Shown here: positions 1 through 35,997 of the stretch, piece by piece
Layout: every line of letters starts with the position of its first letter
How positions within the stretch are numbered: the stretch's first letter is position 1
Source of the DNA: a virus
DNA length: 35,997 bases
Reading direction: 5' to 3' (one strand)
IMG/VR virus record: IMGVR_UViG_3300017917_004268
Location: 1 to 35,997 of that record
Translations under genes and position numbers: made by a program
The notes under the pieces: generated by a model
Database searches by the model: none
Told to the model about the DNA's origin: nothing
The model's input: only the letters and a program-made list of their open reading frames with translations

Positions 1-127
1 GGCAGCCATTACGATCCCGCCATAAAATCGTGCTCCATATACCACTATGCTCCACAACACTCCACTTTTACCCTATTTAGAAATATAATCAGTAATATAT
101 TTTTTTTGCTGCAGGGCATATAACAAA
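1..127. other. AT-rich stretch with no recognised gene
   Basis: The first 127 bases hold no convincing gene. One forward frame is open from base 1 to a stop at 121-123 (40 codons) with no start codon visible, so the tail of a gene beyond the window edge cannot be excluded. The stretch has the repeated words GCTCCA and CTCCAC and an oligo-T run near 105. No function is proposed. Confidence 0.4.
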
Positions 128-202
128 CCCCAAACCCTCATATCCTATGGTTCCCCAAACCCTCATATTCCCCATATCCCCAAACCCTTATATCCTCAAA
201 AT
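128..202. repeat. Three direct repeats with exact 25-bp period
   Basis: Three copies of a C4-A3-C3-T core of about 18 bp (CCCCAAACCCTCATATCC with small changes) begin at 128, 153 and 178, so the period is exactly 25 bp. The 7-bp linkers between cores differ. Unequal linkers with conserved cores suggest selection on a binding site rather than simple slippage. The array lies 10 bp upstream of the predicted -35 of the first gene. The geometry fits iterons or operator sites spaced about 2.4 helical turns apart. Which protein binds them is unknown. Confidence 0.75.
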
Positions 203-211
203 GATGGTTTT

Positions 212-240
212 TTAGGCCATATAGACATATTTGGTATAAT
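212..240 (+). promoter_or_regulatory. Leaderless promoter for the 249 gene
   Basis: A perfect TATAAT at 235-240 is preceded by TGG (extended -10). A weak -35 (TTAGGC, 212-217) lies 17 bp upstream. The ATG at 249 is only 8 nt past the -10, so transcription would begin at or just before the start codon. No Shine-Dalgarno is present. Confidence 0.6.
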
Positions 241-248
241 AGATATAT

Positions 249-419
249 ATGAATATCATAGATCATATCGTTAAAATCATTGCTCCTCATCTTACTGGTA
301 AGCATAAACAAACCAAGGCTATGGAGTTATCTATTAGAATACTAGAGGAATTGGGGATGTCTCCTGATACCCCGCATAAATCACACACCCAAGAATCAAA
401 GGCAGAAATAACCGACTAG
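249..419 (+). CDS. Small hypothetical protein (56 aa)
   Basis: This small gene has no recognisable family. The protein starts MNIIDHIVKIIAPHL and has a predicted helical first two thirds (residues 1-40) followed by a polar tail ending in EITD. It is soluble in character, with no cysteines and no membrane segment. The start is chosen because a TATAAT lies 8 nt upstream, giving a leaderless transcript; there is no ribosome binding site. It sits directly after the 25-bp repeats, so a small DNA-binding or regulatory role would be a natural guess, but nothing in the sequence proves it. Coding status rests on the open frame and promoter position. Confidence 0.55.
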   Translation: MNIIDHIVKIIAPHLTGKHKQTKAMELSIRILEELGMSPDTPHKSHTQESKAEITD

Positions 420-489
420 AAAAGAATGCTAACCAATATTGAGACGTTAGTCTCATAGAAAGGTTTGTTATCTTCCTATTGTCGCCTCG

Positions 490-518
490 TTGACAAACCA
501 CTACATCTTTGATATCAT
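490..518 (+). promoter_or_regulatory. Canonical sigma-70-type leaderless promoter
   Basis: A perfect TTGACA (490-495), a 17-bp spacer and TATCAT (513-518) end 6 nt before the ATG at 525. This is the best -35/-10 pair seen in the window and it forces a leaderless or near-leaderless mRNA for the repair gene. The 100 bases between 420 and 524 hold nothing else recognisable. Confidence 0.75.
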
Positions 519-524
519 TGATAC

Positions 525-1001
525 ATGCAAACCTTTATGCCTTATGCTAGGTATTACGATGAGACTGCTAGATGCCTTGACAATAAACGCCTTGGAAAAC
601 AACGTGTAGAAACATATCAGATCCTACGCATTCTTACAGGTGAAACTTCTAAGGGTTGGGTTAATCATCCTGCAACCAGAATGTGGCGAGGTCATACGTT
701 TCAATTATATGTGTATCAGACTGCTATATGTACTGAGTGGTCTAGACGTGGCTTTAAAGATACCGTGCTGGAATCTAGTCAAGAACTTATGAAAAAACAT
801 AAAATCAAACCAACTATCGAACTGCCAGAATGGATGTCAAACCCTGCAGTTGCTATAACTCATAGGGCTAATTTATATCTTAAAGATCCGTTTCATTATA
901 TAGAATTTCAAGACGAGGCTAAGGTATATGTCGACTATGTTTGCTGCGATACCTGCAAATATTTTTGGCCTACGCATTTACTTGATGCCCCAAAAGTATA
1001 A
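525..1001 (+). CDS. Pyrimidine-dimer DNA glycosylase-like protein (MSMEG_6728 type)
   Basis: This is a 158-aa protein of the family related to T4 endonuclease V (pyrimidine dimer DNA glycosylase), in the form common in actinobacteria. Recognised by the N-terminal MQTFMPYARYYDETARCLDN, then RLGKQRVE (residues 22-29), WVNHPATRMWRGH (residues 45-57) and CTEWSRRG (residues 69-76). Family members excise UV photoproducts through an N-terminal amine; a phage infecting hosts in sunlit water would benefit. Two C-terminal cysteines (CCDTC, near 139-143) are an extra feature. The ATG follows a canonical promoter by 6 nt. Its 3' end overlaps the end of the convergent methyltransferase gene by 24 nt. Family assignment is confident; enzymatic specificity is inferred. 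Confidence 0.85.
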   Translation: MQTFMPYARYYDETARCLDNKRLGKQRVETYQILRILTGETSKGWVNHPATRMWRGHTFQLYVYQTAICTEWSRRGFKDTVLESSQELMKKHKIKPTIELPEWMSNPAVAITHRANLYLKDPFHYIEFQDEAKVYVDYVCCDTCKYFWPTHLLDAPKV

Positions 1002-1499
1002 GTCACAAATCTGAGGATTGTATTCAAAGTAATGTTCTTTGAAGCCTAATCTTTCAACAATAGGTTTAAAATCTTCTGCTGTAAGATTACGATAGTAATC
1101 ACTTGTAAATGGTGAATCAGCCTTAGAGGTTCTTGAGGTACCGTGCTCAGGTCTACCAGTAGAAGCACAGGTAAAAGTTACCAAACCACCCTTTTTAGTA
1201 AGTCTATACATATTTTCAAATGTCTCAGCCCACTGAGGATTGTGTTCAAAGCATTCAGCAGATATGGCTACATCAAATGATTCACTTGGACCATCATATT
1301 CTTCACCCTTACAAACCATGTCAACGTCTTTGCCCTCACCTAAATCTAAACCTAAATACTGCTTTGTATTTTCAAATAAGACACGAACTGTTCCATTAAT
1401 GTTTAATGATCCTATTTCTATTACTGAGGTTTCTTTAAAATAATCTGGAAATTGTTGCTTTACCCTTGCAAAAAATCTAAACTGTGCATGATGTGCCAT
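978..1499 (-). CDS. Class I SAM-dependent methyltransferase
   Basis: This is a 173-aa small-molecule type methyltransferase (methyltransferase type 11-like). The SAM-binding glycine motif is VIEIGSLNINGTVR (residues 26-39), followed by YLGLDLGEGKDVDMV for the second strand (residues 48-62), the post-I segment FDVAISAECFEHNPQW (about 74-89) and the strand GGLVTFTCAST (about 104-114). No target-recognition domain is present, so a small molecule, sugar or peptide substrate is more likely than DNA. It lies in tandem with a glycosyltransferase encoded just upstream, which would fit O-methylation of a sugar. A TAGAAT hexamer lies 6 nt before the ATG, so the mRNA is probably leaderless. Confidence 0.85.
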   Translation of the reverse strand: MAHHAQFRFFARVKQQFPDYFKETSVIEIGSLNINGTVRVLFENTKQYLGLDLGEGKDVDMVCKGEEYDGPSESFDVAISAECFEHNPQWAETFENMYRLTKKGGLVTFTCASTGRPEHGTSRTSKADSPFTSDYYRNLTAEDFKPIVERLGFKEHYFEYNPQICDLYFWGIK

Positions 1500-1505
1500 A
1501 AATCT

Positions 1506-1511
1506 ATTCTA
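1506..1511 (-). promoter_or_regulatory. Leaderless -10 element for the methyltransferase
   Basis: Reading the minus strand, TGATAGAAT (extended -10) is followed by 6 nt and then the ATG at 1499. The element sits directly behind the stop codon of the upstream glycosyltransferase gene. No convincing -35 is seen. Confidence 0.45.
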
Positions 1512-2195
1512 TCACTTTTCTGGAAAAATCCATCCTTGATTTAAACCTAGTTTTATTAGTTGTTTCATCAATGGCTCATCTTTATTTTCAAACTTATATT
1601 GCCTCTTAAACCTATTTGACCATTTCTCTATAAAATATTTCCTATCAGCAATAGTTAACTCAGTTAAATATTTACTTTGTTTGGTTTCTATTAAAGGATG
1701 TCTATGCTCTACATCTGCTGCAACTGAAGTGACAATTCCATTAGACATTGCCTGAAGACTTATATCATCATCTCCAAAATACCACCTGTAAGTTTCATCT
1801 GCCTTTATCTTGTAAGATAGGTTTAATACCCAACAGTATCCTGCAGTTCTTGTTATGCCATTACCACTGTGAGGATGCGGGTATCCCAAAACAGCATTCT
1901 TTTCAATCATGCCTTTGACAATTTTATTAATTGGATCATTTCTTAAAACAAGATCATCGTTTAATACTGCAATATACTCTCCACCATTTTCTCTTGCAAT
2001 ATCTATGCCAGTATTCCACCATCTATGAATATTAGGTGGATCCAAGTCCCATACATTACGAACACCTGGAGTAGGTTCACAGTCTACAGTGTTTACTAGT
2101 ACTATTCTTTCACCTGGTATATTACTATCTTTTATTATGTCATTTAGATATTTTCTTCTTGTGCCACTTGGAATTGTGAGCCAAACATTAGTCAT
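1512..2195 (-). CDS. Glycosyltransferase, GT-A fold, family 2-like
   Basis: This is a 227-aa protein with a GT-A type nucleotide-sugar transferase layout. The N-terminal strand is VWLTIPSGTRRKYL. A long NTGIDIAREN segment precedes the metal-binding acidic motif YIAVLNDDLVLRND (about residues 74-87). A later WYFGDDDISLQA (about 138-149) resembles the acceptor-side ED/DD region. It probably transfers a sugar from a nucleotide donor, in the cytoplasm, with no membrane segment. It is followed by the methyltransferase and may form a sugar-modifying pair with it. The ATG lies 6 nt after a perfect TATAAT. The family is clear in outline; donor and acceptor are unknown. Confidence 0.75.
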   Translation of the reverse strand: MTNVWLTIPSGTRRKYLNDIIKDSNIPGERIVLVNTVDCEPTPGVRNVWDLDPPNIHRWWNTGIDIARENGGEYIAVLNDDLVLRNDPINKIVKGMIEKNAVLGYPHPHSGNGITRTAGYCWVLNLSYKIKADETYRWYFGDDDISLQAMSNGIVTSVAADVEHRHPLIETKQSKYLTELTIADRKYFIEKWSNRFKRQYKFENKDEPLMKQLIKLGLNQGWIFPEK

Positions 2196-2201
2196 TCATA
2201 C

Positions 2202-2237
2202 ATTATACTAGACAAAATTAGTTTTATATGATATCCT
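2202..2237. promoter_or_regulatory. Divergent pair of leaderless promoters
   Basis: On the minus strand TATAAT (2207-2202) is 6 nt before the ATG at 2195. On the plus strand TAGACA (2209-2214), a 17-bp spacer and TATCCT (2232-2237, preceded by TGA) are 6 nt before a GTG at 2244. The two promoters lie back to back in the 48-bp gap between divergent operons. Confidence 0.6.
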
Positions 2238-2243
2238 TGATTT

Positions 2244-2348
2244 GTGGAACAACCAAAACTAACAGAATTTGAAGAAGAGTACTATAAATGGGAGAATAAA
2301 TACGAAATAATGGACCCTGAAAAATTTTATGGTGATGAAAATGAATAA
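2244..2348 (+). CDS. Very small acidic protein (34 aa), operon leader gene
   Basis: A 34-codon frame opens with GTG, 6 nt past a promoter -10, and ends in ATGAATAA, overlapping the next gene's ATG at 2341. The peptide begins VEQPKLTEFEEEYYKW and is rich in Glu and Tyr. It resembles no family I know. Its likely role may be partly mechanical: a leaderless first cistron whose termination loads ribosomes onto the following methylase gene, which has no Shine-Dalgarno of its own. Coding status is supported by promoter position and by the overlap but not by homology. Confidence 0.5.
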   Translation: MEQPKLTEFEEEYYKWENKYEIMDPEKFYGDENE

Positions 2349-3261
2349 CTTTTTAAAATATTATAGAGCAATATGGGGATTTCATAACAGTTATTTTATA
2401 GAATATTACGCAAAAAGTTTTTTAAGGCCAGTGGTATCAAATTGTAGAGAACACAGGGTATTTAATTTGCTAAAATACAGAAAGTGTGTTGTATGTGGAC
2501 TTGAAGTTGAATATGAAAATAAAGACGGAAAGTTGGTTTTATTAGGAACTGAAATTGGAAATGCTTTTGATGTAACCCCAAGAGTTTTAGATGCACTCAA
2601 AAATGCTGATTATATTTTATGTGAGCATGAAGATAGTTTTGAAGGTTTTTTGAATACTTTTAAATTTAAGCCAAAAGGAATTATTTTTGGATATTCAGAA
2701 TTTGATAATAATGAAAATGGAAATAAAAAAAGAATATGGTTATATGAAGAAATACTTTCAGGAAAAGATGCTGTCATGATTGCTGATCAAGGCATGCCCT
2801 TTGTAATGGATCCGTGTGATGACATATTTAAAGATGCAATAAATTATGGAGTAAAAACAACTATATTTCCTGGACCAGATGCTCCAGTTACAGCACTTAA
2901 TATATCTGGGCTAAATGCTTGGGATTTTACATTTATTGGATTTTTACCACATCAAACAAAGGACAAAGAAGATTTACTTAGATTAATTAAATATGATGAC
3001 AAAACAAATATATTTTTTGATAAAGATATATATATATTAGAAACTTTAAAACAGTTATCAGAAATTCTTGGAGAAAATAAAAATATAGCATTGTGCTTTA
3101 ACATTACAAGGGAAACAGAAAATATTATTAGAGGAACAGTAAAAGAGGTTATTGACTGGTTACTTAAAAATGGTTATGATCAACCAAGAGAAGACGCTGA
3201 ATGGTTGGTTCAACTCACAGTAGTCGTAGAAGGAAATAATCCAAAAGGTCCTCACATATGA
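2341..3261 (+). CDS. RsmI-like tetrapyrrole-methylase-fold methyltransferase with N-terminal extension
   Basis: This is a class III SAM-dependent methyltransferase resembling RsmI, the 16S rRNA C1402 2'-O-methyltransferase. Family signatures in order: LLGTEIGNAFDVTPRVL (compare P-I-G-N-L-x-D), DYILCEHEDS, MIADQGMPFVMDP (compare D-A-G-T-P-x-I-S-D-P), IFPGPDAPVTAL and FTFIGFLPH. Unlike standard RsmI it has about 60 extra N-terminal residues with a possible zinc site (NCREH and CVVCG). Start at 2341 is preferred because it overlaps the stop of the leader gene; in-frame ATGs at 2329 and 2335 are alternatives. It overlaps the next gene by 4 nt. Two further relatives occur at 8756 and 34635. Substrate unknown: rRNA is a guess from the family. 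Confidence 0.8.
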   Translation: MNNFLKYYRAIWGFHNSYFIEYYAKSFLRPVVSNCREHRVFNLLKYRKCVVCGLEVEYENKDGKLVLLGTEIGNAFDVTPRVLDALKNADYILCEHEDSFEGFLNTFKFKPKGIIFGYSEFDNNENGNKKRIWLYEEILSGKDAVMIADQGMPFVMDPCDDIFKDAINYGVKTTIFPGPDAPVTALNISGLNAWDFTFIGFLPHQTKDKEDLLRLIKYDDKTNIFFDKDIYILETLKQLSEILGENKNIALCFNITRETENIIRGTVKEVIDWLLKNGYDQPREDAEWLVQLTVVVEGNNPKGPHI

Positions 3262-3986
3262 AAGGCCTAAAAGCAATAGTTACAGGTGGTGCTTCTGGAA
3301 TTGGGGAAGCAACTGCCAAATTGTTAAATTATTCTGGGGCAAAAGTTTTTGTTTTTGATATGTACAAACCAAACAATATGATTGATGGGGTAGAATATGT
3401 TGTTTGTGATATTTCTAACACACAGCAAGTTAACAGAAGCGTATCTAACGTTTCTAAAGACGGTTTAGATATTTTAATAAATAATGCAGCAATTGGTTTG
3501 GGAGGCAATGTTACTACCGCTACAGAAGATGATTGGAAAAATGTTTTAAATGTTAATGTAATAGGAATAGCAAGAATGAGTTCTGCATCAATTCCATTTT
3601 TAAGAAAATCAAAAAATGCTTCAATAGTTAATGTTTCATCAACTGTATCTGTTAAGGGATTTTTAGAAGTAGCAGTTTATTCTGCATCAAAAGGTGCGGT
3701 AAATGCTCTTACTCTTGCCATGGCAGCAGATCATTTAAAAGATAATATTAGAGTTAATGCAGTAATACCAGCAACTGCTGATACACCTTGGGTTGAAAGA
3801 GTTTTGTCGAATAGCCAAAATCCTGAAGAGGAAAGAAAAAATTTATTAAATATGCAACCAATGAAAAGACTTGTAACTGCTGAAGAGGTTGCTTATGCAA
3901 TATTATATTTGTGCTCTCCATCTTCGTCTTCTACAACAGCAACAATATTAAATGTTGATGGTGGGGTAACAGGATTAAGAATATGA
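3258..3986 (+). CDS. Short-chain dehydrogenase/reductase (SDR)
   Basis: This is a 242-aa classical SDR. The dinucleotide-binding motif is TGGASGIG (residues 9-16), NNAA (75-78) stabilises the sheet, and the active site is Asn100, Ser128, Tyr141 and Lys145 in YSASK. D34 after the second strand suggests NAD(H) preference. The C-terminus has the usual NVDGG. It most likely oxidises or reduces an alcohol/ketone on a sugar or small metabolite. It is coupled by 4-nt overlaps to the RsmI-like gene before it and the zinc protein after it. All catalytic residues are present, so activity is expected; the substrate cannot be read from sequence. Confidence 0.9.
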   Translation: MKGLKAIVTGGASGIGEATAKLLNYSGAKVFVFDMYKPNNMIDGVEYVVCDISNTQQVNRSVSNVSKDGLDILINNAAIGLGGNVTTATEDDWKNVLNVNVIGIARMSSASIPFLRKSKNASIVNVSSTVSVKGFLEVAVYSASKGAVNALTLAMAADHLKDNIRVNAVIPATADTPWVERVLSNSQNPEEERKNLLNMQPMKRLVTAEEVAYAILYLCSPSSSSTTATILNVDGGVTGLRI

Positions 3987-4183
3987 TGGATGCTAGAGGA
4001 ATACCCACGCCACAATGTCCAAATTGTGCTTCTACTTTATTAAGATTAACTGTAAAATTTGATCCTGATACATACGAAATAGATTTATATTTTTTGGGAG
4101 ATGCAGAATGTGCTGTTTGTGGTACACTTATTACCGCACCCACACCTTTAGATTTACCAGGAGCAAATGATGGTTATTTGTGA
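3983..4183 (+). CDS. Small zinc-ribbon protein (66 aa)
   Basis: This small protein has two CxxC knuckles, C12-P-N-C15 and C43-A-V-C46, 27 residues apart, which is the arrangement of a zinc ribbon with a beta-hairpin in between (TVKFDPDTYEIDLYFLG). There is no other domain. The start overlaps the SDR stop as ATGATG; the second ATG (3986) is an equally good start. It is the first of three consecutive tiny Cys-rich genes and may act as a metal-binding adaptor or nucleic-acid-binding protein. Zinc binding is inferred from the motif. Confidence 0.7.
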   Translation: MMDARGIPTPQCPNCASTLLRLTVKFDPDTYEIDLYFLGDAECAVCGTLITAPTPLDLPGANDGYL

Positions 4184-4298
4184 AAAATGCAACAAGGAAT
4201 TAAACGATAACACTTATGAAGATTTTTGGGAAAAGCATCAAACAATTCCAGATTATTATTCTTCTGGAGAACTAAAAATATGGTGTGTCAATAGATGA
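4170..4298 (+). CDS. Tiny Cys-containing protein (42 aa)
   Basis: A 42-codon frame starts inside the end of the previous gene (overlap 14 nt) and ends in ATGA shared with the next gene. The peptide begins MVICEKCNKELNDN, with one CxxC (C4, C7) and a third cysteine near the end (KIWCVNR). It resembles a shortened zinc knuckle. The tight overlaps on both sides are the main evidence that it is translated. No family recognised. Confidence 0.55.
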   Translation: MVICEKCNKELNDNTYEDFWEKHQTIPDYYSSGELKIWCVNR

Positions 4299-4462
4299 GT
4301 CTTGAAGATAAAATTAAAAATATATTATTTGAAATTGGTAAAACCATAAAAATTCATCAAATTGATAAAAATAATACAGCAATAGAAATAGACTATGATA
4401 GGCATACGATACAATTGTTAGAGTTATTTAAACAATATTTAGAGGAGCATAATGCTAAATAA
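4295..4462 (+). CDS. Small hypothetical protein (55 aa)
   Basis: A 55-codon frame begins in the ATGA overlap with the preceding gene and overlaps the next by 11 nt. The protein (MSLEDKIKNILFEIGK at its start) is predicted as helix-strand-helix, with an amphipathic C-terminal helix ending LFKQYLEEHNAK. The segment AIEIDYDRHT is the probable strand. It has no cysteines, unlike its neighbours. No family recognised. Its position in an overlapping chain supports translation. Confidence 0.55.
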   Translation: MSLEDKIKNILFEIGKTIKIHQIDKNNTAIEIDYDRHTIQLLELFKQYLEEHNAK

Positions 4463-4538
4463 GTGCGTTGCACCATGGGGTCATAAATGGAATTATTTTG
4501 ATTTGTGTACAGAATGCGGAGAAGAAAGAGAATGGTAG
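4452..4538 (+). CDS. Tiny zinc-finger-like protein (28 aa)
   Basis: A 28-codon frame encodes a peptide with Cys5, His11 and a C19-T-E-C22 knuckle, close to a complete CHCC zinc site in under 30 residues, with Trp/Phe residues around it (WGHKWNYFDLCTECG). It overlaps its neighbours by 11 nt and 7 nt. The pattern resembles short actinophage proteins of the kind H-x-W...C-x-x-C-G. Coding status is supported by the overlaps and the metal-site pattern only. Confidence 0.5.
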   Translation: MLNKCVAPWGHKWNYFDLCTECGEEREW

Positions 4539-4894
4539 AGTGGCATAGAGAAGATTTATCTGCAGAAGATATTCAAGATATAATTAGAGAAGGTAGGGAT
4601 AAAGAAGATAATACTATCTTTGATAACTATGGAGACTATGTTAATTATATATCTAAGGATAATGATAGGATATTAGAAGAGCATGATCATTCTCAATGTG
4701 AACCTAACGAAACTACTAAATTAACATTTGAAGAAGTGTTAGAAGAACTTAGAAAAGAAAGAGAAGAGCGTCTTGATTGGTTGATTGAAGATATGTTTCA
4801 AAGAAATAAAAAAACATTGGATGCTATTGGTTCAGATTATGATGAAAATGGAATACCATACTGGGAAAAATGGGATTACAATAATGACAAATAA
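4532..4894 (+). CDS. Acidic hypothetical protein (120 aa)
   Basis: No family is recognised. The protein is strongly acidic and probably helical, with the repeated Glu/Arg run LTFEEVLEELRKEREERLDW in the middle (possible short coiled coil) and aromatic ends (MVEWHREDLSAEDI; GIPYWEKWDYNNDK). A longer frame begins at 4505, but ATG 4532 is preferred because it overlaps the previous stop as ATGGTAG, like the rest of the operon. It overlaps the following oxygenase gene by 11 nt. It could be a small scaffold or partner protein; nothing firmer can be said. Confidence 0.6.
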   Translation: MVEWHREDLSAEDIQDIIREGRDKEDNTIFDNYGDYVNYISKDNDRILEEHDHSQCEPNETTKLTFEEVLEELRKEREERLDWLIEDMFQRNKKTLDAIGSDYDENGIPYWEKWDYNNDK

Positions 4895-5513
4895 ATTTGT
4901 AGATGTTCTTGGAGATAGTTTAGATAATATTAAAACTTTTGAAAATTTTTTGTCAGAAGAAGAACAAAAATACATAATAGAAATTGCTAATAGAGCAGAA
5001 AAAATATATAATGGTAGCAAATTACATTTTGAGGCAATCAACACAATAAGAAGTTTTAGCAGTAAAGAAGCAGCAGAAGTTTATGAAAAATTAAGACCAA
5101 TGCACAACAGAATTACAGAAGTCGCTACAAAACTTTATAAAACAGATTTTATAGATGTAAATAATTATGGAATGAATATTCATACAGTTAACTCCTTTAC
5201 TGATCCACACACAGATGTAATTGAAAATGGTCCAGGACCACAAATTCCTGGATATAAAGAAAAAGAGTTAAAAGATTGGAGAGATGCTTGGGATGGCTAT
5301 CTTGCATGCAATGTATACATTAATGATGATTATCTTGGTGGTGAAGTATATTTTCCAGAAAGGGATTTTATTTTTAAACCAAAAGCAAGATCTGTTGTAT
5401 TCTGGCCTGGTAACAAATATTTTATACATGGAATAAAAAAGACTATTAAAACAAATAGATATGTATATGGAATTTTTATTAAATTTAAGGACTATGAAAA
5501 ATATGAGCAATAG
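4884..5513 (+). CDS. 2OG-Fe(II) oxygenase (prolyl 4-hydroxylase-like), copy 1
   Basis: This 209-aa non-heme iron dioxygenase would couple 2-oxoglutarate decarboxylation to hydroxylation of a substrate. The iron triad is His109, Asp111 (DPHTD) and His182 (FIHG); Arg192 (TNRY) should bind the 2OG carboxylate. The beta-strand YINDDYLGGEVYFPERDF with LGGE is typical of the P4H-like branch. A longer frame opens at 4785, but the ATG at 4884 gives an N-terminus (MTNKFVDVLGDSLDNIKT) that matches the paralogue at 9459-10073. It overlaps the acidic gene upstream and the radical SAM gene downstream by 11 nt each. Substrate unknown. Confidence 0.88.
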   Translation: MTNKFVDVLGDSLDNIKTFENFLSEEEQKYIIEIANRAEKIYNGSKLHFEAINTIRSFSSKEAAEVYEKLRPMHNRITEVATKLYKTDFIDVNNYGMNIHTVNSFTDPHTDVIENGPGPQIPGYKEKELKDWRDAWDGYLACNVYINDDYLGGEVYFPERDFIFKPKARSVVFWPGNKYFIHGIKKTIKTNRYVYGIFIKFKDYEKYEQ

Positions 5514-6432
5514 TATATTTATTCATGAATCTGCTTTAAAGAGAAAAAAAGATTTTGATTATGAGCAGGTAAATGTAAAAAAAACTCCTCAATGGACATA
5601 TACAGATTCTACAATAAAAGATTTTTCCAAAGTGTTGTTGAGATTAGAATCAACAAACCATTGCAACTTTGAATGTACTTTTTGTCCACATCCAACTATG
5701 GAAAGAGATAAAGGTTTTATGGATGAGGATATGGTTTATAAATTAATACAAGAAGCAGGACAATTAGGATTTAAAATGCTAGATTTAAGAAATTTTGGTG
5801 AACCAATTATAGATAGAAGACTTGCTAAGTTTGCTAAATATGCAAGAGAGGTTGGATTTGAAACCATATATATACATACCAATGGTCATTTAATAAATGC
5901 AAAAATGTTAGATGATTGGGGTAAAAATGGTATCACTGATGTTTTAATTAGTCTTTCTCCTAAAGGTGAATTTTCACAAACCAGACCTGGTATCAATGTT
6001 GATAAATTTTTTAATAACATAGAAAAATTAATTAATGACAAACCAGATTGTCTCAATATATTAAAAGTAGATTATATTAAAACTGGTATGTCTTCTATTG
6101 AAGAAGAAACTGAGTTTTTTGAATGGCTTCATAGACTTGGTATACCTAAAAGAATAGATATTAGCCTACATAACTGGGCTGTAGGGGAAGATAACTCACA
6201 CTATACCTGTCATAGATTATGGTCCTCTATAACTGTTTTATGGGACGGTACCGTCGCACTTTGCTGTCTTGATTATGAAGGAGATTATGTTCTTGGAGAT
6301 ACTAAAACACAATCAATATCAGAGATTATTAATAGTGATTTGTATAGAGAAATAAGATCAAATCACTTAAATGGTAAATTTTTATCAAAATGTGCTTCCT
6401 GTGACATGCCTAAGCAAAAAGATGTATTATAA
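5503..6432 (+). CDS. Radical SAM protein with SPASM-type C-terminus
   Basis: The protein (310 aa from this start) carries the radical SAM cluster motif C54-x3-C58-x2-C61 (CNFECTFCP) followed by LRNFGEP and HTNGHLIN strands typical of the partial TIM barrel. The C-terminal third has CHRLWSSITVLWDGTVALCC and a final CASC, the auxiliary cluster-binding SPASM/twitch pattern. Such enzymes modify peptides, sugars or small molecules through a 5'-deoxyadenosyl radical. ATG 5503 is chosen for its ATGAGCAATAG overlap with the oxygenase stop; in-frame ATGs at 5461, 5467 and 5494 exist. It is co-transcribed with an oxygenase and ends at the promoter of the virion genes. Substrate unknown. Confidence 0.88.
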   Translation: MSNSIFIHESALKRKKDFDYEQVNVKKTPQWTYTDSTIKDFSKVLLRLESTNHCNFECTFCPHPTMERDKGFMDEDMVYKLIQEAGQLGFKMLDLRNFGEPIIDRRLAKFAKYAREVGFETIYIHTNGHLINAKMLDDWGKNGITDVLISLSPKGEFSQTRPGINVDKFFNNIEKLINDKPDCLNILKVDYIKTGMSSIEEETEFFEWLHRLGIPKRIDISLHNWAVGEDNSHYTCHRLWSSITVLWDGTVALCCLDYEGDYVLGDTKTQSISEIINSDLYREIRSNHLNGKFLSKCASCDMPKQKDVL

Positions 6433-6433
6433 T
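6428..6433 (+). promoter_or_regulatory. Leaderless -10 inside a stop codon
   Basis: A perfect TATAAT spans the TAA stop of the radical SAM gene and ends 7 nt before the ATG at 6441. There is no Shine-Dalgarno at 6441. This would separate virion-gene expression from the enzyme operon. Confidence 0.55.
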
Positions 6434-6440
6434 AGATAGT

Positions 6441-6725
6441 ATGATTAATCATGATTTAGTTACTTTAAGTAACACAGCAGCAACCAGACTCACACCAGAA
6501 GGAAATGTTCACTCTGGACTTGATATGACTGTTCAAAATGTTAATGAGAGTGGATATATCTATTTAGGTGGAGAAGGCGTAACTTCTTCAGATTATGGAT
6601 ATAGACTTTCACCAAACAATGCTTTTTCAGTAGAACTAAGTGGATACGATCACTTATATGCAATTGCTGGAACCAATGGACTCTCTTTATCAGTTTTAAC
6701 CAGTAACCTAGAACACGGTTCATAA
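6441..6725 (+). CDS. Virion-associated beta-sandwich protein (94 aa)
   Basis: The protein resembles the small all-beta phage virion proteins with the pattern QNV..s..vYlGG..VT....g..l.P...f..el....LYAi. Here these are TVQNVNESGYIYLGGEGV (residues 30-47), YGYRLSPNNAFSVEL (52-66) and DHLYAIAGTNGLSLSVL. Relatives are typically encoded beside tail-fibre or neck genes and are thought to decorate the particle. It lies 3 nt before the fibre gene, which supports a structural role. No cysteines, no signal peptide. It is expressed from its own leaderless promoter. Confidence 0.65.
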   Translation: MINHDLVTLSNTAATRLTPEGNVHSGLDMTVQNVNESGYIYLGGEGVTSSDYGYRLSPNNAFSVELSGYDHLYAIAGTNGLSLSVLTSNLEHGS

Positions 6726-6728
6726 GTT

Positions 6729-7619
6729 ATGGCCAGATTTACACAATCTGGTTCAGGTGATGGTATTCCAGGTCCTCAAGGTGAGCCAGGTACAACTGAC
6801 TATAACGATTTAGAAAATAAACCAAATATTAATAATGCATCAGTTGATTGGACTGCAAACCATTATCAAATAGAAGGTTTGGAAAATACAAGATATCTTG
6901 CTGGCGATGTTGTTTATTCAGATGGAGAACTTTATGTTGCAAATTTTGATAATGAAAGTTTACCTGTAACAAATACTCAATACTGGACAAACCTTGGTGC
7001 TGGAAATAGAATTAATATAGATGGAAGAGATATTCCAAACATACTTTATGAAAATATTTTAAATACTCCAGTAATACCAGATGCACAAATTCAATCTGAC
7101 TGGAATCAAGCAAATAATATAGCATTAGATTATATTAAAAACAAACCAACTGTTCCCACTGGAATATTTGAACCACAATATGGTTCATTTTACGACACTG
7201 GCGATCAAACTATAACTACTGCAAATGAAATAAAAGCAATGACTTATAACACTACTGATATAAGTCAAGGAATATCAATAGAAAACAATTCAGAAATTAC
7301 TATATCAAATGCTGGAATATATAATATACAGTTTTCTGCACAACTACATAATAATGGTGGTGGAGGTAACAGTTCAGAAGTTAATATATGGCTTTCAAAA
7401 AATGGTACTGATATTGACTGGACAAATACCAGAGTTGCTGTAAATACAAACTCACCATACGTAGTTGCATCATGGAACTTTTTTGTAACAGCAAATGCAA
7501 ATGATTATTTTGAAATAATGTGGTCATCTAACAATACATCAGTTGGACTAGATTTCTTGGCAGCAGGAGCACATCCAGCAGTTCCATCGGTTATCTTAAC
7601 TGTTAATCAAATTGCATAA
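6729..7619 (+). CDS. Tail fibre protein with collagen-like, carbohydrate-binding and C1q/TNF-like parts
   Basis: This is a 296-aa modular fibre. Residues 12-21 form three collagen-type G-x-y triplets (GIPGPQGEPG) with proline in two Y positions. YNDLENKP and DYIKNKPTVP are the linker motifs often repeated in phage fibres. Residues about 50-92 match a CBM5/12-like sugar-binding pattern (YLAGDVVYSDGELYVA then QYW). Residues about 145-296 are a glycine/asparagine-rich beta domain with the GIYNIQFSAQL and FEIMWSSNN strands of C1q/TNF-like tips, which trimerise. It most likely recognises the host surface. It is encoded just after a virion protein and near several hydroxylases, which makes post-translational modification of the collagen-like segment conceivable. 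Confidence 0.85.
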   Translation: MARFTQSGSGDGIPGPQGEPGTTDYNDLENKPNINNASVDWTANHYQIEGLENTRYLAGDVVYSDGELYVANFDNESLPVTNTQYWTNLGAGNRINIDGRDIPNILYENILNTPVIPDAQIQSDWNQANNIALDYIKNKPTVPTGIFEPQYGSFYDTGDQTITTANEIKAMTYNTTDISQGISIENNSEITISNAGIYNIQFSAQLHNNGGGGNSSEVNIWLSKNGTDIDWTNTRVAVNTNSPYVVASWNFFVTANANDYFEIMWSSNNTSVGLDFLAAGAHPAVPSVILTVNQIA

Positions 7620-7620
7620 T

Positions 7621-7953
7621 TTATAATAAATTTCTAATAACCTTATTAATAATAATCTTAGCCTGTGTTGATGTCATTTTTTTAGCATCAAATGTTTCTG
7701 TATAACCACCTTGAGGCATATCCTTTTTATCTACAAAACCTTCACTCTTTATTTTATCTTTCATCCTTGATAATACTATTCTTTCTACCTTACGTGCTAT
7801 CATTATGCTATCAAAATACCAATAGTCTACCATCTTCCAGCCATTATGTCTATGTCTAGAGTATCTAGTATTACTTATATCATTTATTCCTACTTTAAAT
7901 GCCCCCATTTTTTCATGGTATATTAAATATAGCAGGGCTGGACCTCTATGCAT
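7621..7953 (-). CDS. GIY-YIG-like nuclease
   Basis: This is a 110-aa protein with a GIY-YIG-like core: LLYLIYHEKMGAFKVGI (the two strands), YSRHRHNGW (with the Arg expected after YIG), a central helix AIKVER-like segment IARKVERIVLSRM with Glu, and the C-terminal PQGGYTETF motif common to T5orf172-like phage nucleases. It could be a free-standing homing-type or repair nuclease. A frame from 7971 exists, but the ATG at 7953 lies exactly 6 nt after a perfect TATAAT and is preferred. It is a lone reverse gene inserted between forward genes, with stop codons 1 nt from the fibre stop, the arrangement of a mobile or cargo gene. The family call is moderate. Confidence 0.6.
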   Translation of the reverse strand: MHRGPALLYLIYHEKMGAFKVGINDISNTRYSRHRHNGWKMVDYWYFDSIMIARKVERIVLSRMKDKIKSEGFVDKKDMPQGGYTETFDAKKMTSTQAKIIINKVIRNLL

Positions 7954-7959
7954 ATATAA

Positions 7960-7982
7960 ATTATATCGCACTATGCTATAAT
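7960..7982. promoter_or_regulatory. Divergent promoter pair
   Basis: On the minus strand TATAAT (7965-7960) lies 6 nt before the ATG at 7953. On the plus strand TGCTATAAT (-10 at 7977-7982) lies 24 nt before the ATG at 8007, whose leader contains a GAGAAAGG Shine-Dalgarno. One side is therefore leaderless and the other leadered. Confidence 0.5.
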
Positions 7983-8006
7983 TAAATCTTAAGAGAAAGG
8001 TACTCT

Positions 8007-8300
8007 ATGTCATTTGATCAAGGAGTAGCACATATCAGCGAATGGTATGAAAATAATGATGGACAAACAAGAAGAGATTTTGTAATCAGAGATTTCGGAA
8101 ATTATGTTTGGCATGTAAAACAATCAGCAGATAAAGGTTCAACAATTGTTACTGAAAATGTAGCATATCAAAGTGATCCAAACTCTGGAGAAACCAATAA
8201 AATGGACATCTCCTATTTCTGCAATAGATGTATTAATCCAGAATTATACAAAGAATTACAGTTTACACATGAATGTAAATGCTGTAATTTTAAATGGTAA
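8007..8300 (+). CDS. Zinc-ribbon-containing hypothetical protein (97 aa)
   Basis: An N-terminal part of about 65 residues (SFDQGVAHISEWYENN..., then FGNYVWHVKQSADKG) resembles no family I can name. The C-terminus carries a four-cysteine zinc site, C72-N-R-C75 and C90-K-C-C93, ending CNFKW. The protein is soluble. Shine-Dalgarno GAGAAAGG precedes the ATG by a suitable distance. It sits between the nuclease and the endolysin gene; a regulatory or nucleic-acid-binding role is possible but unproven. Confidence 0.7.
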   Translation: MSFDQGVAHISEWYENNDGQTRRDFVIRDFGNYVWHVKQSADKGSTIVTENVAYQSDPNSGETNKMDISYFCNRCINPELYKELQFTHECKCCNFKW

Positions 8301-8308
8301 AACTACGA

Positions 8309-8344
8309 TATAATCGTATTGGATAGTATGCTATCCAGGAGGAG
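8309..8344 (+). promoter_or_regulatory. Endolysin promoter, 5' hairpin and strong Shine-Dalgarno
   Basis: A TATAAT (8309-8314) is followed by a perfect 6-bp hairpin, GGATAG-TATG-CTATCC (8321-8336). The hairpin would sit at the very 5' end of the transcript and abuts a near-consensus AGGAGGAG (8337-8344) that lies 7 nt before the ATG at 8352. A 5'-terminal stem beside a strong ribosome site is expected to stabilise the message and keep the site open. It could also be a switch point for lysis timing. Confidence 0.65.
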
Positions 8345-8351
8345 ATAAGAA

Positions 8352-8741
8352 ATGGGCTTACCTATTAAAGATGGAAAGATTACTACGCCTTATAAAAAAC
8401 TTGGCAAAATGTGGTCAAAAGGGTATCACACTGGTGTCGACTTCGCAGTCAAAACTGGAACAGAAGTTATTGCAGTTGCAGATGGAAAAATTGAACCAGC
8501 AAACTGGGGAAAATCATATGGAACTCAAGCAGTACAAAAGGTTGACGGAGGATGGGTAATTTATGCACATCTTTCTAAACTAAATGTAAAACCTGGAGAT
8601 AAAGTAACAAAAGGTCAATTAATTGGATTATCAGGAAATACTGGTAATTCAAGTGGTCCTCATTTACATTTTGAAATGAGAGACAACATTCGTTGGTCTG
8701 CTGGTAAAGATTTAGATCCACAAACAATATTAGATAAATAG
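8352..8741 (+). CDS. M23 (LytM-type) peptidase, probable endolysin
   Basis: This is a 129-aa single-domain zinc endopeptidase that would cut peptide crosslinks in peptidoglycan. The zinc ligands are His26 and Asp30 (HTGVD) and His106 in HLH (104-106), with the second catalytic histidine His73 (YAHLS). The motif GNTGNSSGPHLHFE is diagnostic of the family. There is no signal peptide and no separate cell-wall-binding domain, so release would depend on a holin such as the candidates at 16489 or 35308, or it could act as a virion-borne enzyme. It has the strongest ribosome site in the window. Confidence 0.92.
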   Translation: MGLPIKDGKITTPYKKLGKMWSKGYHTGVDFAVKTGTEVIAVADGKIEPANWGKSYGTQAVQKVDGGWVIYAHLSKLNVKPGDKVTKGQLIGLSGNTGNSSGPHLHFEMRDNIRWSAGKDLDPQTILDK

Positions 8742-8755
8742 AAAAGGAATAATAA

Positions 8756-9469
8756 ATGTCTGGCATGTTGATAGTAGGTTCAATGCACATTGGACATCTT
8801 CAAGATATGAGTTTTAGAATGATAGATGCAATTCGTGAAACTAAAGTTATATATACTGATTACATGCCAGATAATTTATATGATGTTATAGAGTTTTATG
8901 GTATGAATAGAAACGAATACGACATAAGAATATTAAAAAGCACGAACACTATGTTTGCAGATGAATACCAATTGAGAGAGTGTGTAGAAGATTTAAAGAT
9001 GGGAAGAAATGTTTTACTTGTTGCTGGAGAAGGACAAGTAGGAATTGCAGATCCTGGAAATCAATTTATTCAAGAATGTATTAAACAAAATATAAAGTAT
9101 ACAGTTTATCCTGGACCAAACTGTCATGTCTCAGCATTTGTTGCAAGTGGATTAACTAATGGAGATTTTGTAATATCATCAAATATGACTTATCCAGAAA
9201 AAACTATAGAATATTTTAAAGATCAAGACACTCCTTTAGTAGTACCAATTTGGCCAAATAGACTTAAAGACATATTAGAATTAATAGATACTAAATTTAA
9301 GTTTAATAATGGTAAAAATAAAAAAGTAACAGTATGTGTTGATATGACTTCTAATGAAGAAATGTATATAACTGATTGGGTAGATAAAATAGCACATAGA
9401 GAAGAATTAAATAATATAAGAGAATACGCAAAAATAGTATTAGTTATAAGCGATTTTCTTAGAGAATAG
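8756..9469 (+). CDS. RsmI-like tetrapyrrole-methylase-fold protein, copy 2
   Basis: This is a 237-aa class III methyltransferase-fold protein. It aligns by eye with RsmI: MLIVGSMHIGHLQDMSFRM (family V.TPIGNL.D.T.R.), AGEGQVGIADPG (family D.G.P.ISDPG) and VYPGPNCHVSAFVASGL (family PGPSA...AL..SGL). It is closer in its N-terminus (V-G-x-x-H-I-G-x-x-x-D-M-S) to the copy at 34635 than to the one at 2341. The catalytic-type acidic pocket residues seem only partly retained, so RNA methylation is not certain. AAGGAA upstream is a plausible ribosome site, and the gene follows the endolysin by 14 nt. Its end overlaps the convergent oxygenase by 11 nt. Confidence 0.75.
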   Translation: MSGMLIVGSMHIGHLQDMSFRMIDAIRETKVIYTDYMPDNLYDVIEFYGMNRNEYDIRILKSTNTMFADEYQLRECVEDLKMGRNVLLVAGEGQVGIADPGNQFIQECIKQNIKYTVYPGPNCHVSAFVASGLTNGDFVISSNMTYPEKTIEYFKDQDTPLVVPIWPNRLKDILELIDTKFKFNNGKNKKVTVCVDMTSNEEMYITDWVDKIAHREELNNIREYAKIVLVISDFLRE

Positions 9470-10073
9470 AATTATATTTTTCAAAATCTTTAAATTTAAT
9501 TGATCTGTAAACATTATACCTATTATTGTCAATTGGGTCTTTAACTCCATGAACAAAATTTTTATTTCCAGCCCACATTACTAAAGAGTTAGCCTTTGGT
9601 TTGAACTCATAATTTCTTTCTGGAAAATATACTTGACCACCAGAATAATTATCATTTATATATATATTACAAGATAAGTATCCGTCCCAAGCATTTTTCC
9701 AATCTGGATACTCTTTATCTTCTGGCTTCTCTCTATTTAATCCTTCTATGATATCAGTATGAACATGTGTTACGGCTCCTGGAGTTGCTATTGTTGCACC
9801 CAGTAGGTGTGTATCATCATCTATAAATTCCAAATTGTATAATTCGGTGGCAGTTTCAATAATTTTTTTATTATATTTGTTTTGTATCTCAATAATCTCA
9901 GGCGTAATTACTCTGTCAATTTCGTCTTGTATGTGTTGTCCATTTTGTGGTTGAGTTGAGGATACCCAATCTAAAAAATCTAACATTGCTTTATGATCTT
10001 TAGGCTCCATAAAGTTTTCTTTAGTTTTTATAAGATTGATATCATTACCTAAAACATCTACAAATCTATTCAT
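9459..10073 (-). CDS. 2OG-Fe(II) oxygenase, copy 2
   Basis: This is a 204-aa dioxygenase, sister of the one at 4884-5513: both begin with FVDVLG and share WDGYL.CN.YIND.Y.GG.VYFPER. Iron ligands are His105, Asp107 (HVHTD) and His175 (FVHG); Arg185 should bind 2OG. The 25 residues before the core form a separate helical lid. It overlaps copy 3, encoded upstream, by 4 nt, so the two are translationally coupled and might form a heterodimer or act in sequence. Substrate unknown. Confidence 0.88.
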   Translation of the reverse strand: MNRFVDVLGNDINLIKTKENFMEPKDHKAMLDFLDWVSSTQPQNGQHIQDEIDRVITPEIIEIQNKYNKKIIETATELYNLEFIDDDTHLLGATIATPGAVTHVHTDIIEGLNREKPEDKEYPDWKNAWDGYLSCNIYINDNYSGGQVYFPERNYEFKPKANSLVMWAGNKNFVHGVKDPIDNNRYNVYRSIKFKDFEKYNSIL

Positions 10074-10786
10074 TTTGTGTGATAATCTTTGTTTAAATCT
10101 TTGATATATTGTAAATTTGCTTTATATGGAAAAGGAATTTTTTCTAATCTAGCATCTAATTCTCTTTGTGTAATATTAGAAAAGAATGCAACTATTGTAT
10201 ACCTTGGATTTCCAGGACCTATATCATGTATTTTGTGTTCATAAACATATGATGCTGGAAACAAAAATAACTGATTTGCTTTTGGTTTAACTTTAACTCC
10301 AAAATGTATAAATTCTAATTCTCCACCTTCGTAATCATCATTTGGATAATAAACCATAGCAACTGTTCTAGGGGTTCCGTATGAATCATCTGGATGCATT
10401 CCAAAATAATCTCCTTCAGTGTACTTACTTATTCTCCAATACTCTCTACTCTGTGGATCTAAATCATAATGCCATAAATAAGAGTCAACTAATTCTTCAA
10501 AAATTTGACATAATTCTAAATCTTTTTCTGGTTCTTCAAAAGTAATCCAGGTACTTACACCCTTTTTACCAACATCTTTTGAAATTGCATTTCCATCTGA
10601 ATCATATATATAATCTTCTCTAACAAATCTACCCTCATCATCTAGTTTTTTAATATAATCTAATCCACCTGGCCAAACATTATTATATATGTGTATTCCT
10701 GGTGCTGGTTGTTCGTGTTTGTAATTATTACCTCTGCGACTTTGGGTAATATTTATTTTTGCATTGGCTAATTTAATAGGATCCAT
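10070..10786 (-). CDS. 2OG-Fe(II) oxygenase, copy 3 (PKHD-type)
   Basis: This is a 238-aa dioxygenase with iron ligands His131, Asp133 (GMHPDD) and His184 (YEHKI), and Arg195 for 2OG. YYPNDDYEGGELEF and VKPKANQLFLFPASY are the family's jelly-roll strands. The FGMHPDDS motif puts it nearer to the PKHD/hydroxylase type also found in cyanophages than to copies 1 and 2. A good Shine-Dalgarno (GGGAAAGG, 7 nt spacing) and an extended -10 precede it, so this is the first gene of its two-gene unit. Confidence 0.88.
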   Translation of the reverse strand: MDPIKLANAKINITQSRRGNNYKHEQPAPGIHIYNNVWPGGLDYIKKLDDEGRFVREDYIYDSDGNAISKDVGKKGVSTWITFEEPEKDLELCQIFEELVDSYLWHYDLDPQSREYWRISKYTEGDYFGMHPDDSYGTPRTVAMVYYPNDDYEGGELEFIHFGVKVKPKANQLFLFPASYVYEHKIHDIGPGNPRYTIVAFFSNITQRELDARLEKIPFPYKANLQYIKDLNKDYHTK

Positions 10787-10793
10787 TCAAATA

Positions 10794-10819
10794 CCTTTCC
10801 CTATAACGTAATTATATCA
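10794..10819 (-). promoter_or_regulatory. Leadered promoter for the oxygenase pair
   Basis: On the minus strand TGATATAAT (-10 at 10816-10811) is followed by GGGAAAGG (10801-10794), which lies 7 nt before the ATG at 10786. It contrasts with the leaderless promoters nearby. Confidence 0.6.
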
Positions 10820-10829
10820 TACATAAAAA

Positions 10830-11432
10830 TTAATCCTTTTTTATGTATATGTCTGAATATCCACAATAACCAAGAGAGTAACCAACAACATACCAATTGC
10901 TATGATTTAAAAAATAATTTACTGCCTCAACGCACTCATATTCTATCTGTTCAAAATAACTCCAAAATGTATAATCGTTTATCCCTATAACTCCACCCTG
11001 ATTAATAACTTTATCGCATTCTAATAAATAATTATATACTGATTCATAGTCTTGAGATGCATCTATATAAATATAATCAAACTTTCTGTCTAAAGTTTTT
11101 ATTGTATCATTTATATCTCCAGCAATAGTTTTAACATTTTTATCTTTAAATAAATCCTTAACATATTGTTCATGATTCTCAGCAGTCCATCTACCGTATC
11201 TTGCACATGGTTGATCAAAAAAATCTAACAAATAAGAAGAATCAAAATTCTTTCTATCTAGTAACCATTTTGAATAATCTCCACCACCTGCACCCAATTC
11301 TAAATAAGATCCAGTATTAGGTAATATAGATAAAACATTTTCATCAAATCTATCTGAAAACAACTTTGCATTAGTTAATTTTGATGGATCAATATATTCA
11401 AATCTACTATTTTCTCCTCTAAATTCTTGCAT
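10830..11432 (-). CDS. Class I SAM-dependent methyltransferase
   Basis: This is a 200-aa methyltransferase. Motif I is YLELGAGGGDYSKWL (about residues 44-58). The acidic strand FDYIYIDASQDYESVYNYL with the following GGVIGINDY resembles the MTase_24/TylF-type O-methyltransferases that act on sugars and macrolides. The N-terminal SRFEYIDPSKLTNAKLFSDR precedes the Rossmann fold. A small-molecule or sugar substrate is therefore more likely than nucleic acid. It is divergently transcribed from a glycosyltransferase gene only 16 bp away, so the two are probably co-controlled. Confidence 0.8.
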   Translation of the reverse strand: MQEFRGENSRFEYIDPSKLTNAKLFSDRFDENVLSILPNTGSYLELGAGGGDYSKWLLDRKNFDSSYLLDFFDQPCARYGRWTAENHEQYVKDLFKDKNVKTIAGDINDTIKTLDRKFDYIYIDASQDYESVYNYLLECDKVINQGGVIGINDYTFWSYFEQIEYECVEAVNYFLNHSNWYVVGYSLGYCGYSDIYIKKD

Positions 11433-11448
11433 GCTATAATTGTAGCAT
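11431..11448. promoter_or_regulatory. Overlapping divergent leaderless promoters on an inverted repeat
   Basis: The 16-bp gap between two divergent ATGs holds both -10 elements. Plus strand: TGC-TATAAT (11435-11440), 8 nt before ATG 11449. Minus strand: TACAAT (11444-11439), 6 nt before ATG 11432. The two hexamers overlap by 2 bp, inside the inverted repeat ATGCTA (11431-11436) / TAGCAT (11443-11448). Two polymerases could not bind at once, so the genes should be expressed alternately. Confidence 0.6.
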
Positions 11449-12147
11449 ATGAACTCTACATCAATAGTATCAGTGGCTTGGGGAAATAAATATAAAGTGG
11501 TTGTTCCTAGATGGTGGTCATTTATAGAAAAAATAAGAATAAAGCCAGATGAAATAGTTATAGCACATCATCCAGAAGATGATACTGGAGTTCAACAGTT
11601 ATTAAAGCATAAAGACTTTAATATTAAATTAGTTGAATGCTATGATAGAAATTATGCAAAAATGGCTAACACAGCAATTTCAGCAACTAGTTCTGAATGG
11701 TTTATCCCTGCGGGACTTGATGATTTTTTATATGCAAATGCATTAGATTTTCAAAAAATAGTTAGACCAGAAGTTGATATAGTATTGGCCTCTAGAGAAG
11801 TAACGCAAGATAATATTTTTGTAGAAAAAGAAGAAAAAGATTTTAATAAATTTAATAAATTACTTTCAAAAACAGTAAGTTGGCACTCTTTAGCAGAAGG
11901 TTTTGAGGATCATAGAGTATTTCATAATAGTCCTATACGAAAATCTTTATGGGAAAAACTTGGACAATATCCAGACTATATAATAGCAGACTGGGCTTTC
12001 TTTTTGATAGCATGGCAAAAAAAGGTAAAAGTTCAGCATTGGGGTGCAGTAACCGTATTACAATACATAGATCCAGGAACTCTTAGTCAAACTGATGAAG
12101 CAGCATTAGAAATAATTTCATTAAGAAAGTCAATGGGGTTAGAGTGA
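11449..12147 (+). CDS. Glycosyltransferase family 2-like
   Basis: This is a 232-aa protein with a GT-A-like layout: TSIVSVAWGNKYKVVVPRWW at the start, NTAISATSSEWFIPAGLDDF (acidic metal-binding region, about residues 75-94) and YIIADWAFFLIAWQ late. It lacks membrane segments. The NTAI and D-D signature suggests a sugar transferase acting in the cytoplasm. It shares a 4-nt GTGA overlap with the nucleotidyltransferase gene that follows, and one could supply the nucleotide-sugar used by the other. Family is clear in outline, specificity unknown. Confidence 0.72.
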   Translation: MNSTSIVSVAWGNKYKVVVPRWWSFIEKIRIKPDEIVIAHHPEDDTGVQQLLKHKDFNIKLVECYDRNYAKMANTAISATSSEWFIPAGLDDFLYANALDFQKIVRPEVDIVLASREVTQDNIFVEKEEKDFNKFNKLLSKTVSWHSLAEGFEDHRVFHNSPIRKSLWEKLGQYPDYIIADWAFFLIAWQKKVKVQHWGAVTVLQYIDPGTLSQTDEAALEIISLRKSMGLE

Positions 12148-12812
12148 GTATTTTAGGTTTGTTGCCAGCATCTGGAAAAGCATCTAGGATGAATGGCTTG
12201 CCAAAGTTTGCATTGCCATGTGATATTGATAATACCTCTTTGCTAGAAAGACATGTTCATCAAATGAGTTTTTATGTTGATAAAATAATTGTAAGTACAA
12301 CTAGTAGATGGTATGAATTAGTAAATTCTTTTAATTTAAATAAAGTAGAGATTGTAGTAATAGAACCATCTACTATGAATGATGCACTAATTAGTATGGC
12401 AAAAGAATATCCAGCAGAAAAATATGTAATTGGAATGCCTGATACATATTTTAAAGGAGAAAACCCTTATATAAAACTTTCAAGTTCAATACAAGATATG
12501 CTTGTTTCTGTAGCATGTTGGCCATTACACGATGGATTAAAGGGAAAAGTCGGACAGGTTGAATTAGTAAAAAATTCTATATTAGATATTAAAGAAAAAA
12601 TACAAGATTGTGATTATTTGCATATGTGGGGTGCTATGGCATTAGATAGTATGATATTAAATAATTTAAATAAATTTAATATGCATATAGGAATAGATCT
12701 AGAGTACCTAATAGCAGAAAGATTAAATGATATATATGCTTTTGAAGTAGAAGGAACTTATTTTGATGCTGGGACTATAGATGGCTATAAAGATTTGTTA
12801 AATAATATCTAA
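12144..12812 (+). CDS. Sugar-phosphate nucleotidyltransferase-like protein
   Basis: This is a 222-aa NTP-transferase-fold protein starting at a GTG within the GTGA overlap. The signature LLPASGKASRMNGLPK (residues 6-21) matches the G-x-G-x-R-x(n)-P-K nucleotide loop. VIGMPDTYF is the metal-binding aspartate strand, and YFDAGTIDGYKDLL near the end is the usual D-x-G/T closing motif of RfbA/GlmU-like proteins. It should activate a sugar-1-phosphate with an NTP. The neighbouring glycosyltransferase is its likely consumer. Confidence 0.82.
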   Translation: MSILGLLPASGKASRMNGLPKFALPCDIDNTSLLERHVHQMSFYVDKIIVSTTSRWYELVNSFNLNKVEIVVIEPSTMNDALISMAKEYPAEKYVIGMPDTYFKGENPYIKLSSSIQDMLVSVACWPLHDGLKGKVGQVELVKNSILDIKEKIQDCDYLHMWGAMALDSMILNNLNKFNMHIGIDLEYLIAERLNDIYAFEVEGTYFDAGTIDGYKDLLNNI

Positions 12813-12817
12813 TATGA

Positions 12818-12871
12818 TATAATTATTATGCCTGCTCAAAAGAGGGGCAAATAACACTCGCTGAAAAGGAG
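12818..12871 (+). promoter_or_regulatory. Hsp20 promoter and structured 5' leader
   Basis: TGATATAAT (-10 at 12818-12823) drives a leader of about 50 nt. The leader holds a hairpin, GCCT(G)CTC-AAAA-GAGGGGC (12830-12848), with one bulged G, and a Shine-Dalgarno AAGGAG (12866-12871) 5 nt before the ATG at 12877. The stem does not cover the ribosome site, so it is not a simple thermometer. Possible roles are mRNA protection or an attenuating element. Confidence 0.55.
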
Positions 12872-12876
12872 AAAAA

Positions 12877-13296
12877 ATGGTAACATCTGTATTGGATCTT
12901 TTTCAAGATCCTTTTTTTGTTGGCTTTAACCGTGAGTTAGAGCGTTTTAGAAAAGTACAAACCAATAGTAGCGGATATCCACCATATGATATTGTCAAAA
13001 TAGACGATGATACATATGAAATTGATATTGCCTTGGCTGGCTTCTCTAAAGAAGATATCGATGTAACTGTAGATAATGGTTCTTTGATCATTAAAGGTGA
13101 TAAACAATCAAACACTAGCGATGAATCAACCACTACTGTTTATAAAGGTATTAGTTCTCGTAAATTTACCCGCATTTTTGCATTGGGTGAATATATGGAA
13201 GTAACTAATGCAGAACTTCAGGATGGTCTTTTAACTATAAAAATTGAAAGAATTTTGCCTGAAGATAAAAAACCTAAACAAATTGAGGTAAAATAG
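12877..13296 (+). CDS. Small heat-shock protein (Hsp20/alpha-crystallin)
   Basis: This 139-aa protein is an ATP-independent holdase chaperone. The N-terminal arm (VLDLFQDPFFVGFNRELERF) leads into the alpha-crystallin domain, about residues 38-128. That domain holds YPPYDIVKIDDDTYEIDIAL, FSKEDIDVTVDNGSLIIKG and the hallmark A/G-x-L region LQDGLLTIKIER. It ends in a short tail with an I-x-V motif (QIEVK) used for oligomerisation. Length is normal for IbpA-like proteins. Phage-encoded Hsp20 proteins are known in cyanophages, where they are thought to aid protein folding in infection. A predicted terminator follows. Confidence 0.93.
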   Translation: MVTSVLDLFQDPFFVGFNRELERFRKVQTNSSGYPPYDIVKIDDDTYEIDIALAGFSKEDIDVTVDNGSLIIKGDKQSNTSDESTTTVYKGISSRKFTRIFALGEYMEVTNAELQDGLLTIKIERILPEDKKPKQIEVK

Positions 13297-13326
13297 ACTC
13301 ATAGTTATTTTTTAACTAGAGGGACC

Positions 13327-13359
13327 TGAGCATGTCTGTAAACTGCTCATTTTTATTTC
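13327..13359 (+). terminator. Probable intrinsic terminator after Hsp20
   Basis: The 6-bp inverted repeat TGAGCA (13327-13332) / TGCTCA (13344-13349) is followed by TTTTTATTT. The loop is 11 nt, which is long, so efficiency may be moderate. It separates the Hsp20 gene from the promoter of the next gene. Confidence 0.5.
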
Positions 13360-13362
13360 TCT

Positions 13363-13370
13363 GATATACT
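13363..13370 (+). promoter_or_regulatory. Leaderless promoter for the YkgJ-type gene
   Basis: An extended -10, TGATATACT (hexamer 13365-13370), ends 8 nt before the ATG at 13379, with no Shine-Dalgarno. The spacing equals that at 249 and 11449. Confidence 0.5.
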
Positions 13371-13378
13371 TATTTACA

Positions 13379-13867
13379 ATGTCAAAACAATGTGGAACCT
13401 GTACAAAATGCTGTGATGGAACAACTGTTGGAGGGGTTATATATGGACACCCTTATGGAAATAAAAAACCATGTTATTTTTTAGATATAACAAATAAGAA
13501 TTGTAGTATATATAGTGATAGACCAGAACACCCTTGTAAATCTTACCAATGTATGTGGCTAAAATATGAAGATGTGCCGCTTTGGATGAAGCCAGAAAAT
13601 TCAAATGTAACTGTTAGTGCGGTAGATTACAATAATAATAAGTTTTTAATAATGAATGCTCATTCTAATGATTATTCTGCAAAAGTTTTATCATATGTTA
13701 TAAACTATGCACAAAAAAACAATATGAATTTAATATACGATCTGTCTTGGGGTGGTGGTTCATGGGTATTAAAGGGTGATAAGAGTCAGTTATTTGATTT
13801 TATTTTTAATTCAAGATCTTTTGAACATTTACCTTTAGATTTTACTCATGAATTTTATACTATATAG
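13379..13867 (+). CDS. YkgJ-type zinc/iron-chelating Cys-cluster protein
   Basis: This is a 162-aa protein with the YkgJ signature: C5-x2-C8-x2-C11-C12, then Cys32, Cys42, Cys53 and Cys58 with the diagnostic CSIYSDRPEHPCKSYQC. Family members bind a metal (Zn or Fe) through the clustered cysteines; biochemical role is not established. The C-terminal half (FNSRSFEHLPLDF) is less conserved. In this genome it could help deliver iron to the seven Fe(II)-dependent oxygenases, one of which is encoded convergently with an 8-nt overlap; that is inference only. Confidence 0.82.
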   Translation: MSKQCGTCTKCCDGTTVGGVIYGHPYGNKKPCYFLDITNKNCSIYSDRPEHPCKSYQCMWLKYEDVPLWMKPENSNVTVSAVDYNNNKFLIMNAHSNDYSAKVLSYVINYAQKNNMNLIYDLSWGGGSWVLKGDKSQLFDFIFNSRSFEHLPLDFTHEFYTI

Positions 13868-14516
13868 TGTTATCAAAATCTTCAAACTTGGTCCACAAAC
13901 TGCATGAATATCTAGTATTACCATTTGTTTTTGTAACTCCATGTAAGTAGTGTGTGTTACCAGGAAAAGATACTAGCATGCCTGGCTTTGGTTTTATTTT
14001 AAAGTCAAAGTCTGGAAAAAATAACTCTCCACCTTCAAAGTCATCATTTAAATATAAAATATTTGCAAGATGACCACTCCAAAAATATGGAAAATATTTT
14101 TCTTGAGTTTTATAATCATTTTCTTCATCAAATTCTTGTACCCATCCTATTACATCTGTATGTGGATCTAAATAAGTTCCTGATGGATGAAAAGCATAGT
14201 GTAAATCTATATCTGTTATTTGATTCATATTATAAAATTTTGTAGCATTTTCTGCTATTAACGGAGTTATATGATGTGCAAAGTTTTTTAGTATTTCATT
14301 ATCTATCTGTAAGTATGACAAACCTTTTCCATGTGTATGATGGGTATCATATTCTGGCTCATGCTTTTTACATTCATTCAATATGATACTAACTTCTTCT
14401 TCTGATAAAAAATTTTCAAATATTCCAATATTTTTTGTGTCTATTCCTAGTTTTGTTGTAATGTTGTCTATTTTTTTTACTTGAGGTCTAAAATATCTTT
14501 CATCTATTTTATACAC
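13860..14516 (-). CDS. 2OG-Fe(II) oxygenase, copy 4
   Basis: This is a 218-aa dioxygenase with iron ligands His119, Asp121 (DPHTD) and His192 (LHGV), and Arg202. LNDDFEGGELFFPDFDF is the family strand pair. The N-terminal 40 residues are a separate helical extension. It starts with GTG, directly after the stop of the 50-aa gene encoded upstream, suggesting translational coupling to the structural-type operon (14518-15767). Its DPHTDVIG motif places it with copies 1 and 2 (DPHTDVIE and HTDIIE). Substrate unknown. Confidence 0.86.
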   Translation of the reverse strand: MYKIDERYFRPQVKKIDNITTKLGIDTKNIGIFENFLSEEEVSIILNECKKHEPEYDTHHTHGKGLSYLQIDNEILKNFAHHITPLIAENATKFYNMNQITDIDLHYAFHPSGTYLDPHTDVIGWVQEFDEENDYKTQEKYFPYFWSGHLANILYLNDDFEGGELFFPDFDFKIKPKPGMLVSFPGNTHYLHGVTKTNGNTRYSCSLWTKFEDFDNTI

Positions 14517-14517
14517 T

Positions 14518-14670
14518 TTATTGACTTTCTTTATGGTTTGCCTTGTATTTTGATATACGTTCTTTTACAGTTCCATCTTTTCTTAATCTAACATTCCATC
14601 CATCAACTATTTGAAAAGGATTAAAAGAATATTTTTTCTTTCTATTTTTTCTAAGTCTATTATTTGCCAT
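14518..14670 (-). CDS. Small basic protein (50 aa)
   Basis: A 50-codon frame encodes a highly basic peptide (starts MANNRLRKNRKKKYSFNPF, ends KANHKESQ) with the central phrase VDGWNVRLRKDGTVKERI. Its ATG shares one base with the stop of the 365-aa gene (TAATG) and its own stop is 1 nt from the GTG of oxygenase copy 4. The charge suggests RNA/DNA or virion interior binding. No family recognised. Confidence 0.55.
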   Translation of the reverse strand: MANNRLRKNRKKKYSFNPFQIVDGWNVRLRKDGTVKERISKYKANHKESQ

Positions 14671-15767
14671 TACAAAACTATTCTATTCGATTTAGTATAA
14701 TCTTTTCCAAAATCTGCAAACAATGCCTTGTCTTTTTCAGCATTAACAATTCTTCTAGACCATGCAAAACCAGCATCTCCACCCCATGCTAACCACATGA
14801 TGTATCCATTAGAAGGGTTTGCTTGATTGCCCCAGTCTTTACCTTTTTTATCTACTTCATGACGTGAAAAATAAGAATACATTCTTTTAACTGTGCTTAA
14901 AGATAGTGATTCTCCTCTTGCTAATTGTCCTGCACGAGTCCAACCAACTGATGTTCCAGCACCTTTTGCTTTGCCTTGTTCTTTAAATCTAATTGCTTTA
15001 CGTGCTGCTGCCCTTGCACCTGCAGGTGGAGAATATCCTTCTGCTTTTGACAATTCATCTGTTTCATAAACCACAGTGTCATCATCTTCCCAAAGATCAT
15101 CTGCTTTTTTTGCAGGTACACAATTAGGAACCATCTGACCATTTTTTCCTGGTTTCATTCCACGTTGCACATATCCATCCCAACATGGTGCTTTTTTATT
15201 TAAACTACCACAACCACAATCGCTTTTTGATTCTCCCGCTTGACATACTGGACATTCTTCACACGTTACATTTAATTCTTTACATGTTGGACATCCACAA
15301 CCCTCATATTCTTTTTTTACATTATTTTTTTGTTCTTCAGATATATTTTTATCCATAGTTTCATTACTTTCTATGTTAGGTAAAATCATTACATCTTTTG
15401 CTTTTGCACCAACAAAATACTCTGTTTCTTCAAGTTCGCCCTCTTCCATTTCAAACAACTGAATTAGGATAGCAGGTTCTTCTGCAGATGCTTCAAGAGA
15501 ATATTCAGATCCTGGCATACCAAGCATTCCTTCTGTCATTACGTGAACCACACGACCAACATACATTTCTTCTTCATGTGGTGCCATAACCATATCGCCT
15601 TCTTTAACCATGGCTTTTCCTATGTTGCCTTCAGAACGATTAATTGCATAAATTTGTGCTGCTGCTTCTTTTGCTGTTTTATGACAGCCCATGACTGTAC
15701 CGTCGTCTTTTAGGGCAGGGTACCCTTTACATCCGTATGAACCTTTTGCTCCAACATGATATGGCAT
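14670..15767 (-). CDS. Phage structural-type protein with capsid-protease-like N-terminus
   Basis: A 365-aa protein in four parts. Residues 1-50 (YGCKGYPALKDDGTVMGCHK then AAAQIYAINRSEG) resemble the leader of actinophage capsid-maturation proteases and scaffolds. Residues about 50-140 are a beta-rich segment. Residues about 150-215 are a cysteine-rich linker (CGCPTCKE, CEECPVC, CGCGS) that could bind zinc. Residues about 245-350 (SPPAGARAAARKAIRFKEQ, GTSVGWTRAGQL, MYSYFSRHE, WLAWGGDAG) form a conserved phage domain of unknown function often linked to virion morphogenesis. Protease catalytic residues are not identifiable. A perfect TATAAT lies 6 nt before the ATG. Confidence 0.7.
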   Translation of the reverse strand: MPYHVGAKGSYGCKGYPALKDDGTVMGCHKTAKEAAAQIYAINRSEGNIGKAMVKEGDMVMAPHEEEMYVGRVVHVMTEGMLGMPGSEYSLEASAEEPAILIQLFEMEEGELEETEYFVGAKAKDVMILPNIESNETMDKNISEEQKNNVKKEYEGCGCPTCKELNVTCEECPVCQAGESKSDCGCGSLNKKAPCWDGYVQRGMKPGKNGQMVPNCVPAKKADDLWEDDDTVVYETDELSKAEGYSPPAGARAAARKAIRFKEQGKAKGAGTSVGWTRAGQLARGESLSLSTVKRMYSYFSRHEVDKKGKDWGNQANPSNGYIMWLAWGGDAGFAWSRRIVNAEKDKALFADFGKDYTKSNRIVL

Positions 15768-15773
15768 AAGAAT

Positions 15774-15799
15774 ATTATACCACTTCTTAGTGATATAAT
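15774..15799. promoter_or_regulatory. Divergent leaderless promoter pair
   Basis: Minus strand: TGG-TATAAT (15779-15774), 6 nt before ATG 15767. Plus strand: TGA-TATAAT (15794-15799), 6 nt before ATG 15806. Both are extended -10 elements with identical spacing to their start codons, back to back in a 38-bp gap. Confidence 0.65.
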
Positions 15800-15805
15800 C
15801 GTTAT

Positions 15806-16459
15806 ATGGTTTATGAAAAATATATAGAACAGTTTGATAAAATAGGATATTTTGAGGATAGAATAGTAATAATACCTAACTTTATATCAAAAGAAAACCT
15901 TAATCTTCTAAATGATTTTATACAAAAATATAATAAAAAAGGTTCTATACTAAAAGAAAATATAGATAACTATAAGGTTGTTGAAATACTTACAAATACT
16001 GAAAAAGAGATATATAACAAAGTATATCAGTACTATACAGAAAAATACGATGTAAAGTTTAAAGATAAAGCATATATTCCAACACACTTAGTAAATTGGA
16101 ACGTTTCTCCTGGAGAACCACTTCCAGTTCATTCTGATTGCGAAAGACCAGACGGATCTCCAGCAATGCATGATGGATACTATAGATACAACCTAGCAGT
16201 AATTTGCTATCTCAATGACGATTATTCTGGAGGAAAAATATTTTTTCCAAAGTTTAATAAAGAAATTAAGCCAAATGCAGGAGATTTAATAATGTTTCCA
16301 GGAAGATTTAGACATGGTGTTACTGGTGTAGAAAAGGGAGATAGATATACTATGTTAACGTGGTTTAGATTTGATGTTGAAGACAATATTCTTGATAAAG
16401 ATTTGCCATATGCTGGCAGTGCACTTGGTGTTTTATTTAATAATGAGACAGGCAATTAA
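15806..16459 (+). CDS. 2OG-Fe(II) oxygenase, copy 5
   Basis: This is a 217-aa dioxygenase with iron ligands His109, Asp111 (VHSD) and His170 (RHGV), and Arg180 (GDRY). YLNDDYSGGKIFFPKFNKEI and AGDLIMFPG are the core strands. Its VNWNVSPGEPLPVHSD entry differs from the DPHTD copies, so it is a separate branch. It is the only forward gene in its neighbourhood, with a leaderless promoter. A stem-loop lies across its stop codon. Substrate unknown. Confidence 0.88.
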   Translation: MVYEKYIEQFDKIGYFEDRIVIIPNFISKENLNLLNDFIQKYNKKGSILKENIDNYKVVEILTNTEKEIYNKVYQYYTEKYDVKFKDKAYIPTHLVNWNVSPGEPLPVHSDCERPDGSPAMHDGYYRYNLAVICYLNDDYSGGKIFFPKFNKEIKPNAGDLIMFPGRFRHGVTGVEKGDRYTMLTWFRFDVEDNILDKDLPYAGSALGVLFNNETGN

Positions 16460-16474
16460 TTAAAACTGCCTGTC
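16447..16474. terminator. Hairpin between convergent genes
   Basis: The 8-bp perfect inverted repeat GACAGGCA (16447-16454) / TGCCTGTC (16467-16474) with a 12-nt AT-only-plus-C loop lies at the convergent ends of oxygenase copy 5 and the holin-like gene. There is no clean T-run on the plus side, so it may be a weak bidirectional terminator or an mRNA-end stabiliser. Confidence 0.45.
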
Positions 16475-16488
16475 CCCATTACACCTGT

Positions 16489-16731
16489 TTATTTTTTCTT
16501 AGCAGGCTTTTTTGCAGACTTTGCTGCTGCTTCAAATTCTACTACATCTGGAAGTCTTCCAAATGCTGTATCGTTTGGATTAATTGCACGTAGTGCAACT
16601 GGTGCAATTGCTGCTACTAAAGCGTATGCTAAATCTTTTGGATCTGTTACGCCAGTCATATAAAGTGCTAATGCAGCACCCAACACTGATCTTGCATAAG
16701 AAGCAAGAGCAGCCTTTAATTGTTGACTCAT
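16489..16731 (-). CDS. Holin-like small membrane protein
   Basis: This is an 80-aa protein with hydrophobic stretches LGAALALYMTGV and LAYALVAAIAPVALRAI (about residues 17-52). INPNDTAFG follows, then a basic C-terminal tail (AKSAKKPAKKK). The phrase ALYMTGVTDPKDL...APVALRAINPND is common in small phage proteins often annotated as holins or membrane proteins. With the M23 endolysin at 8352 it could form a lysis pair, but it is far from it. Ribosome site GGAG lies upstream at good spacing. Confidence 0.55.
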   Translation of the reverse strand: MSQQLKAALASYARSVLGAALALYMTGVTDPKDLAYALVAAIAPVALRAINPNDTAFGRLPDVVEFEAAAKSAKKPAKKK

Positions 16732-16757
16732 TTTTTATTTCTCCTATTTTTTATTTA

Positions 16758-16781
16758 TTTGAATACACTTCTGTATTCAAA
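16758..16781. other. Perfect 10-bp hairpin
   Basis: TTTGAATACA (16758-16767), CTTC loop, TGTATTCAAA (16772-16781) is a perfect 10-bp palindromic stem. It sits in the 52-bp gap between the 16784 gene's stop and the holin-like gene's ribosome site. On the transcribed (minus) strand it is followed by A-rich rather than U-rich sequence, so it is not a classical terminator. Processing or mRNA stability is more likely. Confidence 0.55.
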
Positions 16782-16783
16782 AC

Positions 16784-17500
16784 CTATGAATAATTTTTTC
16801 TTGACCAAAAATTTTTTTTGTATCCATTTTCCATTACCTTTTTAATTCCATAAGACATTTTTCTAAATGCTTTATCGTTAAATTCAAGTGCTTGAGAATT
16901 CCAGTCTTCTCTTTTAATAAAAATCATTTGATATATTGGTGTTCCTGCAGGTATCAAACCTTCAAAACCTCGCTTTACCATAAATGGTATTGGGCCATTA
17001 ACTGACCATTTGTCTGTATCTATAATACCACTCATTGTAAAGAATGGCAAGTCTAATCTATTTGCTGGATGATAATACAATGTACTGTATCCTGCTGGAG
17101 TTTGAGGCTCCCATTGTGTTATCCAATGAAACTCAGTAGTATAGTATCCACTAAAATCTGGAAATACTCTTTTTGAATTAGTATCCTGTGCTCTAGTTGA
17201 CATTGGTTTTATTGGTCCTGCCCATTTATAATTAACAATATCTTCTCCAGTATTTGGATTAATTCCAGAATTATATATTTCTACATCACAAATTAGTTCT
17301 TGTGTATATCCAGAAGTTAATGCATCAATAAAAGGTGGGCATTTTTTTGCAGTACCATCTTCACTTCTTCCATTAATTGTTTTTTGTAATGTTGGCATAT
17401 CTTTAAACCATTGTGCTAAATAGTTTCTGGATGGTTTTGGATGTGGAAGCATAGCCTCAGCATCATAACTAGATGGAATAAAGTTTACTTTTTGATTCAA
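16784..17500 (-). CDS. Uncharacterised phage protein, family shared with 30234 and 30998 (member 1)
   Basis: This is a 238-aa protein of a family represented three times in the window. Shared marks: P-x-P near the N-terminus with WFKDMP, KKCPPFIDALTSGYT (about residues 51-65), GYSTLYYHPANRLDLPFF (about 138-155) then GIIDTDKW, and GLIPAGTPIYQMIFIKREDW (about 181-200). The beta-strand-rich pattern resembles a double-stranded beta-helix. It is reminiscent of DUF6065-like proteins, but I am not certain of that link. It starts with TTG inside a TTGA overlap with the preceding 54-aa gene. Function unknown. Confidence 0.65.
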   Translation of the reverse strand: MNQKVNFIPSSYDAEAMLPHPKPSRNYLAQWFKDMPTLQKTINGRSEDGTAKKCPPFIDALTSGYTQELICDVEIYNSGINPNTGEDIVNYKWAGPIKPMSTRAQDTNSKRVFPDFSGYYTTEFHWITQWEPQTPAGYSTLYYHPANRLDLPFFTMSGIIDTDKWSVNGPIPFMVKRGFEGLIPAGTPIYQMIFIKREDWNSQALEFNDKAFRKMSYGIKKVMENGYKKNFWSRKNYS

Positions 17501-17661
17501 GGTAAGTATATTTCTGTTTTAAGTCTACTCATATGACCATCACAAAGATTTATTTCTCTTTCGTAATCACTATAAACTTTGGTTGCCTCTAAGTTGCACG
17601 AAAATTCTTCACATACACGAAATGCTGTCCATGCTAAATCATGCTTGTCTTTTAGACGCAT
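17497..17661 (-). CDS. Small hypothetical protein (54 aa)
   Basis: A 54-codon frame (MRLKDKHDLAWTAFRVCEEF at the start, LKTEIYLP at the end) lies between two reverse genes, overlapping the upstream one by 23 nt and the downstream one by 4 nt (TTGA). It has three cysteines (residues 17, 22, 40) and helical character. The middle reads YSDYEREINLCDGHM. No family recognised. The packed operon position supports translation. Confidence 0.55.
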   Translation of the reverse strand: MRLKDKHDLAWTAFRVCEEFSCNLEATKVYSDYEREINLCDGHMSRLKTEIYLP

Positions 17662-18085
17662 CTTTTTGCTCCTCTTCAGGTAGTAATGCCTTTATTTTTT
17701 TATACGGCTCAATCAATTGTACCAGAGGCTCTTGCCATGGATCGATATCGTGATATTTTTCAGCATAATTCATTTTTCTGTCCGCAACATCAATAAACTC
17801 TTTGATCGTTTTTTGAACTAAATCTATGTAATCAAAAGCCCAATCTCTAGATTGATTAAGAAAATTAACAAATCCTTCTTGAGATTCTTTTTCAGTATTT
17901 AGTTTTAATTCTTCTATTTTATTAATTAAAAATTCTGCTTGAGTTGTATGGTCCATTTGATTTTTAAACAAAGCAATAGTTAAGTCTATATTGCGTATCC
18001 TTAACCAAAAGTTTTGTAGCAATACAATAAAAAACATTGTTGACAAAAATAATATTGTTATAAATATTATAATATTATCTTTCAT
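17639..18085 (-). CDS. Membrane-anchored coiled-coil protein (148 aa)
   Basis: Residues about 4-28 (IIIFITILFLSTMFFIVLL) are a strong transmembrane anchor. The rest is a charged helical region (NIDLTIALFKNQMDH, then FINKIEELKLNTEKES) likely to form a coiled coil in the cytoplasm. A TTG at 18088 is an alternative start; ATG 18085 is preferred. It overlaps its upstream neighbour by 11 nt. It may act as a membrane-attached spanin-like or scaffold protein, but no family is recognised. Confidence 0.6.
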   Translation of the reverse strand: MKDNIIIFITILFLSTMFFIVLLQNFWLRIRNIDLTIALFKNQMDHTTQAEFLINKIEELKLNTEKESQEGFVNFLNQSRDWAFDYIDLVQKTIKEFIDVADRKMNYAEKYHDIDPWQEPLVQLIEPYKKIKALLPEEEQKDASKRQA

Positions 18086-18311
18086 CAATCGCCTCTCTTG
18101 TTAATAAAACTATTGCACCATTTTGTTCTAATGCCTTTTTTACTTTAAATATATATTGCACTGCTTCTATTTTTTCATCATGATTTAGTTTTATTAATTT
18201 TTTAGAGTCTATTTTAACTGATATAAAATTATCATTATCAAATATTTCTACACCAAAATTTTTGGGTGCATTTATAGACCTAAATGCTCTTTTCATTTGA
18301 TCAGTATACAT
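18075..18311 (-). CDS. Small hypothetical protein (78 aa) next to WhiB
   Basis: The start ATG at 18311 overlaps the WhiB stop (TAATG). A longer frame from 18350 runs inside WhiB and is rejected. The protein (MYTDQMKRAFRSINAPKNFG at the start) has a beta-alpha-beta look: FGVEIFDNDNFISVKI, then helix HDEKIEAVQYIFKVKKALEQ, then strand GAIVLLTREA. This could be a ferredoxin-like or small regulatory fold. Tight coupling to whiB suggests a common function. No family recognised. Confidence 0.6.
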   Translation of the reverse strand: MYTDQMKRAFRSINAPKNFGVEIFDNDNFISVKIDSKKLIKLNHDEKIEAVQYIFKVKKALEQNGAIVLLTREAIDER

Positions 18312-18595
18312 TATGAACCCATAGTCAATGTTTGCCAAATATTTGCCCATGTGGATTTGTTTTTATGGTTATTAAATTCTCTAGAGATTTCTCCTTGCTC
18401 TAAGTAAATTCCTCCCCAAACTCCCCACTCTTTTTGTGTTATACCAATAGAAAAGCATTCTTTCATTACTGGACATTCAGAACATAATTTGTCAATTGCT
18501 GGTCTTAACAATAAGTCTTCTTCATATTTTTCAAAAAATATATTAGTATCAAACTTATAGCAAGATGCTTTATCTTTCCATGCATATTTTTTCAT
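18311..18595 (-). CDS. WhiB-family iron-sulfur transcription factor
   Basis: This 94-aa protein has the four iron-sulfur cysteines of WhiB proteins: Cys12, then C38-S-E-C41 and Cys47, and the turn motif GVWGG (58-62) with the preceding KEWG. WhiB proteins occur in actinobacteria and their phages and bind the RNA polymerase sigma factor to change promoter choice. They respond to oxygen or NO through a [4Fe-4S] cluster. The C-terminus is shorter and not strongly basic (KNKSTWANIWQTL), so DNA contact may be weak and the protein may act mainly on sigma. This is the best evidence for an actinobacterial host. The gene lies in an operon with other small genes. Confidence 0.93.
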   Translation of the reverse strand: MKKYAWKDKASCYKFDTNIFFEKYEEDLLLRPAIDKLCSECPVMKECFSIGITQKEWGVWGGIYLEQGEISREFNNHKNKSTWANIWQTLTMGS

Positions 18596-18596
18596 A

Positions 18597-18806
18597 TTAA
18601 CCTACATATTTTTTAGGAATGTCCCATCCATCTCTCGATGGTGAGAAAACTTTTTTAATATACCATTGCCCTTTTATAAAAGCACCAATAGGAGATAATC
18701 TTCCTTTGTCGGAATGTATTAATTCTACAACATTCCAACCATCCCAAGATAGTTTTTTATTATATGAAACTATTTTTTCCATTTGATACAAATCTCTTAT
18801 AATCAT
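18597..18806 (-). CDS. Small hypothetical protein (69 aa)
   Basis: This protein is all-beta in look: VSYNKKLSWDGWNVVELI, then GAFIKGQWYIKKVFSPSRDG and GWDIPKKYVG. The paired W-D-G-W and R-D-G-W-D-I-P phrases appear in many small actinophage proteins of unknown function. No cysteines and no membrane segments. It overlaps the SpeD-like gene by 4 nt and ends 1 nt before the WhiB start, so the three genes are one translation unit. Confidence 0.6.
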   Translation of the reverse strand: MIIRDLYQMEKIVSYNKKLSWDGWNVVELIHSDKGRLSPIGAFIKGQWYIKKVFSPSRDGWDIPKKYVG

Positions 18807-19183
18807 TTTTGTCCAGTCTTTAATACCTTAAAGCCTTGTTCTCTATCAAACAAAACCCAGTCCATAGATTTTATGGACATTGCACTATCTATATGTTGCA
18901 ATACTATGTCTTCGTCTAGTTCACCACATGTATATAAATCAAACTGCAACAATGCTGGATCTTTTTCATCCCAAATATGAAAAGCAATATGACTAGTTTC
19001 AATCATAACTGCTGCAGTAACTCCACGATTTCCCTCTGCTTCAACATAAGATGCATAAGGTCCTTTTACAATTTTCATTTGTACTGCATACACCAATCTA
19101 GTTAAAAATTGAACAGCATCTTCTGTATTTTTAATTGGATTTTCTACTTTTGCATTTATTAATATATGTTTGTGTTGTAACAT
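18803..19183 (-). CDS. S-adenosylmethionine decarboxylase-like (SpeD-like)
   Basis: This is a 126-aa SpeD-type pyruvoyl decarboxylase relative. The family's cleavage/active motif is ETSHIAFHIWDE (residues 62-73), with His65 and His69. FDLYTCGELDED holds the catalytic cysteine region. SpeD normally cleaves itself between Glu and Ser; here the residue before Ser64 is Thr, so processing may differ. AdoMet decarboxylase-like proteins occur in other actinophages and might make a polyamine precursor or act on AdoMet as a defence counter. The start at 19183 is chosen over 19219 for its AAAGGA ribosome site. Confidence 0.75.
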   Translation of the reverse strand: MLQHKHILINAKVENPIKNTEDAVQFLTRLVYAVQMKIVKGPYASYVEAEGNRGVTAAVMIETSHIAFHIWDEKDPALLQFDLYTCGELDEDIVLQHIDSAMSIKSMDWVLFDREQGFKVLKTGQK

Positions 19184-19193
19184 TTGTTCCTTT

Positions 19194-19544
19194 CTAGTAC
19201 CTAAATATTTGAACATCAAGTTCTTTGTTTTCTGCTTCTAATATTAAAGACGACTTTGAATCATTTGGAGTAGAAAGATAGATAAAATGATCAAATTCAT
19301 TTATATTTTCTTTTACCCAAGAAGGAGCGACTTTAAAAAACTTTATTTTTTTACCCCTTGCCTTTAATCCTCTTTCTGATAAATTAGAAAATTCGGAAAC
19401 CATAGAATTTATTTTTGCTGGACCAACACTATATAATAATATTTTTGAATCATCTTGTGGCATAGAAGACATAATTACTCCCATGGCTCTAATAAAAATA
19501 TTATAGTCCTCAAAGGACTTAGTGCCCTGTACTACAACTTTCAA
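19194..19544 (-). CDS. YspA/YpsA-type SLOG-domain protein
   Basis: This 116-aa Rossmann-like protein begins MKVVVQGTKSFEDYNIFIRA, matching the KVVVTGSRSF..Y..... start of cpYpsA-related SLOG proteins. These bind nucleotides or ligands in several phage and defence systems. A later AMGVIMSSMPQD and HFIYLSTPNDSKSSLILEAE continue the fold. It starts with TTG, one nucleotide after the upstream stop. Function is unknown; nucleotide or ADP-ribose-type ligand binding is the usual proposal for the family. Confidence 0.65.
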   Translation of the reverse strand: MKVVVQGTKSFEDYNIFIRAMGVIMSSMPQDDSKILLYSVGPAKINSMVSEFSNLSERGLKARGKKIKFFKVAPSWVKENINEFDHFIYLSTPNDSKSSLILEAENKELDVQIFRY

Positions 19545-19545
19545 T

Positions 19546-19947
19546 CTACGATCCTTTTCTAAGTTGGTCTATTATAAACAGCATCTTATCTAATTCTACC
19601 TTATCCATACCCATTGTGTCAACTATTTGAGCATTTTCTTTGTCAATTTCTCCATCTACTACCTTAGCAGTATAAAATTGATTATCAAAAATCCAATAGG
19701 CCATGCCTTTAGTTATGATGACTTTCATTGTATTTTGATTAATATGGTTCAAAGACTGTCTTTTTGTTACAGAAGTTATATTGGTATTGGTTAGTGGAAG
19801 CAATGGTTTTATTAGTCTATGAATATCTGTTTGACTATATTTAATAGAAAAAATGGAATTCACAGTTTTACCCTTATACAAAATACTAGTAATTATTATA
19901 GAAATAAGCACAATACTAAAAATAAAACCTAATACAAAATTAATCAT
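19546..19947 (-). CDS. Membrane-anchored hypothetical protein (133 aa)
   Basis: The N-terminus FVLGFIFSIVLISIIITSILY (about residues 4-24) is a transmembrane segment, with the remaining 105 residues predicted outside or inside as a beta-rich domain (KVIITKGMAYWIFDNQFYTAK). It ends DKMLFIIDQLRKGS. It overlaps its upstream neighbour by 8 nt. The layout is like small actinophage membrane proteins of unknown function; a spanin role or host-membrane effect is possible. Confidence 0.6.
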   Translation of the reverse strand: MINFVLGFIFSIVLISIIITSILYKGKTVNSIFSIKYSQTDIHRLIKPLLPLTNTNITSVTKRQSLNHINQNTMKVIITKGMAYWIFDNQFYTAKVVDGEIDKENAQIVDTMGMDKVELDKMLFIIDQLRKGS

Positions 19948-20278
19948 TTTCAGACATTATAATTCTAATAATTTCTTTTAAACTATATTGATGTTGTGGA
20001 TCTAATTTATCAACCTCTTGTTTGTCAAATGCTTTTGGAGTTACTTTAATTAATGGATTTGGCATTGTAATATCCATACTAATAAATCCATATTGCCACA
20101 ATGCCATAGTTTCTCTACTAAAATATGTTGACACTTCGCTATGTAAGTCTGGATTAACATCTTTTAATTTTTCTGTAAAATTATATAATGGCTCTCCAGT
20201 TTCCATATCTATACCAGACACTTCTAGTGCTCCAGCAAGAATAAGTCTTTCTATAAAATCGTTTTCTTCTTGTTGCAT
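19940..20278 (-). CDS. Phage hypothetical protein (112 aa)
   Basis: This soluble protein starts MQQEENDFIERLILAGALEV and contains MALWQYGFISMDITMPNPLI and FDKQEVDKLDPQHQYSLKEI. The phrase GALEVSGIDMETGEPLYNFT recalls phage tail-assembly or neck-associated helper proteins, but not enough to name a family. It overlaps the membrane-protein gene by 8 nt. It lies in the same transcript as the secreted nuclease. Confidence 0.55.
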   Translation of the reverse strand: MQQEENDFIERLILAGALEVSGIDMETGEPLYNFTEKLKDVNPDLHSEVSTYFSRETMALWQYGFISMDITMPNPLIKVTPKAFDKQEVDKLDPQHQYSLKEIIRIIMSEND

Positions 20279-20286
20279 AAACTACC

Positions 20287-20934
20287 TTATTTAATTGTAT
20301 TTACTGTAAAGGAAGTTTTTTTGCAAGGTTTTAAACCATTTGCAATTGCATCTTTTTCTTTTTTGTCTATAGATAAAGACCATCTAACTTTAATTGATAT
20401 CCAATTAACAAGATATTCGCATACATATGCTTTATTTGTTGGCAACCATTCTGCTGGATCTTGATCTGACTTACTTCTATTTGATGAACCAGTAACAGCA
20501 ATCAAATGTCTTGAATCAATTTGATCATTAGCATACAATTCTCTCTTTTTAGCATCCCAAGTATTAGCACCTGAATCCCATGCTTCTGCCAAAGGGACCA
20601 TATGATCTACATCCAATTTTTTAGCATCAGTTACTTTTGTGCTATCATAAATACTTAGCCATTCTCCTCCAACAATTGAACATTTTTTATCAACTGATGG
20701 CTTTACGATTGCTTCAGAAATAATTACTGATTTTCTTGCATCACAACCATTTCCAGTTCCAATCCAATGTTTAAAACTTTCTCTCTTATATCCAGTACGT
20801 TTTTCTTCTTGTACTTTTAAAGTATTTAATGCTGACAACGCATCCTTATATTTTGAGTCTGCAGCATGTGATGGAATAGAAGTACAAATAAGTGCTACTA
20901 CCAAACCAGTTAATATTTTTTTATTTATTGCCAT
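20287..20934 (-). CDS. Secreted HNH nuclease (DUF1524-like)
   Basis: This is a 215-aa protein. Residues 1-24 form a Sec signal peptide (KKILTGLVVALICTSIPSHA) with probable cleavage after SHA. The mature part has the HNH/beta-beta-alpha-metal site KLDVDHMVPLAEAWDSGA (Asp110-His111), an RHLIAVTGSSNRSKSDQDP segment with the Asn-rich helix, and GNGCDARKSVI (Cys64, with Cys85 and others for disulfides). Similar secreted nucleases of actinobacteria degrade extracellular DNA. In a phage it may provide nucleotides, block superinfection or clear released DNA. Its start overlaps the upstream 47-aa gene by 14 nt. Confidence 0.8.
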   Translation of the reverse strand: MAINKKILTGLVVALICTSIPSHAADSKYKDALSALNTLKVQEEKRTGYKRESFKHWIGTGNGCDARKSVIISEAIVKPSVDKKCSIVGGEWLSIYDSTKVTDAKKLDVDHMVPLAEAWDSGANTWDAKKRELYANDQIDSRHLIAVTGSSNRSKSDQDPAEWLPTNKAYVCEYLVNWISIKVRWSLSIDKKEKDAIANGLKPCKKTSFTVNTIK

Positions 20935-21064
20935 TTGCTTTTGCTCCTCTATATCCTGTCTTTTTTTTGTTCATACTTCCAGGCATATGAAATCCACCCT
21001 TATTTGGCACACCTGCACGTCTTTTTTCCAAAGCCTTTAAAATTTTATCGTGATGCTTTCCCAT
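20921..21064 (-). CDS. Small basic protein (47 aa)
   Basis: A 47-codon frame encodes a Lys/Arg-rich peptide (MGKHHDKILKALEKRRAGVP at the start, with NKGGFHMPGSMNKKKTGYRG later). It has no hydrophobic core, so it is probably unstructured until bound to nucleic acid or a partner. It starts 1 nt after the stop of the kinase-like gene and overlaps the nuclease gene by 14 nt. No family recognised. Confidence 0.55.
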   Translation of the reverse strand: MGKHHDKILKALEKRRAGVPNKGGFHMPGSMNKKKTGYRGAKANGNK

Positions 21065-21748
21065 TTAATCTCCTATTTTATTTATATCAAAATCGCTGTT
21101 ATCATTATAAACTATGTTTGTGATATTAGGCAATTTTATTATTTTTGCATTAGAAATATCTTTGCTAATCAATCTAGATATTTGATCAAAATGCAACAAA
21201 TCGTTTTCAGTCATGCCAGATACATGTTTTACTCCAATAACTACTTGAGAAGCCTTTTTACTAGCATTATTATAATCTTCTATATTTGTTTTATGCCAAG
21301 GTTGATATCTATTAACCATCAACGCTGTGTCTATTTTCCAATCAAAAAGATTAAACTTTCTTACTACGTTAATTGCTCTTGTTGGAAGGGCATCTGAATG
21401 CTCATCTCCAACAATATCTATTTTATGATCAAATCTTTTTGGATCTTCCCATGCAAGATTATTTAAATTTTTTACAGTATCTACCCAAATCACTATATCT
21501 GCTTTTCCAAAAACTTGTCTATGTTGTTCTAAGTTAAATACAGAATCAACAATAACTGGCTTATCCTGTGTTTGCTCTAATGTTCTTGCCAATATACCAA
21601 GTTTATAATAATATTGCATTTCTGATATACCACTAAAAACATTTGTATATCTTTCTTTATCTAAATGCAAACCATTAATTCTATCTTTTACGGCATCAGC
21701 AATTTGAGTTGCCCCACTTCCTGGCAAACCCATAAAAACTATAATCAT
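21065..21748 (-). CDS. Fused kinase-like and nucleotidyltransferase-like protein with degenerate active sites
   Basis: This is a 227-aa two-domain protein. Residues 1-100 look like an APS-kinase-type P-loop NTPase, but the Walker A motif reads GLPGSGAT, with alanine in place of the essential lysine (residue 13). Residues about 135-227 look like a sulfurylase/NMNAT-type nucleotidyltransferase: MVNRYQPWHKTN should be R-x-Q-P-x-H-x-G-H but lacks the second glycine and histidine, and it ends with the family's LPNITNIVYN. Phage proteins with this fusion are usually called adenylylsulfate kinase/cytidylyltransferase-like. Both sites look unable to work as in the parent enzymes. It overlaps the next gene by 4 nt. 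Confidence 0.72.
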   Translation of the reverse strand: MIIVFMGLPGSGATQIADAVKDRINGLHLDKERYTNVFSGISEMQYYYKLGILARTLEQTQDKPVIVDSVFNLEQHRQVFGKADIVIWVDTVKNLNNLAWEDPKRFDHKIDIVGDEHSDALPTRAINVVRKFNLFDWKIDTALMVNRYQPWHKTNIEDYNNASKKASQVVIGVKHVSGMTENDLLHFDQISRLISKDISNAKIIKLPNITNIVYNDNSDFDINKIGD

Positions 21749-22230
21749 CTATTTTTCCATACTTCAAGAATTTTACCAAACATAGATCTAGCATCTCCAT
21801 CTTCAATAGTAATTCTTAAATCGTACTCGCTTTCATCTGGTTCTTCCCATTTAAAATCAGAGGGAGCATTCATAGGTGGTTCTGGAATAACAGAATCTTC
21901 TACCTTTATAGTATCAACCCAAACAGTAAATACATCTATATCTACATCTATTTTTGCATCTTCATCAAATAACCTTGATTGACCATCTGCAAATTGATTA
22001 CGTGCTTCTTTTGTAGGAAAATAACCACTTGGTACGTATATCTTTACATTATTTCTAAAAGCCACACTTCCTATAGTTCTAAGCCATCTAGCATATGGAG
22101 ACTCAGTGCTGGCTGTGGGCAAAATTCTATCAACACAGTAAAATGCATCGAGTTCATCTCTTAATAAAAGACCAATTTCGTTTCTTGTTTTTGGATCTAA
22201 TCCAAATAATTGTATAATTTGTTTTGACAT
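21745..22230 (-). CDS. Degenerate APS-kinase-like protein (161 aa)
   Basis: The N-terminus SKQIIQLFGLDPKTRNEIGL follows the start of phage APS-kinase-like proteins (I.IFGLPGSGKTTLA), but the whole Walker A loop is replaced by DPKTRN. The later VFTVWVDTIKVEDS and EPPMNAPSDFKWEE, then YDLRITIED, match the C-terminal part of that family (T-V-W-V-D-T-I-K). It is probably a paralogue of the first domain of the following gene, which is also degenerate. Nucleotide phosphorylation is unlikely; it may have become a binding or partner protein. Ribosome site AAAGGA precedes the ATG. Confidence 0.62.
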   Translation of the reverse strand: MSKQIIQLFGLDPKTRNEIGLLLRDELDAFYCVDRILPTASTESPYARWLRTIGSVAFRNNVKIYVPSGYFPTKEARNQFADGQSRLFDEDAKIDVDIDVFTVWVDTIKVEDSVIPEPPMNAPSDFKWEEPDESEYDLRITIEDGDARSMFGKILEVWKNR

Positions 22231-22243
22231 AAAATCCTTTCTT

Positions 22244-22462
22244 TTATTCTATTCTATCACGTTCGTCAATAATTGTTATTGCAAATTTCATTAAATTATC
22301 ATATCCAACTGCATTATCCATGGCCTTATTATAGTGATGGCCACAAAACAAAAGGTCTCCATTGTGTCCTTCAACCTTGACAAATGCCTGTGCACTACAC
22401 CTATCACACCTGTCCTGTAATGTCAATACTCTTGGCTTATCAATTACTATAGATTGTTTCAT
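22244..22462 (-). CDS. DUF7455-type actinobacterial zinc protein
   Basis: This 72-aa protein has the DUF7455-like order: LTLQDRCDRCSAQAFVKVEG (CxxC), then DLLFCGHHYNKAMDN, then an end in DERDRIE. Two cysteines, a third cysteine and two histidines form a probable zinc site. The family is typical of actinobacteria and their phages; function unknown. A TATAAT lies 6 nt before the ATG, so this is a leaderless gene and the first of its unit. Confidence 0.8.
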   Translation of the reverse strand: MKQSIVIDKPRVLTLQDRCDRCSAQAFVKVEGHNGDLLFCGHHYNKAMDNAVGYDNLMKFAITIIDERDRIE

Positions 22463-22468
22463 AATACA

Positions 22469-22474
22469 ATTATA
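22469..22474 (-). promoter_or_regulatory. Leaderless promoter for the DUF7455-type gene
   Basis: On the minus strand a perfect TATAAT is followed by TGTATT and then the ATG at 22462. It lies in the 47-bp gap behind the FmdB-type gene, so it restarts transcription of the downstream operon. Confidence 0.55.
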
Positions 22475-22509
22475 CCTTTGTTTAGTAGTTAACTTATATT
22501 ATATAATTT

Positions 22510-22701
22510 TTATGGTTTTTTGTCAAGCCTTTTGTCTGTTGAATAAAATCCAGATCCATTAAAAATATTATTTACTAAATATTTTCTTGTCAAACTTAAC
22601 AAACACTTCTCACATTTATAGCCAGGATCTGGGTCTAAAATATTTCTAAATTTTGAATATTCTATTCCACAAGATTTGCATATATAATCATATGTTGGCA
22701 T
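22510..22701 (-). CDS. FmdB-type zinc-ribbon protein
   Basis: This 63-aa protein starts MPTYDYICKSCGIEYSKF, the hallmark of FmdB-family putative regulators (MPTYEY.C..CG), with the second knuckle CEKC in GYKCEKCLLSLTRKYL. The C-terminus holds GSGFYSTDKRLD, as in family members (GSGFY.TD). It binds one zinc ion. Its role in phages is unknown. It lies 5 nt after the DUF2061-type gene and is probably translated from the same message. Confidence 0.82.
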   Translation of the reverse strand: MPTYDYICKSCGIEYSKFRNILDPDPGYKCEKCLLSLTRKYLVNNIFNGSGFYSTDKRLDKKP

Positions 22702-22706
22702 AAATA

Positions 22707-22913
22707 TTATTTCTTTCCAAATCTAGCCCAAAGTCTTTCGTGTATAAAATATGCAAATGCTTCCCATGCAATATAAAATAATGCACCAAAACTAGCATAT
22801 TCCCATTCACCAGTAAACACATATATAACACCAGCAATAACTACTAAATGAACTGTTTCCCAACTAAGTGTTTTTGTCAAACTTTTTTTAACGGTTTCAT
22901 TATTTTTTTTCAT
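22707..22913 (-). CDS. DUF2061-type membrane protein
   Basis: This 68-aa protein has a charged N-terminus (KKSLTKTLSWETVHLVV), two hydrophobic segments (HLVVIAGVIYVFTG and SFGALFYIAWEAFAYFI) and the closing FIHERLWARFG. This order matches DUF2061 (K-S-L-x-K-T-x-S-W ... TGEW ... H-E-R-x-W). It is probably a two-span inner-membrane protein. The start overlaps the Gfo/Idh gene by 14 nt. Function unknown. Confidence 0.75.
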   Translation of the reverse strand: MKKNNETVKKSLTKTLSWETVHLVVIAGVIYVFTGEWEYASFGALFYIAWEAFAYFIHERLWARFGKK

Positions 22914-23874
22914 TTATTATCTCCCTTATTTGATCAAAAAGTTGTGCAAATTTAAGAGATTCAGATAAAGGCATTAACCAAGAATCTTCGCCTCTTATTG
23001 CCTTTGCAAATGAATCTAGCATCAATTGATACGGATTGCATGGTGCAAATTCTTCTATAATAATTTTATCATATTTATTTTTAATAGTCAATGAACTATT
23101 CTTATTGTATGAAAAAAAAGCATCATTGTCATTAGTGTAAATTTCTCCATCTGTACCTTTTATGCTCAGTTTATCTACAAAATCAATATTCATTGAAGTC
23201 AATGTTGTTGCTTTGACATCACCAATTGTGTAGGAAGTTTTTAAAGTTTCATCACATCCACCTGGATGCCAAGTCACTTCAGTTGAAATATCTTTAATAG
23301 GTGCAAAATCGGTAATCCACATTGGAGCAACTGTGGAATAAGGTCCTAAATCGTAAAGACTTCCACCACCTAGTTCTGGACTCGTTCTAATTTTATTTTT
23401 ATCTATTAGTCCAGCATACGTACATCTTGCATCAATTTCGGTTATTTTGCCAATAACTCCAGAATCAACAAGTTGTTTGATTCTTACAGTTCTAGGGTGC
23501 CATCTATTCCAACTTGCTTCCATTAGCAATTTTCCTGTTGATTCAGAAACCTTGATTGCTTCCTTTAGTTCTTGAGCATTCATTGCTATTGGTTTTTCAC
23601 ACAAAACATGTTTACCTGCTTGCATTGCTTTTATTGACCATGGAATATGTAAAGAATTTGGCAATGAAATATAAACTGCTTCTACTTTTGGATTATTTAT
23701 TAAATATTCATAACTATTTGTAGTTTCTTTTGTCGGATGCAAATCTATCGCTCTATCAATATCTCTACTGGCAACAATATACAGATCAGCAATATGTGAG
23801 TTTTTAATTGCTGGTGCTAGTGCAGTTTTAGCAATCAATCCTGCACCTATAAATCCAAATTTAACCTTGTTCAT
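22900..23874 (-). CDS. Gfo/Idh/MocA-family oxidoreductase
   Basis: This is a 324-aa NAD(P)-dependent sugar or inositol dehydrogenase-like protein. The Rossmann motif is KFGFIGAGLIAKTALAPAI (residues 4-22), with HVLCEKPIAMNAQEL (about 90-104) holding the EKP signature and the catalytic Lys. The C-terminal beta-sheet domain follows (GGGSLYDLGPYSTVAP, with D-x-G-x-Y). Length is standard. It is the first enzyme gene after the decoration glycosyltransferases and could oxidise a UDP-sugar or the sugar made by the NTP transferase. It starts directly after the stop of the glycosyltransferase gene (TGATATG). Confidence 0.9.
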   Translation of the reverse strand: MNKVKFGFIGAGLIAKTALAPAIKNSHIADLYIVASRDIDRAIDLHPTKETTNSYEYLINNPKVEAVYISLPNSLHIPWSIKAMQAGKHVLCEKPIAMNAQELKEAIKVSESTGKLLMEASWNRWHPRTVRIKQLVDSGVIGKITEIDARCTYAGLIDKNKIRTSPELGGGSLYDLGPYSTVAPMWITDFAPIKDISTEVTWHPGGCDETLKTSYTIGDVKATTLTSMNIDFVDKLSIKGTDGEIYTNDNDAFFSYNKNSSLTIKNKYDKIIIEEFAPCNPYQLMLDSFAKAIRGEDSWLMPLSESLKFAQLFDQIREIINEKK

Positions 23875-23875
23875 A

Positions 23876-24835
23876 TCAAGAATATGTTTTACTGTTTAAT
23901 ACTGATCTTCTTATGTTCCAATATTCTTGTTCCATGCCTATTTCATTATAAAAATCTACAATACTTCTTTTATAATTTAAAAAATTAAAATATTTATTTT
24001 TGCCCATTATCATTAATTTTTTAACTTCTTTAGTCATTTCTTCGTCGTCAAAAATCCATATTCTAGACCAGTGATTTGGATTGTTTCGATCCGTTCCAAC
24101 AAACTTCCACCACTTTTCATCATATGGAAACGAATACTTAACATCATTTCCTGCATAATGAACTATTGCATCTGCATATGGGGCAACAACATCATATCCC
24201 TGACAATATACTGCAATGGATTGTTCTGGTTCTTCAAAAGGAAATCTATGGTATCCAGGAAATTGTATTGCTTTAATATCAGAGCACTTTGCAAAAATGA
24301 AATTGCAGGATATATAATAGTTTTTAAAATACTTATCATTAACCTTGTCTTTGTTTGGTATAAAATCAAATTCTACTATCTCTCCATGTATATCTAATTC
24401 ATCAAAATTACCACTTAAAAACCATTTAGTTTTCCAATTTTTTCTTTCTTGAACTATTGCTGTAGCCTGTCTAGATATAATTCTTTTTTCATTATTTTTT
24501 GTTAATTCTTCTATGTCATCTATTAAAGTAGTGTCCCAATTAAGTTCAAAATCTGCATGAGCATCTATACCTAAAAAGTACTGCTCGTCTTCTATTAGAC
24601 CCCTTATAGCCTCTCTAATGCCAACTATTCCTGGCATACCTTCTGCTATATCTCTATCTCTAACTATTTTTATAATATTATCAAACTTAGAAAAATCTGG
24701 CTCTTTTTCATAATTTAAACCAAGACCAAATACTATATTTTCTGGATAATATGCAGTATCTAAAAGGTGTTCCATTGTTTCTACTAAATGCGTATCTTCC
24801 CATGCTGGTATTGATACAAATATTTTTTTATTCAC
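23876..24835 (-). CDS. Glycosyltransferase, GlcNAc-transferase (Skp1 GnT-like) type
   Basis: This is a 319-aa protein with the start IFVSIPAWEDTHLVETMEHL, like GlcNAc transferases of the PF11397 type (V-S-I-P-S-x-R-D). YFLGIDAHADFELNWDTTLI holds the D-x-H metal site, and the later PFEEPEQSIAVYCQGYDVVAP fits the acceptor/lid region. Members of that family add GlcNAc to hydroxyproline in Skp1, which is notable beside so many hydroxylases. The true start is GTG at 24835, overlapping the carbamoyltransferase stop as GTGA; a longer frame to 24868 runs inside that gene. Confidence 0.75.
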   Translation of the reverse strand: MNKKIFVSIPAWEDTHLVETMEHLLDTAYYPENIVFGLGLNYEKEPDFSKFDNIIKIVRDRDIAEGMPGIVGIREAIRGLIEDEQYFLGIDAHADFELNWDTTLIDDIEELTKNNEKRIISRQATAIVQERKNWKTKWFLSGNFDELDIHGEIVEFDFIPNKDKVNDKYFKNYYISCNFIFAKCSDIKAIQFPGYHRFPFEEPEQSIAVYCQGYDVVAPYADAIVHYAGNDVKYSFPYDEKWWKFVGTDRNNPNHWSRIWIFDDEEMTKEVKKLMIMGKNKYFNFLNYKRSIVDFYNEIGMEQEYWNIRRSVLNSKTYS

Positions 24836-26274
24836 GATATTATTTCCGATCCATATTCTTTTTGCCAATTAATTATATCACTCTCATCATTTAGCAATGG
24901 TTGACCTTTAATATTTAAACTAGTATTAAGTAATACTGGAACCCCAGACATTTTTTTCCATCTTCCTAGCAAATCATATAAACCTGGATGTTGATTTTTA
25001 TTAACAGTTTGAACTCTTGATGTACCGTCTTCGTGTACAACAGCAGGAATTAAGTCTGGCTTTAAACACTTAACGGCATACTGCATGTATGGGCTAGTGA
25101 AGTCCATATCAAACCACTGTTTAGCATATTCCTCCATAACTACTGGTGCAAATGGTCTAAACAACTCTCTTTTTTTAATTAAATTAACTTTATCTTTTAT
25201 ATTCTTGTCTCTAGGATCTGCAAGAATACTTCTATTTCCTAATGCTCTTGGTCCGTACTCTGCTCTTCCGTATGCAACTGGTGCTATACCATCTTTAACT
25301 AATTTATCTAGTATGCTAAAAACTGGATAATTATGGTTTAAATTTAAATCATATCCAAGATATGGTGTTTCAAATTTAACATGTTTTCCATATAATGCTG
25401 CGGCAGCACCAAGGGAACTACCAGCATCTCCAGGATTAGGCATGATCCATATATCATCAAATATATCCCATAACTTTGTATTTGCAGAACAATTCAAGGC
25501 ACAGCCACCCATAAAAACAAGATTCTTTTTTCCAGTATGTTTTTTAGCAATATTCATAAACTCTAAAAGTCTTTTTTCGTATACATGTTGAACTGCAGCA
25601 GCAATATCAAATTTATCTTGCTGAATTAATTCAGGAAATTTCCAATCATATATACCTTTATGAAAGTTATATTTTTGTATTGATACCGCTGGAAAATACT
25701 TTTCTACAATCTCTCCGTACTTTATATGGTTTCCATATGCAGCCATACCCATCATAATATATTCTTCTTCATTTGGTTTTAAGCCAAGTAATTGTGTAAA
25801 AGCAGAATAAAATAAACCAAAACTATATGGATAATTTAATTTATAAGATAGACTAATTTTGCTTCCTTTGCCAACCCAAACACTAGATGTAGTAAATTCT
25901 CCTATTGCGTCTAATACAACTATTACTGCATCATCAAATTTGCTCGTATAATAACCTGCTGCTGCATGAGAATAATGATGTGAAAAATTTTTTCTAGGTA
26001 TTTTATTTAAATGTGTATACTCAAAAAATGGTTTGTCTCCACCAAAACCACCATGCCTAAAGATTCTATATTTTTTTAATAATGGTTTTTCGTAATATGC
26101 AATTTTGTCAGGTACTCCATATTGCAAAGCCTCATTAATAATATCCATATTGTTAAACCAAGAATTTTTTACTTTGCTATATCTTTCAGCATGTGCAGCA
26201 AATAAAATTTTATCATTTTCAATTAAGGATATTGATGCATCATGAGTTGTTTCATTAATTCCCATTATTAGCAT
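24832..26274 (-). CDS. NodU/CmcH-type carbamoyltransferase
   Basis: This is a 480-aa protein of the NodU/CmcH O-carbamoyltransferase family, which uses carbamoyl phosphate and ATP to carbamoylate a sugar or antibiotic hydroxyl. Motifs: GINETTHDASISLIEND (start), FSHHYSHAAAGYYTS (metal-binding HHxxH region), VVLDAIGEFTTSSVW, FMGGCALNCSANTKLW and the C-terminal GRAEYGPRALGNRSILADPR. Typical members are longer (about 550-600 aa); this one lacks part of the C-terminal tail. It overlaps the SGNH gene by 20 nt (11 nt if the later ATG is used) and the glycosyltransferase by 4 nt. It is a strong sign of glycan or small-molecule decoration. Confidence 0.9.
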   Translation of the reverse strand: MLIMGINETTHDASISLIENDKILFAAHAERYSKVKNSWFNNMDIINEALQYGVPDKIAYYEKPLLKKYRIFRHGGFGGDKPFFEYTHLNKIPRKNFSHHYSHAAAGYYTSKFDDAVIVVLDAIGEFTTSSVWVGKGSKISLSYKLNYPYSFGLFYSAFTQLLGLKPNEEEYIMMGMAAYGNHIKYGEIVEKYFPAVSIQKYNFHKGIYDWKFPELIQQDKFDIAAAVQHVYEKRLLEFMNIAKKHTGKKNLVFMGGCALNCSANTKLWDIFDDIWIMPNPGDAGSSLGAAAALYGKHVKFETPYLGYDLNLNHNYPVFSILDKLVKDGIAPVAYGRAEYGPRALGNRSILADPRDKNIKDKVNLIKKRELFRPFAPVVMEEYAKQWFDMDFTSPYMQYAVKCLKPDLIPAVVHEDGTSRVQTVNKNQHPGLYDLLGRWKKMSGVPVLLNTSLNIKGQPLLNDESDIINWQKEYGSEIIS

Positions 26275-27079
26275 TGACTTGCTCCATCCTATTTAAAAAT
26301 TCCATATACCAGGCATAGTGTGCTGCTTCGCTTGGATGACTTCCATCAATTCCTACAATTGTCATAAAAGGTTTAACATCTTTTATATATTGAAAAGTAT
26401 TGTTAGCAAATCTTTTATGATCTATTTGATAATATGTATCAAAAGAATCTAGCATACTTTTATGCATTTTAATTTCGTAGTCTTTTATGTCTAAATAAAT
26501 AAAATCCGTTACTCCTGGAGTAGTGTCTACCCAAGAGGTTGTAATTAGTTTTATATTTTTATTTTTACAATAGTTTTCTAATATACTATATAAATTATAC
26601 AAAAATATATCTACTATTTCTCCATTCCCCTGACTAATGTTAAATTTGTTCCAATCTCTACCATAATTAGAAAAAAGAATAAAAATATAGTTTGGATCAG
26701 AGTATTTTGCAATATATTTAAAAACATTTAAAAGTATTTCTATTGGTGAACCACCAGATAAACTCACGTTAAAGTATCCACTACACTTTTCTTTTTGACT
26801 AATATTGTTATATAGTTTATAGGACCAAGTATTTTTTATGTTATCTACCCCACAACCTGCTGTAATAGAGCATCCTGCAAACAAAAAATGTTTTTGGCTA
26901 TGATGAACTTTTGTAAAAGGATCACTAAAATAATATTTATAGTTATTTGAATTTTTATCTGAATTTAAAAATGGTCCAAGTATATCACTATCTTTTGTTA
27001 ATAAATATTGAAAATTTTTAGGATTATCTAATTTTTGTTTTTTAATTATTTCTTTATATCTTTCTAAATTATCATTCAT
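26255..27079 (-). CDS. SGNH/GDSL-like hydrolase or acyltransferase, copy 1
   Basis: This is a 274-aa protein with an SGNH-type fold: FLFAGCSITAGCGVDN (nucleophile Ser71), YFNVSLSGGSPIE (Gly block), YIFILFSNYGRDW (Asn block) and GIDGSHPSEAAHYAW with Asp245 and His248. Related proteins remove or add acetyl groups on glycans. It overlaps the carbamoyltransferase, so it probably acts on the same substrate. It shares its overall plan with the gene at 27148-28005. No signal peptide. Confidence 0.78.
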   Translation of the reverse strand: MNDNLERYKEIIKKQKLDNPKNFQYLLTKDSDILGPFLNSDKNSNNYKYYFSDPFTKVHHSQKHFLFAGCSITAGCGVDNIKNTWSYKLYNNISQKEKCSGYFNVSLSGGSPIEILLNVFKYIAKYSDPNYIFILFSNYGRDWNKFNISQGNGEIVDIFLYNLYSILENYCKNKNIKLITTSWVDTTPGVTDFIYLDIKDYEIKMHKSMLDSFDTYYQIDHKRFANNTFQYIKDVKPFMTIVGIDGSHPSEAAHYAWYMEFLNRMEQVNANNGN

Positions 27080-27147
27080 ATTAGTAAATAAAATCTCTTT
27101 TTTTAAAATGTTTTTTATTTTTTCTAAGCCAAAACCAAAACTTAATC

Positions 27148-28005
27148 TTATATATTATTTTTTTCATTTATATACCTTTCGTAAAAGTATTCACTCCATG
27201 CATAATGAAAAGCAAGTCCGTGATGATTGCTGTCATCAATAGTTTTCATTAAACCATCTACATCTTTATTTTTTACACTAAAATCATAAACATCTTTATA
27301 TATTTTTGCAACTCTTATATTTTTAAAAGTACTTGTATTTTTTTCTAAAAGGCTAAATCCTTCAAATGCATCACGAATACCTAATTCAAAAAACGGATCT
27401 TCTTGCGACGGAACAATCATGCCATTATCATCAGTCAACTTAAAGTTATCGTTTCCAAGCATAAGCCAAGAACTTGATATAAGTGTTATATTATTAGAAA
27501 TACAGTAGTCCTCTAGTTGTTTATAATGCTCAATAATAAAATCATTTAGCCATATTTTTGGGTTTTTAATATATACATGATCTCTTTCAAAATTTGGTAA
27601 AAATAAAAATATTACATCTGGTTTAGAAAATTTTCTTATATATCTATATATATTTACAATTATTTCAAAAATAGTGGCACCTTCTACTCCAAGATTAAAA
27701 TATCCACTACAAGACTCTTTTGTTAAAATTTTATTGTATAAAAGATAACTCCAAACATCTTCATATCTATTACCTGTTCCAAAAGTATTAGAACATCCAG
27801 CAAACAAAATATGCTTTGAGTCATGATCTTTTATAAAATTTTCAGATCTAAAATTATCATTATTTAATACATAAGAAATTCTTGAATCTTTATTTTCCCA
27901 CTCAGTTTTTGATATTAAAAAATTATTAAAATTGTTATGAAAATAATTAGCATAGTATTCAAAGTATTCTTTATCATCAATATATTGTTTATCTTTGTCA
28001 AACAT
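27148..28005 (-). CDS. SGNH/GDSL-like hydrolase or acyltransferase, copy 2
   Basis: This is a 285-aa paralogue of the gene at 26255-27079. ILFAGCSNTFGTGNRYEDVW holds nucleophile Ser72; YFNLGVEGATIFEI and VIFLFLPNFERDH hold the Gly and Asn blocks; and DDSNHHGLAFHYAW holds Asp258 and His261. The 68-bp gap between the two copies is AT-rich with no feature. Duplication suggests two steps, such as two different acyl positions, or a heterodimer. Very AT-rich and rich in Asn, Lys and Ile. Confidence 0.76.
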   Translation of the reverse strand: MFDKDKQYIDDKEYFEYYANYFHNNFNNFLISKTEWENKDSRISYVLNNDNFRSENFIKDHDSKHILFAGCSNTFGTGNRYEDVWSYLLYNKILTKESCSGYFNLGVEGATIFEIIVNIYRYIRKFSKPDVIFLFLPNFERDHVYIKNPKIWLNDFIIEHYKQLEDYCISNNITLISSSWLMLGNDNFKLTDDNGMIVPSQEDPFFELGIRDAFEGFSLLEKNTSTFKNIRVAKIYKDVYDFSVKNKDVDGLMKTIDDSNHHGLAFHYAWSEYFYERYINEKNNI

Positions 28006-28009
28006 AATA

Positions 28010-28684
28010 TTATTCTTGTCCAGTAGAACTTCTTATCATGTCTGATGGAACATTATGAAACCAGGTAGGAACTGCATATCTTGGTCCTTTGAGTACTGGG
28101 GCAACTTCATGAATATATAGAAAATTAGAAGGAAAAAATAAAACACTACCAGCCTGTGGTTTTATAGTTATATTAGATTGTCTAAATGTTATTTCTCCAC
28201 CTGCATAGTCATCATTTAAATACAATAAAACAGATAATACTCTAGTGCTTACTCCTTGATCTTGGTGTGGTGGCAAATGACCAGTTTTGTCATATCTCAG
28301 TAAGTTTGTAGTTTGTTCTTTTGCTTTAATATTTCTTGATGCAAAGGGATATAGTTTTGTTGAATAATGAAATAGTGCTTGGTCAATTGCTCCATGTATT
28401 CTACTAGATATATTTCTTTGTTCATCCCTAAATGCATCTTCGTCTAATATTTGAGGCATAGTGGGAATAAATTTTTGCCAGCAAAAAATTTCTTTTGTTT
28501 TAGAACTTTCGTTTACCCAAGGCAACCATTTTTCAACAACTGTTCTAGACTTTGTTTGATCATCGCTATTTAAAAATCTTTCATCTAAATCTTCTATATT
28601 TTTAATAATTTGTTCGGTATTTTTTACAATGTTTTTATAGTATACCAATCCTAAATCTAATACCTCATAATCTATTGAACTCAC
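28010..28684 (-). CDS. 2OG-Fe(II) oxygenase, copy 6
   Basis: This is a 224-aa dioxygenase with iron ligands His140, Asp142 (PPHQDQG) and His192 (IHEV), and Arg202. YLNDDYAGGEITFRQSNITI gives the core strands. The long N-terminus (about 125 residues) includes FCWQKFIPTMPQILDEDAF and is unlike copies 1-5, so it may have its own substrate-binding part. GTG start; it overlaps copy 7, encoded upstream, by 20 nt. Together they form a second oxygenase pair, this one inside the decoration cluster. Confidence 0.85.
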   Translation of the reverse strand: MSSIDYEVLDLGLVYYKNIVKNTEQIIKNIEDLDERFLNSDDQTKSRTVVEKWLPWVNESSKTKEIFCWQKFIPTMPQILDEDAFRDEQRNISSRIHGAIDQALFHYSTKLYPFASRNIKAKEQTTNLLRYDKTGHLPPHQDQGVSTRVLSVLLYLNDDYAGGEITFRQSNITIKPQAGSVLFFPSNFLYIHEVAPVLKGPRYAVPTWFHNVPSDMIRSSTGQE

Positions 28685-29291
28685 GCTCTTCAGCCTCTCT
28701 TTCTAGTGGATATTCTTGTGCTTGCCATATTGGATTTTTATCTTCTCCTAAAAAATCTGGATCTGCATGTTGGGGAAGAGATGTATGCATATATAATGCA
28801 GTATATCTATGACCTTCTGTTACCTCTGTAATTCCGTGAATATATTCTGTTCCAGAACTTGGAAAAAATACCGCAGAATATTTTTTAGGCTGGTAAACAA
28901 AATCTTGGTTTGGAAAAAATATTTGACCACCCTGATATTCTGGAACCTCATTTAAATATATAACAGTACTAAATTCTATAAATGGCTCTGGACCCTGAGC
29001 ATCTAGATGCAGGCCACCCCTTGTTCCCTTGATCCAATGAGAACCAAAACCTTTAAAAACATAGATTGGATTTACAAAACCATTTAATGCTCTATGCATC
29101 TCATTAGACTTATGCCCATATTTTATTAATATGTCCATCACTATTTTGTTATACGGTAGAGATGTTCCACCATATCTTTCTTTATAGTATTCTGGATATG
29201 GGTTAATTTGAGATGGGTAGTGCTGTTCTTTTATTAAGGTAGCAGCATCTTCAGGGCTAATAAAATTTTCTACCACGGTAATTCTATGCAC
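28665..29291 (-). CDS. 2OG-Fe(II) oxygenase, copy 7
   Basis: This is a 208-aa dioxygenase with iron ligands His95, Asp97 (GLHLDAQG) and His152 (YIHGI), and Arg162. STVIYLNEVPEYQGGQIFFP gives the jelly-roll strands. The N-terminal phrase MHRITVVENFISPEDAATLI is the typical P4H lead-in. It starts with GTG, has a Shine-Dalgarno AGAAAGG 7 nt upstream, and an extended -10 just before that, so it is the first gene of a unit running to the SGNH genes. Confidence 0.86.
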   Translation of the reverse strand: MHRITVVENFISPEDAATLIKEQHYPSQINPYPEYYKERYGGTSLPYNKIVMDILIKYGHKSNEMHRALNGFVNPIYVFKGFGSHWIKGTRGGLHLDAQGPEPFIEFSTVIYLNEVPEYQGGQIFFPNQDFVYQPKKYSAVFFPSSGTEYIHGITEVTEGHRYTALYMHTSLPQHADPDFLGEDKNPIWQAQEYPLEREAEEREFNRL

Positions 29292-29298
29292 AGTTTTG

Positions 29299-29320
29299 CC
29301 TTTCTAAGTCTATTATATCA
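29299..29320 (-). promoter_or_regulatory. Promoter and ribosome site for the second oxygenase pair
   Basis: On the minus strand TGA-TATAAT (-10 at 29317-29312) is followed by AGAAAGG (29305-29299), 7 nt before the GTG at 29291. It is in the 29-bp gap behind the glycosyltransferase gene. Confidence 0.55.
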
Positions 29321-30247
29321 TTAGTCGATATATCTTATTTTTGTCATAAACTTTTTTGAATCTACATCTGTGTATACAGATAAGTCAGGATCATATTCAA
29401 CATCATCTAGTAAAAAAGGTAAATAGTTTAACTTTTCAAGATCTATGTTATGTATTCTAAAAAAAGAGGGTATGTCGCCCATTAAAGGTTCGTCAATATT
29501 GTCATATTTATTTTTTTGTTTTTTAAATAAATCTATCATCTGATTGTAATTATGATATTTAGAAAATGTGGTGTATAGGTCTTTTATCGTATCCTCAGAA
29601 TCCTTTACGTAAAAATCATCTGGACACGCATACATTTTTATATTATTAGCAAAATATAATATAGACATGACCTCTTCTTCTCCATAGTATTTCATATACC
29701 ATGGATAACCAACCTTTTTCAAAGTTTCTGTATATCCAAATATTAAATCTCTACTAACAAAATATGTTGGCTCTATTTTATCAATAATTTCTTCTTCTTT
29801 TTTTAAATAAAACAGTCCCTCATTACTTAAAGTAATTTTATTTTTTCCAGTAATAACATTATGCTTTCCTTTTAAATTTTTTAATAAAAATTCATCCCAG
29901 TCTTGACTTAAATATATATTGTCTGACATAAACATAGTATATGAATAGTTTGAACTTTTTAATACTTCGTTTTTATAATAACAGGGACTCTTTATTTTAT
30001 CCCAAAAAATATGAGTATAGTTAACATTTTTAAAATTATCGTAATATTCCCATTTATCCTCTAGTTGTTCGTTATAAAAACCAAATTGATTCCATTTAGT
30101 TAAAGGACTTTGATCAAAAACTTTTACAAATATATTATTTTTTTTAGAAGACATATCCAATAAATTAGAAACAACTTTTTTCAAATCTTTATTTTTATAA
30201 GAATATATTGTTACTAAAATTGGATTTGGTAAATCAGTATTCGTCAT
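29321..30247 (-). CDS. Glycosyltransferase, probable GlcNAc-transferase type
   Basis: This 308-aa protein begins PNPILVTIYSYKNKDLKKVV, resembling the (I/V)-x-(S/Y)-x-R-D start of GlcNAc-transferase (PF11397) proteins. SYTMFMSDNIYLSQDWDEFL is the acidic metal-binding region. YYGEEEVMSILYFANNIKMY fits the second acidic site (Y-G-E-E) of the family. It belongs to the same broad type as the gene at 23876. Its start lies 14 nt inside the previous gene. Very AT-rich, with long Lys/Asn runs. Confidence 0.68.
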   Translation of the reverse strand: MTNTDLPNPILVTIYSYKNKDLKKVVSNLLDMSSKKNNIFVKVFDQSPLTKWNQFGFYNEQLEDKWEYYDNFKNVNYTHIFWDKIKSPCYYKNEVLKSSNYSYTMFMSDNIYLSQDWDEFLLKNLKGKHNVITGKNKITLSNEGLFYLKKEEEIIDKIEPTYFVSRDLIFGYTETLKKVGYPWYMKYYGEEEVMSILYFANNIKMYACPDDFYVKDSEDTIKDLYTTFSKYHNYNQMIDLFKKQKNKYDNIDEPLMGDIPSFFRIHNIDLEKLNYLPFLLDDVEYDPDLSVYTDVDSKKFMTKIRYID

Positions 30248-30998
30248 AATCCTCTTTTAAACCTTTGGTTCCAAATATTTTTTTTCTCCAAGCAGTTTTT
30301 TTATAATATCCATAAAGCAAAGATCTTCTGTTCTCTGCTTTAAATTCATGATCATCAGATTTTTCTTGACTAGTATCTATCTCCATTTCCCAATTATCCC
30401 TTTTAAAAGGTATCATTTGAAAAACTGGAGTTCCTTTTTTAATTATTCCTTGAAAACCTCTTTTTAAAAAAAATGCAGTAAACACTGGTAATCCCCAAAT
30501 ATCTGATTCAACAATACCAGACATAGTTATAAACGGTAGATCATGTCTATTCATCGGATGTGTAATCAATACAGAATATCCTGGAGGCGTTTCGTAATAC
30601 CAATTCATTCTCCAACCATAATGTATTGGATGACAATTGTCTGGTACTGGTAAGTCTATTGTTGGTCTTTTATCCATAATCATTATATCTTTATCCCAAG
30701 ATAATCTTGGTTTTCCATTTTTATCTAACTCTACCAACAAATCATCTTCCAATAAATAATAATATCCAGCAGTCAAAGAATCAAAAAATGGCATGCACAT
30801 TTTAGTAGCAACTCTTGCACCATCCCCACCAATATTATTTACTGGACTTAAATATTTTTCATCATTCCATATCTCATGCTTTGCTAAACTTTTATACCAT
30901 TCTGGAACATGTTTTACTGCAGGTTCTGGTGCAATAAATGACTTGCTATGATTTGGTGCACCGCCAGGAGTAAAAGATATTTTTAATGAATCGCTCAT
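30234..30998 (-). CDS. Uncharacterised phage protein, family member 2
   Basis: This 254-aa relative of the genes at 16784 and 30998 has PAVKHVPEWYKSLAKHEIWN, MCMPFFDSLTAGYYYLLEDD, then PPGYSVLITHPMNRHDLPFI, GIVESDIW and GTPVFQMIPFKRDNW. The start shares TGATG with the preceding stop (ATG 30998); a GTG at 31001 is an alternative. Position between other decoration genes suggests a related function, perhaps a metal-dependent enzyme of double-stranded beta-helix type. Unknown function. Confidence 0.65.
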   Translation of the reverse strand: MSDSLKISFTPGGAPNHSKSFIAPEPAVKHVPEWYKSLAKHEIWNDEKYLSPVNNIGGDGARVATKMCMPFFDSLTAGYYYLLEDDLLVELDKNGKPRLSWDKDIMIMDKRPTIDLPVPDNCHPIHYGWRMNWYYETPPGYSVLITHPMNRHDLPFITMSGIVESDIWGLPVFTAFFLKRGFQGIIKKGTPVFQMIPFKRDNWEMEIDTSQEKSDDHEFKAENRRSLLYGYYKKTAWRKKIFGTKGLKEDYDEY

Positions 30999-31726
30999 CA
31001 CTTATATTCTTTTTTTTGTCTAAACTTTTCTTTATATGAATTTCTAAAACCACTTCTTACCAAAAGTCTTTGTCTTTCGATTTCACCTTTTGCTTCTATG
31101 TGAGGTATAAAATCTGATTCCCACATCTCTCTTTTAAATGGAATTGCTTGAACTAACGGAGTTCCTTGTTTAATTATTCCTTCAAAGTTTTTCTTAATGT
31201 ACATCGATAAATGCCCATCTGATGCAAAATAGTCTGTATCTATAATTGCTTCAAAAGCCTTAAAAGGAACCTGATCTCTATGATATGGGTGTGTAAAAAG
31301 AGTACTATATCCTTTAGGTGTCATCATTGCCCAAAATGGCAAAATTCTAAAAACTTGTTTGTGATAAATATCAAGATCTACTGGATATTCAGAAACCTGT
31401 TCATGAGTATGTGTTGCTATCATATCATTACCCAAAAATTTTAATTCGTTAGGAACGCTCCATGTTATTTTTTCTGGATTTGTTGTATTAACATATATGT
31501 CCATTGGAACTTTAAATATATATCCAGCAGTCATTAAATCAAAAATAGGCATGCATCTTTTTATGGTGCTGCTCATACTTCCTTTTGAAATATATTCTTT
31601 AAACTCATCTCCAATAAATCCTGGTTGTTTTTTGTACCATTCTGGCACGCATTTTATTGCTGGCTCTGGCTTTGGTACAAATGATTCTGTTTTGTCTGAA
31701 AACGGATAAAAACTAACCTTGTTCAT
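30998..31726 (-). CDS. Uncharacterised phage protein, family member 3
   Basis: This 242-aa relative of the genes at 16784 and 30234 carries KPEPAIKCVPEWYKKQPGF, then IKRCMPIFDLMTAGYIFKVP, PKGYSTLFTHPYHRDQVPFK, IIDTDYF and GTPLVQAIPFKREMW. Ribosome site TAGGAG precedes the ATG. It overlaps the upstream gene by 14 nt. Being directly beside member 2, it is probably the product of a tandem duplication; the 16784 copy is more divergent. Confidence 0.65.
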   Translation of the reverse strand: MNKVSFYPFSDKTESFVPKPEPAIKCVPEWYKKQPGFIGDEFKEYISKGSMSSTIKRCMPIFDLMTAGYIFKVPMDIYVNTTNPEKITWSVPNELKFLGNDMIATHTHEQVSEYPVDLDIYHKQVFRILPFWAMMTPKGYSTLFTHPYHRDQVPFKAFEAIIDTDYFASDGHLSMYIKKNFEGIIKQGTPLVQAIPFKREMWESDFIPHIEAKGEIERQRLLVRSGFRNSYKEKFRQKKEYK

Positions 31727-32420
31727 AAAATCTCCTAATGTCTTTTATAATTATATCATTTGCCTCAAAAACTATGTTATACATAGGAGACAATCTTTTT
31801 ATTTTTCCGTAATCCTTATCAATTATATGTTTTCCATATTTTTTAAATTGAAAATGAACAAAAGGTGGTTCTATTTCCTGTGTCGATAAAGGTATTTTTT
31901 TAAAAACTACGTTGCTCTCTAAAATAAAAAATGGTGAATCTTCTGCTTGTTTTATACTAACTTCAATATTTTCATCAAAAATCCAAGGCATATAAAATCT
32001 AAAAACATTGTCAAAACAATTTTTATTTGTGCTAATTTGATCAGATGGATAATACTGCCTTATCCATGGTCTATCTAAATTCCACATAAGATTTTCTTTA
32101 TATAGGCTAGGTCTTGACATTGTATCTATAATTTCAGGACTAATTGCCAAAAATATTTCAGCATGATTAGTTTGTTGAAGTGTAACTATATTATTAGATA
32201 TATCCAGTAACTTTGGCTTAATAGATAATCTAGAAGCATACATATTTACTGGTTTTAATATACTATTTCTATATTTGTTTAATCCATTTTGATAGGACAA
32301 CCATCTTGATGGAACTCTAGATCTTTTGTTGATCCACAAAAAAGATTCAGATTTTGATTTATTCCATATAAAAAAATCTTCTTTGAGTTCAGAGATAGAT
32401 TCGTTATTAGATTGTTTCAT
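31713..32420 (-). CDS. Uncharacterised protein (235 aa)
   Basis: No family is recognised. Features visible: an N-terminal polar stretch, WINKRSRVPSRWLSYQNGLN, then LMWNLDRPWIRQYYPSDQ, FRFYMPWIFDENIEV, EIEPPFVHFQFKKYGK and a terminal MYNIVFEANDIIIKDIRRFY. The late PFVHFQFKKYGK beta strand resembles a cupin-like core, so it may be a distant relative of the neighbouring family members. It overlaps neighbours by 14 nt on both sides, so it is in the same translation chain. Confidence 0.6.
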   Translation of the reverse strand: MKQSNNESISELKEDFFIWNKSKSESFLWINKRSRVPSRWLSYQNGLNKYRNSILKPVNMYASRLSIKPKLLDISNNIVTLQQTNHAEIFLAISPEIIDTMSRPSLYKENLMWNLDRPWIRQYYPSDQISTNKNCFDNVFRFYMPWIFDENIEVSIKQAEDSPFFILESNVVFKKIPLSTQEIEPPFVHFQFKKYGKHIIDKDYGKIKRLSPMYNIVFEANDIIIKDIRRFYEQG

Positions 32421-32892
32421 CCCAATCCTTGTTCAATAATTCTTTTGGAACTATTTTACCCCATTGAGTCTCAATACCAATCTTCCAACCCTCTTCTGCA
32501 GAAATCCATCCTAACAATCTTACAGTTCTATATTCTGCATCAGCCAACTCTGCACCCCAAATAACCCAATTTGGTTTTAATATATCTTTATCTCTTATTG
32601 TAGGTCCAGATTGCGTTCTTACTCTTCTTACTTCTATATTTGTTCCTACATCTGGCATATCTTTATATTTTTTATGTTTTCTTCCATCCCAAACAGATCC
32701 ATGCCAGTATTGATTTAAATATTTTGCAACTGCTAGTTCGCATATTGCAGATGCTGCTTGAGCATTTCTATCTTCTTCTTTATTATTGTTTTGATAATAT
32801 GACGCATCTGCTTTACCCCAGTTTTCTGTATATCTTCTAATACCAACCATATAAGCATGTTCATATTCCCATTGCTGTAATTCAATTAACAT
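32407..32892 (-). CDS. PD-(D/E)XK-like nuclease domain protein
   Basis: This 161-aa protein includes ASAICELAVAKYLNQYW (helix with Glu) and DMPDVGTNIEVRRVRTQS, which fits the P-D-x(n)-E-x-R/K active-site pattern (about residues 96-106). NWVIWGAELADAEYRTVRLL is the following strand pair. The Lys of the usual E-x-K is Arg here. Phage proteins of this type are often annotated as exonuclease-like or Cas4-like. It is the first protein gene after the tRNAs, with a ribosome site AAGGAAA. Activity is uncertain. Confidence 0.58.
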   Translation of the reverse strand: MLIELQQWEYEHAYMVGIRRYTENWGKADASYYQNNNKEEDRNAQAASAICELAVAKYLNQYWHGSVWDGRKHKKYKDMPDVGTNIEVRRVRTQSGPTIRDKDILKPNWVIWGAELADAEYRTVRLLGWISAEEGWKIGIETQWGKIVPKELLNKDWDETI

Positions 32893-32909
32893 TTATTTCC
32901 TTTTCTCTG

Positions 32910-32981
32910 AGCCTCGACTCAGGATTGAACTGAGGACCTTCCGCTTACAAGGCGGACGCACTACCACTGTGCTATCGAGGC
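32910..32981 (-). tRNA. tRNA-Thr (anticodon TGT)
   Basis: Minus strand. All arms pair: acceptor GCCTCGA/TCGAGGC, D-stem GCAC/GTGC, anticodon stem TCCGC/GCGGA with loop CTTGTAA (anticodon TGT), a 5-nt variable loop and T-stem CTCAG/CTGAG with TTCAATC loop. It reads ACA codons, favoured in AT-rich genes. CCA is not encoded. It lies 4 nt from the tRNA-Asn and in the same transcript as the subtilase gene. Confidence 0.9.
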
Positions 32982-32985
32982 AATG

Positions 32986-33058
32986 CTGGCGTGGTAGGAC
33001 TCGAACCTACGACTTGCAAATTAACAGTTTGCCACTCTGCCAACTGAGTTACACGCCA
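32986..33058 (-). tRNA. tRNA-Asn (anticodon GTT)
   Basis: Minus strand. Acceptor TGGCGTG/CACGCCA, D-stem ACTC/GAGT, anticodon stem GCAAA/TTTGC with loop CTGTTAA (anticodon GTT), 5-nt variable loop, T-stem GTAGG/CCTAC with TTCGAGT loop. Discriminator G. No encoded CCA. It reads AAC and AAT, and asparagine is very common in these AT-rich proteins, which gives a reason for the phage to keep it. Confidence 0.92.
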
Positions 33059-33065
33059 ATCCTTT

Positions 33066-33842
33066 TTATTCTGTAACTTGTACTAATTTATCAGTAACAG
33101 TTAATCCCTTTTGCCATTGTGTTGCTACTGCAATAGTTGCAGATGACGTTGTTTGAGGAATTAGGCCAAAAGATACTGATTGATAGTTAAATTTGCCAGT
33201 AGGTAAAACCCCAAAATAATCAGTATTTGCATCATGATTTCCTACAGGAAATGTTGAAACAGAAACTGTGTCTGTAATACATGCTGGATAGTTTACTGGT
33301 TTTTTGTTTGAATCGTTTCCAGTAGAAACGAAAACTGGAATGCCTTTAGAGTTTAAACTAGCAATCAAACTTCTAATTGCTGGATCAACAATTTTTACAT
33401 TAGTTAAACCAGAAGTTGATAATTTACACTCACCAGGCTTAGTCATATTTCCACTTAGGTTATATGAAAAAGATACTGCAGAGATATTAGAATTATTGGC
33501 ATCTACCCACTGTAATGCTGCTAAAAATGTGTTTCCACTAATTGTTGAAACATTGCCTTTTTTATCTACTGTAGATGATCTTAATAATATCAAAGGAACA
33601 TCGGGATTGTTTCTGCGAGCAACCTCTGCCATTGCAGTACCGTGATTTACTGCATCTGATACTCGATTTGATGGCTTTGCAGTATTAACACAATTATCTG
33701 CAGCAATACAAACCACTGTAGCATTTGGTATACGTGCATCAAAATAACTATCAATAATTACAATTGATCCACCTTGAACTCCATAAGATGGAACTGATAG
33801 CAATGATAGTAGTACGGATATTGCGATTATTATTTTTTTCAT
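33066..33842 (-). CDS. Secreted subtilisin-like (S8) serine protease
   Basis: This 258-aa protease has an N-terminal signal peptide (KKIIIAISVLLSLLSVPSY). The catalytic triad is Asp31 (IVIIDSYFD), His67 (NHGTAMAEV) and Ser234 (TTSSATIAVA), with oxyanion Asn176 (STGNDSNK). The serine motif differs from GTSMA: the glycine and alanine are changed, but Ser is in place. Cysteines 45/51, 139/188 could make two disulfides. There is no pro-domain, so folding may be unusual. A phage-coded secreted subtilase could cleave host surface proteins or act late in infection. The start overlaps the 59-aa gene by 4 nt (ATGA). Confidence 0.85.
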   Translation of the reverse strand: MKKIIIAISVLLSLLSVPSYGVQGGSIVIIDSYFDARIPNATVVCIAADNCVNTAKPSNRVSDAVNHGTAMAEVARRNNPDVPLILLRSSTVDKKGNVSTISGNTFLAALQWVDANNSNISAVSFSYNLSGNMTKPGECKLSTSGLTNVKIVDPAIRSLIASLNSKGIPVFVSTGNDSNKKPVNYPACITDTVSVSTFPVGNHDANTDYFGVLPTGKFNYQSVSFGLIPQTTSSATIAVATQWQKGLTVTDKLVQVTE

Positions 33843-34018
33843 TGTTCTTCTTTCAATCTAACAACAAAGCAGCAGGGATCTCCTCCTGCTTCCCATTCAT
33901 CTATTTCTTCCTGAGACATGTATTCAAAACCACCATCATGAGTATTGCAATATGGTTCAGTAATCCAACCATTCTCTATGCCAGTGATTATCCATTTCTC
34001 ATATTTATTTGTTTTCAT
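33839..34018 (-). CDS. Small actinophage-type protein (59 aa)
   Basis: This protein has WIITGIENGWITEPYCNTHD, MSQEEIDEWEAGGDPCCFVV and a terminal RLKEEQ. The pattern W..EPYC.THDG....-...E..E...GGDPC..VVR occurs in many small actinobacterial and actinophage proteins of unknown function. Cys residues 24, 49 and 50 with His27 could bind zinc. Its ATG follows a TATACT by 6 nt (leaderless), and it overlaps the subtilase gene by 4 nt. Confidence 0.68.
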   Translation of the reverse strand: MKTNKYEKWIITGIENGWITEPYCNTHDGGFEYMSQEEIDEWEAGGDPCCFVVRLKEEQ

Positions 34019-34024
34019 GTATTA

Positions 34025-34030
34025 AGTATA
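34025..34030 (-). promoter_or_regulatory. Leaderless promoter for the 59-aa gene
   Basis: On the minus strand TATACT (34030-34025) is followed by 6 nt and then the ATG at 34018. It starts 4 bp after the stop of the Ntn-hydrolase gene (34034-34036), which lets the subtilase unit be expressed separately. Confidence 0.5.
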
Positions 34031-34033
34031 CTA

Positions 34034-34555
34034 TTAAAGACTGACAGTGTCAACAGGTCCAACACAAGAAATTGAAAAATTTATTGCAGAATTTACTGCC
34101 TGAACCACTCTTGCTCTACCATTTTTTTGTTTTTGACTAGCATATAATGCACCGTAAGCAAATGATGCTCCTGATCCCATTGCTAAATAATCCTGATCGT
34201 ATTCATTTAAAGACATGTCTGCAGAATTATGTTCAAATATTCTACCTCTAACACAAATAATCATGCCAAAATCTGAATCTTTAGAAGTATCTATCCACCA
34301 CTTATCATAAAAATCTTTTAGGTATGTTACAAATTTAGTATACATAAATTTGTCTAAATTTCCTTCTGGCGTTGGTGGTTTAAAATTATGTCTAATTCTT
34401 TCACCATCTGCAGTCCCAGCATAACCAAGTAAGTATTGTCCAGTTTTCCAAACCTTTGGTGCTGATAATGTTAATATACTATCTTCATCTGATGCACCTC
34501 TGTCACCAGCCATAAATATTTTTTTATCTTGTCTAACAACTGCAATACATGTCAA
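34034..34555 (-). CDS. Proteasome beta/HslV-like Ntn hydrolase
   Basis: This 173-aa protein has the proteasome-beta/HslV fold signature. With the TTG start at 34555 the chain reads Met-Thr-Cys-Ile, so methionine removal leaves Thr1 as nucleophile. Counting from it, Asp17 falls in AGDRG and Lys33 in SAPKVW, exactly the catalytic positions of proteasome beta subunits. LLGYAGTADGERI matches HslV's AGFAGGTAD region, and YLAMGSGASFAYGAL matches the G-S-G-x-x-x-A-x-G-A-L strand of proteasome/HslV. No pro-peptide. Frames to 34597 are longer, but the Shine-Dalgarno GGAG is 9 nt from the TTG. Partner ATPase is not in the window; HslU-like regulator or the host's proteasome ATPase is possible. Confidence 0.82.
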   Translation of the reverse strand: MTCIAVVRQDKKIFMAGDRGASDEDSILTLSAPKVWKTGQYLLGYAGTADGERIRHNFKPPTPEGNLDKFMYTKFVTYLKDFYDKWWIDTSKDSDFGMIICVRGRIFEHNSADMSLNEYDQDYLAMGSGASFAYGALYASQKQKNGRARVVQAVNSAINFSISCVGPVDTVSL

Positions 34556-34587
34556 ATGAAACACTCTCCAGATTGGTATTATAGATA

Positions 34588-34627
34588 AGTATACCACTCA
34601 CCATAAATACTTGCAATAGGGTATACT
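34588..34627. promoter_or_regulatory. Divergent promoters of the Ntn hydrolase and RsmI-like genes
   Basis: Minus strand: TTGCAA (34616-34611), 17-bp spacer, TATACT (34593-34588, preceded by TGG), with a second TATAAT (34584-34579) and Shine-Dalgarno GGAG closer to the gene. Plus strand: TATACT (34622-34627) 7 nt before ATG 34635, leaderless. The minus-strand -35/-10 pair is one of the two best in the window. Confidence 0.6.
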
Positions 34628-34634
34628 GTTAAAT

Positions 34635-35315
34635 ATGCCTGGAATTTTAACAGTTGGTGCAGTTCATATTGGTAACCCAATGGACATGTCTCCAAATATC
34701 ATAAATAGTATTATAAATCATGATGTCATTGCAGTAGAAAATATTGATATTTTTAATGAATTATTAGATAATCTTAATATAAAAACAAAAGCACATATTG
34801 AAGAAATAGGAAGTTATCAAGATAAAGAAATAATGCTAAAAATAATAGAAATGCTAAAAAATAATAAAAATGTGCTACTTTTACCAGATAGAGGAACTGC
34901 TAGTTTTCATGATCCAGGAGATATTATTGTTAACTATGCATCACAAATTGGTATAAAGGTAACTTCTATACCTGGTCCAAACTGTCTAATTCCATCAATA
35001 GTTATATCTGGATTGGGCATAGATAAATTTATTTATGGCTCTAGAACTTCAGACAAAGAAGAGAGAGTTAAGTTTTTAACAAAATATAAAGATATGGAAC
35101 TTCCAATAGCATTTTTATCTACACCACGCTATATAGAAGATTTATTATTGGATGCTTTAGATATTTTAGGAGAAAATATTTATTGTGTAATTTGTATTGA
35201 ATTAACAACAAATCGTGAAAAAGTTATTAGATGTAATATAAAAGAAATGATTAAAAAATATTATAATAACGAACTTAATGGGGAGTCCGTTATTATAATG
35301 TGTCAAACTAATTAG
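34635..35315 (+). CDS. RsmI-like tetrapyrrole-methylase-fold protein, copy 3
   Basis: This 226-aa protein shares ILTVGAVHIGNPMDMSPNII at its start with copy 2 (V-G-x-x-H-I-G-x-x-x-D-M-S). It then has LLLPDRGTASFHDPGD (family D-x-G-T-x-x-x-x-D-P-G) and SIPGPNCLIPSIVISGLGID (family P-G-P-x-x...S-G-L). It appears to be an active-fold class III methyltransferase relative, but pocket residues differ from RsmI, and copies 2 and 3 may be a specialised phage branch. Leaderless promoter 7 nt upstream. The 3' end overlaps the convergent membrane gene by 8 nt. Substrate unknown. Confidence 0.74.
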   Translation: MPGILTVGAVHIGNPMDMSPNIINSIINHDVIAVENIDIFNELLDNLNIKTKAHIEEIGSYQDKEIMLKIIEMLKNNKNVLLLPDRGTASFHDPGDIIVNYASQIGIKVTSIPGPNCLIPSIVISGLGIDKFIYGSRTSDKEERVKFLTKYKDMELPIAFLSTPRYIEDLLLDALDILGENIYCVICIELTTNREKVIRCNIKEMIKKYYNNELNGESVIIMCQTN

Positions 35316-35598
35316 ATTTTTTATCTACTGAATTAAAAGCACTATTTATTTCATCAATGCTTAATCTTCCATCATCAATGAATCCTCTTGCTAGTTTTTC
35401 AACTACGGTTGCAACACCAAGAGTACCTGCAAGAATCACAGCACTTAAAGTATCGATACCAATGATTGCACCAGCACCAATTACGCCAAGACCATTAGCA
35501 GCAAATACAGCGATTATTCTAAATAAAATATTTTTAATACCACTGACTGCTCCCATTGCCTTTTCGTCATCTAATTTTGTTTCTTTTGCTTTTGCCAT
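35308..35598 (-). CDS. Small membrane protein, holin-like
   Basis: This is a 96-aa protein. Two hydrophobic spans lie about residues 22-45 (GIKNILFRIIAVFAANGLGV with following GAG) and 47-70 (DTLSAVILAGTLGVATVV), between a charged N-terminus (AKAKETKLDDEKAM) and a polar tail with RGFIDDGRLSIDEIN. This is the size and shape of a phage holin, and the tail could be a small regulatory domain. It starts with a strong ribosome site in GGAGGGGAA and follows the neighbouring gene directly. Confidence 0.6.
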   Translation of the reverse strand: MAKAKETKLDDEKAMGAVSGIKNILFRIIAVFAANGLGVIGAGAIIGIDTLSAVILAGTLGVATVVEKLARGFIDDGRLSIDEINSAFNSVDKKSN

Positions 35599-35997
35599 TT
35601 ATTCTTCCCCTCCTTCTCTGATTCCCATGGTGATTAGCCATACGAATAAGACTAGTATGATTGAGTAGCCAACTATTGTTTTAGCACTACCCTCCAAAAC
35701 AAGCCATGCTGCGAACATACCTAGCAATGTCCACAATTGATTTAATGTTTCAATAAATGCTTTTACTAGCCATGCCCAGAATATCTTTACTAACTTCCAT
35801 ACTTTTTTAAATATAAATATAATTGCATCTTTTATAGATTTAATTATCCATGCAACTACTTTATATGCTTCTTTTATTATCTTCCAAACAAGATTAAGAA
35901 CATGTTTAACTACCGCCCAAACCTTGCTCAATATAAATTTAACTAGGTTTATTGGTAACATGACTATGAACTTAACTGCTTTGAAGATAAATTTAAA
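35599..35997 (-). CDS. Membrane-associated amphipathic-repeat protein, open at window end
   Basis: The frame stays open past the first visible ATG (35961) to the window edge, so the gene probably begins beyond it; at least 132 codons are seen. The protein is a chain of short amphipathic or hydrophobic helices with a Lys-Val/Ile-Trp pattern (SKVWAVVKHVLNLVWKIIKE, FKKVWKLVKIFWAWLVKAFI), and ends with a transmembrane segment (GYSIILVLFVWLITMG) and REGGEE. It has the look of a membrane-binding or tape-measure tail-like protein, or a pore-forming lysis factor. Family not recognised. Confidence 0.5.
   Translation of the reverse strand, partial: FKFIFKAVKFIVMLPINLVKFILSKVWAVVKHVLNLVWKIIKEAYKVVAWIIKSIKDAIIFIFKKVWKLVKIFWAWLVKAFIETLNQLWTLLGMFAAWLVLEGSAKTIVGYSIILVLFVWLITMGIREGGEE

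What the first reader, a model, noticed from the sequence alone, without database searches (positions are those of the whole stretch)
22900..32420. Decoration cluster: sugar oxidoreductase, two glycosyltransferases, carbamoyltransferase, twin SGNH, two oxygenases
A near-continuous reverse run holds enzymes seen together in antibiotic and surface-polysaccharide pathways: Gfo/Idh, GT, NodU-type carbamoyltransferase, two SGNH proteins, two dioxygenases, another GT and two proteins of an uncharacterised family. The gene order and overlaps indicate one pathway. Possible products are a decorated glycan on the virion or cell, a modified small molecule, or a hypermodified nucleotide. I know of no described phage pathway with this exact set.
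Basis: partly seen in the sequence, partly recalled or inferred. Interest (0 to 1): 0.78.

Follow-up and report, generated by a model that had tools for sequence, protein, structure and literature searches.

The report
Phage protein-hydroxylation and sugar-decoration operon
A virus of freshwater actinobacteria carries a compact, almost invariably ordered set of genes that most likely hydroxylates one of its own proteins, attaches a sugar to the new hydroxyl group and caps that sugar with a carbamoyl group; dozens of related uncultured phages share the set and I found no description of it.

Summary
Eleven minus-strand ORFs at 22900-32420 overlap or lie at most 68 bp apart. The called families hold: Gfo/Idh, two glycosyltransferases, NodU/TobZ-type O-carbamoyltransferase, two SGNH proteins (weak profile match, conserved catalytic motifs), two P4H-like 2OG oxygenases and two DUF6065/phrog_7084 proteins.

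A scan of IMG/VR with one gene (D7084a) shows a fixed core, X235-D7084b-D7084a-GTb-OxyB-OxyA-carbamoyltransferase, all on one strand: X235 77/77, D7084b 79/79, GTb 72/72, OxyB 67/68, OxyA 57/58, CTase 51/52. SGNH (37/52), GTa (15/51) and Gfo/Idh (4/51) are accessory.

Best reading: hydroxylation of a phage-encoded exported or fibre protein, then glycosylation and carbamoylation. The oxygenases resemble prolyl hydroxylases; GTa (weakly GTb) matches the Skp1 hydroxyproline GlcNAc-transferase family; distant marine phages keep 2OG-D7084-2OG directly upstream of neck genes. DNA hypermodification is disfavoured: no ThyA-type hydroxymethylase in 14 relatives, no TET above cut-off. The substrate is unproven.

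The parts
31713..32420 (-). X235: core gene, distant member of the D7084/DUF6065 family, probably dUTPase-like fold
   Evidence: 77/77 linked loci; hhalign to D7084 profile E 2e-4, collinear; AlphaFold2 pLDDT 85.5, Foldseek best plausible hit dCTP deaminase:dUTPase, prob 0.72, weak
30998..31726 (-). D7084b: core gene, phrog_7084/DUF6065, dUTPase/dCTP-deaminase-like fold
   Evidence: 3e-46; model pLDDT 86.6; the 50 PDB matches listed are all dUTPase or dCTP-deaminase entries or phage dUTPase complexes, prob 0.97-1.00, best E 6e-4, but high rmsd; 79/79 loci
30234..31001 (-). D7084a: core gene, same family as D7084b
   Evidence: the most conserved gene of the module together with OxyB (dN/dS 0.06-0.09)
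29321..30247 (-). GTb: core glycosyltransferase with S-D-D/N-I motif, GT60/GT2-like
   Evidence: 72/72 loci; no homologue in 50,697 phage records
28665..29291 (-). OxyB: core 2OG-Fe(II) oxygenase, H95-x-D97, H152, R162
   Evidence: Pfam 6e-8; best PDB match prolyl 3-hydroxylase 1, 1e-4; 67/68 loci
28010..28684 (-). OxyA: core 2OG-Fe(II) oxygenase, H140-x-D142, H192, R202
   Evidence: Pfam 6e-18; best PDB match bacterial prolyl 4-hydroxylase 1e-5, Tet-like only 0.25; 57/58 loci
27148..28005 (-). SGNH2: accessory SGNH-type protein, fast evolving
   Evidence: GCSxTxG and D258xxH261 conserved; dN/dS 0.44-0.57
26255..27079 (-). SGNH1: accessory SGNH-type protein
   Evidence: PF00657 0.009; D245xxH248; some SGNH in 37/52 loci
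24832..26274 (-). CTase: core O-carbamoyltransferase (NodU/NovN/TobZ type), both domains
   Evidence: PDB NovN-type 1e-52, GdmN, TobZ; H99xxxH103, D122, D283 conserved in 57 homologues; 51/52 loci
23876..24868 (-). GTa: accessory glycosyltransferase, PF11397 (Skp1 hydroxyproline GlcNAc-transferase family)
   Evidence: 2e-14; 15/51 loci
22900..23874 (-). Gfo/Idh sugar oxidoreductase, accessory, only in the closest relatives
   Evidence: 1e-21; 4/51 loci
32407..32892 (-). Y161: phrog_18407 protein of unknown function, overlaps X235; lineage-specific head of the run
   Evidence: 4e-9; 21/68 loci
16784..17500 (-). D7084c: further D7084 paralogue outside the module
   Evidence: 30% identical to D7084b; 60 IMG/VR loci with the same protein
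6729..7619 (+). Collagen-like, BclA-C-like fibre candidate: possible substrate, unproven
   Evidence: GIPGPQGEPG near the N terminus; BclA_C 0.0097, below cut-off

Best explanation
The seven-gene core is a phage operon for post-translational modification of a phage-encoded exported or fibre protein. OxyB and OxyA (P4H-like 2OG-Fe(II) oxygenases) hydroxylate side chains, most likely proline in a repetitive segment; X235, D7084b and D7084a are dUTPase-fold proteins that work with the oxygenases (possibly as a trimer that presents the substrate); GTb adds a sugar to the hydroxyl; the carbamoyltransferase caps a sugar hydroxyl with a carbamoyl group from carbamoyl phosphate and ATP. SGNH proteins, GTa and Gfo/Idh are lineage-specific additions that vary the glycan. 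Shown: gene identities, catalytic motifs, linkage, order and purifying selection. Inferred: that the target is a protein, that it is hydroxyproline-linked, the order of steps and the role of the dUTPase-fold trio.
For: Near-absolute co-inheritance, one strand, fixed order (37 distinct D7084a clusters at 95%, 15 at 80% identity). Nearest solved relatives of OxyA and OxyB are prolyl and lysyl hydroxylases. PF11397 holds the Skp1 hydroxyproline GlcNAc-transferase (family knowledge); GTa matches at 2e-14 and GTb marginally. The CTase is closest to sugar-acting enzymes such as NovN and TobZ. Unrelated marine T4-like phages keep 2OG-D7084-2OG between proteins with QP/SPFTY repeats and the neck genes, and a Chitinophagaceae contig has 2OG-2OG-D7084-like-D7084-2OG. 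In 37 of 44 loci with enough upstream DNA an ORF with 12-28 prolines per 60 residues lies upstream of X235 on the same contig, against 2 of 44 on the other side; several of these begin with a signal-peptide-like segment. The window ends inside the next gene (compare L126).
Against: No substrate is shown. Pro-rich ORFs also occur in 19 of 61 loci without the core, against 7 of 19 with it in the CTase set, many of them truncated, so they are common in these phages. In L153, L157 and L165 the upstream protein has an Ala/Glu-rich stalk instead, yet the module persists, with a divergent OxyB. GTb matches PF11397 only below cut-off. D7084 also occurs alone, without 2OG genes nearby, in gammaproteobacteria, Phenylobacterium and haloviruses. 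The dUTPase-like fold could instead point to nucleotides.
Confidence: 0.5

Rival explanations
1. The module modifies a cell-surface or virion polysaccharide of the host (for example to block superinfection or change the receptor): oxygenases act on a lipid or sugar, GTb adds a residue, the CTase and SGNH proteins add or remove carbamoyl and acyl groups.
For: CTase, SGNH, Gfo/Idh and GT are typical of surface glycan loci. In S-CAM3 a related carbamoyltransferase sits between fibre-like genes and heptose/sugar genes. SGNH hits accompany the CTase in 63 of 80 loci.
Against: The core lacks nucleotide-sugar synthesis, flippase and polymerase genes, and the oxygenases resemble protein hydroxylases. 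D7084 plus 2OG genes sit in late structural operons of marine phages.
Confidence: 0.25
2. The module hypermodifies DNA or free nucleotides: dUTPase-fold proteins handle a deoxynucleotide, the oxygenases make a hydroxymethyl base, GTb and the CTase decorate it.
For: A phage-type 5-hydroxymethylcytosine carbamoyltransferase that makes 5-carbamoyloxymethylcytosine is known (PMC8670742). The D7084 model resembles dUTPase and dCTP deaminase. A ribonucleotide reductase small subunit lies upstream in several relatives.
Against: The known 5hmC enzyme is only 25% identical (87 bits) and has GPRALCNTT where the window and NovN-type enzymes have GPRALGNRS. PF00303, the partner reported in that paper, is absent from 14 related records, with controls ringing (records may be incomplete). 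Tet_JBP is never over cut-off. The D7084 alignment shows no dUTPase-type R-S motif II (by eye).
Confidence: 0.13
3. The module makes or tailors a small molecule, like the carbamoylation and glycosylation steps of aminocoumarin or aminoglycoside antibiotics.
For: The CTase is nearest to NovN and GdmN; Gfo/Idh and GT genes occur in such clusters.
Against: No scaffold-building enzyme (polyketide synthase, NRPS, cyclase, aminotransferase) in the module, and the genes that look most like antibiotic tailoring (Gfo/Idh, GTa) are the ones most relatives lack.
Confidence: 0.06
4. The run is a chance pile-up of independent cargo genes with no common pathway.
For: Gfo/Idh, GTa, SGNH copies and Y161 come and go.
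Against: The seven-gene core is almost never broken, even where D7084a is down to 66% and GTb to about 30% identity.
Confidence: 0.03

Closest known systems
Skp1 prolyl 4-hydroxylase plus Gnt1 (PF11397/GT60) in Dictyostelium and relatives
   Same: P4H-type oxygenase paired with a PF11397 glycosyltransferase that works on the new hydroxyl
   Different: Cytosolic E3-ligase regulation in a eukaryote; no carbamoyltransferase, SGNH or dUTPase-fold partner; GTb is only marginally PF11397
Mimivirus L230 and animal LH3 (lysyl hydroxylase plus glycosyltransferase on collagen)
   Same: Virus- or animal-encoded hydroxylation followed by glycosylation of a repetitive fibre protein; LH3 is among OxyA's PDB matches
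   Different: Fused enzyme, lysine target, collagen; no carbamoylation
NodU/NolO, NovN, TobZ O-carbamoyltransferases
   Same: Same two-domain family with conserved HxxxH and Asp residues
   Different: Shorter (480 aa), phage-encoded, linked to oxygenases and D7084 proteins; acceptor unknown
Phage 5hmC carbamoyltransferase (5cmC), MetaGPA, PMC8670742
   Same: Phage-type carbamoyltransferase of the same superfamily
   Different: 25% identity, different signature, linked to a ThyA-type hydroxymethylase that is absent here
Nol-like carbamoyltransferase and 2OG oxygenases of T4-like cyanophages (P-SSM2, S-CAM3)
   Same: Same families, carbamoyltransferase near fibre genes
   Different: About 30% identity; D7084/X235/GTb not found next to it

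Membership tests
O-carbamoyltransferase (NodU/TobZ) | Carbam_trans_N and Carbam_trans_C domains | tested here: met
   2e-40 and 3e-51
O-carbamoyltransferase (NodU/TobZ) | Metal-binding HxxxH and Asp residues | tested here: met
   H99, H103, D122, D283 conserved in 57 homologues; assignment to metal by family knowledge
O-carbamoyltransferase (NodU/TobZ) | Carbamoyl transfer to a sugar hydroxyl | not testable with these tools
   needs biochemistry
Prolyl hydroxylase-like 2OG oxygenase | HxD...H plus a basic residue for 2OG | tested here: met
   OxyA H140, D142, H192, R202; OxyB H95, D97, H152, R162
Prolyl hydroxylase-like 2OG oxygenase | Peptidyl-proline substrate | not testable with these tools
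   only nearest solved relatives point to it
TET/JBP base oxygenase | Tet_JBP profile above curated cut-off | tested here: not met
   19.0 against 34.9 bits; 0 of 14 relatives over cut-off
5hmC carbamoyltransferase DNA modification system | Linked ThyA-type dCMP hydroxymethylase | tested here: not met
   PF00303 in 0 of 14 related records, 9 of 14 control genomes positive
PF11397 / GT60 hydroxyproline GlcNAc-transferase | Profile match above cut-off | tested here: inconclusive
   GTa 54.2 bits against 21 (met); GTb 18 against 21 (not met)
dUTPase / dCTP deaminase | Fold | tested here: met
   Foldseek prob 1.00, best E 6e-4, TMt 0.4-0.7 but rmsd high
dUTPase / dCTP deaminase | Catalytic motifs (R-S motif II, Asp of motif III) | tested here: not met
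   no R-S motif; the motif III-like position is Asp or Glu; only the motif IV-like Gln is invariant; aligned by eye, not by structure
SGNH hydrolase | Ser block and DxxH block | tested here: met
   conserved in 83 homologues, profile match weak

The most novel reading that the evidence does not exclude
The first bacteriophage system for hydroxyproline-linked, carbamoylated protein O-glycosylation, in which three paralogous dUTPase-fold proteins form a hetero-trimer that serves as the substrate-handling partner of two prolyl hydroxylases.
Probability: 0.18. Interest if true: 0.87.

Novelty: new variant of a known kind. Interest (0 to 1): 0.62.

Why it matters
It would be a dedicated protein-hydroxylation and glycosylation operon in phages, with chemistry (hydroxylation, sugar, carbamoyl cap) known mainly from eukaryotic proteins and antibiotics. 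It gives a first functional setting to DUF6065/phrog_7084, a family without any paper in the searched library, and it offers a test of why aquatic phages carry so many 2OG oxygenases (seven in this 36-kb record alone).

Tried and rejected
A scan with SGNH1 alone found no relatives, because it diverges too fast. PDB sequence searches with the D7084 and GTb profiles gave nothing. GTb, GTa, SGNH2 and X235 have no match among deposited phages. DNA hypermodification was tested and disfavoured. The search for the T4 capsid family PF07068 was uninformative because no control rang. I considered mapping the 5hmC-specific residues of PMC8670742 onto the window CTase and dropped it, as I could not fix the numbering. 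Pro-rich proteins as a specific partner of the core: positional association is strong, but the family is also frequent in loci without the core, so this counts as suggestive only. Internal promoters or terminators: no more than chance. X235 against a D7084-like protein of locus L103: no similarity by BLASTP.
Full report
What is there. The window is an IMG/VR virus record of 35,997 bases. A WhiB gene at 18311-18595 points to an actinobacterial host; whiB is the marker used for freshwater actinophages (PMC6802176). The two SGNH proteins are weak by profile, but their catalytic blocks are conserved in 83 homologues. All genes are under purifying selection against relatives, SGNH2 least. No promoter or terminator signal stands out inside the run; a perfect sigma-70 consensus lies just downstream, at 22526-22498 on the minus strand.

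Linkage. Loci fetched through the carbamoyltransferase already showed a repeated block. To avoid selecting for it, I fetched loci through D7084a and mapped the window proteins. Counting only loci with enough flanking DNA: X235 77/77, D7084b 79/79, GTb 72/72, OxyB 67/68, OxyA 57/58, CTase 51/52, SGNH 37/52, GTa 15/51, Gfo/Idh 4/51, Y161 21/68. The 80 loci fall into 37 groups at 95% and 15 at 80% identity of D7084a, so this is not one clone. The order X-b-a-G-B-A-C is nearly fixed; in some loci the CTase precedes OxyA (for example L155, L172) or lies upstream of X235 (L244-L254). Four loci (L255-L257, L260) have b-X-a-G-B-A and no detected CTase. The finding therefore contains a seven-gene core plus accessory cargo.

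The uncharacterised proteins. D7084a/b belong to phrog_7084 and DUF6065. An AlphaFold2 model (pLDDT 86.6) matches dUTPases and dCTP deaminases in Foldseek with probabilities near 1.00 and best E 6e-4, although superpositions are loose. X235 aligns to the D7084 profile at E 2e-4 over its C-terminal half, and its model's best plausible match is a dCTP deaminase:dUTPase (weak). Thus three consecutive genes are one family. Catalytic dUTPase motifs are not kept, apart from the Gln of the motif IV-like segment (by eye). dUTPases are trimers (family knowledge), so a heterotrimer is an attractive but untested idea. Six of the 29 D7084 homologues also match the EutQ cupin profile (2.6e-5), so the fold assignment rests on the structural model.

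Which chemistry. OxyA's nearest solved relatives are bacterial prolyl 4-hydroxylase, PKHD hydroxylases, prolyl 3-hydroxylase and collagen lysyl hydroxylase/glycosyltransferase LH3; Tet-like enzymes come at 0.25. OxyB's best is prolyl 3-hydroxylase 1. GTa belongs to PF11397, the family of the Skp1 hydroxyproline GlcNAc-transferase (family knowledge); GTb matches PF11397 and GT2 marginally. The CTase is a complete NodU/NovN/TobZ-type enzyme.

Context elsewhere. In marine T4-like phages a distant D7084 protein is flanked by two 2OG oxygenases (confirmed by Pfam for L324 and L369), the three genes overlapping or nearly so, directly upstream of genes recognisable as neck proteins (my reading; annotated as neck protein in S-CAM3) and downstream of proteins made of QP/SPFTY repeats. 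A Chitinophagaceae MAG contig has 2OG-2OG-D7084-like-D7084-2OG. So D7084 and 2OG oxygenases are repeatedly paired, in the second case among structural genes. In haloviruses D7084 is near fibre and adhesin genes without 2OG genes, and in several bacterial genomes it stands alone.

Candidate substrate. In 37 of 44 loci an ORF with 12-28 prolines per 60 residues lies upstream of X235 on the same contig, against 2 of 44 downstream. In relatives it is a protein with a globular head, TPTPEP stalk and hydrophobic, basic C terminus, several with a signal-peptide-like start; in L126 and L139 it follows the terminase. The window ends inside the gene that follows it in L126. Against it: loci with the CTase but without the core have such ORFs at a similar rate (19/61 against 7/19), and in L153, L157 and L165 the upstream protein has an Ala/Glu-rich stalk while the module persists. 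In L170 and L173 a collagen-like fibre lies upstream, similar to the one at 6729-7619 in the window.

Rivals. DNA hypermodification was taken seriously, since a phage-type 5hmC carbamoyltransferase is known (PMC8670742). The window CTase is only 25% identical to it and differs in the signature after GPRAL; its partner PF00303 is missing in 14 related records, although these may be incomplete; and Tet_JBP is never over cut-off. A surface glycan as target remains open. A small molecule is unlikely without scaffold enzymes.

Verdict. The core is a real, conserved co-functional unit (about 0.95 in my judgement); that it hydroxylates, glycosylates and carbamoylates a phage-encoded protein is the best explanation at about 0.5. 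The parts are known kinds of enzymes; the combination with a dUTPase-fold trio was found in none of the records or papers searched (the paper library lacks most subscription journals).

Noticed in passing
window 4785-5513, 9459-10073, 10070-10786, 13860-14516, 15806-16459: Five more 2OG-Fe(II) oxygenase-like genes, seven in all in 36 kb; Pfam or PHROG support for four, the fifth (15806) by the session's clustering with them.
   Followed up: partly
window 2329-3261, 8756-9469, 34635-35315: Three tetrapyrrole-methylase-family (PF00590) genes in one phage record; role unknown, homologues also sit next to the core in some relatives.
   Followed up: no
window 5461-6432: Radical SAM/SPASM gene between an oxygenase gene and the collagen-like fibre candidate; could modify a peptide or the fibre.
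   Followed up: no
L160:4735-6339: A tryptophan-halogenase family gene (PF04820, 2e-102) just upstream of the core in a phage contig.
   Followed up: no
window 16784-17500 and L261-L320: A further D7084 paralogue, conserved in 60 loci outside the core module, in the window near a 2OG gene on the opposite strand.
   Followed up: partly
window 22526-22498 (-): Perfect sigma-70 consensus (TTGACA-17-TATAAT) between the module and the downstream operon, which carries SAM decarboxylase, WhiB and a GmrSD_C-type nuclease.
   Followed up: no
L324:1862-3079: A repeat-rich structural-region protein of a marine T4-like phage with weak Hint/intein-like profile matches (2.7e-4, below cut-off).
   Followed up: no
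L153, L157, L165 upstream of X235: The exported stalk protein has an Ala/Glu-rich stalk instead of a Pro-rich one, and OxyB is unusually divergent in the same loci (43-45% against 62-88% in most others).
   Followed up: partly
window 33066-33842: Signal-peptide-bearing subtilisin-like protease next to the module, conserved in relatives; in L126 and L139 it has its own PTPVV repeat.
   Followed up: no

Follow-up and report, generated by a model that had tools for sequence, protein, structure and literature searches.

A proteasome-like Ntn-hydrolase gene in an uncultured phage and its relation to HslV, BPH and other proteasome homologs

Proteasome homologs encoded by phages are a known kind of gene, described in 2021 and annotated as 'peptidase HslV family'. 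Fuchs, Alva and Lupas (2021) reported PPH, AAH and CPH as group I homologs that also occur in phages, without giving a function, and saw no AAA+ protein co-occurring with the novel proteasome homologs (PMC8665760). The family further includes connectase, a monomeric specific ligase (PMC8665760), and ring assembly with enclosed active sites is not universal among proteasome-like Ntn hydrolases. BPH was solved as a double ring of 14 subunits, has no known partner ATPase and binds epoxomicin, yet it is inert on standard peptides and casein (PMC5777263), so that an intact active site is no guarantee of general proteolysis. Moreover, a Salmonella jumbo phage carries HslV-like genes but no HslU (PMC7823757). 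For phage relatives of the protein studied here, the literature searched yielded no activity, oligomeric state or substrate. Below, we compare with these systems a gene from an uncultured phage, located in a 35,997-nt stretch of viral DNA (IMG/VR record IMGVR_UViG_3300017917_004268), which is referred to as the window.

Gene, start codon and catalytic residues

The gene and its principal elements are as follows:

34034..34555, minus strand: proteasome-like Ntn-hydrolase gene, 173 aa from TTG
34555-34553, minus strand: TTG start codon, read directly from the sequence
34550..34552, minus strand: Thr1 codon (nucleophile)
34502..34504, minus strand: Asp17 codon
34454..34456, minus strand: Lys33 codon
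34424..34426, minus strand: Gly43 codon, oxyanion-hole glycine position (= proteasome Gly47) by HslV/BPH alignment
34564..34569, minus strand: GGAGAG, Shine-Dalgarno-like, 8 nt before TTG, read directly; relatives have similar sites

The open frame extends from 34597 to 34034 on the minus strand and contains the TTG codon at 34555, followed by a threonine codon. Three relatives that are 77% identical (L002, L004 and L006) have an in-frame stop four to five codons upstream and no start codon in between, which leaves TTG as the sole start ahead of T1. The equivalent codon is ATG in most other relatives, many of which carry a Shine-Dalgarno-like sequence ahead of it. The comparison thus supports translation from TTG 34555, which would place Thr directly after the initiator; the E. 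coli HslV frame likewise opens with Met-Thr. The alternative GTG start at 34597 was rejected because it is not conserved among relatives, and an unprocessed N-terminus at this position, which the earlier note had named as evidence against its reading, is therefore unlikely. That note had proposed the TTG start with T1, D17 and K33, and its coordinates and residues are exact; the G-S-G-x(3)-A-x-G-A-L strand that it described is present in the translation as GSGASFAYGAL, including the G-S-G turn.

The T1/D17/K33 spacing is by itself weak evidence. Among the 412 start codons in the whole window that lead into 60 or more open codons, two fit [T/S]1-D17-K33, and the second belongs to an unrelated frame at 23202. 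This chance occurrence led us to reject the spacing as proof of identity, and its significance rests on homology. Across the 76 distinct relatives, which comprise all loci gathered and include E. coli HslV and the plasmid relatives, residue 1 is T in 75 and S in one, residue 17 is D in 75 and E in one, and both K33 and G43 are invariant (76/76 each), in line with the intact proteasome-type catalytic set claimed earlier. Comparison of the window gene with its closer relatives further reveals purifying selection (dN ~0.13-0.22, dS ~0.9-2.2). All 16 relative contigs have a single copy of the gene, which suggests a homo-oligomer. A different arrangement is seen in Aeromonas phage 2L372X (L061, 3001-3552 and the next gene), where two adjacent 'peptidase HslV family' genes possibly represent a two-subunit version.

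Family relationships and predicted structure

The single strong PHROG match of the window protein is phrog_1040, 'peptidase HslV family' (E 6.6e-22). Its score against the Pfam Proteasome model (19.4 bits) lies just below the cut-off of 22.4, and nine of the 14 aligned members match this model at E <=0.01 (best 5.7e-9). The search against HslV, proteasome beta and BPH suggested in the earlier note also returned matches: a 14-member phage profile hits HslV (1m4y, 1.1e-13), BPH (5ovu, 1.5e-13) and numerous beta subunits of proteasomes. The HslV equivalog models, by contrast, score 27-28 bits versus cut-offs of 137-158, with the top model at 28.2 versus 157.75. In the phylogenetic tree, in which BPH and T. 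maritima HslV are represented only by the stretches aligned by the hmmsearch profile, HslV and BPH are split from all phage and plasmid relatives with a support of 99/97; the BPH branch is long, and grouping of the window protein with BPH was not seen. The window protein falls into a 100/99-supported clade of uncultured phages, separate both from the proteins of T5-like and Vibrio phages and from a rhizobial/Paraburkholderia/Streptomyces group. These sequence comparisons place it in a new clade within the phage and bacterial proteasome homologs of Fuchs et al. 2021 (PMC8665760).

The protein matches 153 phage records in tblastn searches, and no near DNA match to the window was found among isolated phages; a gp23 search meant to type the phage matched no sequence at all and so carries no weight. 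The phiTY18 protein used as a query retrieved no further viral contigs. When bacterial genome contigs were searched with the relatives' alignment, no relatives were confirmed, probably because just one short pattern was usable. Large plasmids of rhizobia and Paraburkholderia phymatum (pBPHY02, 6001-6591; L129) do encode relatives, annotated as hypothetical proteins. One of them, on Sinorhizobium americanum plasmid B (8001-8546; L130), has nifQ on one side and, on the other, an iron-sulfur assembly gene and then nifS, and another, in Rhizobium jaguaris (8001-8546; L127), is located ~6 kb from nodD2 and nifH.

The AlphaFold2 model, obtained with 28 window and viral sequences as input, has a pLDDT of 91.7 and a pTM of 0.89. 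It comprises an alpha-beta-beta-alpha core with flanking helix pairs, arranged in the order strands, H50-57, H67-85, strands, H130-139, H146-160, strand; this is the order of proteasome subunits, with both helix pairs present. Structure prediction, proposed previously as a check, thus returned the Ntn fold and not another one. The best structural matches in Foldseek are all proteasome family members, and BPH and HslV rank first, tied, in Foldseek and VIA-align, both over the whole chain (VIA-align: BPH 5ovt, Z 19.7, rmsd 2.5, 164 residues aligned, 20% identity; HslV 6kr1, Z 19.4, rmsd 3.0, 163 residues aligned).

The window protein therefore resembles several known systems in different ways. 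It shares with AAH, CPH and PPH the proteasome fold, the T1/D17/K33/Gly set, the lack of a propeptide, the occurrence in phages and the fact that no AAA+ partner was found. Membership in PPH was rejected, since PPH has ~140 residues and lacks helix H2, whereas the window protein has 173 residues and H2 (67-85) is present in the model. Membership in AAH, which we know by description only, is plausible from the taxonomy of the plasmid relatives, as relatives of the window protein on rhizobial and Streptomyces plasmids give an AAH-like distribution. BPH offers the closest fold, tied with HslV, together with Thr1 and no known partner ATPase, but belongs to a separate sequence clade; its tetradecamer and acidic cavity are known of BPH itself, whereas the window protein is represented by a single-chain model. 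HslV shares the fold (Z ~19), the Met-Thr N-terminus and the catalytic triad. It differs in that the window protein scores below the equivalog cut-offs, that no hslU gene was found in the relative contigs and isolate genomes searched and that the basic R86/R89/K90 cluster of the pore region is missing. The earlier designation as proteasome/HslV-type can thus be narrowed to a proteasome-like Ntn hydrolase that is not HslV proper, given its 28-bit score, its separate clade, the absence of this cluster and, in the sequences searched, of a detectable HslU.

Upstream element and gene neighbourhood

Three further elements flank the gene:

34588..34596, minus strand: TGGTATACT, extended -10 promoter-like element (TGnTATACT)
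33842..34018, minus strand: 58-aa ORF, directly downstream, of no known family
33066-33842, minus strand: subtilase-like protein with a signal-peptide-like start, phrog_3677 'protease' (1.1e-10)

Of 75 relatives, 42 carry TGNTATACT in the 80 nt upstream of the gene, usually at a distance of 25-32 nt from the start codon; simple shuffling gives a chance occurrence of ~0.2% per sequence. This conserved extended -10-like element suggests that a host polymerase of the sigma-70 type may transcribe the gene ahead of late morphogenesis. A one-mismatch copy, TAGTATACTT, is located at 34024-34033, just ahead of the 58-aa ORF.

The closest relatives partly keep the order amphipathic protein, holin/nuclease-like gene, (methylase), protease gene, 58-aa ORF, subtilase. 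The 58-aa ORF is conserved beside the gene more often than the subtilase; it adjoins the protease gene in many relatives, is found elsewhere in others and has no match in isolated phages. The earlier note had seen two proteases in one block. The subtilase is indeed nearby in the window, but apart from the closest relatives only L079 has it next to the gene, there in divergent orientation. Its place is taken by a carbamoyltransferase in L027, L028, L034, L043, L046 and L048, and by other genes or none in other relatives, so that a conserved two-protease block was rejected. In other phages, several relatives lie near ribonucleotide reductase, thymidylate synthase or PhoH genes, and the neighbours in annotated isolates are mainly nucleotide-metabolism and hypothetical genes. 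Together, the gene order, the -10-like element and these neighbours suggest that the protein may act in the infected cell ahead of late morphogenesis. PADLOC gave no match to a defence system, and a defence-system reading was rejected on this basis.

Elsewhere in the window, the plus-strand ORFs 2329-3261, 8756-9469 and 34635-35315 have similar sequence features; the last matches Pfam TP_methylase (tetrapyrrole methylases, 1.7e-8), and the other two are alike by eye. The minus-strand ORFs 30234-31001 and 30998-31726 are adjacent paralogs of phrog_7084, a PHROG of unassigned function, and 16784-17500 (minus strand) is, by eye, likely a third copy.

Mode of action and alternative explanations

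The gene product is probably a group I proteasome-like N-terminal-threonine hydrolase that self-assembles and acts independently of ATP, with no phage-encoded unfoldase. This reading builds on a strongly supported start site, fold and catalytic set and on purifying selection. Met-Thr termini permit Met removal by methionine aminopeptidase. After translation from TTG 34555, as backed by the comparison of relatives, the host enzyme would strip the initiator Met and expose Thr1, so that no propeptide would be needed. The chain is predicted with high confidence to fold into an alpha-beta-beta-alpha Ntn sandwich, in which, judging from conservation and alignment, Thr1, Asp17, Lys33 and Gly43 would form an active site as in the proteasome. 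By analogy with BPH and HslV, identical subunits may then form a single or double ring that encloses the active sites and could cleave unfolded proteins or a few host or phage proteins. During infection, the protein would likely serve protein turnover or inactivate certain host proteins, and not act in virion maturation.

A search for an HslU-like ATPase, advised previously, was run on the relatives. The HslU and AAA_2 models matched the control genomes but nothing in the 16 relative contigs, which are fragments of 55-111 kb, or in nine isolate phage genomes (107-309 kb), which carry distant relatives; the window's own genome is represented only by a fragment of 36 kb, and a partner could also come from a host HslU. 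AAA-domain matches were seen in L124-L126, above the cut-off only in L124, whose protein could, at a guess, be a clamp-loader-type ATPase. The lack of a phage-encoded partner in these searches could also mean that a phage HslV docks on host HslU and redirects it, to degrade chosen proteins or to poison host HslUV, and HslV is among both the closest folds (Z ~19) and the closest sequences. We nevertheless consider such docking unlikely, since the clade stands apart from HslV and BPH (99/97), the 28-bit score falls far short of the HslV cut-off of 157.75, the R86/R89/K90 cluster is absent from the alignment and no AAA+ protein was seen to co-occur with the novel homologs (PMC8665760).

It also appears quite improbable that the protein is not degradative but serves as a specific Ntn amidase or peptide ligase, with one motif in a single host or phage protein as its target. 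The membership of connectase in the family (PMC8665760) and the lack of general protease activity in BPH (PMC5777263) speak for such an enzyme, whereas the chain is compact and HslV/BPH-like, with both helix pairs in the model and nothing like the connectase insertion between strands 3 and 4. Phages often encode prohead or virion maturation proteases. For the present gene this function is highly improbable, as no capsid genes were recognised beside it in the window, the neighbours in isolates are mainly of the nucleotide-metabolism and hypothetical kind, the promoter-like element is of the sigma-70 type and the top structural matches all belong to the proteasome family. Finally, the chance recurrence of the T1/D17/K33 spacing in the window could hint at a chance frame or a decayed, functionless gene, an explanation rendered negligible by the catalytic set kept in 76 relatives, the purifying selection and the confident predicted fold.

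Proteasome homologs of viruses have been recognised by their sequences, but none has a demonstrated substrate in the literature searched. The proteasome-like hydrolase described here belongs to a clade of small, single-copy and strongly conserved proteins found in many IMG/VR contigs, whose catalytic set is strictly maintained by selection in phages where no HslU-type partner was found. It is tempting, if doubtful, to speculate that phages of many lineages carry an unfoldase-free mini-proteasome, built from one kind of subunit, that removes specific host proteins, such as those involved in defence or stress. Because the clade combines these properties, the question of how proteasome relatives may work without an ATPase becomes directly testable with one small protein.
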